This document shows, piece after piece, positions 1 through 42,758 of a DNA stretch of 42,758 nucleotides. A program made the position numbers and the translations under genes. Position 1 is the first letter of the stretch, and each line of letters begins with the position of its first letter. The notes under the pieces are model-generated. The model saw nothing but the letters and a program-made list of their open reading frames with translations, did not search any database and was not told the DNA's origin. The stretch is from Ramlibacter sp. (GTDB taxonomy: Bacteria > Pseudomonadota > Gammaproteobacteria > Burkholderiales > Burkholderiaceae_C). The stretch covers positions 1-42,758 of the forward strand of contig NZ_JARXAB010000055.1 of assembly GCF_029866045.1 (NCBI RefSeq), written 5' to 3'.

Positions 1-976
1 TCGGGTCGAGCTCGACGGCCTTCTGGAACAGGCCCTTGATCTCGGCCTTGAACTCGGCGGTCCACAGATGGGGGTTTTCGAGCTTGAGCTGGTTGATCAG
101 GTCGATGCCGAAGTTGCAGTGCATCGACTCGTCACGCAGGATGTACTGGTACTGCTCGGCGGCACCGGTCATCTTGTTCTGGCGACCCAGCGCCAGGATC
201 TGGGTAAAGCCGACGTAGAAGAACAGGCCTTCCATCAGGCAGGCGAAGACGATCAGGCTCTTGAGAAGCGTCTGGTCGTCCTCCGGCGTACCGGTGTGGA
301 AGTTCGGATCCATGATCGCCGCGATGAAGGGGATCAGGAATTCGTCCTTGTCGCGGATGGACTGGACTTCGTTGTAGGCGTTGAAGATCTCGGATTCGTC
401 CAGGCCCAGCGATTCGACGATGTACTGGTAGGCGTGGGTGTGAATCGCCTCTTCAAAGGCTTGGCGCAGCAAAAACTGGCGGCACTCGGGCGCGGTGATG
501 TGGCGGTAGGTGCCCAGAACGATGTTGTTGGCGGCCAGCGAGTCGGCGGTCACGAAAAAGCCGAGATTGCGCTTGATGATGCGCCGCTCGTCATCGGTCA
601 GGCCGTTGGGATCTTTCCACAGGGCGATGTCGCGGGTCATGTTGACCTCTTGCGGCATCCAGTGGTTGGCGCAGGTGGCGAGGTACTTTTCCCAGGCCCA
701 CTTGTACTTGAACGGCACCAGTTGGTTGACGTCGGTCTGGCCGTTGATGATGCGCTTGTCTGCGGCGTTGACGCGGCGCGCGCCTTGCGACGGGGTGGGG
801 GCTGCGGCTGCCTTGGCGGAGACGCTGCTCATGGAGGGGACCGGAGCAGCGAGCGAGGGAGCAGGAGAGAAAGAGGGTGACGATTCCACCGAGCGGCCAA
901 GATTGAGGCTGCTGGGGAGGGGCGCTGCGGAGAGCGCTTGCGATGCGGGTTTGACTTCTTCGTCCCAGGTCAACAT
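1..976 (-). CDS. nrdB: Ribonucleoside-diphosphate reductase class Ia, beta subunit (C-terminal end beyond window)
   Basis: The minus-strand frame opening with ATG at 976 (MLTWDEEV) encodes the radical-bearing R2 subunit, which supplies the tyrosyl radical for deoxyribonucleotide synthesis. After a Ser/Pro/Ala-rich N-terminal extension of about 60 residues, the ferritin-like core shows the di-iron ligands: Asp in [17 protein letters not shown] (Glu, His and, four residues on, the radical Tyr), the Glu in ACLMEGLFF, and Glu/His in RDESMH. The frame is open to the left edge, so the C-terminus is missing from this window. It follows nrdA on the same strand after 166 bp and is probably co-transcribed from the NrdR-controlled promoter upstream of nrdA. 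Family assignment is certain. Confidence 0.97.
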
Positions 977-1064
977 ACGTTTTCCAATGCGCGGATTATG
1001 AGAGCGGTATCGTGAAAAGCAAAGTGTCCGTTCACATCACCGCTCGATTTTGTTGTTCATATAC

Positions 1065-1102
1065 ATCGCCACTTTGTCGGAGAAGTTCGACAAGGTGGCG
1101 AT
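1065..1102 (-). promoter_or_regulatory. Long hairpin between nrdA and nrdB
   Basis: The arms at 1065-1079 and 1088-1102 are complementary over 15 bp with a single G-U-type pair and an 8-nt loop. No T-run follows on either strand, so a classical intrinsic terminator is not supported. Lying between two co-directional subunit genes, it could set the NrdA:NrdB ratio by attenuation or mRNA stabilisation (inference). Confidence 0.6.
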
Positions 1103-1142
1103 CGCTGCGAGACGACACGCCTTGATCATCGGCGTGCCTGCC

Positions 1143-4052
1143 TCACTGGCAGGCTTCGCACGTCGGATCGTCGATCGCGCAGAACTTGATGTCGGTAGCG
1201 GGCGTCGCATCGATTTGCGATTGCGCCGCCGCAGCAGCGGCCTCCATTGCGCTCATACCACCACCCTGCGCCGCGCCCGAGGACACGGCGTTGAGGCGAC
1301 CCGAGGTCACGGTGGACTTCTCGGTTTGGGTGGCGCTGATGGTGCGCAGGTAATAGGTAGTCTTAAGGCCGCGGGTCCAAGCCAGCTTGTAGGTGTCGTC
1401 GAGCTTTTTGCCGGACACACCCGCCATATAGATGTTGAGCGACTGGGCCTGGTCGATCCACTTCTGGCGGCGCGCAGCAGCCTCGACCAGCCACTGGGGC
1501 TCGACCTCGAAGGCGGTGGCGTACAGAGACTTCACTTCCTGCGGCACGCGGTCGATCGGGCGCAGCGAGCCGTCGAAGTGCTTGAGGTCCATGACCATCA
1601 CATCGTCCCACAGGCCCAGGCGCTTGAGGTCACGCACCAGGTAGTGGTTGATGACGGTGAACTCGCCCGACAGGTTGGACTTGACCGAGAGGTTGCCGAA
1701 GCAGGGCTCGATGCAGGCGTCTACGCCGATGATGTTGGAGATGGTGGCGGTGGGGGCGATGGCAATGCAGTTGGAGTTACGCATGCCGTCGACGCTGATC
1801 TTCTTGCGCAGGGCGTCCCAGTCCAGGGTCGACGAGCGGTCGACCTCGACATAGCCGCCGCGGGCCTGGGCCAGGAGGTCGATGGTGTCGGGGGGCAGGA
1901 TGCCCCGGTCCCACAGCGAACCCTTGAAGCTGGAGTAGCGGCCCCGCTCCTTGGACAGCTCGGTGGAGGCCCAGTAGGCGTAGTAGCACACGGCCTCCAT
2001 GGACTTGTCGGCGAATTCCACGGCCTCTTGGGAGGCGTAGGGAATGCGCAGCTCATAGAGCGCGTCCTGGAAGGCCATGATGCCCATGCCGACCGGGCGG
2101 TGACGCAGGTTGGAGTCGCGCGCCTTCTTGACCGCGTAGTAGTTGATGTCGATCACGTTGTCCAGCATGCGCATGGCCACCGAAATGGTGCGCTTGAGCT
2201 TGTCGTGATCCATGCCGCCGTCTTTCAGGTGCTGGCGCAGATTGATCGAGCCCAGGTTGCAGACCGCGGTTTCGGTGTCGCTGGTGTTCAGGGTGATCTC
2301 GGTGCACAGGTTGGATGAGTGCACCACGCCAATGTGCTGCTGGGGCGAGCGCACGTTGCAGGCGTCCTTGAAGGTGATCCAAGGATGCCCGGTCTCGAAC
2401 AGCATGGTGAGCATCTTGCGCCACATGTCGGCGGCCTGAACCGTCTTGAAGGGCTTGAGTTCGCCGCGCTTGGCTTTTTCTTCGTAGGCCACATAGGCCT
2501 TCTCAAAGTCAGTGCCGAACTTATCGTGCAGGTCGGGGCAGGTGGAGGGGGAAAACAGAGTCCACTCGCCCTTTTCCATCACCCGGCGCATGAACAGGTC
2601 CGGGATCCAGTTGGACGTGTTCATGTCGTGGGTGCGGCGACGGTCATCGCCGGTGTTCTTGCGCAGCTCGAGGAATTCCTCGATGTCCAGGTGCCAAGTT
2701 TCCAGGTAGGCGCAGACCGCACCCTTGCGCTTGCCACCCTGGTTGACGGCCACCGCGGTGTCATTGACCACCTTCAGGAAGGGGACCACGCCCTGGGACT
2801 CGCCGTTGGTGCCCTTGATGTGAGAGCCCAATGCGCGCACGCGGGTCCAGTCATTGCCCAGGCCGCCGGCGAACTTGGACAGCAGGGCGTTTTCTTTGAT
2901 GGACTCGTAAATGCCGTCCAGATCGTCGGGGACGGTGGTCAGGTAGCACGAGGACAGCTGCGAGCGCAGGGTGCCGGCGTTGAACAGCGTCGGGGTAGAG
3001 GACATGAAGTCAAAGCTCGAGAGCACTTCATAGAACTCGATGGCGCGCGCCTCGCGGTCGACTTCGCTCAGGGCCAGGCCCATGGCCACGCGCATGAAGA
3101 AGGCCTGCGGCAGTTCGATGCGGGTCTTGCGCACATGCAGGAAGTAGCGGTCGTACAGGGTCTGCAGGCCCAGGTAGTCGAACTGCAGATCGCGCTCGGG
3201 CTTGAGCGCAGCGCCCAGACGTGCCAAGTTGTACTGCAGCATGTCGGGGTTGAGCAGCTCGTTGTCCACGCCCTTCTTGATGAAGGCCGGGAAGTAGTCG
3301 ACATAGCTGGCGGCGGCCTCGGCCGGGGTGAGGTCGCGGCCCAGGATCTCCTTGAAGATCGTGTGCAGCAGCAGGCGCGCGGTGGCGTAGGTGTAGTCGG
3401 GGTCTTTTTCGATCAGCGTGCGCGCGGCCAGGATGGAAGCCTTGTAAACCTCGTCGATCGGCACGCCGTCGTACAGGTTGCGCAGGGTCTCGGCGACGAT
3501 CGGGTCGGGCTTGACGTCGGCGCCCAGGCCGCGGCATGCGCTCTCAATCAGGCCCTGCAAGTGGGCCATATCCAGCGGGATGCGCTGGCCACCATCGATG
3601 ACGTGCATGGTGGGAGCGGCAGGCTGGGCGGCCTCGCCTTGGGCGGCACGCTCTTGCGCGCGGCGCTCGCGGTACAGCACATAGGCGCGGGCCACTTCAT
3701 GGTGGCTGCCGCGCATCAGGCCGAGTTCGACCTGGTCCTGCACGTCTTCGATGTGGAAGGTGCCGCCGCCCGGACGCGAACGCATCAGGGCGCGCATCAC
3801 GGACTGGGTGAGGCCGTCTACCGTCTCGCGCACGCTGGCCGAGGCCGCGCCTTGGGTGCCGTGCACCGCGAGGAAGGCCTTCATCAGGGCGATGGCGATC
3901 TTGTCAGGGGCGAAGGGAACGACGGCGCCGTTGCGGCGAATGATCTGGTAGTTGGCCAGGGCTTGGCCGGTGCTGCCAGCGTTGGCGCTCGGACCCATCA
4001 TCGGGACGACGCCGGCAAAGGCGGGGGAAGAAACGCTCTGGGCTGTCTGCAT
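1143..4052 (-). CDS. nrdA: Ribonucleoside-diphosphate reductase class Ia, alpha subunit with two ATP-cones
   Basis: Encodes a 969-residue R1 subunit that reduces ribonucleoside diphosphates. Residues about 36-130 form an N-terminal ATP-cone (YQIIRRNGAVVPFAPDKIA). A second cone-like segment follows at about 165-250 (VIDGGQRIPLDMAHLQG), the two-cone layout known from Pseudomonas aeruginosa NrdA, which is of similar length. The ten-stranded barrel carries the active-site Cys in LSSCYL, the Asn-Cys-Glu triad in SSNLCTEI, and the partner Cys in AVCNLGSIN. The C-terminal CEAC is the thioredoxin/glutaredoxin-reducible pair. The start ATG at 4052 is preceded by an AGAGGA Shine-Dalgarno. The upstream region holds two NrdR boxes and a good sigma70 promoter. 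nrdB follows downstream. Confidence 0.98.
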   Translation of the reverse strand: MQTAQSVSSPAFAGVVPMMGPSANAGSTGQALANYQIIRRNGAVVPFAPDKIAIALMKAFLAVHGTQGAASASVRETVDGLTQSVMRALMRSRPGGGTFHIEDVQDQVELGLMRGSHHEVARAYVLYRERRAQERAAQGEAAQPAAPTMHVIDGGQRIPLDMAHLQGLIESACRGLGADVKPDPIVAETLRNLYDGVPIDEVYKASILAARTLIEKDPDYTYATARLLLHTIFKEILGRDLTPAEAAASYVDYFPAFIKKGVDNELLNPDMLQYNLARLGAALKPERDLQFDYLGLQTLYDRYFLHVRKTRIELPQAFFMRVAMGLALSEVDREARAIEFYEVLSSFDFMSSTPTLFNAGTLRSQLSSCYLTTVPDDLDGIYESIKENALLSKFAGGLGNDWTRVRALGSHIKGTNGESQGVVPFLKVVNDTAVAVNQGGKRKGAVCAYLETWHLDIEEFLELRKNTGDDRRRTHDMNTSNWIPDLFMRRVMEKGEWTLFSPSTCPDLHDKFGTDFEKAYVAYEEKAKRGELKPFKTVQAADMWRKMLTMLFETGHPWITFKDACNVRSPQQHIGVVHSSNLCTEITLNTSDTETAVCNLGSINLRQHLKDGGMDHDKLKRTISVAMRMLDNVIDINYYAVKKARDSNLRHRPVGMGIMAFQDALYELRIPYASQEAVEFADKSMEAVCYYAYWASTELSKERGRYSSFKGSLWDRGILPPDTIDLLAQARGGYVEVDRSSTLDWDALRKKISVDGMRNSNCIAIAPTATISNIIGVDACIEPCFGNLSVKSNLSGEFTVINHYLVRDLKRLGLWDDVMVMDLKHFDGSLRPIDRVPQEVKSLYATAFEVEPQWLVEAAARRQKWIDQAQSLNIYMAGVSGKKLDDTYKLAWTRGLKTTYYLRTISATQTEKSTVTSGRLNAVSSGAAQGGGMSAMEAAAAAAQSQIDATPATDIKFCAIDDPTCEACQ

Positions 4053-4154
4053 GGGTCCTCTTTTTCAGTCTTCAGGCTGGTTTTGTGTCCGCTTTGCCCG
4101 GGCACCTGCGTGAGGCGGGGGGACAAAAAGGCATTTTTCACTTGGTCTGCGCAA

Positions 4155-4170
4155 GCACTATATCTGGGGT
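4155..4170 (-). promoter_or_regulatory. NrdR box 1 (promoter-proximal)
   Basis: The 16-bp element gcactatatctggggt resembles the NrdR consensus acaCwAtATaTwGtgt. On the minus strand it contains the -10 hexamer of the nrdA promoter. Its centre lies 32 bp (about three helical turns) from box 2, the spacing typical of NrdR operator pairs. Confidence 0.8.
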
Positions 4171-4185
4171 GCGGGTCGCTGACAA
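4157..4185 (-). promoter_or_regulatory. Sigma70-like promoter of nrdAB
   Basis: On the minus strand a -35 TTGTCA (4185-4180) is separated by 17 bp from a -10 TATAGT (4162-4157); each matches 5 of 6 consensus bases. The predicted start near 4150 gives a leader of about 100 nt before the nrdA ATG at 4052. The -10 lies in NrdR box 1, and box 2 abuts the -35, consistent with repression by NrdR when nucleotide pools are high. Confidence 0.75.
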
Positions 4186-4186
4186 G

Positions 4187-4202
4187 GCACTAGATGTAGT
4201 GT
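4187..4202 (-). promoter_or_regulatory. NrdR box 2 (distal)
   Basis: The 16-bp element gcactagatgtagtgt matches the NrdR palindrome closely and lies just upstream of the nrdA -35 hexamer. It is separated from box 1 by 16 bp. Confidence 0.8.
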
Positions 4203-4294
4203 TCACGCCCTTGACACCCCCGATTGGACAGTCTCTAAAACACGGGCAAGTTCAAGCCCGAATCCGCGCTTGAAACCAAAGTTCAGCTGTCTGC

Positions 4295-4900
4295 CTACAG
4301 CGAACCGCGGGGCAGGCTCAAAACCTCGGGAAAACACCGCGACGGCCAGCCCAGTTGCCGTTGTAAGCGCGCCCAGTCGAAGCCAGGACCAGGATCCGCT
4401 TTGCGTCCTGCCGCCACATGCTCGTGGCCCGCAATGTGGGCGATGGGGTAGTGCTGGGCGAGGGCTGCCACCAACGCGGCCAGGCACTCATATTGGGCCG
4501 GCTCGAAAGTATCACCTTCGAGCCCTTCGAGCTCGATGCCGACCGAATCGTCATTGCAGTTGGCGCGGCCGCGCCAGTGCGAGGCGCCCGCATGCCAGGC
4601 GCGCTGGTCGCCGCTCACGAACTGCCACAACTCGCCGCCCCGGCGTATATAAAAATGCGCCGAGACCTCCATGCCGCGGATCTGCCCAAAGTAGGGATGG
4701 GCGTTCCAATCCAGGGTGTTGGTGAAGAGGCGCTGCACCTCGTCGCCGCCAAACTGGCCCGGCGGCAGGCTGATGGAATGCACCACCACCAGGTCGACGC
4801 AGGCGCCTGTGGGACGTGGGCCGAAGTTGGGCGAATCAAGCCGGCGGGCGAACCGGTACCAGCCTCGGTCCCAGAGTGCAGCGGCAGCCGGCTGGCGCAT
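4295..4900 (-). CDS. ampD: 1,6-anhydro-N-acetylmuramyl-L-alanine amidase AmpD
   Basis: A 201-residue cytosolic zinc amidase that removes the stem peptide from anhydromuropeptides during peptidoglycan recycling; in many Gram-negatives it thereby keeps AmpR-controlled beta-lactamase low. Visible features are the Amidase_2 fold with Zn ligands His in VVVHSISLP, His in IAGHEH and Asp in RKADPGPGFDW, the catalytic Glu in VGIELEG, and the Lys two residues before the Asp. The chosen start is ATG 4900 (MRQPAAAALWDRGWY), the usual AmpD beginning. A longer frame back to 4954 would overlap the upstream gene. It lies 17 bp behind the PP0621-like gene, in an apparent ccsA-PP0621-ampD transcription unit. 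Confidence 0.95.
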   Translation of the reverse strand: MRQPAAAALWDRGWYRFARRLDSPNFGPRPTGACVDLVVVHSISLPPGQFGGDEVQRLFTNTLDWNAHPYFGQIRGMEVSAHFYIRRGGELWQFVSGDQRAWHAGASHWRGRANCNDDSVGIELEGLEGDTFEPAQYECLAALVAALAQHYPIAHIAGHEHVAAGRKADPGPGFDWARLQRQLGWPSRCFPEVLSLPRGSL

Positions 4901-4917
4901 CGCTGGGTCCGAGCGCC

Positions 4918-5166
4918 TCAGGCGCTGCCTGGCTCGCGGTGCTGGGCGCAGCAAAACGTGCCGCCGCGCCCGTCGGTGAGGGACTCATTGCGTGGCAGGT
5001 GCAACCCGCATCGGTCGCAGCAGACCATCTCCTGTGGCGCGGCCCCAGTCTCGGATCTGCGCTCGGGGCCGGGGCTGCGGGCGCTGTTACCCGGACGATT
5101 CCCCCGCTGTTTGCGCCAGGCGAAATACAGGTAGGCCAGCAGGGCCAGGACGATCAGGTACTTCAC
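4918..5166 (-). CDS. PP0621-like small membrane-anchored zinc-ribbon protein
   Basis: An 82-residue protein starting at GTG 5166 (VKYLIVLALLAYLYFAW). The GTGA overlaps the ccsA stop by 4 bp, indicating translational coupling. It has one N-terminal membrane helix (about residues 2-17), a basic Arg/Pro-rich linker, and a C-terminal Cys cluster (MVCCDRCGLHLP then FCCAQH) that could bind zinc. This matches the PP0621 family of small proteins usually found between ampD and ccsA or pil regulators in beta- and gammaproteobacteria. No function is established. The assignment rests on pattern and position. Confidence 0.85.
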   Translation of the reverse strand: MKYLIVLALLAYLYFAWRKQRGNRPGNSARSPGPERRSETGAAPQEMVCCDRCGLHLPRNESLTDGRGGTFCCAQHREPGSA

Positions 5167-5981
5167 GCCATGCCCCGGTTGAGCACCACCTCGAGGACAA
5201 AGCGTGAGCCTACGTAGGCCAAGAGCAGGAGCAGGGACCCCACATAAAGCATGCGCACCGCCCGGCGACCGCGCCAGCCGAAGCGGGCCCGGCCGATGAG
5301 GAGGGTGGCAAAGGCCAGCCAGGCCAGCACCGAGAAGGAGGTTTTGTGGTCCCAGCGCCAGCCCGGTCCGCCAGCGGCCTCCCCGAACACCACGCCTGCC
5401 AGCAGGGTGGCCGACAGCAGCACGAAGCCGCCGGTGGCAAAGCGGAAGGTGAGTCGCTCCAGGGTGAGCAGGGGCAGGCCCGGCTGCGGCTCGGCTGCCT
5501 GGCGAATCTGGCGCTCGGCCCGCATCATCAACCAAGCATGTACCACTGCGGCGGCAAACAGCCCGTAAGAAGAGATCCCCAGCGCCCAGTGCAGGGGCAG
5601 CATCGGCGAGGCCGAGGCGTGTAGCTGCGCGCCCGGGAACAACAGCGCGAGCAACACCGTGGCCGTACCCAAGCCAGCCACTGCCCAGCGCGCTTGCAAC
5701 TGGGGGAACATTTGCTGCTCGATCGCGTACACGGTCAGCACCAGCCAGGCGGTCACGGACAGGGCGGGCCCGAAGCCGAAGCGCGGCCCGTCGCCGAGGA
5801 GCGAACCCGCCAGAACCGCGAGGTGCAGCACCCAGGCCAGCACCAGCGCACCGCGCGTCGCTCTGCTGGACAGGCGCTGCGCCAGTGCAGCCGGTACCGC
5901 ATAGGCGGCGGCTGTTGCCAGCGTGAGCAGCAGGATGGCCAGGGACGCCGAGGCCCCCGTGATCGGTAGAATCATGACCAC
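5163..5981 (-). CDS. ypjD: CcsA/YpjD-family cytochrome c assembly membrane protein
   Basis: A 272-residue inner-membrane protein with about eight hydrophobic helices and a tryptophan-rich motif near residue 205 (GPGWRWDHKTSFSVLAW) typical of CcsA/CcmC/HemX-like haem-handling proteins. The position divergent to ffh is the conserved YpjD context. Other members act in cytochrome c biogenesis or haem handling, but YpjD itself is not firmly characterised. The start could also be the second Met at 5975. It is probably the first gene of the ypjD-PP0621-ampD unit. The divergent spacer to ffh is only 72 bp. Confidence 0.9.
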   Translation of the reverse strand: MVMILPITGASASLAILLLTLATAAAYAVPAALAQRLSSRATRGALVLAWVLHLAVLAGSLLGDGPRFGFGPALSVTAWLVLTVYAIEQQMFPQLQARWAVAGLGTATVLLALLFPGAQLHASASPMLPLHWALGISSYGLFAAAVVHAWLMMRAERQIRQAAEPQPGLPLLTLERLTFRFATGGFVLLSATLLAGVVFGEAAGGPGWRWDHKTSFSVLAWLAFATLLIGRARFGWRGRRAVRMLYVGSLLLLLAYVGSRFVLEVVLNRGMA

Positions 5982-6053
5982 AGTTTAGTCGTTCGCCTGT
6001 CCGGTCCAGCCGGCACCCCTGGCAGCGGCTCCCCACCCCCCTCCCATCCCCCC

Positions 6054-7430
6054 ATGGCCTCCGCACTCACTGACAAACTCTCGCGCCTGGTCAAGGAAAT
6101 GCGTGGCCAGGCCCGCATCACCGAAAGCAATGTCCAAGACATGCTCCGCGAGGTGCGCATGGCCCTGCTCGAGGCCGACGTCGCCCTGCCGGTGGTGCGC
6201 GACTTCGTCGCCCGGGTCAAGGAAAAGGCCCTCGGCCAGGAAGTGGCGGGCTCGCTCAACCCGGGGCAGGCGCTGGTGGGCATTGTTCACCGCGAATTGG
6301 TGGCCACCATGGGCGAGGGCGTCGCCGACCTCAACCTGGCCACCCAGCCGCCCGCCGTTATCCTGATGGCCGGCCTCCAGGGCGCGGGCAAAACGACCAC
6401 CACCGCCAAGCTGGCCAAGCACCTGATTGAAAAGCGCAAGAAGAAGGTGCTCACCGTTTCGGGCGACGTGTACCGCCCGGCCGCCATCGAGCAGCTCAAG
6501 ACGGTGACCGCCCAGGCCGGCGCCGAGTGGTTCCCCAGCAGCCCCGACCAGAAGCCGGTCGACATTGCCCGCGCCGCGCTGGACCATGCCCGCCGCGGCT
6601 ACTTCGACGTGTTGCTGGTCGACACCGCCGGTCGCCTGGCGATCGACGAGGCGCTGATGCAGGAAATCCGTGCCCTGCACGCCGAGCTCAAGCCCGTGGA
6701 GACGCTTTTTGTCGTTGACGCAATGCAGGGCCAGGACGCAGTCAACACGGCCAAGGCCTTCAGTGAGGCACTGCCGCTCACCGGCATCGTCCTCACCAAG
6801 CTCGACGGCGACTCGCGCGGTGGCGCCGCCCTGTCGGTGCGGCAGATCACCGGCGCGCCCATCAAGTTTGCCGGCGTGTCTGAAAAGATCGACGGCCTGG
6901 AAGTCTTCGACGCCGAGCGCCACGCCGGCCGTGTCTTGGGTATGGGCGACATCGTCGCCCTGGTCGAACAGGTGCAGGCTGGCGTGGACATGGAGTCCGC
7001 GCAGCGGCTGGCCGCCAAGGTCAAAAGCGGCGAGGGCTTTGACCTCAACGACTTTCTCGACCAATTGCGCCAGATGAAGAAAATGGGTGGGCTGTCGCAG
7101 CTGATGGACAAGCTGCCCGCGCAGATGCAGGCCAAGGCCGGCCAGGTCGACATGGACAAGGCCGAGCGCGACATCCGACGCAAGGAGGGCATCATCTGCA
7201 GCATGACGCCGCTCGAGCGCCGCAAGCCTGACCTCATCAAGGCGACCCGCAAGCGCCGCATTGCTGCCGGCGCCGGGGTGCATGTTCAGGAAGTGAACCG
7301 CCTGCTCAATGAGTTTGACCAGATGCAGGGCATGATGAAAAAGATGAAGGGCGGCGGCCTCATGAAAATGATGAAGCGCATGGGCGGCATGAAGGGCATG
7401 AAAGGCATGCCGGGAATGCCCGGGATGTGA
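6054..7430 (+). CDS. ffh: Signal recognition particle GTPase Ffh (SRP54)
   Basis: A 458-residue protein that binds 4.5S RNA and signal sequences of nascent membrane proteins and docks with FtsY. The N domain spans residues 1-90. The G domain has a P-loop at 107-115 (GLQGAGKTT), DTAGR at 190-194 and TKLDGD near 250. The C-terminal M domain is Met-rich and ends in repeated GGMKGMKGMPGM units, which are normal for this family. Length and motifs are complete. No 4.5S RNA gene is visible nearby. A strong terminator follows. Confidence 0.99.
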   Translation: MASALTDKLSRLVKEMRGQARITESNVQDMLREVRMALLEADVALPVVRDFVARVKEKALGQEVAGSLNPGQALVGIVHRELVATMGEGVADLNLATQPPAVILMAGLQGAGKTTTTAKLAKHLIEKRKKKVLTVSGDVYRPAAIEQLKTVTAQAGAEWFPSSPDQKPVDIARAALDHARRGYFDVLLVDTAGRLAIDEALMQEIRALHAELKPVETLFVVDAMQGQDAVNTAKAFSEALPLTGIVLTKLDGDSRGGAALSVRQITGAPIKFAGVSEKIDGLEVFDAERHAGRVLGMGDIVALVEQVQAGVDMESAQRLAAKVKSGEGFDLNDFLDQLRQMKKMGGLSQLMDKLPAQMQAKAGQVDMDKAERDIRRKEGIICSMTPLERRKPDLIKATRKRRIAAGAGVHVQEVNRLLNEFDQMQGMMKKMKGGGLMKMMKRMGGMKGMKGMPGMPGM

Positions 7431-7450
7431 GGCTCAGGGCCCATCCGAGA

Positions 7451-7478
7451 AAAAAGGCGCTCCGAGGAGCGCCTTTTT
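7451..7478. terminator. Bidirectional intrinsic terminator between ffh and miaB
   Basis: A GC stem (7456-7462 with 7467-7473, loop cgag) is flanked by A5 on the left and T5 on the right. It can therefore terminate the convergent ffh (+) and miaB (-) transcripts. Confidence 0.92.
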
Positions 7479-7499
7479 ATTGCGGTGATTTCTATTGCC

Positions 7500-8930
7500 T
7501 CACTCGCGCGTGAGCACCTCGGCCCGCAGCGAATGCGGGTAGGCCTGGGTAATGGTCACATCGATCATCTGCCCCTTGAGCCGCTGGGGGCCGGCGAAGT
7601 TGACGATGCGGTTGCACTCGGTGCGGCCCATGAGCTCGTTGGCGTCTTTGCGGGAAGGCCCTTCCACCAGAATGCGTTGCACCGTGCCGACCCGGCTGTC
7701 GCTGATACGGCGCACGTTCTCCTCGAGCTTGGCCTGCAACTGCTGCAGGCGCTTGAGCTTGAGGGTCTGCGGTGTGTCGTCGTGCAGGTTGGCCGCCGGC
7801 GTGCCGGGCCGCGGGCTGAAGACAAAGCTGAAGCTGGCGTCGTAACCCACGTCCTCGATCAACTTCATCATCTTCTGGAAGTCGTCCTCGGTCTCGCCGG
7901 GGAACCCGACGATGAAGTCCGACGAGAGGGAAATCTGAGGCCGCACCGCCCGCAGCTTGCGGATGGTCGACTTGTATTCCATCGCGGTGTAGCCGCGCTT
8001 CATCGCCATCAGGATGCGGTCGCTGCCATGCTGCACTGGCAGGTGCAGGTGGCTTACCAGCTGCGGCACCTTGGCATACACGTCGATCAGGCGCTGGGTG
8101 AATTCATTGGGGTGGCTGGTGGTGTAGCGAATGCGCTCGATGCCGGGGATCTCGGCCACATATTCAATCAGCAGCGCAAAGTCGGCGATCTCGGCGGTGT
8201 CGCCCATCTTGCCCCGGTAGGCATTCACGTTCTGCCCCAGCAGGGTCACTTCCTTCACGCCCTGTTCGGCGAGCCCTGCCACCTCGGTGAGCACGTCCTC
8301 GAAGGGGCGCGAGACTTCCTCGCCGCGGGTGTAGGGCACCACGCAGTAGCTGCAATACTTGGAGCAGCCTTCCATGATGCTCACGAAGGCGCTGGCGCCT
8401 TCGACCCTGGCGGGAGGCAGGTGGTCGAACTTCTCGATCTCGGGAAAGCTGATGTCCACCTGGGCCTGCTTTTCGCGCCGACGGGCCTCGAGCAACTCGG
8501 GCAGGCGGTGCAGGGTCTGCGGGCCAAAGACCACATCCACATACGGCGCGCGCTCGACGATGGCCGCGCCCTCCTGGCTGGCGACACAGCCGCCCACGCC
8601 GATGAGCACGCCCTTGGCCTTGAGGTGCTTGACCCGGCCCAGGTCGGAAAAGACCTTCTCCTGCGCTTTCTCGCGCACCGAGCAGGTGTTGAAGAGGATG
8701 AGGTCGGCCTGTTCGGGGTCGTCGGTCTTTTCGTAGCCCTCAGCGGCCTTCATGACGTCGGCCATCTTGTCCGAGTCGTAGTCGTTCATCTGGCACCCGA
8801 AGGTCTTGATGAAGATCTTGGGCGTGCGGCCCTCTTCGGGAGGGCGTTCAGCGGGCGCGCGGTGGGCCGCTGCTGTGGGGGCCGGAGCCGCAGGGGGGGC
8901 GGCGGGCGCGGTGGTGTTGCTTGCGTTCAT
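7500..8930 (-). CDS. miaB: tRNA-2-methylthio-N6-dimethylallyladenosine synthase MiaB
   Basis: A 476-residue radical-SAM methylthiotransferase that adds 2-methylthio to i6A37 of tRNAs reading UNN codons. The N-terminal UPF0004 domain carries the auxiliary cluster cysteines C46, C83 and C115. The radical-SAM motif is C189-x3-C193-x2-C196 (CSKYCSYC), and a C-terminal TRAM domain follows (about 405-470). The first 33 residues are a low-complexity Ala/Pro/Thr stretch not found in most MiaB proteins. The core starts at [10 protein letters not shown], and no Met lies between, so the extension is probably real. Convergent with ffh and divergent from the channel gene at 9092. Confidence 0.97.
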
Positions 8931-9091
8931 GACTTTCCAGCGGTTCGTGGTGTGGATCCAGAGGCTGTACGGGGGAGGGCGGGAGTTTACCTGCCGCGCT
9001 GCGCCACTTCGGACGGCACCACTTGAAGCGGCAGCTGGCCTAGAATTTTGACGACCGGCCCGACGGGATAAAAACCGATCGCGCCTCCTAC

Positions 9092-10120
9092 TTGCCCTCG
9101 CGCCAATCCCTCCTACTCAGCCGCCACTTCCGGGGCCTTGTCTCTGGCGCTCTGGGCATCTGCGCGGTGATGGTCGTCGGCACGCTGGGTTACCACGCCA
9201 TTGGCAGCCCGCAGGCGAGCTGGATCGACAGCTTCTACATGACCTTCATCACCGTGGCCACGATTGGCTACAGCGAGGTGGTGGACCTCTCCGCCCAACC
9301 CTATGGGCGATTGTTTACGGTGGCGATTTCGGTGGTGGGCATCGCCACCATGAGCTACCTGTTTTCCACCTTCCTGGCGTTGCTGATCGAGTCCGACCTG
9401 AACGCCAACCTGAGGAGACGTCGCATGGATCGGCATATTGCAGCCCTGTCGGGGCACTACATCGTCTGCGGCATCGGCCGCGTGGGCGGCAACGTCGCCG
9501 AGGAGTTGCTGGCCACCCGACGGCCCTTGGTGGTGATCGAGAAGAGCCAGGAGGCGCTGGATGCCTGGCTGGAGCGCCACCCCGGCTGCCTCTACCTGCA
9601 CGCCGACGCTGCAGATGATGAGGCCCTTCGCCGCGCCGGCCTCTCGCGCGCCGCCGGAGTTTTTGCAGTGACTGCCGATGACAGCCACAACCTGATGGTG
9701 GCGCTCTCGGTCAAGTTGCTCGCCCCTCAGGTGCGGGTGGTGGTGCGCCTGCACGACATCCGCAATGCCGACAAGGCCCGGCGTGCCGGTGCCGACGAGG
9801 TGGTCTCGCCCGACTTCACCGGCGGCATGCGGATCGCGTCGGCCATGGTGCGCCCGCATGTCGTCAACTTCATGGACCAGATGCTGCGCACTGAGGAAGG
9901 CACCCGTATCGAGGAGGTGCTGGTGCCGGAGGGCTTGCCCGTGCAGGCCCTGGGCCAGCTCTTGCCCCGGTCCCCGCGCTATATGCTGCTGGCTCTTCAC
10001 GAGCAGGGCCGCTGGCACTTCAACCCGAGTGAAGATCAACCGGTACGCCCTGGCGCCAGCCTGGTGCTCATGACGGGTGCCGAGGGCAGGCTAGAGGTCG
10101 AGCGCTTGTTGCTTGCCTGA
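9092..10120 (+). CDS. Two-TM potassium channel with RCK/TrkA-N regulatory domain
   Basis: About 342 residues, MthK/Kch-like. Two membrane helices (about 14-36 and 74-99) flank a pore loop with the selectivity filter TIGYSE (57-62). A cytoplasmic RCK N-domain follows with the nucleotide-binding motif GIGRVGG (127-133) and the acidic Glu150, then a TrkA-C domain (about 255-342). It is expected to pass K+ across the inner membrane under ligand control. No ATG precedes the first helix and an in-frame stop lies at 9041. The start is therefore TTG 9092, unless translation begins inside the first helix. It stands alone, convergent with 10133-10828. Confidence 0.88.
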
Positions 10121-10132
10121 GCGCTTGGCGGC

Positions 10133-10828
10133 TTAGGCCCGCACCCAGCCTGCCTGAAGCCAGTGCCAGTACCCGGGCGCCAGCTGCCAGGGCAGCAAGC
10201 GGCTTTCGATCGTGGCGGGCAGCACCGCGCGGGTGAGGTGGTCGCGCCATTGGCCAGTGCCGCCTACTGCATCGAGCAGAAAGTCATCTGGCCAGGCCTG
10301 CCCTGGCCTGAGCGCCAGCGGTACGGGCTCCCTCGCGATGTCCAGCAGCCTTCCGGGACCGGAGACCGCGTCATGCACGCTGCCCCAGTCGCGCCCTGCC
10401 AGACGGCGGCCGACCTCCGATAGCGTGGCCTCGGCGCGGGCCGCGTCCCGGCAGGTGAGGGTGTACTGCCCCAGGACGTTGTCGAACAACACCAGCGCCT
10501 GCGGCCGCAGGGCGAGGAATTCTTCCAGGCGAGACAGCGCCTCTGCATTGTGGAAGCGCACCTCAATGCGGTGGCGGGCGATGACACCCCGGTGATTGAG
10601 CTTGAACAAGGGGCCGGAAGCCGACTCGAAGTCGACCGCGTCGATGCGGCGAAAGCGGGCCAGGAAGGCGTCGTCCATCATCCAGCCGGCGCTGGCGCCG
10701 AAAAGGAGCAGGTCTTCATGGCCCTCAGGCGCCTGCGCCAGCCAGTCGGCGATGGCCGCGCGTGTGCGCGTCCAGCGTGACTGCGAGCGCCAGGCGCGCA
10801 GGTGCCAGTGCAGGTCCAGCCGGGCCAC
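10133..10828 (-). CDS. Hypothetical protein, possibly methyltransferase-like
   Basis: 231 residues from a GTG at 10828. I do not recognise a named family. The segment near residue 42 (LLLFGASAGWMMDDAFLARF) followed by an acidic IDAVDFES resembles the motif I/II arrangement of class I SAM-dependent methyltransferases, and ALVLFDNVLGQY could be motif IV. This is a weak structural guess. The protein is soluble, Trp- and Arg-rich, with no signal peptide. It begins 15 bp after the gene at 10844-11353 and is probably co-transcribed with it. Confidence 0.75.
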   Translation of the reverse strand: MARLDLHWHLRAWRSQSRWTRTRAAIADWLAQAPEGHEDLLLFGASAGWMMDDAFLARFRRIDAVDFESASGPLFKLNHRGVIARHRIEVRFHNAEALSRLEEFLALRPQALVLFDNVLGQYTLTCRDAARAEATLSEVGRRLAGRDWGSVHDAVSGPGRLLDIAREPVPLALRPGQAWPDDFLLDAVGGTGQWRDHLTRAVLPATIESRLLPWQLAPGYWHWLQAGWVRA

Positions 10829-10843
10829 TGCCAGCCGCCGACC

Positions 10844-11353
10844 TTAGAACGGCGGCTTGATGACCCGGGCGCAGGTCCCGCGAATGAGCGGGACGACCTT
10901 GCCGCCCTCAATGGTGAGGGACTGTTCGAACTGGCCGGTGCTGCGGTCGATCGAGAAGGACTCCTGGCTGATGGAGGTGCCAAAGCGCTGGAACATCGCC
11001 GGGCGAGTCACCACGAACTTGTTGCCCTGCAGGCTGAGGCTGCCACCGCGGCCCTCAGAGATGGAAATGCGGCCCTGATACCAGCCGGACTTCTGCTCGA
11101 GGTCGATCTGGGCCAGGGTAATGCGCGGGGGCTCGTTACCCTGAATACCCAGGGTCTTCTGGCCTTCCAGGTCGAGGTGGAGCTCGCAGATCATGTCGAC
11201 GACGCTGCCAGCCCGGGCCACCCCCGCGCCGGACGCGCCTGTGGGAGCGGGCGAGGCCTGTGGGGCTGCCTCGCTCGAGAAAAGAAGACTTATTCCGTAT
11301 ATTCCGGCCATGGCCAGAATGCCGATCACGATGCCGATGAACAAGTTCTTCAT
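10844..11353 (-). CDS. Membrane-anchored hypothetical protein
   Basis: 169 residues from ATG 11353 (MKNLFIGIVIGILAMAG). The first 25 residues form one membrane anchor or uncleaved signal. A short Ala/Pro/Gly-rich linker follows, then a probably periplasmic beta-rich domain (ICELHLDLEGQKTLG to RGTCARVIKPPF) with two cysteines that could form a disulfide. No family is recognised. It is divergent from the carbonic-anhydrase-like gene across 146 bp and is first in a two-gene unit with 10133-10828. A longer reading to 11446 adds an implausible N-terminus. Confidence 0.75.
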   Translation of the reverse strand: MKNLFIGIVIGILAMAGIYGISLLFSSEAAPQASPAPTGASGAGVARAGSVVDMICELHLDLEGQKTLGIQGNEPPRITLAQIDLEQKSGWYQGRISISEGRGGSLSLQGNKFVVTRPAMFQRFGTSISQESFSIDRSTGQFEQSLTIEGGKVVPLIRGTCARVIKPPF

Positions 11354-11499
11354 GTTGCACTCAAGCCGTTCCGGGATGATCCGATCATACTTTGGCAGCG
11401 TTCCGTATCGCCCCGCCGTTGAATCGGGTGGTGACGCAGGACACAATCCTTTGCCGTTGTCATTGGACTCGGCGTCACCTGAGAATTCTTGAGGTCAGT

Positions 11500-12375
11500 A
11501 TGTTCATTCGAATCCTTCTTGGCGGCATCGTCGCCAGCCTGTTTGCGATGGTGATTACCCTGTCCATTGTCAACACTGGCAAGACCAAGGACCTCGACAC
11601 CCGGCTGGTCAAGGCCAGCAAGCAGATCAAGGAGCAGGAAGAAGCCCTGAAAAAGCTCGAGGAAACGCTTCACGCTTTGGCCGACAAGGGTAAGGGTGGC
11701 TCTAACGCTGCTGCGCCCCGCTGGGGCTACGAGGGTGAGACGGGCCCTGCGAACTGGGGTAAGCAGTATCCCACCTGTGCTGAAGGCAAGTCGCAGTCGC
11801 CGTTGAACATTGTCGGGCCCTTCGACAAGTCCACCACCACGCTCAAGGCCGACTACAAGCCGGGGGTCCTCAAGCTAGTCAACAACGGCCACACCATCCA
11901 GGTGAACGTATCCCCGGGTAGCACGCTCAAGGTGGGCAATGAGTCCTATGAACTGGTGTATTTTCACTTTCGCCGCCCCAGCGAGGAGCAGATCGACGGC
12001 AAGCCCATGGCCATGGAGACGCACATGGTGCACAAGAGCGCCGACGGCAAGCTGGCGGTCCTCTCGGTGCTGATGCGCGAGTCTGCCGTCCAGAACCGCA
12101 CTCTGTGGTCGATCTGGAAGAACATGCCTGCGAAAGAGGGCCCAGAGGTTGAAGTGGCCTCGGTGTCCATCAACCCGGCAACCCTGCTGCCCGAGTCGCT
12201 GGCGCACTACGCCTACGAGGGCTCGCTCACCACACCGCCCTGCACCGAAGGCGTGAAGTTCTTCGTTCTGAAGTCGCCGATCGGCATCCAGCGCGAGATG
12301 ATCGATAGCTTCCCGTTCAAGATGAACGCTCGCCCGGTGCAGCCGCTCAACGGCCGCAAGATCCAGGCCTCTTGA
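11500..12375 (+). CDS. Anchored alpha-carbonic-anhydrase homologue with altered zinc site
   Basis: 291 residues from ATG 11500, with GAGG upstream. Residues 3-23 are a membrane anchor and about 30-62 a predicted coiled coil (Lys/Glu-rich heptads). Residues about 73-290 form an alpha-carbonic anhydrase domain with WGYEG, KSQSPLNI, NNGHTIQV and SLTTPPCTEG. Two Cys (93, 248) match the usual disulfide of bacterial members. The canonical zinc triad is FHFH...H. Here it reads FHFR (His156, Arg158) with His175 in METHMVH, so the second zinc ligand is Arg. Normal CO2 hydration is therefore doubtful. It may be a carbonic-anhydrase-related binding protein of the periplasm. The upstream frame to 11392 is rejected as a start. 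Confidence 0.9.
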   Translation: MFIRILLGGIVASLFAMVITLSIVNTGKTKDLDTRLVKASKQIKEQEEALKKLEETLHALADKGKGGSNAAAPRWGYEGETGPANWGKQYPTCAEGKSQSPLNIVGPFDKSTTTLKADYKPGVLKLVNNGHTIQVNVSPGSTLKVGNESYELVYFHFRRPSEEQIDGKPMAMETHMVHKSADGKLAVLSVLMRESAVQNRTLWSIWKNMPAKEGPEVEVASVSINPATLLPESLAHYAYEGSLTTPPCTEGVKFFVLKSPIGIQREMIDSFPFKMNARPVQPLNGRKIQAS

Positions 12376-12403
12376 GCCGCGCGGGTCACCCCAGCCCGGG
12401 GTG

Positions 12404-12961
12404 TCAGAACGGCCAGAAAGGCGCCCACCAGGGCGCCTTTTCTTCTTCTGGCGGCAGGGGCGCAAGCTTGCCGCAATGCAGGGCCAGGCCCTTCGCAAAA
12501 ATGCTGTTGGTCGGCGCTTTCCGCCAGAGGCCGTCGTCGTCGAGTTCGAACAGCTTGGCGCCGGTGAGCATCGGCCCCGCGTAGCTGATCATCTTGGTGA
12601 GGCGGTGCATCCGGTGCTTGCAGTCGTACTCATTGCGGTAACGGCGTGACTGCACCCCGTCGGGGTCCGGTGCCTTCATGTCCTGGATCTCCCAGACCTT
12701 GAGCACGTAGTCGTCGCGCAGCCGCGAGCTGCGGTCCCAATAAAGCGTCATCGCCGGGGTTTCGCCCAGCGCCACCCAGGGCGAATCACCGGGGCCGATA
12801 GCCACCTCCAACTCGGGCAGCAGCTGCGCCCGTTGCGCCCGTGGTTCGAAGAAGCTGAAGGAGAGGTAGCCGGCGGCGGTGGCGACGACCGCCAGGGCCA
12901 GCAGTTTCTTGATGCGGGGTGTAAAGGCGCTTTCTGGCGGAATGCGGGGTCCTGTGGCCAT
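12404..12961 (-). CDS. Surface-adhesin-E-like exported protein
   Basis: 185 residues from ATG 12961 (MATGPRIPPESAF). One membrane segment (about 17-37) is followed by an extracytoplasmic domain whose layout resembles the surface-adhesin E domain: WVALGETPAMTLYWDRSS, then VWEIQDMKAPDP, EYDCKHRMHRL and a C-terminal Cys in ALHCGKL. The two Cys probably form a disulfide. Members of this family are mostly uncharacterised in Burkholderiales. The end is Trp/Pro-rich and shares bases with a terminator. It lies 11 bp behind the FemAB-like gene, suggesting one transcript. Confidence 0.75.
   Translation of the reverse strand: MATGPRIPPESAFTPRIKKLLALAVVATAAGYLSFSFFEPRAQRAQLLPELEVAIGPGDSPWVALGETPAMTLYWDRSSRLRDDYVLKVWEIQDMKAPDPDGVQSRRYRNEYDCKHRMHRLTKMISYAGPMLTGAKLFELDDDGLWRKAPTNSIFAKGLALHCGKLAPLPPEEEKAPWWAPFWPF
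12417..12440 (+). terminator. Intrinsic terminator of the carbonic-anhydrase-like gene, inside the end of the convergent gene
   Basis: The arms 12417-12426 and 12431-12440 pair perfectly over 10 bp (loop acca), and T's and TTC repeats follow on the plus strand. The same bases encode the last residues (APWWAPFWPF) of the minus-strand gene ending at 12404. Confidence 0.75.
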
Positions 12962-12972
12962 GTTTGCGTGTT

Positions 12973-13932
12973 TCAGTGGTAGCTGCCGGCCAGGGTCAGT
13001 ACTTGGCCACCGGTTCCGAGCTTGAATCGGGTGATGCCTGGCAGGGCGTGGGTGTTGACCCCGCCCAGGTCCAGGCGCTTGACGCCAATGTGGCGCAGGT
13101 ACTCTATGCCGCGCCACATCAGCAAGTTATGGGCGTTCGCCTTGCGCCCCGCCTCATTAGACCAGCCAATGTGGTACGTGGCCGTGTCGCCGTGAATCAA
13201 GAACAAAAGGGCCGCCTGGGTCTCCTTGCGTGATTGGGCGTAGCTCACTGCAAAGCCCTGCTCACGCGAGGGCGCCGCATCGATATAGGCCCGTACGAAG
13301 TCGGTAGGGAGGCCCTGGAAGCGCCGCTGGGTGCGCTGCTCGGTTTCGCGTTCGAGCAAGCGCTTGGCCTCCGGCAGGTTGGGTTCGACCCTGGCGGTGA
13401 ATGACGGATCGGCCTCGGTCTTGGCCAGGCGGTTGCGCCACTTGCCGTCCAGCCCGGCACGAAGTGCCTCCAGGGGCTGTGTGAGGTCCAGCATGACGGT
13501 GGAATAGCCGGTCATTACCCGCCAAAGGCCGCGGGTCTCGGCCTCCACCTCGGGGGAGGCCGGCGCGTCGGGCGAGAACAGCGCCACCCGCAGACGGGGG
13601 ACGGGCAGCGATTTGCGGAGCATCGTCAGGGCCTGCGCGCGCGCCTCTGGGGCCAGGTCCGGGTGCCAGACAGGCCCTCGGGTGCAGGAGGCCAGTGAGA
13701 TGTAGCCGGCAATTCTGCGAACCATGAATTGGGCCAGGCCCATGATCACGCCGCCAGGTTCGCCGCCTGGCCCCGGGCCATCCCTGGGGACGCGGATCGC
13801 AGCGCGATGTATACGAACGTTTAATGTTTGAAGCGCCTGGCCATAGGCCCAAGCCTGCTGGAGCGAGCTCCCGTGCTGGCGGTGGAAGCCCTCCCAATTG
13901 GCGCGATCCAGCGAGTCCCAGTCGACGTTCAT
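12973..13932 (-). CDS. FemAB/GNAT-type aminoacyl- or acetyltransferase
   Basis: 319 residues from ATG 13932 (MNVDWDSLDRANWEGF). The Trp near the start, LQQAWAYGQALQ, the central ALRAGLDGKWRNRLAKTE and the C-terminal half (ALLFLIHGDTATYHIGW, MWRGIEYLRHIGVKRLDLGG) are typical of the FemAB/BioF2-like acetyltransferase fold (two GNAT-like lobes). Relatives transfer amino acids to peptidoglycan precursors or take part in exopolysaccharide systems; the substrate here is unknown. The frame could start as early as 14034, but the extra 34 residues look non-coding and would collide with the small ORF at 14034. Cytosolic, with no signal peptide. Confidence 0.82.
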   Translation of the reverse strand: MNVDWDSLDRANWEGFHRQHGSSLQQAWAYGQALQTLNVRIHRAAIRVPRDGPGPGGEPGGVIMGLAQFMVRRIAGYISLASCTRGPVWHPDLAPEARAQALTMLRKSLPVPRLRVALFSPDAPASPEVEAETRGLWRVMTGYSTVMLDLTQPLEALRAGLDGKWRNRLAKTEADPSFTARVEPNLPEAKRLLERETEQRTQRRFQGLPTDFVRAYIDAAPSREQGFAVSYAQSRKETQAALLFLIHGDTATYHIGWSNEAGRKANAHNLLMWRGIEYLRHIGVKRLDLGGVNTHALPGITRFKLGTGGQVLTLAGSYH

Positions 13933-14033
13933 CAGCCCATAATAGCCAAAGGTCAACATGAGAAGGGTCGGTATGTCGGGTGCAGGGTCAAGTTCCGGCA
14001 CGCGGCGCCGATTCATCCCCGGGAGGCAGGTCA

Positions 14034-14234
14034 TTGGCTACCCCCAATAACGGTACAGGCGGCGCGCGGCGCCTCGCGTCCCAGGACATTCCCGGGGCGC
14101 GTCTGACCGCCTCCGGTGTTTTGCTGGTGCTTTTTTACCTGGGCTTGCCGGTGGCGATCCTGGGCAATCTGCTGGATTTTTTGTTCCAGTGGTGGTTTGG
14201 CTGGTGTATCGGTCTCTGGTGCATCGTGAATTGA
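14034..14234 (+). CDS. Small membrane protein upstream of motA
   Basis: 66 residues from TTG 14034, preceded at 8 bp by GGGAGG. The first 24 residues are polar, and the rest is strongly hydrophobic (LTASGVLLVLFYLGLPVAIL, then LDFLFQWWFGWCIGLWCIV), giving one or two membrane helices. The gap to motA is 9 bp, so it is probably co-transcribed. The protein-like composition and Shine-Dalgarno support it as real, but no family is recognised and the start codon is unusual. Confidence 0.55.
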   Translation: MATPNNGTGGARRLASQDIPGARLTASGVLLVLFYLGLPVAILGNLLDFLFQWWFGWCIGLWCIVN

Positions 14235-14243
14235 AGGTGACTC

Positions 14244-15107
14244 ATGTTCTTCTTCGTTGGTTTTGTGGTGATTTTCGGCGCGGTGTTCGGTGGCTACATC
14301 GCCGCCGGCGGCAAGATGGCGCCCATCATCAAGGCGGCCCCCTTCGAGATCGTCATCATCGGCGGCGCCGCGATCGGCGCTGCGCTGGTGGGCAACAGCT
14401 TCGCGATCTTCAAGGCCGCCATGGGCGGCATCGCCAAGTGCATTTCCGGCGCTAAGTGGAAGCAGGCTGACTACTTGGCGGTGATGGTGTTGGTGGGCAA
14501 GCTTTTGGGCGTGATGAAGAAGGAAGGCGTGGTGGCCCTGGAAGCCCACGTCGAGAACCCCGACTCCAGCCCCATCTTCGGCGAGTTCCCCAAGCTGGCG
14601 CATGACCACTTCATCGTGCAGATGATCTGCGACCCGTTGCGTCTGGCCGTCATCTCCCAGGGCAACCTGGAGGCCGATACCGTCGAAGACATCATGAAGA
14701 CGGCGATCAAGGCGCACCACCACGACGCGTTGCGCGCGTCGGCGGCCCTGTCCTCCATTTCGGGCTCCCTGCCTGCGCTGGGCATCGTGGCCTGCGTGCT
14801 GGGCGTGATCAAGACCATGGGCGCCATCGACCAGCCCCCGCCCGTGCTGGGCGCGCTGATTGGCGCTGCGCTGGTGGGCACCATGCTGGGCGTGTTCATG
14901 TCCTACGCCATGTTCGAGCCCTTTGCTGGCCGCCTGGCCCAGGTCATTGACGAAGACGGCCAGATCTATAACGTGATCCAGCAGATGATCGTCTCCAACC
15001 TGCGCGGCCACCCGCAGCCGGTGATGATTGAGACCGCGCGCGCCTGCATCAGCCACCACAACCAGCCGAGCTTCTCGGAAGTGTTTGACGCCTTGCGAGG
15101 GTCGTGA
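14244..15107 (+). CDS. motA: Flagellar motor stator protein MotA
   Basis: 287 residues with four membrane segments (about 3-22, 32-51, 170-190, 205-225). The opening MFFFVGFVVIFGAVFGGYIA and the cytoplasmic loop with VMKKEGVVALEAHVENP (charged residues that face FliG) are family hallmarks, as are SISGSLPALGIVACVLGVI and the terminal NQPSFSEVFDALR. It forms the H+-driven stator with MotB. The start ATG has GAAGGTG upstream. motB overlaps its stop (TGATG). No other flagellar gene is in the window. Confidence 0.97.
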   Translation: MFFFVGFVVIFGAVFGGYIAAGGKMAPIIKAAPFEIVIIGGAAIGAALVGNSFAIFKAAMGGIAKCISGAKWKQADYLAVMVLVGKLLGVMKKEGVVALEAHVENPDSSPIFGEFPKLAHDHFIVQMICDPLRLAVISQGNLEADTVEDIMKTAIKAHHHDALRASAALSSISGSLPALGIVACVLGVIKTMGAIDQPPPVLGALIGAALVGTMLGVFMSYAMFEPFAGRLAQVIDEDGQIYNVIQQMIVSNLRGHPQPVMIETARACISHHNQPSFSEVFDALRGS

Positions 15108-16132
15108 TGGCCGAAGCTGCAGTCGCTGAGGAAGAAAAGCCCGTCGCCCAGGCCGCGCCTGCGGCTGCCGAGGCTCAGCCGCCTGCGGCCCCCGAGGCCG
15201 CGCCCGCGGCCGATGCCGGTGGCGAGCCGGTGCGGCCGATCATCAAGAAGATCATTGTTGAAGACGGCCACGGCGGTGCCCACGGCGGCGCCTGGAAGAT
15301 CGCGCTGGCCGACATGATGACGGCCTTGATGGCCTTCTTCCTGCTGATGTGGCTGCTTGGCGCGACCCAGGAGGACCAGCGCAAGTCGGTGGCCGACTAC
15401 TTCCGCCCCTCTTCCCACAGCCAGATCAAGTTCGGTGAGCTCGCTGGCTCCGACGGCCTTCTCGGCGGACGCTCCATCATCGACCCCGACGGCTTCCCCT
15501 TCACCGCCAAGCAAAGCTCGGTGATGGAGCGCCTCACGCCTCAGGCCAAGGGCGGCGCCAACACCGACAACGGCTCCTCGCAGCAGGAGAACAACAAGGA
15601 GGGTCCGCAGGAGGAGTCCTCCAATCCGGATGGAGGTAAGGGCTCACAAAAGCAGCAGCAGGACAACGAGAACTTCGACAAGCTCGAGAAGGAGCTCAAG
15701 CAGAAGATCTCCGACAACAAGCAGCTCTCGCAGATGCAAGACCAGATGTCCATCACCCGCGACAAGGACGGCCTTCGCATCGAGGTGATCGACAAGGCAA
15801 AGTTCTCCATGTTCCGGTCTGGCACCGCCGAACTCGATGACAAGGCCATTGCGCTGCTCAATGAGGTGGCCAAGTCGGTCAAGGGCGTGCCCAACAAGGT
15901 CGCCGTCCGCGGCCACACCGACAGCCTCGGATTCGCTCCCGACAGCGGGCGCAACAACTGGTCGCTGTCCACCGAGCGCGCCGATGCGACACGCAAGGTG
16001 CTACAGGGCGGCGGCGTTCCCTACGATCGCTTCCAGCGCATCGAAGGCGTTGCCGACACCGCGCCCTTCATCCAGGGCAATCCGGCCGATCCGCGCAACC
16101 GGCGCGTGAGCATCACCATCTTGAACCAGTAA
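15107..16132 (+). CDS. motB: Flagellar motor stator protein MotB
   Basis: 341 residues from ATG 15107, overlapping the motA stop by one base. An Ala/Pro/Glu-rich cytoplasmic N-terminus (about 1-60) leads into the single membrane helix with the proton-carrying Asp69 in ADMMTALMAFFLLMWLL. The plug and linker follow, including a Gln/Asn/Asp/Ser-rich stretch at about 145-190. The C-terminal OmpA-like peptidoglycan-binding domain (about 215-340) has VRGHTDSLG and NRRVSI. It anchors the stator to the cell wall. A nested hairpin follows at 16133-16159. Confidence 0.97.
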   Translation: MAEAAVAEEEKPVAQAAPAAAEAQPPAAPEAAPAADAGGEPVRPIIKKIIVEDGHGGAHGGAWKIALADMMTALMAFFLLMWLLGATQEDQRKSVADYFRPSSHSQIKFGELAGSDGLLGGRSIIDPDGFPFTAKQSSVMERLTPQAKGGANTDNGSSQQENNKEGPQEESSNPDGGKGSQKQQQDNENFDKLEKELKQKISDNKQLSQMQDQMSITRDKDGLRIEVIDKAKFSMFRSGTAELDDKAIALLNEVAKSVKGVPNKVAVRGHTDSLGFAPDSGRNNWSLSTERADATRKVLQGGGVPYDRFQRIEGVADTAPFIQGNPADPRNRRVSITILNQ

Positions 16133-16159
16133 GCGGTTCGCCCCGAGGGCGGTGACCGC
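16133..16159 (+). terminator. Nested hairpin after motB
   Basis: The outer arms GCGGT/ACCGC (16133-16137, 16155-16159) enclose CGCCC/GGGCG (16139-16143, 16147-16151). It starts directly after the motB stop. There is no T-tract, so its terminator activity is only likely. Confidence 0.5.
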
Positions 16160-16170
16160 ACGGGATTCCT

Positions 16171-16180
16171 TGGTATACCA
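16171..16180. promoter_or_regulatory. TGGTATACCA palindrome, candidate GntR(FCD)-type operator
   Basis: A perfect 10-bp palindrome tggtatacca lies 52 bp before the Bug receptor start at 16232. It fits the TnGTnnnACnA-like sites bound by FadR/VanR-type GntR regulators (family knowledge). No regulator gene is adjacent. Confidence 0.45.
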
Positions 16181-16231
16181 TTGCGTACATCGCTGGCCGC
16201 AGGGGCTGGCGCTTGCCAAGGAGTCGTCTCC

Positions 16232-17197
16232 ATGAAGCTGGTTTCTCTTCTGCTTTCCGCTTGGGTGCTGCTGTTTCAGCCGGTCATGGCTCAGGAGTGG
16301 CCTACCCGCCCCCTGAGGCTCATCGTCCCCTTCTCCCCCGGCGGCGGTAACGACACCGTGGCCCGAGCGGTGGCCAACCAGTTGACCAGCTCGCTGGGCC
16401 AGCCGGTGGTGGTGGAAAACCGGGCTGGCGCCGGCGGCGTGATTGGCGCCGACATGGCGGCCAAGGCAGCGCCCGACGGCTACACCATGTTTCTCGGCGG
16501 CGTGGGCAGCCTGGCGGTCAACCCGCATATCGTTCCCAAAATCAGTTACGACGCGCTGAAGGACTTTATTCCCGTGGTGCTGCTGGCGTCCGCCCCCTCG
16601 GTGGTGGCGGTGAGCCCCAAAGTACCGTTCAAGACGGTGCAGGAGATGACGGCCTACGCCAAGGCCAATCCGGGGCGCATCAACTTCGCCTCCAACGGCA
16701 ACGGCAGTTCGGCCCATATCGCCACGGCCTTGTACGAAACCATGGCGGGTGTGGACATGACCCACGTGCCCTATAAGGGTCTCGCGCCGGCGATGACGGA
16801 CCTGATGTCCGGCCAGGTCGACATCATGTTCTCCAGCGTGGTGGCCATCACCCCGCAGATCAAGTCTGGCAAGCTGCGTGCGCTGGCCGTCACCAGCGCG
16901 AAGCGCTCGGCGCTGCTGCCGGACCTGCCGACCCTGGCGGAGTTGGGTCTCACTGGCTACGAAGCTGGCTCTTGGTACGGCCTGCTGGTGCCAGCAGGTA
17001 CGCCGGAGGCAATTGTCCGCCGTCTCAATGCGGAGTCTGTCAAGGCGCTGCGCGGCAGCAGTGTGCGTGACTCTCTCTCCAGCGAGGGCGCCGAAGTGGT
17101 GGGGAGCACGCCAGAAGAGTTTGCCCGTCACATCCGCGCCGAGCACGCCCGCATTGGCAAGATGATCAAGGACGGCCGGCTGAAGATGGAGCCCTGA
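16232..17197 (+). CDS. Bug/TctC-family tripartite tricarboxylate transporter receptor 1
   Basis: 321 residues from ATG 16232, with AAGGAG upstream. A signal peptide (about 1-21, ending near MAQ) exports it to the periplasm. The mature part has the family signature WPTRPLRLIVPFSPGGGNDT, the PDGYT loop, HVPYKG and the C-terminal GTPEAIVRRLN. Such receptors bind carboxylates or amino-acid derivatives and usually work with TctAB or act as orphan sensors. No tctAB gene is present. It converges on the serine hydrolase with a 6-bp gap. A start at 16181 would displace the signal peptide. Confidence 0.93.
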   Translation: MKLVSLLLSAWVLLFQPVMAQEWPTRPLRLIVPFSPGGGNDTVARAVANQLTSSLGQPVVVENRAGAGGVIGADMAAKAAPDGYTMFLGGVGSLAVNPHIVPKISYDALKDFIPVVLLASAPSVVAVSPKVPFKTVQEMTAYAKANPGRINFASNGNGSSAHIATALYETMAGVDMTHVPYKGLAPAMTDLMSGQVDIMFSSVVAITPQIKSGKLRALAVTSAKRSALLPDLPTLAELGLTGYEAGSWYGLLVPAGTPEAIVRRLNAESVKALRGSSVRDSLSSEGAEVVGSTPEEFARHIRAEHARIGKMIKDGRLKMEP

Positions 17198-17203
17198 GCG
17201 CAC

Positions 17204-18394
17204 TCAGATCCGGGTGCAGGCCTCGAACAGGGTGAGCAACTCACCCTGCCAACCACCCAGGTGGTCGACCGCGGTCTGGACCAGCACGGTGCGCGTGGGC
17301 ATGTCCACAATGACACGCTGGGCGTGGAACCCGTTGAAGGAAAGCCGCGAACCGTCCGGCTTGATGTGCCACATGAGCGCCTTGTAACCGGCCCCGCCCA
17401 TGGCCACCCCATGGCGAACCTGGGCGTCCAGGGGGCCCCAGCGGGTGAACTCGTTCACCCATGTCTCGCTCACCACCTGGGTCCCGCCCGCACGGCCGCG
17501 GTTGGCCACCAGCGTCCCCAGTCGCGCCCAATCGCGCAGCGTTGCGGCAAAGCCGACGCAGTTGAACTCGTTGCGCTGCGAGTCCGTCGTCCAGGTGGCC
17601 ATGTCCTGCGCACCCAGGGGCTGCCACAAGACCTCCTCGGCAAACTCCGACAGCGAGCGCCCGGTGACCCGCCTCATCACCATGCCGAGGGTCAGCGGGC
17701 ATAGCTCGTTGTAGTTGAAGCGACGCCCTTGCTCCTGGGCCCGGCGGTTCCAGCCGGCAACCACCGAAGCGATATCCGACCCGCTGTCCAGAAAGGCGCG
17801 GGGGTAGATGGTGCTGTTGTCCCGGTCGTGCGAGATGGCAGCGCCACTGGACATGTTGCTCAGGTTGCGCAGTGTCACCCCGCCGTGCAGCGTGCCTGCC
17901 AGCTCCGGCAGGTACTTTTGCGCTTCGTCGTCGTAAGAGGCGATCAGGCCGCGATCCAGGCAAATTCCCAGCAGCAGCGAGCTCACGCTCTTGGCCATCG
18001 ACCAGCTCGTCATGCGCATCGATGCGGTGCGGGCAAACCGGTAGCGCTCCAGCAAGATCTCGCCATCACGGCACACCAGCAAGCCGGTGACCGGCCACTT
18101 GTCGAGGTAGTCGTCGGGTGTCCGGAGGCCAAAGGCGGAGGGATAGCGCAGGTCGCTGACCGGAGAATCGCGCAGCGCCAGTGGCACAGGCGAAGGCGCC
18201 ATGGCGCGCCAGGGCAGCACCTTTTCAAAGCCGCCGGAGTAGTTGCCAACCCGGTACAGCGGGTCGCGGTTGAGGCCGCCGTCCAGGCCGATCGGGTAGG
18301 TTCCCCGCGTACTCCATCGGTCGAATGCGGTGGCCGGCAGATGGGCCGCGCCTGCCCAGGCCACGCCGGCTCGCAAAAACTGCCGCTTGTCCAT
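17204..18394 (-). CDS. Exported serine hydrolase (class C beta-lactamase/esterase family)
   Basis: 396 residues from ATG 18394. The N-terminus KRQFLRAGVAWAGAAHLPATA looks like an export signal. The domain is beta-lactamase family (penicillin-binding-protein-like): nucleophile motif S132-M-A-K135, Tyr228 in FNYNE at the YxN position, and conserved WSMAKSVSSLL and MSSGA. Relatives include 6-aminohexanoate-dimer hydrolase, esterases and D-peptidases, and the substrate cannot be told. It is divergent from the Bug receptor at 18611 across 216 bp, which hints at shared control. Whether it supplies the ligand of a neighbouring receptor is speculation. Confidence 0.9.
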   Translation of the reverse strand: MDKRQFLRAGVAWAGAAHLPATAFDRWSTRGTYPIGLDGGLNRDPLYRVGNYSGGFEKVLPWRAMAPSPVPLALRDSPVSDLRYPSAFGLRTPDDYLDKWPVTGLLVCRDGEILLERYRFARTASMRMTSWSMAKSVSSLLLGICLDRGLIASYDDEAQKYLPELAGTLHGGVTLRNLSNMSSGAAISHDRDNSTIYPRAFLDSGSDIASVVAGWNRRAQEQGRRFNYNELCPLTLGMVMRRVTGRSLSEFAEEVLWQPLGAQDMATWTTDSQRNEFNCVGFAATLRDWARLGTLVANRGRAGGTQVVSETWVNEFTRWGPLDAQVRHGVAMGGAGYKALMWHIKPDGSRLSFNGFHAQRVIVDMPTRTVLVQTAVDHLGGWQGELLTLFEACTRI

Positions 18395-18610
18395 CGTGTC
18401 TCCATGTTTGCGAAGCGCCACGGACCTCCTCTGTCCGTGCACTTTGTGGGCCCGCTATTCACCTCGCTCAGTTCTCTCGCCAAGTCCCTTCGGCCATTCC
18501 CGGGGGGGCTGCAGGACTCCATCGATGTTCATTCTGGCAGTATTGGGCGACGGTGCAACAATCGCAGCATCTCGCCGCCCCAGCATCCCTTTTTTGCAGG
18601 AGAACCCACC

Positions 18611-19582
18611 ATGAAACGTCGTCAAGTCCTCGCGCTCACCGCCGCCTCCTTGGCCGGCGCGCTGCCGCTGGCTGCCCGGGCTCAGGCCTTCCCGAGCAAG
18701 GCCCTCAAGATCGTCGTGCCCTTCGCCGCCGGCGGCGTCGCAGACATCACCGCTCGCACCGTCGCTCAGCGCATGACGGAGACCCTGGGCCAACCGGTAG
18801 TGATCGAGAACCGGCCCGGCGCCGGCGGAATCGTCGCCGCCGACCTGGTGGCCAAGTCCGACCCCGATGGCCACACGCTGCTGCTGATGTCCAACGCCAA
18901 CGCGGTCAGTGCCGGCCTGTTCAAGCAATTGCCTTTCGACCCGGCCCGCGACTTCAGCGTGGTTTCGCTGCTGGGTACCTTTGACCTGGTGCTGGTCACC
19001 AGTGGTGAGTCTCGCTTCAGCGGCCTTCCCGAAATGCTGGCCTGGGCCCGCGCCAACCCGGGCAAGCTCAATATCGGCAGTATCAACATTGGCAGCACCC
19101 AGCACCTGGCGGCTGAATTGTTCAAGAGTGCAGCGGGCCTCGACGCCCAAGTGGTGCCGTTCAACGGGACGCCCGCGGTGGTCACCGCCCTGCGCGGGGG
19201 GCAGATCGACGTTGCCGCCGAGGTGCTCAGCCCTGTGCTGCCGCAGATCAGGGGCGGTGTGCTCAAGGCCGTGGCCATTACCGGCACCCGGCGCAGTGCG
19301 GCCTTGCCGCAGGTGCCCACCGCGCGCGAGGCCGGCGTCGCCAACCTGCTGGCTTCGTCTTGGAATGCGCTGGGCGTGCCGGCCCGCACCCCGCGCGAGG
19401 TGTTGGAGCGCCTTAATCGCGAGGTCGTGGCAGCCCTCAATCACGCCCCGACCCGGCAGAAGCTGATCGAGATGAACATCGAGCCCAGCCCGGGCACCCC
19501 TGCGCAGGGCCAGGACTGGCTGGCGAGCGAGACCCGGCATTGGGGCGAGGTGATCCAGCGGGCGGGTATTCAGAAGCAGTGA
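18611..19582 (+). CDS. Bug/TctC-family receptor 2
   Basis: 323 residues from ATG 18611, with AGGAGA upstream. The leader starts KRRQVLALTAA, a twin-arginine-like signal, and ends near AARAQA. The mature protein shows FPSKALKIVVPFAAGGVADI, PDGHTLL, VVPFNGTPAVVTALRGGQID and a C-terminal GEVIQRAG. It is a periplasmic binding protein for an unknown organic acid. It lies between the divergent serine hydrolase and the convergent ABC ATPase, with a strong GC hairpin after the stop. A much longer frame upstream (from 17729) lies over the hydrolase and is spurious. Confidence 0.93.
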   Translation: MKRRQVLALTAASLAGALPLAARAQAFPSKALKIVVPFAAGGVADITARTVAQRMTETLGQPVVIENRPGAGGIVAADLVAKSDPDGHTLLLMSNANAVSAGLFKQLPFDPARDFSVVSLLGTFDLVLVTSGESRFSGLPEMLAWARANPGKLNIGSINIGSTQHLAAELFKSAAGLDAQVVPFNGTPAVVTALRGGQIDVAAEVLSPVLPQIRGGVLKAVAITGTRRSAALPQVPTAREAGVANLLASSWNALGVPARTPREVLERLNREVVAALNHAPTRQKLIEMNIEPSPGTPAQGQDWLASETRHWGEVIQRAGIQKQ

Positions 19583-19585
19583 GCG

Positions 19586-19616
19586 AGCGGGGGCGCAGGC
19601 CGCCCCTGCGCCCGCT
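19586..19616. terminator. GC hairpin between convergent genes
   Basis: agcggg...cgcagg pairs with cctgcgcccgct, apart from a two-base bulge, around a short ccgcc loop. It sits between the Bug receptor (+, stop 19582) and the ABC ATPase (-, stop 19634) and has no T-run. Confidence 0.55.
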
Positions 19617-19633
19617 TGAATCTGGCGAGGCAG

Positions 19634-20362
19634 TCAGTGCTTGAGGATCTTCGATAGAAACTGCTGTGAGCGTTGCGAACGAGTGGTGGAAAAGAAGTCG
19701 TCCTTGGTGCAGTCTTCAACGATCTGGCCTTCGTCCATGAAGATCACCCGGTCGGCAACCTGCCGGGCAAAACCCATTTCGTGGGTGACGCACACCATGG
19801 TCATCCCTTCGCGCGCCAGGGTGACCATGACTTCGAGCACCTCCTGAATCATCTCGGGGTCGAGCGCAGAGGTCGGCTCGTCGAACAACATGGCGATCGG
19901 GTCCATCGCCAGGGCCCGGGCAATCGCGACGCGCTGCTGCTGCCCGCCTGAGAGTTGGGCGGGGTACTTGTGCGTATGGGCCTGGAGGCCGACCCTGTCC
20001 AATAGCTTCTCGCCTTTCGCCACAGCCTCCTCCTCCGAGCGCTTGAGCACCTTGCGCTGGGCCAGGGTGAGGTTCTGAAGAATCGTCAGATGGGGAAATA
20101 GCTCGAAGTTCTGGAACACCATGCCCACTTGTGCGCGCAGCAGTGACATGTCTGTGTCCTTGGCACCCAGCGTCTTGCCATTGATGCTGATCGAGCCGCT
20201 GTTTATCTTTTCAAGGCCATTGATGCACTTGATGAGAGTTGACTTACCCGATCCCGAGGGGCCGCACACCACCACCACCTCGCCTCTGGTGATGCTGGCC
20301 GACACGTTCTTCAGTGCCTGGAAGCTGCCGAAATTTTTGTTGACGTTGACGATTTCAATCAT
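19634..20362 (-). CDS. Polar amino-acid ABC transporter ATP-binding protein
   Basis: 242 residues, GlnQ/HisP/ArtP-like. Walker A is GPSGSGKST (34-42), followed by the Q-loop [13 protein letters not shown], signature LSGGQQQR, Walker [15 protein letters not shown] and the switch His in [10 protein letters not shown]. It hydrolyses ATP for uptake of an amino-acid-like solute. It sits 17 bp behind the 978-residue oxidoreductase and is therefore co-transcribed with it. Its binding protein (24395) and permease (25310) are on the opposite strand, across the divergent promoter. It has no other transporter partner in the window. Confidence 0.95.
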
Positions 20363-20379
20363 GCACGGATCCTCGAGTG

Positions 20380-23316
20380 TCAGAAGCGAGCCAGCGAGTA
20401 GGGGTGTGGGTCAAATGACGCCGAGCGCCTGAGGAGGAGGTCGACCGTCATACGGGCGACCACGGGCGACAGCGTGTAGCCGTTCGATGTGACGGCGTTG
20501 TAGAAGCCCGGCACACCCGGCGCCTCACCCAGGATGGGCGCACCGTCAATGTTGATGTTCATGGCGGCCCAAGTTCTCAGCACGCGCAGCCCCTGGACCT
20601 GTGGCACCACGCGCTGAGCTACCCAGAGGTTGCCCTCCACGCTTTGGCGCAGGGTGGTGTTGAACCGCCGCCGGTCATCGTAAGAGGCTGTCCAGCCACC
20701 GCCCACGATCAGTCCGCCCGTGGCGGCTTGCTTGAGGCTCAGGTGACGATCGGCGTGCGCCACCAATTGCTTGACCATGGCGGGCGCTGTTTCGGTGACG
20801 ATCATCTGCAAGGGCGCGCTGTGGACCGGCAGGTCCAGGCCGACCATCGCCCCGACTTCGCGGCTCCAGGGGCCAGCGGCGTTGATGACCGTGCCTGCCT
20901 CGATCACGCACCGCGAGGTCTTCACGCGCCAGCGCGTGCCGGCCCTCTCCAAGTGCTCGACGCTGGCACCGCGAATGAATCGAGCTCCCGCAGCCTGCGC
21001 CGCTTTCAAGACGCCGTACGTCGCTTTGAGCGGGTTGATCTTTCCTTCTTGCGGTGCGTACTCCGCGCCGAGCATTTGATGGGAAATCGCAGGCGCCAGT
21101 GATCTGAGTGTTGCGGCGTCGATGATCTCGTTTTCAATGCCGAATTGGCGCTCCAGGGCGGCCTTGGCTTGGAGGAACTTCATGCCTTCCGGGGTGTCGG
21201 CCACCATGAGCCCGCCAGTGGTCGAGATCTCAAAGTCGCCGCCGGTTTGCGCCTCCAGCTCTCTCCACAACTGGACCGAGGCCGGGCCGAGGGGCAGGGT
21301 CTGCGCGGCGGGTCCGCCGCCCGCTTCAGCCTTGGCGCCGAAATCGAACGAGAGCAACTGCACATGCAGGCTGCCGGCGTTGGCGCCCGAGGCCTGCATA
21401 TTGGCTTCGTCCCGCTCGACCACCAGCACGTCGCGGCCCTCGCGGGCCAGGTAATGGGCCAGGCAGGCCCCCATGACGCCTGCGCCGATCACCAATACCT
21501 CGGCCTGTTGCAGTGGCAGTGGCTGCGTCTCGGTCGGGCGCGCGATATTCGGTGTGATCGAGCGCTTGTGACCGCCCCATTCCGGCTTTTCAAACGCCAT
21601 GCATCCGGCGGGCACTGGCTTGGCAGGCAGGCGGGGCGCGAACAATTGCTCGGGCTCCCGGGGCTTGCCCTTGATCTCGTGCAGCAGCTTGTCGACGGTG
21701 CACGCGCAGTAGCGTCCCTGGCAGCGGCCCATGCCCAGACGGGTCATGCGCTTGAGCGGGCCCAGGCTGTCAAAGCCCTCCGCGATGGCCTCTCTGAGCT
21801 GGCCCAGGCTCACTTCCTCGCACCGGCAGGCCACGGTTGAATCGGGTAGGCCTTGCAGACGGACGGGGGGCGCCTGAAAAAGTGTCCAGAGGGCCTCCTG
21901 GAATTTCAGTGCCCGATCCAGTGCCGCGTCCGCATGGCGCATCACCGCCGGATCGACGCTTTTCCCCAGCGCGCTGGCGGCGGCCATGCCGGCCAATGTG
22001 CCTCGCGCCAGGGCCACCCGCGCACCACCCAGGGAACTGCCGTCGCCGATGGCAAAGACGTCTGGCAGGCTTGTTTGACCCGCCCGCGTGGTCTCGGTCT
22101 CGAGGTAGCCAATGTGGCGGTCGACAAGCCGGTGGGCGCACCCGAGGGCGCGGGCCAGCTCGGTGGAGGGAATGAAGCCGTAGCCCAGGCACAGGGTGTC
22201 CGCCTCGGTCGTGGTGGCACGTGTCAGGTCAGGCGCGCCAGCGCCGTTCAGCGGCGCGTAGACCACGCCTTGCAGGCGGCCGTCGCCCTGGGCCTGCACC
22301 ACGCCGTGGCCCCAGCGCACAGAAACGCCGTGCCGGCGCAGTTCGGCGACGTAGCCCAGGCCCTGCGCCATCAAATCAGGCGCGAAGCGCCAGGCCTTGA
22401 GCAGCGTGCGCCACATCGCGGGGGTGGGGGCAGGCGCTGACTCCAGCACCGCAGCGACCTGCACCCCCGCGCGGACCATTTCCACCGCAAGTTGCAGGTT
22501 CAACGGGCCATTGCCGGCGATCACCACTTTCTGGCCGGGCGAGACTTTGTAGGCCCGCACCAGCGTCTGGGCAGCGCCGGTGGTCATGACCCCGGGCAGC
22601 GTCCAGTTGGCGAACGGAACCGGCCGCTCGTAGGCGCCGGTAGCCAAAATCAACTGGCCAGGGCGAAACACGGTTTCTGCGCCGTCCACCATGGCGATCA
22701 CTTCCTGGGGCGTGTCCGCGCCCCAGACCGTCACCTCCTGGAGGATGCGCACGCCCGCATTCAGTGCAGCTTGGGTCAGTGCCAAGCCCTCGGCGAACTG
22801 CTTGTCGGCAGGCCGGGTGGCCGTGTGCGAGGGTGCCAGTGGTTTGAAATATTGCCCGCCGCTCTGTGGCCGCTCGTCGAGGACCACGACGCTGGCGCCC
22901 GCACGGGCTGCGCTGACCGCGGCGGCGAGGCCCGCTGGGCCAGCGCCTACCACCAGCACGTCCACCGCCTCCGCTCGCGGCTCGGCGCTGGTGGGTGCTG
23001 TGCACAGGGGGGCAAGTGGATCCTGCGCCGTTCCCGCGGGCATTTGAGACCGCACGGTTTGGCCCTCCCTCACCTTCTCCAGGCAGGCGCGAACGCCCGC
23101 CTGGCCGTCGACGGTCACCACGCAATCGAAACAAGCGCCCATTCCGCAATAGAGCCCGCGCGGTTCTTGCTTGCGGGTGTTGCGGAAGGTCTGGATTCCG
23201 TGCGCCTGGAGTGTGGCGGCGATCGTTTCCCCCGCAAGTGCGGACAAACGCCTGCCGTCAAAGGTGATTTCAACCGTGACGTCGGCGGGTCTGGCGCTGG
23301 CGTGTTGGATTCGCAT
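20380..23316 (-). CDS. Single-chain ferredoxin / NAD(P)-FAD / BFD / DAO oxidoreductase (fused HcnABC/OoxAB-like amino-acid or opine dehydrogenase)
   Basis: 978 residues in one uninterrupted frame. Domains in order are: a [2Fe-2S] ferredoxin-like domain (about 14-95; Cys57, 62, 65, 78); a pyridine-nucleotide-disulfide oxidoreductase-like FAD domain (about 117-450; GAGPAG 124-129, GNGPLNLQ near 268, [14 protein letters not shown] near 422); a BFD-type [2Fe-2S] domain (about 495-545; Cys497, 499, 532, 537); and a DAO domain (about 604-970; GAGVMG 611-616). Known relatives split this into three subunits: hydrogen cyanide synthase HcnABC, opine oxidases and D-hydroxyproline dehydrogenase. The expected reaction is FAD-linked oxidation of the C-N bond of an amino acid or opine, at the membrane or cytosol. 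It is first in a unit with the ABC ATPase, divergent from the DapA-like gene. Confidence 0.93.
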
Positions 23317-23359
23317 GGGGAGGGGCGACGCGAGGTCCTGAGGCTAATGAATACGACCG

Positions 23360-23388
23360 TTGCACGATGAGTATACTGCCGGTATATT
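23360..23388 (+). promoter_or_regulatory. Candidate promoter of the rightward catabolic operon
   Basis: TTGCAC (23360-23365) and TATATT (23383-23388) are 17 bp apart; the -10 matches 5 of 6 bases and the -35 only 3 of 6. It overlaps a palindrome (23372-23386), so repression there would block polymerase. The leftward promoter probably shares this spacer. Confidence 0.45.
23372..23386. promoter_or_regulatory. Palindrome TATAC-N5-GTATA in the divergent promoter, candidate operator
   Basis: Perfect 5-bp arms (23372-23376, 23382-23386) around tgccg lie in the 123-bp spacer between the oxidoreductase and the DapA-like gene. The operon contains its own GntR/FCD regulator (26015-26752), the obvious candidate to bind here (inference). 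Confidence 0.5.
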
Positions 23389-23439
23389 AACCTTGCGCAA
23401 AGCCAAAACGTTTTCAAAGAACCCCCTGCGAGTCCCCTC

Positions 23440-24360
23440 ATGAGTCCGACAAAAAACACAGGCAAGAACTGGCGCGGCACCTTCACCGTACTGGTGACCC
23501 CATTCACCGCAGACGGCAAGTCGGTTGACGTCCCCGCGCTGCGGCGCCTCGTCGATTGGCAAATTGAGCAAGGCATCCACGGACTGATCCCCCTGGGCAG
23601 CACGGGCGAGTTCCTCTCCATGACGATGCAGGAGCAAGAGGAGGTGATTGAGGTCTGTGTTCGCCAGGCGGCGGGCCGGGTGCCTGTGCTGATTGGCACG
23701 GGCGCCGAATGGACTGACGAGGCCGTGATGAAAGCCCGCTTGGCCGAAAGCCTGGGGGCCGACGGCGTGATGATCATCCCGCCGTACTACAGCACGCCCA
23801 CCCCCGACGAACTGTTCGCGCACTTCCGAAAGATCGGCGAGTCCGTGTCCATGCCGATCATGGTCTACAACAACCCGGCGACATCCAATGTCGACCTCAC
23901 GCCGGACATCGTCGCCCGGCTCGCGCAAATCGATAACGTTCGCTACATCAAGGAGTCCACCCTCGAAGTGACCCGTGTGCGGGACATCATCGAGCTGTGC
24001 GGCGACAAGATGACTGTCTTTGCCGGCATCCTAGGGTATGAGTCATTCTGGCTGGGTGCCCAGGGCTGGGTGGCGGTTTGCTCCAACTTCCTGCCCCGCG
24101 ACTCCGCGCGCCTGTTCGAGCTGGTCGCCGACCACAAGGACCAGCCGGCCGCCCTCGCGCTCTACAAACGCATCCTGCCCCTGGTCAAGATGGTCGGCGG
24201 ACACCGCTACGTGGCCGCCAGCAAGGTGGCCCTGGACTACATGGGACTGCCGGTCGGCACGCCCCGCCCGCCGCGCCTGCCATTGCCCGCCGCCGATACA
24301 GTTGAACTGAAAGCGATGCTCGATCGCCTGCAGCTCAAGGACTCGATTCCCGTTCACTGA
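23440..24360 (+). CDS. DapA-family (dihydrodipicolinate synthase/N-acetylneuraminate lyase) aldolase or deaminase
   Basis: 306 residues, a TIM-barrel class I lyase. The Schiff-base Lys171 lies in YIKES, Tyr143 in MVYNNPAT and the carboxylate-binding loop in GSTGE (53-57). All core catalytic residues are present. The family includes DHDPS, KDG aldolases and the hydroxyproline-pathway deaminase LhpC, which processes the imine product of a D-hydroxyproline dehydrogenase related to the neighbouring fused oxidoreductase. A lysine-biosynthesis role is unlikely in this context. It is first in the rightward operon; the binding protein starts 34 bp later. Confidence 0.93.
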   Translation: MSPTKNTGKNWRGTFTVLVTPFTADGKSVDVPALRRLVDWQIEQGIHGLIPLGSTGEFLSMTMQEQEEVIEVCVRQAAGRVPVLIGTGAEWTDEAVMKARLAESLGADGVMIIPPYYSTPTPDELFAHFRKIGESVSMPIMVYNNPATSNVDLTPDIVARLAQIDNVRYIKESTLEVTRVRDIIELCGDKMTVFAGILGYESFWLGAQGWVAVCSNFLPRDSARLFELVADHKDQPAALALYKRILPLVKMVGGHRYVAASKVALDYMGLPVGTPRPPRLPLPAADTVELKAMLDRLQLKDSIPVH

Positions 24361-24394
24361 TGGTCGTTTTTGCATTACTCAAAGGAGCCCCGCG

Positions 24395-25240
24395 ATGAAA
24401 AAGAGCGTTTTCGGATTCAACCTTCGTGCGTGCCTGGTCCTGGCTGGATCCATGGCGCTGACCGGCCTGGCCGCTGCGCAGACCTGCGCGCCCAAGGTGC
24501 CGGCCTCCGAGCTGGTCAAGCCAGGCACCCTGGTCATGTCTACCAACCCAACCCTGCCCCCGATGCAGTTCGTCGACAGTGCGGGTGTCCTCAAAGGCAT
24601 GCGTATCACGTTGGGTGACGAAATCGCCAAACGCCTTTGCCTGAAGCCCGAATACATCAAGATCGAGTTTTCAGCGATGGTTCCCGGCCTGCAGTCCGGG
24701 CGCTGGGATTTGATCAACACCGGCATCTTCTGGACCGAAGAGCGGGCCAAGATCATGCAGATGATTCAGTACGAAGCGCAAGCGGTGAGCATTTCGGTTG
24801 CCAAGGGCAATCCGCTCAAGATCTCCAAGCCTGAAGACCTCGCCGGTCGCACGGTGGGCGTCGAGCTTGGTGGTTTCGAAGAGCGCAAGCTCAAGGAACT
24901 CGATGACATGCTCAAGGCAAAGGGCCTCAAGGGCATCAACATCCGCACCTTCGACAACTTTGCCACCGCCTACCAGGCACTGCGCGCGGGCCAAACCGAG
25001 GCCAGTGTGACCATTGATTCCACCGGAGCGGAATATGCCAAGCGCGGAGAGTTCGACCGCGCCATCAGCGGCCTGTTCCCCACGCCTGTGGCCCTGGCAC
25101 TCAAGAGCACAGTCCTCGCCAATGCCGTCGTGGGCGTGTTCAACGACATGCAAAAAGACGGCACCTACGCCAAGTTGATGTCGGAGTACGGCCTGCTGGC
25201 CAACAAGGATCCGATCAAGGTCAACGGCCCGAGCAAGTAA
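24395..25240 (+). CDS. Amino-acid ABC transporter periplasmic binding protein (family 3)
   Basis: 281 residues with a signal peptide (about 1-28, AAAQTCAPK). The mature domain is SBP_bac_3-like: GTLVMSTNPTLPPMQF, VDSAGVLKGMRITLGDEIAKRL, and the hinge region GRTVGVELGGFEERKL. The expected ligand is an amino acid or a compound with an alpha-amino-acid-like head. Directly followed by a long hairpin and the permease gene. Its ATPase is encoded at 19634-20362 on the other strand. Confidence 0.93.
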   Translation: MKKSVFGFNLRACLVLAGSMALTGLAAAQTCAPKVPASELVKPGTLVMSTNPTLPPMQFVDSAGVLKGMRITLGDEIAKRLCLKPEYIKIEFSAMVPGLQSGRWDLINTGIFWTEERAKIMQMIQYEAQAVSISVAKGNPLKISKPEDLAGRTVGVELGGFEERKLKELDDMLKAKGLKGINIRTFDNFATAYQALRAGQTEASVTIDSTGAEYAKRGEFDRAISGLFPTPVALALKSTVLANAVVGVFNDMQKDGTYAKLMSEYGLLANKDPIKVNGPSK

Positions 25241-25247
25241 AGGCCAG

Positions 25248-25283
25248 CGGGCTACAGGCGGTCGAGCGATCGCCTGCAGCCCG
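25248..25283 (+). promoter_or_regulatory. Intercistronic hairpin between binding protein and permease
   Basis: The arms 25248-25260 and 25271-25283 pair with one mismatch (A25254/C25277), and the inner bases extend the stem to a GAGC loop. Such structures often protect the upstream mRNA and lower permease expression relative to the binding protein (established for similar ABC operons; inference here). Confidence 0.6.
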
Positions 25284-25309
25284 AAGTACAGCATCACCAG
25301 GGAGTCGGA

Positions 25310-26002
25310 ATGAAGGCTTGGGATTGGGGCGGGTTCTTCGAGTACCTGGTGAACCCCTATCTTCTGCAGGGGGCTTTTGTCACCCTGGGGTTGACGGTGG
25401 CTGCCATTGCTGGCGGACTGGTCGTGGGGTGCCTGCTTTCGCTCCTGCGCCTCTCAAGCCACAAATGGATGGTGGCCATCGCCAAAGGCTACATCTGGAT
25501 CTTCCGCGGCACGCCGCTGCTGGTTCAGTTGATCATCATCTACACCGGCTTGCCGCAGCTCGGAATCAAATTTTCGGTTCTGGAGTCGGCCCTGCTGGGC
25601 CTGGTTCTCAATGAAGCGGCCTACCTGGCGGAAATCATCCGCGGAGGCATTCTGGGTGTGTCGGCTGGCCAGAGCAGCGCCGCACGAGCGCTGGGCCTCA
25701 ATTCCGCGCAGACCATGATGTACGTGGTGTTGCCCCAGGCGATCCGGATCATCATTCCGGCGCTCGGCAACAGCATCAACGGTCTGCTCAAAACCACATC
25801 GATCACTTCCGTCATCTCCATGGAGGAACTGCTTCGCAAGACGCAAATCCTGATCCAGGAGAAATTCCTGGTCCTCGAGCTATTTGCCGTCGCGGCCCTC
25901 TACTATTTGCTCCTCACCTCCGTGTGGGACATCATTCAAAGGCGTATTGAGGCGCGCTATGGCCGCGCCTACAAATCAATTTCGGTCAACGAAGGACACT
26001 GA
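25310..26002 (+). CDS. Amino-acid ABC transporter permease (HisMQ family)
   Basis: 230 residues with about five membrane helices. The conserved EAA-like loop is ESALLGLVLNEAAYLAEIIRGGILGV followed by GQSSAARALGLNSAQTM and LPQAIRIIIPALGNS. It forms the translocation channel, probably as a homodimer, as only one permease is present. The start at 25310 follows GGGAG. Part of the rightward operon, 12 bp before the GntR gene. Confidence 0.95.
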   Translation: MKAWDWGGFFEYLVNPYLLQGAFVTLGLTVAAIAGGLVVGCLLSLLRLSSHKWMVAIAKGYIWIFRGTPLLVQLIIIYTGLPQLGIKFSVLESALLGLVLNEAAYLAEIIRGGILGVSAGQSSAARALGLNSAQTMMYVVLPQAIRIIIPALGNSINGLLKTTSITSVISMEELLRKTQILIQEKFLVLELFAVAALYYLLLTSVWDIIQRRIEARYGRAYKSISVNEGH

Positions 26003-26014
26003 AAGGCTAAAGCC

Positions 26015-26752
26015 ATGGGACTGGCGTTGCACGCGATCGATCTGGAGCACAAACCCCGGCCGGCGGGTAGTTTTCCGCAACGCCCGGAGGGCAGCCCCAA
26101 CCTGGCGGAGCAGGCGTATTCGCATCTGCGCACATTGATCCTGGGTCGACATATTGTGGGCGGAACGGGCCTCTCCGAAGGGCGACTCGCCACGGAGCTG
26201 AACGTCTCCCGAACCCCCATGCGCGAGGCCTTGGTGCGACTGGCGGGCGAGGGCCTGCTGGAGAAAACGGCTGAGGGAGTTTTCCGTGTGCGCTCGGTAT
26301 CCATTCGGGATTTCTTCGAGTGCATGGAGGTGAGAGAACTGCTGGAGTGTCATGCCATCGAGCGCGCAATTGCCATCGCGCCGGATGCCGAACTGAAATC
26401 CCTTCACGACGAGTTGAAGGCGCTGCCTGCGTCGTCACAGGACGACTTGGCGCATTGGCAATTTGACAACCGCTTCCACTCCTTCTTCGCCACCATGGCC
26501 AGAAACCAGGCCCTGGCGCGCGCCATCCAGCGCGAGCGGGTGGTGGCCCGGCTGTTTCGCATCTCCTCACCCTTCCACCGTCAGTCCGAAAGCGATGTGG
26601 AGCACATCGAGATCATGGACGCGGTCATGCAGCGCGACGTCAAGTCGGCCCAGGCCGCCATGCGCCGCCATCTGCAAAACCTGCAAAACGATGCGCGTCG
26701 CGAGATTGAAAGCCAGGCCTATCTGGCCCCACGCAACCAGGATCTGGGATGA
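26015..26752 (+). CDS. GntR-family transcriptional regulator (FadR/FCD subfamily)
   Basis: 245 residues. The winged helix-turn-helix (about 30-95) contains EGRLATELNVSRTPMREALVRLAGEGLL. A C-terminal FCD helical domain follows with likely metal/effector ligands Asp and His in FDNRFHSFF, His in VEHIEIMDAV and His in MRRHLQNL. Located inside the catabolic operon, it probably represses it until a pathway intermediate binds. The ATGA overlap with the hydantoinase gene shows translational coupling. The palindrome at 23372-23386 is a candidate target. Confidence 0.93.
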   Translation: MGLALHAIDLEHKPRPAGSFPQRPEGSPNLAEQAYSHLRTLILGRHIVGGTGLSEGRLATELNVSRTPMREALVRLAGEGLLEKTAEGVFRVRSVSIRDFFECMEVRELLECHAIERAIAIAPDAELKSLHDELKALPASSQDDLAHWQFDNRFHSFFATMARNQALARAIQRERVVARLFRISSPFHRQSESDVEHIEIMDAVMQRDVKSAQAAMRRHLQNLQNDARREIESQAYLAPRNQDLG

Positions 26753-28167
26753 CACGATTTGAAACCATCATCCGTGGCGGTACCGTCGTCACTGCCTCTG
26801 ACACGTTTGAAGCTGATGTAGGAATCAGCGAGGGCAAGATCCAGGCCATTGGTCGAAACTTGCCCGATGGCAACCAAGTGATTGACGCCAAGGGGCGGCT
26901 GGTTCTTCCCGGTGGTGTGGACGGACACTGCCACCTCGACCAGCCGACCGGCGACGGCTCCCAGTGCGCCGACGACTTCTACACCGGCACAGTCGCAGCG
27001 GCCTTTGGCGGAACGACCACGGTCATTCCCTTCGCCTGCCAGTTCCGCGGCATGCCAATGCAGGCCGCGGTGGATGACTATCACCGCCGAGCCCAAGGCA
27101 AGGCCGTCATCGACTACGCCTTCCACCTGATCGTGAGCGACCCCACCGAAGCGCTCCTGAAAGTGGATCTCCCGCGTTTGATCGGCGAGGGATACACCTC
27201 GTTCAAGATCTACATGACCTATGACGACATGAAGTTGAACGACAAGCAGGTCGTACAGCTTCTGTCGGTGGCTCGCCAGCATGGCGCCATGGCCATGATC
27301 CATGCCGAAAACTCGGACCTGATCGCCTGGCTCACCGATACATTGCTCGAGCAGGGCAAGACCGAGCCGCGATACCACGCGGCCGCAAGGCCGATGCTGG
27401 TCGAGCGCGAAGCCACGCACCGCGCCATCACCTTCGCCGAACTTGCGGATGTCCCCATCCTCATCGTTCATGTCTCAGGGCGTGAGGCGGTGGAGCAAAT
27501 TCATTGGGCGCAGGGCCGTGGCATGCGCATCTACGCCGAGACCTGTCCTCAATACATCACCCTCACCGAAGAAGACCTGGCCAAGCCCGGCTTCGAGGGC
27601 GCCAAGTGCATTTGCAGCCCACCACCGCGCAACAAGGCGAACCAGTCGGTCATCTGGGACGGCCTGGACAGCGGCCTGTTCCACATCTTTTCCTCGGACC
27701 ATGCCCCGTTTCGCTATCAGTCCGAGACAGGCAAGATGCTCAAGGGCGAGAGCACGCCGTTCAACTGGATCCCCAACGGTGTGCCAGGCATCGAGACCCG
27801 CCTTCCCATCCTCTTTTCCGAGGGCGTCAAGAAGGGTCGGATCAGTTTGAACAAATTTGTCGAACTGGTGTCGACCAATCCGGCCAAGATGTACGGTTTG
27901 CATCCTCGCAAGGGTGCTATCGCCGTCGGGAGCGATGCCGACGTGGTGGTGTTCGACCCTGACCTGCGTCGTGTCATCCGCAGTGACAAGCTTCACCACA
28001 ATGTCGACTACACGCCCTATGAGGGCATGGTGGTGGATGGCTGGCCTGTCACTGTCCTTTCCCGCGGCCAGGTCGTCATTGGCGATGGCAAGTTGATGGC
28101 CGCCGCCGGCCAGGGGCAGTTCCTTCCATGCGGCCGGCCGGAGATGGCCCGCCCCAAGGTGGCCTGA
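26749..28167 (+). CDS. Dihydropyrimidinase / D-hydantoinase family cyclic amidohydrolase
   Basis: 472 residues with a complete binuclear zinc site: His60 and His62 (DGHCHLD), the carboxylated Lys153 (SFKIYMTYDD), His185 (MIHAEN), His241 (LIVHVSG) and Asp317 (SSDHAPF). It opens cyclic amides such as dihydropyrimidines or 5-substituted hydantoins to N-carbamoyl amino acids. Length is as for bacterial D-hydantoinases. The start ATG overlaps the GntR stop. The DUF3830 and M20 genes follow. The actual ring substrate cannot be inferred. The transporter and the FAD enzyme suggest an amino-acid-derived ureide. Confidence 0.94.
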   Translation: MTRFETIIRGGTVVTASDTFEADVGISEGKIQAIGRNLPDGNQVIDAKGRLVLPGGVDGHCHLDQPTGDGSQCADDFYTGTVAAAFGGTTTVIPFACQFRGMPMQAAVDDYHRRAQGKAVIDYAFHLIVSDPTEALLKVDLPRLIGEGYTSFKIYMTYDDMKLNDKQVVQLLSVARQHGAMAMIHAENSDLIAWLTDTLLEQGKTEPRYHAAARPMLVEREATHRAITFAELADVPILIVHVSGREAVEQIHWAQGRGMRIYAETCPQYITLTEEDLAKPGFEGAKCICSPPPRNKANQSVIWDGLDSGLFHIFSSDHAPFRYQSETGKMLKGESTPFNWIPNGVPGIETRLPILFSEGVKKGRISLNKFVELVSTNPAKMYGLHPRKGAIAVGSDADVVVFDPDLRRVIRSDKLHHNVDYTPYEGMVVDGWPVTVLSRGQVVIGDGKLMAAAGQGQFLPCGRPEMARPKVA

Positions 28168-28229
28168 TCCTGCGCGCTCGCATCTGACCACAGCCCCTTC
28201 GGGCGCTTCTTTAGCCACACGTACCCCCC

Positions 28230-28661
28230 ATGAGCTCACAGCCGCACCTCCCACAACTCAAAATTACCGCAGGCTCTTTTGTCTTCGACGCCCGACTCGA
28301 AACCACGCTGGCGCCCGAGACCTGTGCCGCCATGCTCCCCTTGTTTCCTTATCGGCAAAAGCTGATTCACGTGCGCTGGAGTGGCGAGGGCGTCTGGATC
28401 CCGCTGGGCGACAAGCACTTCGATTTGAAGTGGGAAAACCACACCAGCTACCCGGCCCCAGGGCAGATGATTCTTTATCCCGGGGGTATCAGCGAGTGTG
28501 AAATCTTGCTGGCGTATGGCAGCGTGCACTTTGCCAGCAAGCTGGGCCAGCTCGCGGGAAACCACTTCATCACGCTCACCTCCAACCTCGACCAGCTCCC
28601 GGCTCTGGGTAAGAAGGTCTTGTGGGAAGGCGCGCAGGACCTGCTGATCGAGCTGGCCTGA
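28230..28661 (+). CDS. DUF3830 (cyclophilin-like fold) protein
   Basis: 143 residues with no signal peptide. Conserved features of DUF3830 are seen: ITAGSFVFDARLET, CAAMLPLFPY, HVRWSGEGVWIPLGD, APGQMILYPGGISECEILLAYG and VHFASKLGQLAGNHF. The fold is small and beta-rich, and the function is unknown. I recall the family beside hydantoinase and amino-acid catabolism genes. It starts 62 bp after the hydantoinase and 34 bp before the M20 gene. It could be a lyase, racemase or chaperone for a pathway enzyme. Confidence 0.85.
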   Translation: MSSQPHLPQLKITAGSFVFDARLETTLAPETCAAMLPLFPYRQKLIHVRWSGEGVWIPLGDKHFDLKWENHTSYPAPGQMILYPGGISECEILLAYGSVHFASKLGQLAGNHFITLTSNLDQLPALGKKVLWEGAQDLLIELA

Positions 28662-28695
28662 TTCCTTCAGAACACACGCACGAGAAGGCCGCCGA

Positions 28696-30024
28696 ATGAA
28701 TGAATTTGCCCCCCTTCTTGCGCAAACGGTTGCCAGCCGGCGCGAGAGCATCGTCGGTTTTTTGCGGGACTTGATCGCCGAGACCCGGCACGGCGAGGCC
28801 GCCGTGCTTCGCGCCATTGCAAAAGCGTCTGCAGACATGGGCTGCCGTGTTGAGTGGGTCGAATACGACCCGCAAGCCGTTCCCATGGTCGAAGAGTTTG
28901 CCGCCGAGGAAGCCATGACGCCGGGCCTGCGCCAGTGCGTCGTGGCGCGTATCGGAACGCCGGGTGCGGGCCGAAGCCTGCTATTTTTTGGCCACCCCGA
29001 CAGCGAGCCGCTTTCCCGGCTCGATGAATGGAGGCATGACCCCTTCAAAGGCGAGATCAGCGGCGACCGGATCCACGGCTGGGGCGTTGCCGACGACCTG
29101 GCTGGGGTGGCCATCTACACCCAGGCGATTGCGCTGCTCAAGGCTTGCGGCTTGCAGCCCAAGGGGGATGTCATCTTGGTCAGTACGCCCAGCAAGCGGC
29201 ATGCGCGAGGTGTCTCTGCGCTGTTGCACCAGGGGCTCACGGCTGACGCCGCCATCTATCTTCACCCTGCTGAATCAGGGTTGGGTATGAAGGAAATCAA
29301 GGCTTTCGCATCCGGGCAGCTGGAATTCAGGATCCGGGTCGAAGGCACCGCGCCGCCGACCTCCGAGCCCCTGCAGACCGCCTTTGCGCATCTGGCCGTC
29401 AATCCGGTGGCCAAGGCTTTCCAGGTGTTTGAAGCACTCATGCGCTTGGACGAACGGCGCGGCGCCCAGCTGCACCACCCCTTGCTGCATCAGGCGGTGG
29501 GCCGATCGACCAATCTCATGGTGTCCACGATGAACTGCGACCCGACCGACTCGCTCTCGCGCGTGCGCAGCGAGTGCTGGCTCGGAGGCGCCATCTCGTT
29601 TGCGCCGCCAGAGCCGATGGCCCAGGTGATGAGACAGGTGGAGGAGACTTTGGCGGCCTTGGGTCAGGACGATCCGTGGTTTCGCGAGCACCCGCCGCAA
29701 CTGCAATGGGAGTCGGGCGTCACCGGAGCCGAGGTCTCATCGGAGCACCCGCTGTATCGGGCGTTGGCCGGTGCCATTGAGCAGGTTACCGGCCATGTGC
29801 CTCAGGTCAACCCGATGCACACGTCCAGCGACATCCGCAACCCGATGGTCCAAAAGGCAATCCCGACGGTGGGTCTCGGCCCCCTGTGCGGCGATTTGTC
29901 GCAAAACGGACAAACAGACGAATGGGTGGATGTGGAGGACTACCTCTCGGCGGTCGCCGTCGTTGCCACCACGATCGTGGACTGGTGCGGCGTTGAGCCG
30001 TTCAAAGCGGGTCAAAAAGTCTAG
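28696..30024 (+). CDS. M20-family peptidase homologue with degenerate active site
   Basis: 442 residues aligned along the whole M20/carboxypeptidase G2 fold. The first metal motif is kept (GHPDSEP, His100, Asp102) as is the bridging Asp133 (GVADDLAG). The usual DEE motif holding the general base and a metal ligand reads PSK (165-167 in STPSKRHARG), the EPT motif reads HPAE, and the C-terminal metal His is absent (LSQNGQTDEWVD). Canonical metallo-peptidase or carbamoylase activity is therefore unlikely. It may be a rewired hydrolase or a non-catalytic partner. The coding sequence is intact with no frameshift. Last gene of the rightward operon. Confidence 0.88.
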   Translation: MNEFAPLLAQTVASRRESIVGFLRDLIAETRHGEAAVLRAIAKASADMGCRVEWVEYDPQAVPMVEEFAAEEAMTPGLRQCVVARIGTPGAGRSLLFFGHPDSEPLSRLDEWRHDPFKGEISGDRIHGWGVADDLAGVAIYTQAIALLKACGLQPKGDVILVSTPSKRHARGVSALLHQGLTADAAIYLHPAESGLGMKEIKAFASGQLEFRIRVEGTAPPTSEPLQTAFAHLAVNPVAKAFQVFEALMRLDERRGAQLHHPLLHQAVGRSTNLMVSTMNCDPTDSLSRVRSECWLGGAISFAPPEPMAQVMRQVEETLAALGQDDPWFREHPPQLQWESGVTGAEVSSEHPLYRALAGAIEQVTGHVPQVNPMHTSSDIRNPMVQKAIPTVGLGPLCGDLSQNGQTDEWVDVEDYLSAVAVVATTIVDWCGVEPFKAGQKV

Positions 30025-30175
30025 GGCGCAATCTTGGAGGCCGCCGGTAGCACTCGGCGCTCGCCTGTTGATCCGCCGATCAATCAATGCGGTTTCATCG
30101 GCGCTGGATCAAGGAATATGATTTTGATTGCGGCTCCATGCGCTGCCCAGCCGCGCCCCCTCCAGGACTTTTCTC

Positions 30176-31336
30176 ATGCTCCACGCCCCCGACCAATACC
30201 AGGAACTTCGCGACGCAGTGCGCGCGCTCTGCGCCCAGTACCCCGACGAGTACTTCCGCAAGATCGATGAAAAGCGGGGTTACCCAGAGGAGTTCGTGAC
30301 CGCGCTCACCAAGGCCGGCTGGCTGGCCGCATTGATTCCGCAGGAGTTCGGCGGCCCGGGCCTGTCTATGGCCGAGGCCTCGGTCATCATGGAAGAAATC
30401 AACCGCTCCGGCGGCAACTCCGGCGCCTGCCACGGGCAGATGTATGTCATGAACACCATCGTGTTCAGCGGATCCCAGGCGCAAAAAGAACATTACCTGC
30501 CCAAGATCGCCGCCGGCGAACTGCGGGTGCAGGCCATGGGGGTGACCGAGCCCACCACCGGCAGCGACACCACCAAGCTCAAGACCACCGCGGTTAAGAA
30601 AGACGGCCGCTGGGTGATCAACGGCCAGAAGGTCTGGATCTCCCGCGTGCAGCACAGCGACCTGCTGATTTTGCTGGCCCGCACCACCCCTATTTCCGAG
30701 GTAGAGCGCAAGAGCGACGGCCTCAGCTGCTTCATCATCGAGCTGGACAAGGCCATCGGCAACGGCCTCACGGTGCGGCCTATTTTGAACATGGTCAACC
30801 ATGAAACCAACGAGCTGTTCTTCGACAACCTCGAGCTGCCCGAAGACGCGCTGCTCGGGCAGGAGGGCAAGGGCCTCAAGGTGATCTTCGAGGGCCTCAA
30901 CGCCGAGCGCACCCTGATTGCGGCCGAATGCATCGGCGACGGCTATTGGTTCATCGAGCGGGCGCGCAACTATGCCAATGAGCGCAAGGTGTTCGGGCGG
31001 CCCATCGGCCAGAACCAGGGCATTCAATTCCCGCTGGCCGAGTCCTTCATTGAATTGGAAGCAGCCAGCCTCATGCGTTGGCGTGCCTGCGAGAAGATCG
31101 ACGCGCGCCAGAACGCTGGTGTTGAGGCCAATATGGCCAAGTACCTGGCCGCCAAGGCCAGCTGGGAGGCGGCCAACGCCTGCTTGCAGACCCATGGTGG
31201 TTTTGGCTTTGCCTGCGAGTACGACGTCGAGCGCAAGTTCCGCGAAACCCGTCTCTACCAGGTAGCACCCATCTCCACCAACATGATCCTGAGCCACGTC
31301 GCCGAGCACGTGCTCAAGCTCCCGCGCTCCTTTTGA
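30176..31336 (+). CDS. Acyl-CoA dehydrogenase family protein
   Basis: 386 residues from ATG 30176. The FAD/acyl-CoA signature is seen in MGVTEPTTGSDTTKLKTTA, INGQKVWIS and QTHGGFGFACEYDVERKFRETRLYQ. At the MCAD catalytic position (YEGT) the sequence is YQVAPIST, so that Glu is absent. Glu244 in EGLNAERT lies where isovaleryl-CoA and long-chain enzymes place their base. It probably oxidises an acyl-CoA to an enoyl-CoA, with electrons passing to ETF. Separate from the operon to the left (151-bp gap). The frame could start at 30128, but the leader is poor. Confidence 0.93.
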   Translation: MLHAPDQYQELRDAVRALCAQYPDEYFRKIDEKRGYPEEFVTALTKAGWLAALIPQEFGGPGLSMAEASVIMEEINRSGGNSGACHGQMYVMNTIVFSGSQAQKEHYLPKIAAGELRVQAMGVTEPTTGSDTTKLKTTAVKKDGRWVINGQKVWISRVQHSDLLILLARTTPISEVERKSDGLSCFIIELDKAIGNGLTVRPILNMVNHETNELFFDNLELPEDALLGQEGKGLKVIFEGLNAERTLIAAECIGDGYWFIERARNYANERKVFGRPIGQNQGIQFPLAESFIELEAASLMRWRACEKIDARQNAGVEANMAKYLAAKASWEAANACLQTHGGFGFACEYDVERKFRETRLYQVAPISTNMILSHVAEHVLKLPRSF

Positions 31337-31405
31337 GCGGCCGCCGGGACGCAGCGACCCCGGCTGGCTCGCGAGCGCATTCACCGCCCACGGCATACTC
31401 TTTCC

Positions 31406-31960
31406 ATGCACACCGACGACATCCCCCGGGAGGAGCTCCACCTCCGTCAAATCCAGTTTCGTGGTTGGCGCCGGGGCGACGGCTTATTCGAGATCGAGGC
31501 CAGCCTCAGCGACCGCAAGCCGCACGAGTTTCGCCCGCCCTCCGGCGAGCGGGTGGTGCCCGCGGGCGACCCGATTCACGACCTGGGCCTGACCCTGGTT
31601 TTTGGCGCCGACATGGTGGTGCGCGAGGTGAGCACCTTCTTCGCCGCTTACCCCTACCGGGAGTGCAATGGGGGTGGCGACTCCCTGCAGGCCTTGGTGG
31701 GTTTGAAGATCGGCGCCGGCTGGGGCAGCGAGGTACGCAAACGCCTGCCCACGGGCGACACCTGCGCGCACCTGCGCGAGTTGCTGATCCCACTGGCGAG
31801 TGCTGCCACGATTGCCCTGGCCTCGGTGCGCAGCCCGGCGGCCCTCGACGCCCTGGGGCCGGACGGCATACCGCGCAAGATCGACACCTGCTACGCCTAC
31901 GGCGCCTCGCGTGAGCTGGTGCTTCAGCGCTGGCCCAGCTTCCACAAACCTGCGCCTTGA
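31406..31960 (+). CDS. DUF2889 domain protein
   Basis: 184 residues, cytosolic. The pattern LHLRQIQFRGWRRGDGLFEIEASLSDRKP, PIHDLGLTLVF, YRECNGGGDSLQALVGLKIGAGW and the ending CYAYGASRELVLQRWP matches DUF2889, whose function is unknown and which is common in betaproteobacterial catabolic regions. 69 bp after the acyl-CoA dehydrogenase, same strand. Confidence 0.88.
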   Translation: MHTDDIPREELHLRQIQFRGWRRGDGLFEIEASLSDRKPHEFRPPSGERVVPAGDPIHDLGLTLVFGADMVVREVSTFFAAYPYRECNGGGDSLQALVGLKIGAGWGSEVRKRLPTGDTCAHLRELLIPLASAATIALASVRSPAALDALGPDGIPRKIDTCYAYGASRELVLQRWPSFHKPAP

Positions 31961-31984
31961 GCGCCGCCCACGCACACAAGCGCA

Positions 31985-32022
31985 CGGTTTCGATCGTTGG
32001 GCTTTGCGCCGACGCGAAACCG
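31985..32022. repeat. 8-bp inverted repeat with 22-bp spacer
   Basis: cggtttcg (31985-31992) and cgaaaccg (32015-32022) are perfect complements. They lie between the DUF2889 gene and Bug receptor 3 and could be a terminator stem or a regulatory site. Confidence 0.4.
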
Positions 32023-32141
32023 GTCTGCAACGTCGAGGGAAAACCCGCTGGCAAAGGGCGTTTGCTCGACTTAACTTGCGTGTCGCTGGGGATTTTATTC
32101 GCGCTGCATCGGCCCGATGGCCCCTGAACCGGAAGAGACCC

Positions 32142-33113
32142 ATGCTCCCACTGAACCGAAGAACCGTGGCTGCTGCCGCTTTATTGGCCAGCCTTGCTCC
32201 CTTCGCGCTGGCGCAGTCGCCCGCTGCCTATCCGAACAAGCCTATTCGTATCCTGGTGCCTTTCGCGCCAGGGGGCAGCTTGGACCCCGTGGCACGCCTG
32301 ATCGGCGATCGCTTGACCCAGGCATGGGGCCAGCCCGTGATCGTGGACAACCGCGCCGGTGGCAACACCACCATCGCCACGCTGGCGGCTGCGAAGTCGC
32401 CGCCGGATGGCCACACCCTGCTGCTGACCGCCAGCACCCATGTCATCAACCCGCTGCTCATGGCGAACCTGCCTTATGACAGCGAGAAGGACTTCCTGCC
32501 AGTCGCCACCCTCATCAAGAGCGAGTTTGTTTTAGTCGTGCACCCCAGTGTTCCGACCACTACCGTGCAGGAGTTCATCGCGCTGGCCAAGTCCCGGCCG
32601 GACGGGATCGACTACGCCTCTTCCGGTCATGGCAACGCCAACCATATCGCGGCTGAATTGTTCAACCAGGTGGCCGGCACCCGGATGCGGCATGTGCCCT
32701 ACAAGGGCGGCGGGCAGGCGGTGCAGGACCTGCTCTCCGGCCAGGTCAAAGCCATCTTCTCGGTGCCTTTCACGGTGACCCCGCACATCAAGTCTGGCAA
32801 ATTGCGCGCGCTCGCACACACGGGTGCTGCGGGCCTGCCCGGAGTGCCCAGCTTCTCGCAGGCGGGGCTTCCGGCCTTCGACCTGCGCTCATGGCAGGCC
32901 ATCATGGTGCCCGCGGGCACGCCAAAACCCGTCATCGACAAGCTGGCGGCCGAACTCGGAAAGATCATGAACGACCCGACCACGCAGGAGAAGCTGGCCG
33001 CTACTGGCCAGGAAGTTTGGTTCCAGGGGCCTGAGGCCTTCAGCGCCATGATGAAAGCCGACACCAAGAAGTTCGGCGACATCATCCGCACCGCCAACAT
33101 CAAGATGGAGTGA
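32142..33113 (+). CDS. Bug/TctC-family receptor 3
   Basis: 323 residues from ATG 32142, with GGAAGAG upstream. The signal peptide starts LPLNRRTVAAAALLASLA (twin-Arg-like) and ends near ALAQS. The mature part has YPNKPIRILVPFAPGGSLDPVAR, PPDGHTLL, RHVPYKGGGQAVQDLLSGQ and VPAGTPKPVIDKL. It is a periplasmic carboxylate-type receptor with unknown ligand. Followed after 5 bp by a small cupin gene, so the two are probably functionally paired. Confidence 0.93.
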   Translation: MLPLNRRTVAAAALLASLAPFALAQSPAAYPNKPIRILVPFAPGGSLDPVARLIGDRLTQAWGQPVIVDNRAGGNTTIATLAAAKSPPDGHTLLLTASTHVINPLLMANLPYDSEKDFLPVATLIKSEFVLVVHPSVPTTTVQEFIALAKSRPDGIDYASSGHGNANHIAAELFNQVAGTRMRHVPYKGGGQAVQDLLSGQVKAIFSVPFTVTPHIKSGKLRALAHTGAAGLPGVPSFSQAGLPAFDLRSWQAIMVPAGTPKPVIDKLAAELGKIMNDPTTQEKLAATGQEVWFQGPEAFSAMMKADTKKFGDIIRTANIKME

Positions 33114-33118
33114 AGGCA

Positions 33119-33619
33119 ATGAGTGACACCATTGAAGCGGCAGGGCCTGCGCAGGTCTTTCGCTACACGACGCCGGAGCTGCCGGAAGGCGACTTCCAGG
33201 GCAAGTTCATCACGCGCCTGGCCCGCACCGACCGGATGATGGCCAATGTGCAGACGCTCAGGAGCGGCGGCGAGAACAACCTTCACTCCCACCGCCACCT
33301 CGACGGCTTCTGGTTCGTCTTGTCCGGGCGGGTGCGCTTCTACGGCGAGGGGGATGTGGTCGTGGCCGAACTCGGCCCCCGCGAAGGGGTCATGGTCCCG
33401 CGCAACTTCAAGTACTGGTTTGAGGCCGTCGGGGACGAGCCCCTCGAGTTGTTGCAGGTGGAGTCATTCAACGTGGCCATTCCCAACTACACCGCCATCC
33501 GTGAGCAGGAGCGCATCAACCACACGCCCAAGCAGGCGTCTTTCGGGGGGATCCGCATCCTGGAGGGCCGGGTGGATTCCCCCGACTTCGGGCAACCCCC
33601 CAAGCCGCTGGACGCCTGA
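33119..33619 (+). CDS. Cupin-domain protein
   Basis: 166 residues from ATG 33119 (GGAG in the end of the previous gene acts as Shine-Dalgarno). A single cupin barrel has motif 1 around NNLHSHRHLDGFWFVLSG (His56, 58, 60) and motif 2 around GVMVPRNFKYWFEAVG. The usual metal Glu of motif 1 and His of motif 2 are Gly/Asp and Tyr, so metal binding may be altered. Role unknown, possibly isomerase- or decarboxylase-like in the pathway served by the adjacent Bug receptor. A GTG start at 33110 would add 3 residues. Confidence 0.88.
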   Translation: MSDTIEAAGPAQVFRYTTPELPEGDFQGKFITRLARTDRMMANVQTLRSGGENNLHSHRHLDGFWFVLSGRVRFYGEGDVVVAELGPREGVMVPRNFKYWFEAVGDEPLELLQVESFNVAIPNYTAIREQERINHTPKQASFGGIRILEGRVDSPDFGQPPKPLDA

Positions 33620-33636
33620 ATGCAGTGACCTGAGCG

Positions 33637-33656
33637 TGGCGCAGACATCTGCGCCA
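33637..33656. terminator. Hairpin between cupin gene and Bug receptor 4
   Basis: tggcgcaga and tctgcgcca form a 9-bp perfect inverted repeat with almost no loop. It lies between convergent genes and could act in both directions. No T-run is present. Confidence 0.55.
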
Positions 33657-33678
33657 TGCTGAGCGCCTGGCGTCGTAT

Positions 33679-34662
33679 TTACTCGACCGAAATCTTCGCT
33701 GCGCGCACCACGGAGCCCCAGCGATCGAGTTCGGCCTGAACAAAGCGCCCCATCTCGGCAGGGTTGCTGCCAATGGGCACGATGTTGATCGCCTGCAGCC
33801 GGGCCACCATCTCGGGCTGCTTCATGATTTCGCTCACCCAGCCCGACACCTTGGCGACGATTGCCGGCGGGGTTTTGGGCGGCGCGACGACACCGTACCA
33901 GACGGTGGAGGCGAAGCCGGGAATCGTCTCCGACAGGGTCGGAACGTCGGGTAGCAGGGGTGCGCGCGTCTCACTGCCCACGGCCAGGGCGCGCAGGGCG
34001 CCGCTCTTGACGTGCTGGTAGGTGCTGCTCAACTCGGAGAATTGGAAGTCGGTCTGGCCCTGCAACTGCGCGGTAACGGCCGCGGCACTGGCTTTGTAGG
34101 GCACATGAACGATGTCGGTGCCGCTCAAAGTCTTGAGCAATTCGGAAGTGATGTGCGTGGTGGTCCCCGCACCGCCGCTGCCGTAATTGAGCTTCCCCGG
34201 GTTGGCCTTGGCGGCAGCGATGAGGTCGCGCACTGATTTGTACGGCGAGTCCGAGCGCACCAGGAGCACGTTCGGAATCAGGGCAGCCAGGGAGATATGG
34301 GTGAACTCTGAGGGCTCATAGGGCATCTTGGCCATCACCAGCTTGTTCAGTGCAATCGGGCCCGCTGCAGAAAACATGAAGGTATAGCCATCAGGAGGCG
34401 AGCGGAACACATGCTCTGCCCCCACATTACCCGACGCCCCTCCGGCACGGTTTTCAACGATCACGGGCTTGCCGGCCTTGACCCGGAGTTGCTCTGCGAT
34501 CAAGCGGGCGAGATTGTCGGTGGCGGCACCTGGCGCCACTGGAACCACGAGCCTGATGAGGCGGTTCGGATAGTCGTCCTGCGCGAGTGAGAGGGAAGGC
34601 AGGCCTAGCGCCGTCGCCGCAGAACCCACCAGGACAGAGCGGCGAGTGAGTGAGTGCTTCAT
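33679..34662 (-). CDS. Bug/TctC-family receptor 4
   Basis: 327 residues from ATG 34662, with AGGAG upstream. The leader MKHSLTRRSVLVGSAATALG has a twin-arginine-type motif and is cleaved near SLAQD. Family motifs are YPNRLIRLVVPVAPGAATDNLAR, SPPDGYTFM, HVPYKASAAAVTAQLQGQTD and VAPPKTPPAIVAKVS. The ligand is unknown. It is divergent from the SDR-PrpD pair (406-bp spacer) and may serve that pathway. Confidence 0.93.
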   Translation of the reverse strand: MKHSLTRRSVLVGSAATALGLPSLSLAQDDYPNRLIRLVVPVAPGAATDNLARLIAEQLRVKAGKPVIVENRAGGASGNVGAEHVFRSPPDGYTFMFSAAGPIALNKLVMAKMPYEPSEFTHISLAALIPNVLLVRSDSPYKSVRDLIAAAKANPGKLNYGSGGAGTTTHITSELLKTLSGTDIVHVPYKASAAAVTAQLQGQTDFQFSELSSTYQHVKSGALRALAVGSETRAPLLPDVPTLSETIPGFASTVWYGVVAPPKTPPAIVAKVSGWVSEIMKQPEMVARLQAINIVPIGSNPAEMGRFVQAELDRWGSVVRAAKISVE

Positions 34663-35068
34663 GAGATGTCTCCTGGATTTTTATGGTTACTTTGAGATGG
34701 GCTTGGCTGTGCAAAAACCGAAGATCTAAGCGCTATTAAAGCGCGGCTTGCCACGACCCGCAACCCAGGAAACCTAGGGCTGCAGGTGAGGCTTCATGCT
34801 GGCAATTGAGGACGCGGGTACGGCCCCCCCGGCCACCTTCGGGACATCTCAATGCGCGCCCGATACTGAGTAGTCAATTCGCAATTTGATTGAAATAAAA
34901 GAAATGCATCCGCGGGTTTGAGTGGAGGCTATACGCCCTGAATGGGATCTAGTATCGAGGTCTGTCAGTTCGCTTCCCTCCTGGGTCGCTCAGCGCGGAG
35001 CTGAGCACGGGCAGGTGCCCGCTGGCCAATGGGCCGGGACGGCCTGGCGCCATATTTGAGGAAATCCG
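34663..35068. other. 406-bp divergent spacer with several inverted repeats
   Basis: Between Bug receptor 4 and the SDR gene I see no coding frame. The middle (about 34850-34970) is more AT-rich than its surroundings and may hold the promoters. Short palindromes are gcgct-attaa-agcgc (34730-34744) and GCTCAGC/GCTGAGC (34988-35006), followed by GGGCA/TGCCC and GGCC/GGCC stems that make the last 80 bp before the SDR start look structured. No LysR or other regulator gene is adjacent. Confidence 0.5.
34988..35006 (+). repeat. 7-bp hairpin in the SDR leader
   Basis: GCTCAGC (34988-34994) and GCTGAGC (35000-35006) are perfect complements around gcgga. It lies 63 bp before the SDR start codon. Confidence 0.5.
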
Positions 35069-35854
35069 ATGGATCTTGAACTTGCAGGAAAAGTGGTCGT
35101 TGTGACGGGCGGCAGCCGTGGAATTGGCTTGGCCTGTGCCCGCGCGTTTGCGGTAGAGGGCGCCAAGGTGGCCATCATGGCGCGGACCCAAACCGCCTTG
35201 CTGGAGGCGGCGACAGAGCTGGCGGGCGCAGGCTTGGCCGTGCATACCGAGTGCGTGGAGATGGGCGACGCCCAGGCGGTGCAGGCGGCGATCGAACGCA
35301 TCGAAGTCGCCGTGGGCCCCATCGATGTTCTGGTCAATTCTGCTGGCGCGGCCAAGTACCACCCCGTCGACAGCACAGACAGCACCCGCTGGGCCGACGG
35401 CATGCGCGACAAGTACATGCCCACGGTCACTGCGCTCGATGCGGTCATCCCGCGCATGGCGCAGCGCGGGCGCGGCGCCATCGTCAACATCGCCGGGACC
35501 GGCGGCAAGTTGGCCAACCCGCTGCACATTGCCGGAGGAGCCGCGAACGCAGCGCTGTTGCTGGTGAGCGCCACCACCGCAAAAGCGTGGGGTCACCGCG
35601 GCATCCGCATCAATGCCATCAACCCGGGTCCGATCGAAACTGATCGGGCCAAGGCGGCCTTGCGGGTCAAGTCCCAAACCTCGGGGCGTCCAGAAGACGA
35701 ACTGCGGGCCGAAGTGGCGGCGCGCCTTCCGCTGGGTCGCTACGGACAGCCGCAGGAAGTCGCCGCAGTTGCCGTGTTTCTCGCCTCCGCCCGTGCCAGC
35801 TTCATCACGGGCGCCTCCGTCGCTGTCGACGGCGGCGCGATGTGCCTGCCATGA
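35069..35854 (+). CDS. SDR-family oxidoreductase lacking the YxxxK catalytic pair
   Basis: 261 residues. The Rossmann motif TGGSRGIG (13-20), VNSAG (89-93) and the C-terminal GASVAVDGGAM are classical SDR. The active-site segment that normally reads Y-S-A-S-K-A-A-L here reads GGAANAAL (156-163), so Tyr is Gly156 and Lys is Asn160. The Ser region is NIAGTGG. NAD(P)-dependent redox by the usual proton relay is not expected. It may be a divergent dehydrogenase, dehydratase-like enzyme or regulator. ATG 35069 follows GAGGA. It overlaps the PrpD gene by 4 bp (ATGA). Confidence 0.92.
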   Translation: MDLELAGKVVVVTGGSRGIGLACARAFAVEGAKVAIMARTQTALLEAATELAGAGLAVHTECVEMGDAQAVQAAIERIEVAVGPIDVLVNSAGAAKYHPVDSTDSTRWADGMRDKYMPTVTALDAVIPRMAQRGRGAIVNIAGTGGKLANPLHIAGGAANAALLLVSATTAKAWGHRGIRINAINPGPIETDRAKAALRVKSQTSGRPEDELRAEVAARLPLGRYGQPQEVAAVAVFLASARASFITGASVAVDGGAMCLP

Positions 35855-37230
35855 CACAAAGCCTCAGCCGCCAACTCGCCCAGTGGGTCCATCAGCTTCG
35901 CTTCGAAGACCTGCCCCCTGCCGTCGTCAACCGCGCCTGCGCCGCAACCCTTCAAGGCCTGACCTCGGCCTTGGTTGGGAGCCAGTTCCCCGACGCGCAG
36001 CAGGCGCTGGCGATCATGAAAGACGATGGCGCAGGGCCGGGCAACACCAGCGTTCTCGGGCACGACGTCAAACTCGGTCGCTCCGCTGCGGCCTTTGTGA
36101 ACACCGAGATGATGGTGGCCGGTGGCAAATGGGACACCTTCCGGCTTGTGGTGCACCCCGGCTCCTTGGTACTGCCTGCAGCCCTGGCGATCGCCGAGGA
36201 AACCCAATGCTCCGGTCGGCAGTACCTGACCGCGGTCGCTGCCGGCTATGAAGTGGCCTACCGGCTCGCCAAGGACTTTGTTCCGACGATGATGTCGCGC
36301 GGTTTTCACGCGGGGCAGGTGTTCGGCATCTTCGGTGCGGCGGTTGCGGCTGCCAAGGCGCTTGATCTCACGGCCGACCAGATCCATGTGGCCATTGGGC
36401 AGTGCGTGAACCTGGCCGCCGGCAATCTGGAAGGCGGACCCAAGGCGCTGCATGAGGGCGCAGTGGCTCGCAATGGCCTGCTGGCCGCGGCCATTGCGCG
36501 CAACGGGGGGGCGGGAGGAGAACTGTCCTTGGAAGGGGAGGCGGGCTTTTACCGCACCTACGCAGGCACCCTCGGGCACCCGCTGCGTTACAGCTTCACC
36601 GACAGCCTGCATGCCGATCTCTCAGATGTCGTGGCAAACCTGGGTAGTCAGTGGCTGTTCTTGGATACGCTTTTCCGGATTTATTCGACGCCGGGATACA
36701 ACATTCCTCACGTGGAAGTGACCGCGCAGCTTTGCCGGCGTGACAACATTCAGCCCGAAGATGTCGTCTCTATCGAATGCGAAGTGCATTGGCTGGAGAC
36801 CCAGTACCCCAGCCCCGCATTTCCGACGCGCCGCAACGACGCGGGCCCGGAGCGCGAGCGGCCCCACTACTACGCCGCGTATGGCGTGCTCGAACGCGGC
36901 TTTCCTCTGGACAAGAACGTGGTGCGAGGTGTCGGCGAGCCAGACCCGCCGGGCCTGCACGACATGATGCAGCGCGTTCGCGTGACCGCCTCGCATACGC
37001 GCCCCCTGCTTGCGCCGCGCATCACCATCTTCACGCGGGATGGAAAGCTCCATACCCTGGAAGGAACCGGGCGCGAGTTTGCGCTGGAGTTTGACGCGCT
37101 GGCCAGCAAGCTGGCACCACTCGGCCCCAAGCTTCCTATCGGCGCCAAGGGCTATGCGGAGCTCGCTGCCGAATGCAAGCACCTGGACCAGGCGGCCAAC
37201 GTGCAGCGGCTCATTGCACTGACACGCTGA
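35851..37230 (+). CDS. MmgE/PrpD-family protein 1
   Basis: 459 residues from ATG 35851, translationally coupled to the SDR gene. Conserved features are LPPAVVNRAC, the central CSGRQYLTAVAAGYEVAYRLAK and MMSRGFHAGQVFGIFGAAVAAAKALDL, and a C-terminal small domain. The family includes 2-methylcitrate dehydratase (PrpD) and iminodisuccinate epimerase, and many members are of unknown specificity. With the Bug receptor and SDR it probably handles a hydroxylated or branched tricarboxylate-like compound. A GTG start at 35842 would add three residues. Convergent with the secretin gene. Confidence 0.92.
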   Translation: MTQSLSRQLAQWVHQLRFEDLPPAVVNRACAATLQGLTSALVGSQFPDAQQALAIMKDDGAGPGNTSVLGHDVKLGRSAAAFVNTEMMVAGGKWDTFRLVVHPGSLVLPAALAIAEETQCSGRQYLTAVAAGYEVAYRLAKDFVPTMMSRGFHAGQVFGIFGAAVAAAKALDLTADQIHVAIGQCVNLAAGNLEGGPKALHEGAVARNGLLAAAIARNGGAGGELSLEGEAGFYRTYAGTLGHPLRYSFTDSLHADLSDVVANLGSQWLFLDTLFRIYSTPGYNIPHVEVTAQLCRRDNIQPEDVVSIECEVHWLETQYPSPAFPTRRNDAGPERERPHYYAAYGVLERGFPLDKNVVRGVGEPDPPGLHDMMQRVRVTASHTRPLLAPRITIFTRDGKLHTLEGTGREFALEFDALASKLAPLGPKLPIGAKGYAELAAECKHLDQAANVQRLIALTR

Positions 37231-37254
37231 CGCTCTGAATCTCTGACACACCGA

Positions 37255-37309
37255 GGCAGGTCGCGTCGCGTCGCGGCCTGCCCTCCTACCCGGGATCTTG
37301 CGACCCGGG
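37255..37309. terminator. Two hairpins between convergent prpD-like and secretin genes
   Basis: GGCAGG/CCTGCC (37255-37260, 37277-37282) encloses a short tcgcg tandem run. CCCGGG/CCCGGG (37289-37294, 37304-37309) follows. Both lie in the 127-bp convergent spacer. No poly-T. Confidence 0.5.
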
Positions 37310-37357
37310 CGGCCGCTGAGGGCCAAGCCGCCTGAGTCTTGTGCGGCTGCGGTCCGA

Positions 37358-39334
37358 TCAGAAGTACAGCATTTCCTTCACATCCTGGATGATGCGTTCG
37401 ATCGTACCCTTGTGCGAAATGCTCTCCTGGATGAGATCGCGGGCTTTCAGGCGCTTGTAAAGGCCGTTGTCCTTGAGCAGGCCGGCCAGTACTTCGTCGA
37501 GCACGGGCTGGGCGTTCTGTAGGTCGACGAACGCCGCTACCTGATCGGACAGCTTGTGCTTGGAGACCAAGCCCTTCTTGTTTTTGGCCTTTGCAATCTC
37601 TTCGTCGTTGTCCACCAATTTGCGGACGGTGACCATGGTGAGGATCTGCCGGTTGTAGTCGACCGTGATCGAATTCTTGAAGAAGTACTGCAAGACCGGG
37701 ATCTCTTGGAAGACGGGTGTGCCCGTCTGGAGCCGGTCCTTCTCGCGTTCCACCAGGCCGTTGACGACGAAGGTCTCGCCGTAGTTCACCAAGGCGTTGG
37801 CGTTGACCGTGTTGCGCGTCTGGGTCAGCTTGATGTTGGCCGACTCGCCCGCCTCCAGGAAGGACCGGGAAGCGCGGATGGACAGCAAAACCTCCTCTTC
37901 GTTCACAAAGGTGGGTGTCACCGAGAGCGAGATGCCCACCTGCTTGTCCGACAGGGTGAATCCGGTGTTGGCATTGCCAACTTGCACCGAGTAGGTGGAG
38001 CCACTGAAGAACACCGAGGGCAAGCGGTCGATGGCGGCGAGGGTGGGGCGAGCGACCACCTCATTCTTCTCGTACAGGGAGTTGGCAATGTTCAGCGAGT
38101 AGCTGAGGATGCCGGCCGTGATGGGGTCGGAGCCCGGTTCGGTGTAGAAGGACCGAGTCCGGAAGTTGTCCGTCACAGCGCCACCAGTGAAGCGCCACGC
38201 GCTGGCCACTTTGAGGCCTTCCATCAGGTTGACGCCGTAGGTTTGGGTGTCCTTTTCTTCGGTCCGCACCATGGTCACCTCGATGATGGCCACCGGTGGG
38301 TTCTTGCCGTCGCAGGGCATGGGCAGGGCGTAGGTGACCCAGCCTTCATCCCCACCACCAGAAGCGGTCGGCGTGATCAGTGGCGTGGCATCTTTTTCTA
38401 CCACCGGTGCCGGACGGATATCGCAGCTGAACCAGTTCTTTTTGGGAGCAGCTGCCGCTTCGGCGGCGGGCGCTGCTGCGGCTGCGGGCTCAGCCTCTTT
38501 CTTTGCTGCTTCTGCCGGGGCGGCTTCTTCCGCCTTGGCTGGCGCTGCGCCCGGCGCCGTGTCGGAGACAGCCAACATCTCGGCGCCAAAGCCGGACCGC
38601 ACGGCCAGCAACTGGTTGATGCGTGCGTCGACATAGCGGCGTTGCGGCGCGCTCTTCTCAGCTTCGTTGTACTTCGCCAGCATTTCCTGGGCTTGCCCAG
38701 GCTTGGCGATCACGGCTGCCTGGAAGGCCTTGAGGCGGAAGAGGCGTGGGTCATCCCAGCGGGCGTCATCGAGCTTCTTGACCGCCCAGGCCGATGCCGC
38801 CGAGTCACCCGCCAGCAAGGCGGCCCGGGCGAGGCCGAACAAGGCCTCCTGGGGTTTGGAGGGCTTCGCATCGATGGCTTGGGCGAACGCCTTCTGTGCG
38901 TCGCCGAACCGAGACGCTGAGAGGTACAACTTACCCAGTTGGAGGTAAGCCAGATCCATGGTCGGGTCGAGCAAGGCGGCGGTTTTGTAGCCGGCTTCTG
39001 CCAGTTTGAAGCTCTCCGGGTCACCCCGCTCGTGCTTGAGCTGATAGTTCAAGGCGTTGAAGAAATGCAGGGGCACGCTCTTGATGTCGAACTTCAGCGC
39101 GGTGTTGAAAACCTGCTGGGCTTTGTCGAAGTCCCCCTGGCGCAGGTATCCCAAGCCACTCTCGGCCAGCACCTGCGAGCGAGTCTGGCTGGGTTTGCCG
39201 GAGGCGTCCAGCTCGGCCTCGGCCGGGCCTCCCCACTTGGCAGCGGTCGACTTGCCGCCGAACGAGCCGCAGCCGGCCAGAAAACAGGTTGCCAGAGCCG
39301 CGCAGGCAAGCGCAGTGCGTTCGAACTTCTTCAT
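37358..39334 (-). CDS. TPR-secretin lipoprotein (orphan type II/III secretin-like)
   Basis: 658 residues from ATG 39334 (AAGGAAA upstream). The lipobox is LAGC with Cys22. TPR-like repeats occupy about 53-230 (LGYLRQGDFDKAQQVF, QLGKLYLSASRFGDAQKAF). An Ala/Pro/Glu/Lys low-complexity linker (about 258-300) leads to a C-terminal secretin beta-domain with VAIIEVTMV, DKQVGISLSVTPTF, ANALVNYGETFVVNGL and the hallmark GTPVFQEIPVLQYFF. The usual N0-N2 domains are not recognised and appear to be replaced by TPRs. It is an outer-membrane channel candidate with no other secretion or pilus gene nearby. An earlier Met at 39370 is less likely. Confidence 0.9.
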   Translation of the reverse strand: MKKFERTALACAALATCFLAGCGSFGGKSTAAKWGGPAEAELDASGKPSQTRSQVLAESGLGYLRQGDFDKAQQVFNTALKFDIKSVPLHFFNALNYQLKHERGDPESFKLAEAGYKTAALLDPTMDLAYLQLGKLYLSASRFGDAQKAFAQAIDAKPSKPQEALFGLARAALLAGDSAASAWAVKKLDDARWDDPRLFRLKAFQAAVIAKPGQAQEMLAKYNEAEKSAPQRRYVDARINQLLAVRSGFGAEMLAVSDTAPGAAPAKAEEAAPAEAAKKEAEPAAAAAPAAEAAAAPKKNWFSCDIRPAPVVEKDATPLITPTASGGGDEGWVTYALPMPCDGKNPPVAIIEVTMVRTEEKDTQTYGVNLMEGLKVASAWRFTGGAVTDNFRTRSFYTEPGSDPITAGILSYSLNIANSLYEKNEVVARPTLAAIDRLPSVFFSGSTYSVQVGNANTGFTLSDKQVGISLSVTPTFVNEEEVLLSIRASRSFLEAGESANIKLTQTRNTVNANALVNYGETFVVNGLVEREKDRLQTGTPVFQEIPVLQYFFKNSITVDYNRQILTMVTVRKLVDNDEEIAKAKNKKGLVSKHKLSDQVAAFVDLQNAQPVLDEVLAGLLKDNGLYKRLKARDLIQESISHKGTIERIIQDVKEMLYF

Positions 39335-39380
39335 TGCTTTTTCCTTGGGGAGTCGGGGAGGGAAGGTCATTAGTTGAGCT

Positions 39381-39408
39381 ATGTTATCAAGCTGCCAATT
39401 GTTGGCAA
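39381..39408 (-). promoter_or_regulatory. Candidate promoter of the TPR-secretin gene
   Basis: On the minus strand TTGCCA (39408-39403; 5 of 6) is followed after 16 bp by TAACAT (39386-39381; 4 of 6), placing the start about 40 bp before the ATG at 39334. A palindrome TGCCAA-ttg-TTGGCA (39393-39407) covers the -35 and could be an operator. Confidence 0.5.
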
Positions 39409-39471
39409 AAAGAAAAATAGCCTCAAAATCAAATAGTTCCCAAATCTGTGCCGATAACCGACTCCTTCAGC

Positions 39472-40449
39472 TCACTCTGGAACCATGCCTGCTGCTTTGA
39501 TATGCCCCGTCCACTTGGCTATTTCGGTCTCTACGAAGCGGCGCAATTCGGCGGGTGTCGAGGCCTGAGCGTCTATGCCGGCAGTACGTAGCTTTTGACG
39601 AAAATCCGGTTTTGCGGCGATGGCGCGAATCTCGCGACTCAAGCGTTCGAGGATCGGTGTCGGCGTGCCGGCAGGAGCCATCAGCGCATTCCACGCATAC
39701 AGCTCGTACTCCGGATAGCCTGATTCGACCATCGTGGGCAGGTTCGGGACGACGGTCGAACGAACGGCCGTGGTCACGGCATGGCCCCGCACGCGGCCTG
39801 CGGCAATCAGAGGCAGGCCTGCCCCCGGGTCGATCGCCATCGCGTGGCTTTCGCCTGCGACCACAGCGTTGAGTGCCAGGGGGTTGCTCTTGTAGGGAAC
39901 CAGCAGGACGTCAGTGCCGGCGATCTTGCGAAACAACTCGGCGAGTACTTGAGCGGACCCGGTGCCGTAGGCGAAGGTCATCTTGCCCGGGTTGGCCCGT
40001 GCATAGGCCACAAGATCTTGGACGCTGTTGGCCCCTAGTGCAGGATTGCTCACGATGATCAGCGGAAAGCTCCCCAGCAGGCTCACGGCTTCGAAGTTGC
40101 GCACAGGGTCGTAGGGCAGCTTCTTGAACATCCCGGGGTTAGACCCATGGGTCGATACGCTCGCCAGCAGCAGGGTGTAGCCGTCGGCTGGCGCCCGGGC
40201 GACGAATTCAGAGCCAATCGCACCCGATGCGCCAGGCTTGTTGTCGATCACCACGGGCTGCCCGAGAGCGGTCGATAGCTGCTCGGCGTACAAGCGGGCC
40301 ACGAGGTCGGCCCCGCTGCCTGCGGCAAGCGGCACGACCAGACGTAGCGGCCGATCCGGCCAGGACTGGGCCAAGGTGCTACCGGCGGCGGCCAGGAGGG
40401 TTGCGGCCATGGTAGCCATGGCAAGGCGGCGAGATTTGAATAGGTTCAT
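39472..40449 (-). CDS. Bug/TctC-family receptor 5
   Basis: 325 residues from ATG 40449. The leader MNLFKSRRLAMATMAATLL is followed by a cleavage region near TLAQS. Mature motifs are WPDRPLRLVVPLAAGSGADLVAR, PADGYTLLLAS, FKKLPYDPVRNFE and VPYKSNPLALNAVVAG. It resembles receptor 6 (same VPYKSNPLAL and DPGAGLPLI signatures), suggesting tandem duplication. Last gene of the minus-strand operon, 13 bp after the cyclase. A longer start to 40533 overlaps the cyclase. Confidence 0.93.
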   Translation of the reverse strand: MNLFKSRRLAMATMAATLLAAAGSTLAQSWPDRPLRLVVPLAAGSGADLVARLYAEQLSTALGQPVVIDNKPGASGAIGSEFVARAPADGYTLLLASVSTHGSNPGMFKKLPYDPVRNFEAVSLLGSFPLIIVSNPALGANSVQDLVAYARANPGKMTFAYGTGSAQVLAELFRKIAGTDVLLVPYKSNPLALNAVVAGESHAMAIDPGAGLPLIAAGRVRGHAVTTAVRSTVVPNLPTMVESGYPEYELYAWNALMAPAGTPTPILERLSREIRAIAAKPDFRQKLRTAGIDAQASTPAELRRFVETEIAKWTGHIKAAGMVPE

Positions 40450-40462
40450 CACAGGCTCTCTT

Positions 40463-41206
40463 TCATGCAGCGACCAGCGGTCTGGCCAAAACGCGTGCCG
40501 GGGCGCCGTCGGAACCGGCGATAGGCAGCGCAAGAAACATCGCTTCGACCCGCTGGTTCGCGTGCGAGCGAAGGTTGGTGAGGTGCTCGGCGACCAGCAC
40601 GCCCTGCGACAGCAGAATCTGGTGGACCGGCCAGGTGAAACCCGCCGGGCGTTTGTGCGCGGTCAGGTCTGGCGTGCTGAAGTCCACTCCGAGCAGCTTG
40701 ACCTGGTGGCTGACCAGCCAGTCGGCCGCATCGATGGTCAAAAAGGGATGGTCCTCGTACTTCTCTGTGTTGATGTACTGGGCCCAGCCGGTGTCGAGCA
40801 AGACCATGTCGCCGCGTTTGAGCTTCGGTCTGGCGGTCTTCAGGTCGTCGGCGGTGATGGGGGCAAACGGCTCCTTCTCGATGCGCCAGATCACCGCGGT
40901 GCCATAGAGCCGATCGAGCGGGATCTGGTCAAAGGCGGGGCCGTCGATCATGAAGTGGCGTGGTGCATCGACGTGGGTTCCATGGTGAACCACCATCTGG
41001 ATCTCGGTGATGTTGGCATTGCCCTCGGGCATCTTGAGGAGATGCCGAAACACCGGCTGGGGAAAGGCGGTTGAACGCGAGAGGTTCTCGGTCAGAACGT
41101 GGGTCAGGTCGGTCCACGGGCCGTTGCCCCCGGTCTCTCCGGTGGGCTCGGGCAAGGGCAGCCAGCCTTTCCAAGCGCGTGTAATGGGGGCAATGTGGTC
41201 ACACAT
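40463..41206 (-). CDS. Cyclase family protein (KynB-like amidohydrolase)
   Basis: 247 residues, soluble. The metal-binding signature is H75-G-T-H78-V-D80-A-P-R-H84, followed by RGDMVLLDTGWAQ, LLGVDFSTPD and the C-terminal LPIAG. Members are kynurenine formamidases, isatin hydrolases and related metal-dependent amide/ester hydrolases. The placement between two Bug receptors, behind a PrpD homologue, suggests hydrolysis of a lactone or amide taken up by those receptors. Spacing of 13-15 bp to both neighbours. Confidence 0.93.
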   Translation of the reverse strand: MCDHIAPITRAWKGWLPLPEPTGETGGNGPWTDLTHVLTENLSRSTAFPQPVFRHLLKMPEGNANITEIQMVVHHGTHVDAPRHFMIDGPAFDQIPLDRLYGTAVIWRIEKEPFAPITADDLKTARPKLKRGDMVLLDTGWAQYINTEKYEDHPFLTIDAADWLVSHQVKLLGVDFSTPDLTAHKRPAGFTWPVHQILLSQGVLVAEHLTNLRSHANQRVEAMFLALPIAGSDGAPARVLARPLVAA

Positions 41207-41221
41207 GGATAGCTCCTGGCG

Positions 41222-42199
41222 TCACTCGGGGATCATGCCGGCGTTGCGGATATGGGTCGACCAACGCTCAAGCTCGGTTTCCAAGAACCTGGCGAGTTGG
41301 GCCGGTGTGCTGCTCATGGCGTCGATACCCGCCGATCCCAGCTGCTGGCGCACCTCCGGCAGGGCCATGACCTTCACCAGTTCTGCATTGAGGCGGTCAC
41401 GCACGGCAGCCGGCGTGCCGGCGGGCAGCAGCGCGGCGTACCAGGCCGACAACTCGTAGCCAGCCATACCCGCCTCGATCATGGTGGGCAACTGCGGCGC
41501 GATGGGGGTACGCTTGGCCGTGGTGACGGCCAGGGCGCGAACCCGACCCGCCTCGATCAGGGGCAGGGACGGACCCGGGTCAATCACCATCATCTGGATC
41601 TCGCCCGCGATGACCGCCTGGAGCGCCAAAGGGTTGCTCTTGTACGGGACCAGCAAGACATCGGATTTGCTCTGGGTCTTGAAAAGCTCGGCGGTCACCT
41701 GCGCGCCACCCGTGCCATAGCCAATGGACAACTTGCCGGGGTTGGCACGCATGTGCGCCTGCAACTCAGCGACGGTTCTGGCCGGCACAGCCGGGTGGAC
41801 GACCAGAATCAGGGGAATGGTGCCCAGCATGGTCACCGGCTCGAAGTCCTTGATCGGCTCGTAGGGCAGCTTCTTGAACATCCCCGCATTCGAGGCCTGC
41901 GTGGTCTGCGTGGCGATGAAGACCGTGTAGCCATCGGGTGTGGCGCGCGCAACCGCGGCAGCCGCGATGGCCCCGCTGGCGCCGACTCGGTTCTCGACGA
42001 TGACCGGCTGCTTGATGGCCTCGGACAGCTTTTGTCCCACCAGGCGCGCAACGATGTCCGTGCCACTGCCCGCTGCGAAGGGCACGATGAAGCGCACGGG
42101 ACGGTCCGGCCACTGCTGGGCCTGTGCGGTCGACAGGGCGGTTGCGGCGAGGAGGCCCAGGAGGGCGCGGCGTGACCAGTGCAGGGGAATCTGTGACAT
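41222..42199 (-). CDS. Bug/TctC-family receptor 6
   Basis: 325 residues from ATG 42199. The leader MSQIPLHWSRRALLGLLAATAL is a good twin-arginine candidate, cleaved near AQAQQ. The mature part has WPDRPVRFIVPFAAGSGTDIVAR, TPDGYTVFI, FKKLPYEPIKDFE, VPYKSNPLALQAVIAG and DPGPSLPLIEAGRVRALAV. Clearly paralogous to receptor 5. Placed 13 bp after the PrpD homologue in the same operon. Confidence 0.93.
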   Translation of the reverse strand: MSQIPLHWSRRALLGLLAATALSTAQAQQWPDRPVRFIVPFAAGSGTDIVARLVGQKLSEAIKQPVIVENRVGASGAIAAAAVARATPDGYTVFIATQTTQASNAGMFKKLPYEPIKDFEPVTMLGTIPLILVVHPAVPARTVAELQAHMRANPGKLSIGYGTGGAQVTAELFKTQSKSDVLLVPYKSNPLALQAVIAGEIQMMVIDPGPSLPLIEAGRVRALAVTTAKRTPIAPQLPTMIEAGMAGYELSAWYAALLPAGTPAAVRDRLNAELVKVMALPEVRQQLGSAGIDAMSSTPAQLARFLETELERWSTHIRNAGMIPE

Positions 42200-42212
42200 G
42201 GAGGCTTTCCTT

Positions 42213-42758
42213 TCAGGATGAATGGGCAGGAACAGTGGCGGTTAAGAGGGGCCCGAGCCAGCCCGGGCCGGCGTCGGCCAGGGCGTTGCACAAGGTGGCC
42301 AGGTCTTGGGCTGGGTGATCGCCGAGCACCGGGGTCGCCATCGCCAGCAGCTTGGCCTGCAGCTCCGGGTCGGTCAGGGGCCGATCGCGACTCCCGCGGG
42401 CATGGGGGATGTGCGTGTCCAGCACGCGGCCTGACCGCAGGTGCACTTGCACGCGGGCCTCATCGCGCGCCAGGTCCTCTCGGGGCAGCGCCTCGATGCG
42501 ATCGCGCAAGGCGACGATGTCGGGGTGATTCAGGGCAGTCTCGCTGGCTTCGGCGATGCCGGCGCGCCCACAGGTCAAAGCGGCCGCCGCCCAGTGGTAA
42601 ACGCTGGCATTGCAGGCCAGTGCGTGCGCGGGATGGCGGGTCCCGGTGAGTTTGAGCACCAGCGGGTGAACCTCCAGGCTCACCCGGTCAATCGATTCAC
42701 CCGATAACTGTGGCAGCAGCGCCAGGCAGCCGTCGATGATCGGATGGATCACCACCCC
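42213..42758 (-). CDS. MmgE/PrpD-family protein 2, C-terminal part (start beyond window)
   Basis: About 181 residues visible to the right edge. The segment VIHPIIDGCLALLPQLSGESIDRVSLEVHPLVLKLTG and the small C-terminal domain with ALACNASVYHWAAAAL and LPREDLARDEARVQVHLRSGR match the PrpD C-terminal region. First visible gene of the minus-strand operon with receptors 5 and 6 and the cyclase. It is not close in sequence to MmgE/PrpD protein 1 in the window. Confidence 0.85.
   Translation of the reverse strand, partial: GVVIHPIIDGCLALLPQLSGESIDRVSLEVHPLVLKLTGTRHPAHALACNASVYHWAAAALTCGRAGIAEASETALNHPDIVALRDRIEALPREDLARDEARVQVHLRSGRVLDTHIPHARGSRDRPLTDPELQAKLLAMATPVLGDHPAQDLATLCNALADAGPGWLGPLLTATVPAHSS

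Follow-up and report, generated by a model that had tools for sequence, protein, structure and literature searches.

We asked whether nine genes arranged around a divergent promoter in a Ramlibacter sp. contig belong to one catabolic pathway and, if so, what kind of compound such a pathway would consume. All nine, named by the original prediction within the window (the whole 42,758-nucleotide stretch of DNA analysed here), are unbroken open reading frames whose families were confirmed by domain matches, and the single promoter region that it placed between two arms is indeed there as one short gap (Table 1). The best NCBIfam match of the ATPase was GlnQ (312 bits, below the cut-off of 379). 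Flanking genes outside the cluster encode an acyl-CoA dehydrogenase, a DUF2889 protein, TctC receptors and a MotB-like protein; members of the acyl-CoA dehydrogenase family were present in 5 of 85 loci.

Table 1. Features of the divergent cluster, numbered by position in the window.
Feature	Position	Strand	Basis
ABC importer ATPase, polar amino acid type (end of left arm)	19634-20362	-	PF00005, 8.9e-37
Fused Fer2_4 + Pyr_redox_2 + BFD/SO_alpha_A3 + DAO protein, 978 aa	20380-23316	-	
Divergent promoter region, 123 bp	23317-23439	.	gap between arms
Operator candidate GTATAC-N5-GTATAT	23371-23387	+	motif comparison across loci
DapA-superfamily (DHDPS-family) Schiff-base lyase	23440-24360	+	PF00701
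Amino-acid-type periplasmic binding protein, SBP_bac_3	24395-25240	+	
ABC importer permease	25310-26002	+	PF00528; TIGR01726 above cut-off
GntR-FCD regulator	26015-26752	+	PF00392, PF07729
D-hydantoinase/dihydropyrimidinase-type cyclic amidohydrolase	26749-28167	+	PRK13404, TIGR02033
DUF3830 protein, accessory	28230-28661	+	PF12903, 2.2e-29
M20 subfamily protein, non-canonical	28696-30024	+	lacks catalytic Glu pair and C-terminal metal His

The genes recur together around a core of importer, oxidoreductase and DapA

The original prediction depended on co-occurrence of these genes in other genomes; we looked for it and found the genes together in alpha-, beta- and gammaproteobacteria, across several orders and in rearranged gene orders, with carriers that include Variovorax, Azospirillum brasilense and Rhizobium. 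Counts were made on well-flanked loci that encode a relative of the fused oxidoreductase (n = 59, hereafter full loci), a sample skewed toward close relatives because it was drawn mostly from the best 80 of at least 579 confirmed oxidoreductase relatives. A DapA-type gene was present in 55/59 full loci, the binding protein plus permease in 51/59 and the ATPase gene in 39/59; hydantoinase, DUF3830 and altered M20 genes were present in 29/59, 20/59 and 19/59, respectively. The near-constant core is thus the importer, the oxidoreductase and DapA only. DUF3830 occurs in just 8/200 genomes of the same order, so its presence in 20 of the 59 oxidoreductase loci is clustering far above chance. An unfused version of the oxidoreductase accompanies hydA and DUF3830 in Paraburkholderia, and three relatives of ~40% identity lie in other contexts, where hydantoinase and DUF3830 are not annotated and a DHDPS-family gene is found in the stretch of two of the three. 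A literature search, with most subscription journals outside its coverage, returned nothing on this gene set among the matches listed.

Together the genes look like an undescribed pathway that uses a modified amino acid as food, by import, ring opening, oxidation and breakdown. With a confidence that stops just short of even, we regard the nine genes as a self-contained, locally regulated catabolic unit whose substrate would be amino-acid-like and carry a cyclic amide, ureide or lactone.

The fused flavoenzyme shares most motifs of opine and proline dehydrogenases

The oxidoreductase combines gamma, alpha and beta parts in a single chain (Fer2_4, Pyr_redox_2, Fer2_BFD, SO_alpha_A3 and DAO), and from these domains it is predicted to be a flavin/iron-sulfur amine dehydrogenase. 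Eight Cys, R914-x-W916 and five FAD-motif glycines are invariant in 79/79 full-length rows. PMC4575208 lists for OpnDH, D-HypDH and L-ProDH two FAD motifs, CX4CX2CX11-12C, an RXW motif for FMN and CXCX15-20CX4C; the first three features are present, with their key residues invariant in 79/79 rows, and the BFD cluster has all of its Cys, at a spacing (CXCX32CX4C) that lies outside the printed 15-20 residues and tells against an opine function. That function would be the catabolism of an opine-like N-substituted amino acid, with the fused enzyme splitting a secondary amine into an amino acid and a 2-keto acid, the hydantoinase or a phosphotriesterase-type (PTE-family) hydrolase opening an opine lactam or lactone, and DapA taking the keto acid. 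Besides the shared motifs, it draws on the two chains of 1Y56 as the best solved relatives of the enzyme, on the amino-acid type of the importer and on further clusters carried by plasmids of Agrobacterium vitis and Rhizobium tropici; however, opine synthase, ornithine cyclodeaminase and arginase families are absent among the nine genes. To our knowledge, moreover, the established opine routes need no DapA-type aldolase, and we know of no hydantoinase that acts as an opine lactamase. We consider an opine pathway rather unlikely.

DapA and DAO phylogenies separate the cluster from hydroxyproline catabolism

The DapA-type enzyme of the proposed modified-amino-acid pathway has an aldolase-like signature (GSTGE...YNNPAT...KES), with Ser54, Gly56, Glu57, Tyr143 and Lys171 in 70/70 rows and Thr55 in 66/70; like N-acetylneuraminate lyase it keeps the Ser-Thr pair, and the Schiff-base Lys is kept as well. 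Cluster rows (28 of the 70 were used) form their own clade in the DapA tree (96/98), whereas six DHDPS rows whose genes adjoin proline racemase genes, deaminases by context only, form a separate one (100/99) and have SLGE, TVGE or TCGE in place of the STGE of the cluster. The DAO tree unites 26 fused rows and three unfused plasmid rows nested among them in one clade (98/99), distinct from either racemase-linked group; this separation is read against only 3+3 references on long branches.

Both trees bear on a variant of 4-hydroxyproline (D-Hyp) catabolism in which the oxidoreductase would be D-hydroxyproline dehydrogenase, DapA would be Pyr4H2C deaminase and the hydrolases would free blocked hydroxyproline. 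The layout is alike, since PMC4113996 describes a D-Hyp arrangement of DAO-family dehydrogenase, DHDPS-family enzyme and transporters, and PMC5343134 a hyp regulon that includes a GntR regulator. However, a profile search of the window's genome (93% complete) found no genuine proline racemase-family epimerase: the sole match (30 bits over 78 positions, cut-off 27) is a PhzF-family protein (PF02567, 221 bits; TIGR00654, 214 bits). Family matches likewise revealed no alpha-ketoglutarate semialdehyde dehydrogenase, nor any other aldehyde dehydrogenase, among the nine genes. On the epimerase search, the DapA tree and motif and the DAO tree we reject membership of the D-Hyp pathway, and we rate the variant very unlikely.

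Ring hydrolases vary between loci

The importer points to an amino-acid-like ligand. Arg117 and Asp208 of the binding protein are present in 59/59 rows. The Arg aligns with that of two binders, AncQR and AncCDT-1; the Asp of solved amino-acid binders aligns with Ile207, which the invariant Asp208 adjoins, and this makes the binding of a free alpha-amine uncertain. No result favoured ectoine, arginine glycation products or tRNA-derived amino acids, which were weighed as further candidate substrates.

Ring opening is less constant than import. A PTE-family hydrolase occurs in 15 of 85 loci and in 10 of the 59 full loci, 8 of these 10 without hydantoinase, and 9/59 full loci have none of hydantoinase, PTE, M20, M20b (a second M20 type, below) and DUF3830; since the ring hydrolases vary and some loci have none of these five hydrolytic or accessory families, the ring is possibly not a core feature. 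Of the predicted cyclic-ureide or amino-acid-derivative system, the conserved set stands, and a ureide is suggested by the neighbours of DUF3830. Its companions in most other neighbourhoods examined are hydrolases of cyclic amides and ureides, with genes for allantoinase, ring-opening amidohydrolase, HyuA/HyuB-type proteins and ureidoglycine aminohydrolase. The DUF3830 profile matches 3kop (E 1.1e-5), a solved protein that is itself uncharacterised and gives no functional hint; the predicted structure was too poor to be used (mean pLDDT 59, residues 50-111 below 50), and our literature search found no paper on the family.

The PTE genes and the aldolase-type DapA signature would suit a lactone substrate, either a gamma-hydroxy amino acid lactone or an N-acyl form (homoserine-lactone-like), for which PTE or hydantoinase would serve as lactonase, the flavoenzyme would yield 4-hydroxy-2-oxobutyrate and DapA would split it. 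This scheme, inferred throughout, would give formaldehyde, an unusual product, and the neighbourhoods of DUF3830 indicate amides or ureides instead; it appears highly improbable.

The hydantoinase itself is genuine (PRK13404, 800 bits, cut-off 647; TIGR02033, 573 bits, cut-off 393), and the genome's second-best match is just 24% identical. H60, H62, K153, H185, H241 and D317, which we take to be the HxH, carboxylated Lys, two His and Asp of the metal site, are kept in 37/37 rows. These features alone would fit ordinary hydantoin (hyu) or reductive pyrimidine degradation next to an unrelated amino-acid oxidase operon, but the hydantoinase accompanies the oxidoreductase in about half of the full loci, as counted above, and the partner families are absent among the nine genes: neither N-carbamoyl amino acid hydrolase (carbamoylase) nor hydantoin racemase appears among the best 25 matches per protein, the M20 protein is altered, and neither dihydropyrimidine dehydrogenase nor beta-ureidopropionase stands beside the dihydropyrimidinase-type gene. 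On these nine genes we reject both pathways as such, and the two-operon version retains a slim prospect.

Two M20 subfamilies are altered in opposite ways

The M20 protein had been called degenerate. Its catalytic positions are indeed altered, but it belongs to a conserved subfamily: the Glu pair is replaced by PSK in 24/24 rows and the C-terminal His is absent in 23/24 (L071 has it), while the first-motif His and Asp and the second-motif Asp are kept, and the rows have the motifs PSK..RG, HPAESG and HT.SDIR in common. We take the Glu pair to be catalytic and the C-terminal His to be a metal ligand; the canonical deacylase features (catalytic Glu, five metal ligands) are incomplete in the 24 rows examined. 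The second type, M20b, is altered elsewhere: in 17/17 rows it lacks the second-motif Asp and the fourth-motif Glu, and its Glu pair and C-terminal His are retained. As neither type is canonical, a plain deacylase step is doubtful.

DUF3830 and M20b were never found together in the 59 full loci (0/20 vs. 12/39, p = 0.005), an association that weakens when related loci are merged (p = 0.016, 0.07, 0.27 and 0.54 at 80, 70, 65 and 60% identity); it is as if DUF3830 and the altered M20 stood in place of M20b. PTE co-occurs with the altered M20 (9/10 vs. 10/49; p = 0.0005, 0.012, 0.03 and 0.29 at these four merging levels). We entertain, as a tentative and minority view, that the cluster is a new modular pathway for ring-modified amino acids in which DUF3830 and the two oppositely altered M20 subfamilies are real components.

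A shared operator candidate links the two arms

Both arms have one conserved candidate operator in common. The GTATAC palindrome is 42-fold enriched upstream of cluster genes (77 sites in 70,024 bp vs. 42 sites in 1,608,176 bp elsewhere; 0.3-4.4-fold for 11 control palindromes), and sites also precede M20, M20b and PTE genes. It is present in 20 of the 40 divergent gaps compared and absent from the other 20, and a GntR of at least 36% identity is found in 19/20 divergent loci with GTATAC vs. 1/20 without it. In the window's genome GTATACN5GTATAY has a single match at 0 mismatches, the operator candidate of Table 1; with 1 mismatch allowed, a backward control pattern is as frequent there as the other matches. 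Of 8 genomes searched, 5 have the exact double site once, inside the cluster, and the other 3 have 0 matches; the backward control was matched in 1 of the 8. The GntR-FCD protein is, on this comparative evidence, the likely reader of the operator. That the arms are chance neighbours, two independent operons that merely diverge, has nothing in its favour except that the cluster was first seen in one genome, and the recurrence of DapA and binding protein in several gene orders together with the common operator rules it out, leaving a practically negligible probability.

A proposed pathway and its place among known systems

From the families, the active-site residues of oxidoreductase, DapA and hydantoinase, the conservation of the set and the common operator, all apparent in the sequences, we infer an order of steps. 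The binding protein, permease and ATPase would take up an amino-acid-like compound, whose ring would be opened by the hydantoinase (in other loci by the PTE-family hydrolase); the opened product might be hydrolysed, bound or presented by DUF3830 and the altered M20, or M20b elsewhere. The fused flavoenzyme would then oxidise a C-N bond to give an imino or keto acid, with electrons passing through flavins and [2Fe-2S] clusters to the respiratory chain, and the DapA-type enzyme would cleave a 2-keto acid, probably a 4-hydroxy one, into pyruvate and an aldehyde. GntR-FCD would switch both arms through GTATAC-N5-GTATAC.

Annotated but unlinked genes thereby become parts of a pathway that can be tested and has an operator of its own, and DUF3830 and the unusual M20 subfamilies gain a biological context. 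Genes like these may carry wrong labels: in an Azospirillum record, cluster genes have been assigned to lysine biosynthesis (dapA) or to the degradation of pyrimidines (hydA, dihydropyrimidinase).

The claim that the set matches no hydantoin, hydroxyproline or pyrimidine pathway held for each, in that tested features of it were lacking. The cluster M20 is of the same family as the ArgE/DapE deacylases but lacks their Glu pair and, in all rows save one, the C-terminal His. With hyu clusters the locus shares a D-hydantoinase whose metal site is kept; it differs in that its nine genes include no carbamoylase or racemase, its M20 has lost catalytic residues, and an oxidoreductase and an aldolase-like enzyme are added. 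The hydroxyproline cluster (LhpA/B/E/F/C/G, hyp) is alike in its transporter, DAO plus BFD/Fer2 flavoenzyme, DHDPS-family enzyme and GntR, whereas here the epimerase (genome) and aldehyde dehydrogenase (nine genes) are lacking, DapA and DAO belong to other clades, hydantoinase, DUF3830 and M20 are extra, and the flavoenzyme subunits are fused. Flavin opine dehydrogenases (OdhABC, Nox/Oox) have the same domain set, two FAD glycine motifs, CX4CX2CX12C, CXC...CX4C and RXW, but the enzyme described here is a single chain of 978 aa in which the BFD Cys lie further apart, and it is coupled with DapA and a cyclic amidohydrolase.

Gene content and recurrence of the cluster

We conclude that the cluster is probably an amino-acid-derivative catabolic regulon, with known families as its building blocks and poorly understood ones among them. 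Its nine genes are all unbroken and form two arms whose start codons lie 123 bp apart: the fused FAD/Fe-S oxidoreductase and then the ABC ATPase on the left; and, in order, a DapA-type (DHDPS-family) gene, binding protein, permease, GntR-FCD regulator, hydantoinase, DUF3830 and M20 on the right. Each gene family named in the original prediction, which had proposed a cyclic-ureide or amino-acid-derivative catabolic system around a divergent promoter, was borne out by Pfam and NCBIfam.

A plasmid search with the oxidoreductase returned relatives (45–67% identical over the whole or nearly the whole query) in Azospirillum, Variovorax, Aureimonas, Rhizobium and Agrobacterium. At four plasmid loci (L032, Azospirillum brasilense; L033, Variovorax; L034, Aureimonas; L035, Agrobacterium vitis) the ATPase, oxidoreductase, DapA, binding protein, permease, hydantoinase and GntR genes are grouped; DUF3830 is present in 3/4, and the altered M20 subfamily of the window in 0/4. 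In Azospirillum and Variovorax the two arms point away from each other; in Aureimonas and Agrobacterium they are transcribed in the same direction. A fifth plasmid locus, L037 of Rhizobium tropici, carries the same core genes and DUF3830, with no hydantoinase match. We also searched genome contigs with a profile from a five-sequence alignment; out of at least 579 confirmed relatives, the best 80 gave 79 distinct loci, which with the window and the five plasmid loci make a set of 85, and 59 of these are full loci (oxidoreductase flanked by at least 7 kb on each side).

The co-occurrence in other genomes on which the original prediction depended was found at the full loci (DapA, 55/59; binding protein, 51/59; permease, 51/59; GntR, 42/59; ATPase, 39/59; hydantoinase, 29/59; DUF3830, 20/59; altered M20, 19/59; M20b, a differently altered M20 family, 12/59; phosphotriesterase (PTE) family, 10/59; aspartate-dehydrogenase-like, 5/59); 9/59 had none of hydantoinase, PTE, altered M20, M20b or DUF3830. 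Importer, oxidoreductase and DapA form a core retained almost throughout and the hydrolases differ by lineage, as if a single amino acid core bore different caps. Base rates in the order are low for DUF3830 (8/200 genomes) and for a close hydantoinase (E≤1e-100; 20/200), and in four of the eight DUF3830 genomes, the window's own counted, both are found on one contig, no more than 15 kb apart. At E≤1e-200 the fused oxidoreductase has a patchy distribution, being found in 4/299 genomes of the family (again counting the window's) and in none of three other listed genomes of the genus.

Coordinates of features in the window and in compared loci
Feature	Locus	Position	Remark
Nine-gene cluster	window	19634-30024	
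Oxidoreductase	window	20380-23316(-)	978 aa
GTATACN5GTATAY	window	23371-23387	only match without mismatch in the window's genome
Altered M20	window	28696-30024	
TctC (Bug) solute receptors	window	31800-33113, 33679-34662	
ORFs grouped by similarity with TctC receptors	window	at 16181, 17729, 39472, 41222	
Second altered M20 copy	L036 (contig C125, window's genome)	962-2278	53% identical; immediately follows a TctC-like receptor ORF
M20b (M20/ArgE-DapE family, M20_dimer domain)	L045	12906-14165	
M20b, same family and domain	L106	13718-15061	
M20b, same family and domain	L067	8760-9929	
M20b, same family and domain	L110	14189-15325	
Aspartate-dehydrogenase-like gene	L087	3709-4833	
Aspartate-dehydrogenase-like gene	L089	3585-4400	
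Aspartate-dehydrogenase-like gene	L071	13408-14331	
DUF3830/hydA/oxidoreductase set	L124 (Paraburkholderia aromaticivorans plasmid)	1-14417	HAGE-type DapA; acetamidase/formamidase and polysaccharide-deacetylase genes adjoin

A probable common operator

The palindrome GTATAC lies within the window's divergent gap and in 20/40 divergent oxidoreductase/DapA gaps (vs. a shuffled mean of 0.84 and highest of 4 in 300 shuffles), and a GntR gene at ≥36% identity accompanies 19/20 gaps with the site vs. 1/20 without (Fisher, 5.8e-9). Over the 85 loci, the regions upstream of cluster genes (70,024 bp) hold 77 sites and the remaining 1,608,176 bp hold 42 (42-fold; 39 loci), as against 0.3–4.4-fold for eleven control palindromes; in all these statistics the loci are related by ancestry, so the trials are not independent. 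In other gene orders the site also stands upstream of the altered M20, M20b, PTE gene and a second binding protein. The exact double site GTATAC-N5-GTATAC occurs once in each of 5/8 genomes searched, always inside this cluster, and is absent from the other 3/8; its backward control matched in 1/8. One-mismatch versions of GTATACN5GTATAY occur at two further places in the window's genome, no excess over the backward control. Given the distribution of GTATAC, the double site and the association with GntR, both arms are probably controlled by a single local regulator.

Several loci, among them Acetobacteraceae and a Pelagibacteraceae contig (L094, L096, L100, L101, L106, L107, L110, L051 and L067), hold a second system next to the first, with another oxidoreductase, a HAGE-type DapA and its own amino-acid ABC importer. 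At five Acetobacteraceae loci (L094, L096, L101, L106 and L107) GTATAC stands either upstream of this system's binding protein gene or at that gene's start.

Active sites and candidate reactions

All 79 full-length oxidoreductase rows keep the eight iron-sulfur cysteines, the tested FAD glycines and the Arg-X-Trp pair. In flavin opine dehydrogenase, D-hydroxyproline dehydrogenase and L-proline dehydrogenase, as published (PMC4575208), the first cluster spacing and RXW are the same, and the second cluster has 15–20 residues between its Cys pairs, as against 32 here. The DAO half forms its own clade (98/99), which takes in three unfused plasmid relatives and is separate from both dehydrogenase kinds adjoining proline racemase genes (long branches, three references each).

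The DapA protein carries the motifs GSTGE, YNNPAT and KES, and Tyr143 and Lys171 are found in 70/70 rows. The column that holds Arg in the P. aeruginosa DapA row is Thr in the window's protein and in 64/70 rows, and an N-acetylneuraminate lyase row has the same Ser-Thr letters; we take this pair to be a pyruvate carboxylate site, which would make aldol cleavage the likeliest reaction. Six DHDPS rows adjoining proline racemase, classed by context as Pyr4H2C deaminases, read SLGE, TVGE or TCGE and form a separate clade (100/99).

The hydantoinase keeps its six metal ligands in 37/37 rows; its second-best match in the window's genome is 24% identical. In the binding protein, Arg117 (59/59 rows) aligns with the Arg of AncQR, and Ile207 takes the column where AncQR and AncCDT-1 have Asp, next to an invariant Asp208; these Arg and Asp positions presumably bind carboxylate and amine. 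With Arg117 kept and the Asp offset, an amino-acid-like ligand would fit, and it may or may not carry a free alpha-amine, which suits a ring or substituent on the alpha nitrogen.

Aligned with 3pfo, the window's M20 retains His100, Asp102 and Asp133, has PSK for the Glu pair and has lost the C-terminal His. All 24 altered M20 sequences (23 from clusters and one paralogue, on contig C125) share PSK..RG, HPAESG and HT.SDIR, and 23/24 miss the C-terminal His, L071 having His at that position. Common motifs retained at identities down to 45% speak against a decaying gene. The paralogue's 9-kb contig gave no match to other cluster genes. M20b, in 17/85 loci, is the mirror image: it retains the Glu pair and C-terminal H..(D/N)E and lacks the second-motif Asp and fourth-motif Glu in 17/17; three of four M20b proteins scored pass the TIGR01910 (ArgE/DapE) cut-off, L045 falling below (201.5 vs. 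217.6). Either family may act enzymatically through a changed site or serve as a binding subunit. DUF3830 and M20b occur together at 0/59 full loci, an exclusion that loses significance as related loci are progressively merged (p=0.016, 0.07, 0.27 and 0.54 at 80, 70, 65 and 60% identity). Seven of the 85 loci have an aspartate-dehydrogenase-like gene, all with altered M20.

The ureide part of the original prediction draws its best support from the neighbours of DUF3830 away from the fused-oxidoreductase clusters. Of eight such plasmid neighbourhoods examined, one holds allantoinase, ring-opening amidohydrolase and acetamidase/formamidase; another a dihydroorotase-family gene; another (S)-ureidoglycine aminohydrolase and a Zn-dependent hydrolase; Halorubrum an amidohydrolase and a Zn-dependent hydrolase; Haladaptatus hydantoinase A/B-type genes within 7 kb; Rhizobium johnstonii a racemase and two amidohydrolases; Paraburkholderia aromaticivorans hydA, a DHDPS gene and an unfused three-gene oxidoreductase; and Thalassospira none of these genes.

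Proposed pathway and comparison with known systems

We propose that the substrate would be imported by the cluster's importer and its ring then opened (a cyclic ureide, lactam, imide or lactone would fit equally), followed by a further hydrolytic or accessory step, oxidation of a C-N bond by the flavoenzyme and, last, aldol cleavage yielding pyruvate. Because the cluster departs from those defining features of the hydroxyproline, hyu and pyrimidine systems that were tested, we do not file it under any of them. Its dehydrogenase resembles that of the hydroxyproline and opine routes, and its first hydrolase that of hydantoin utilisation.
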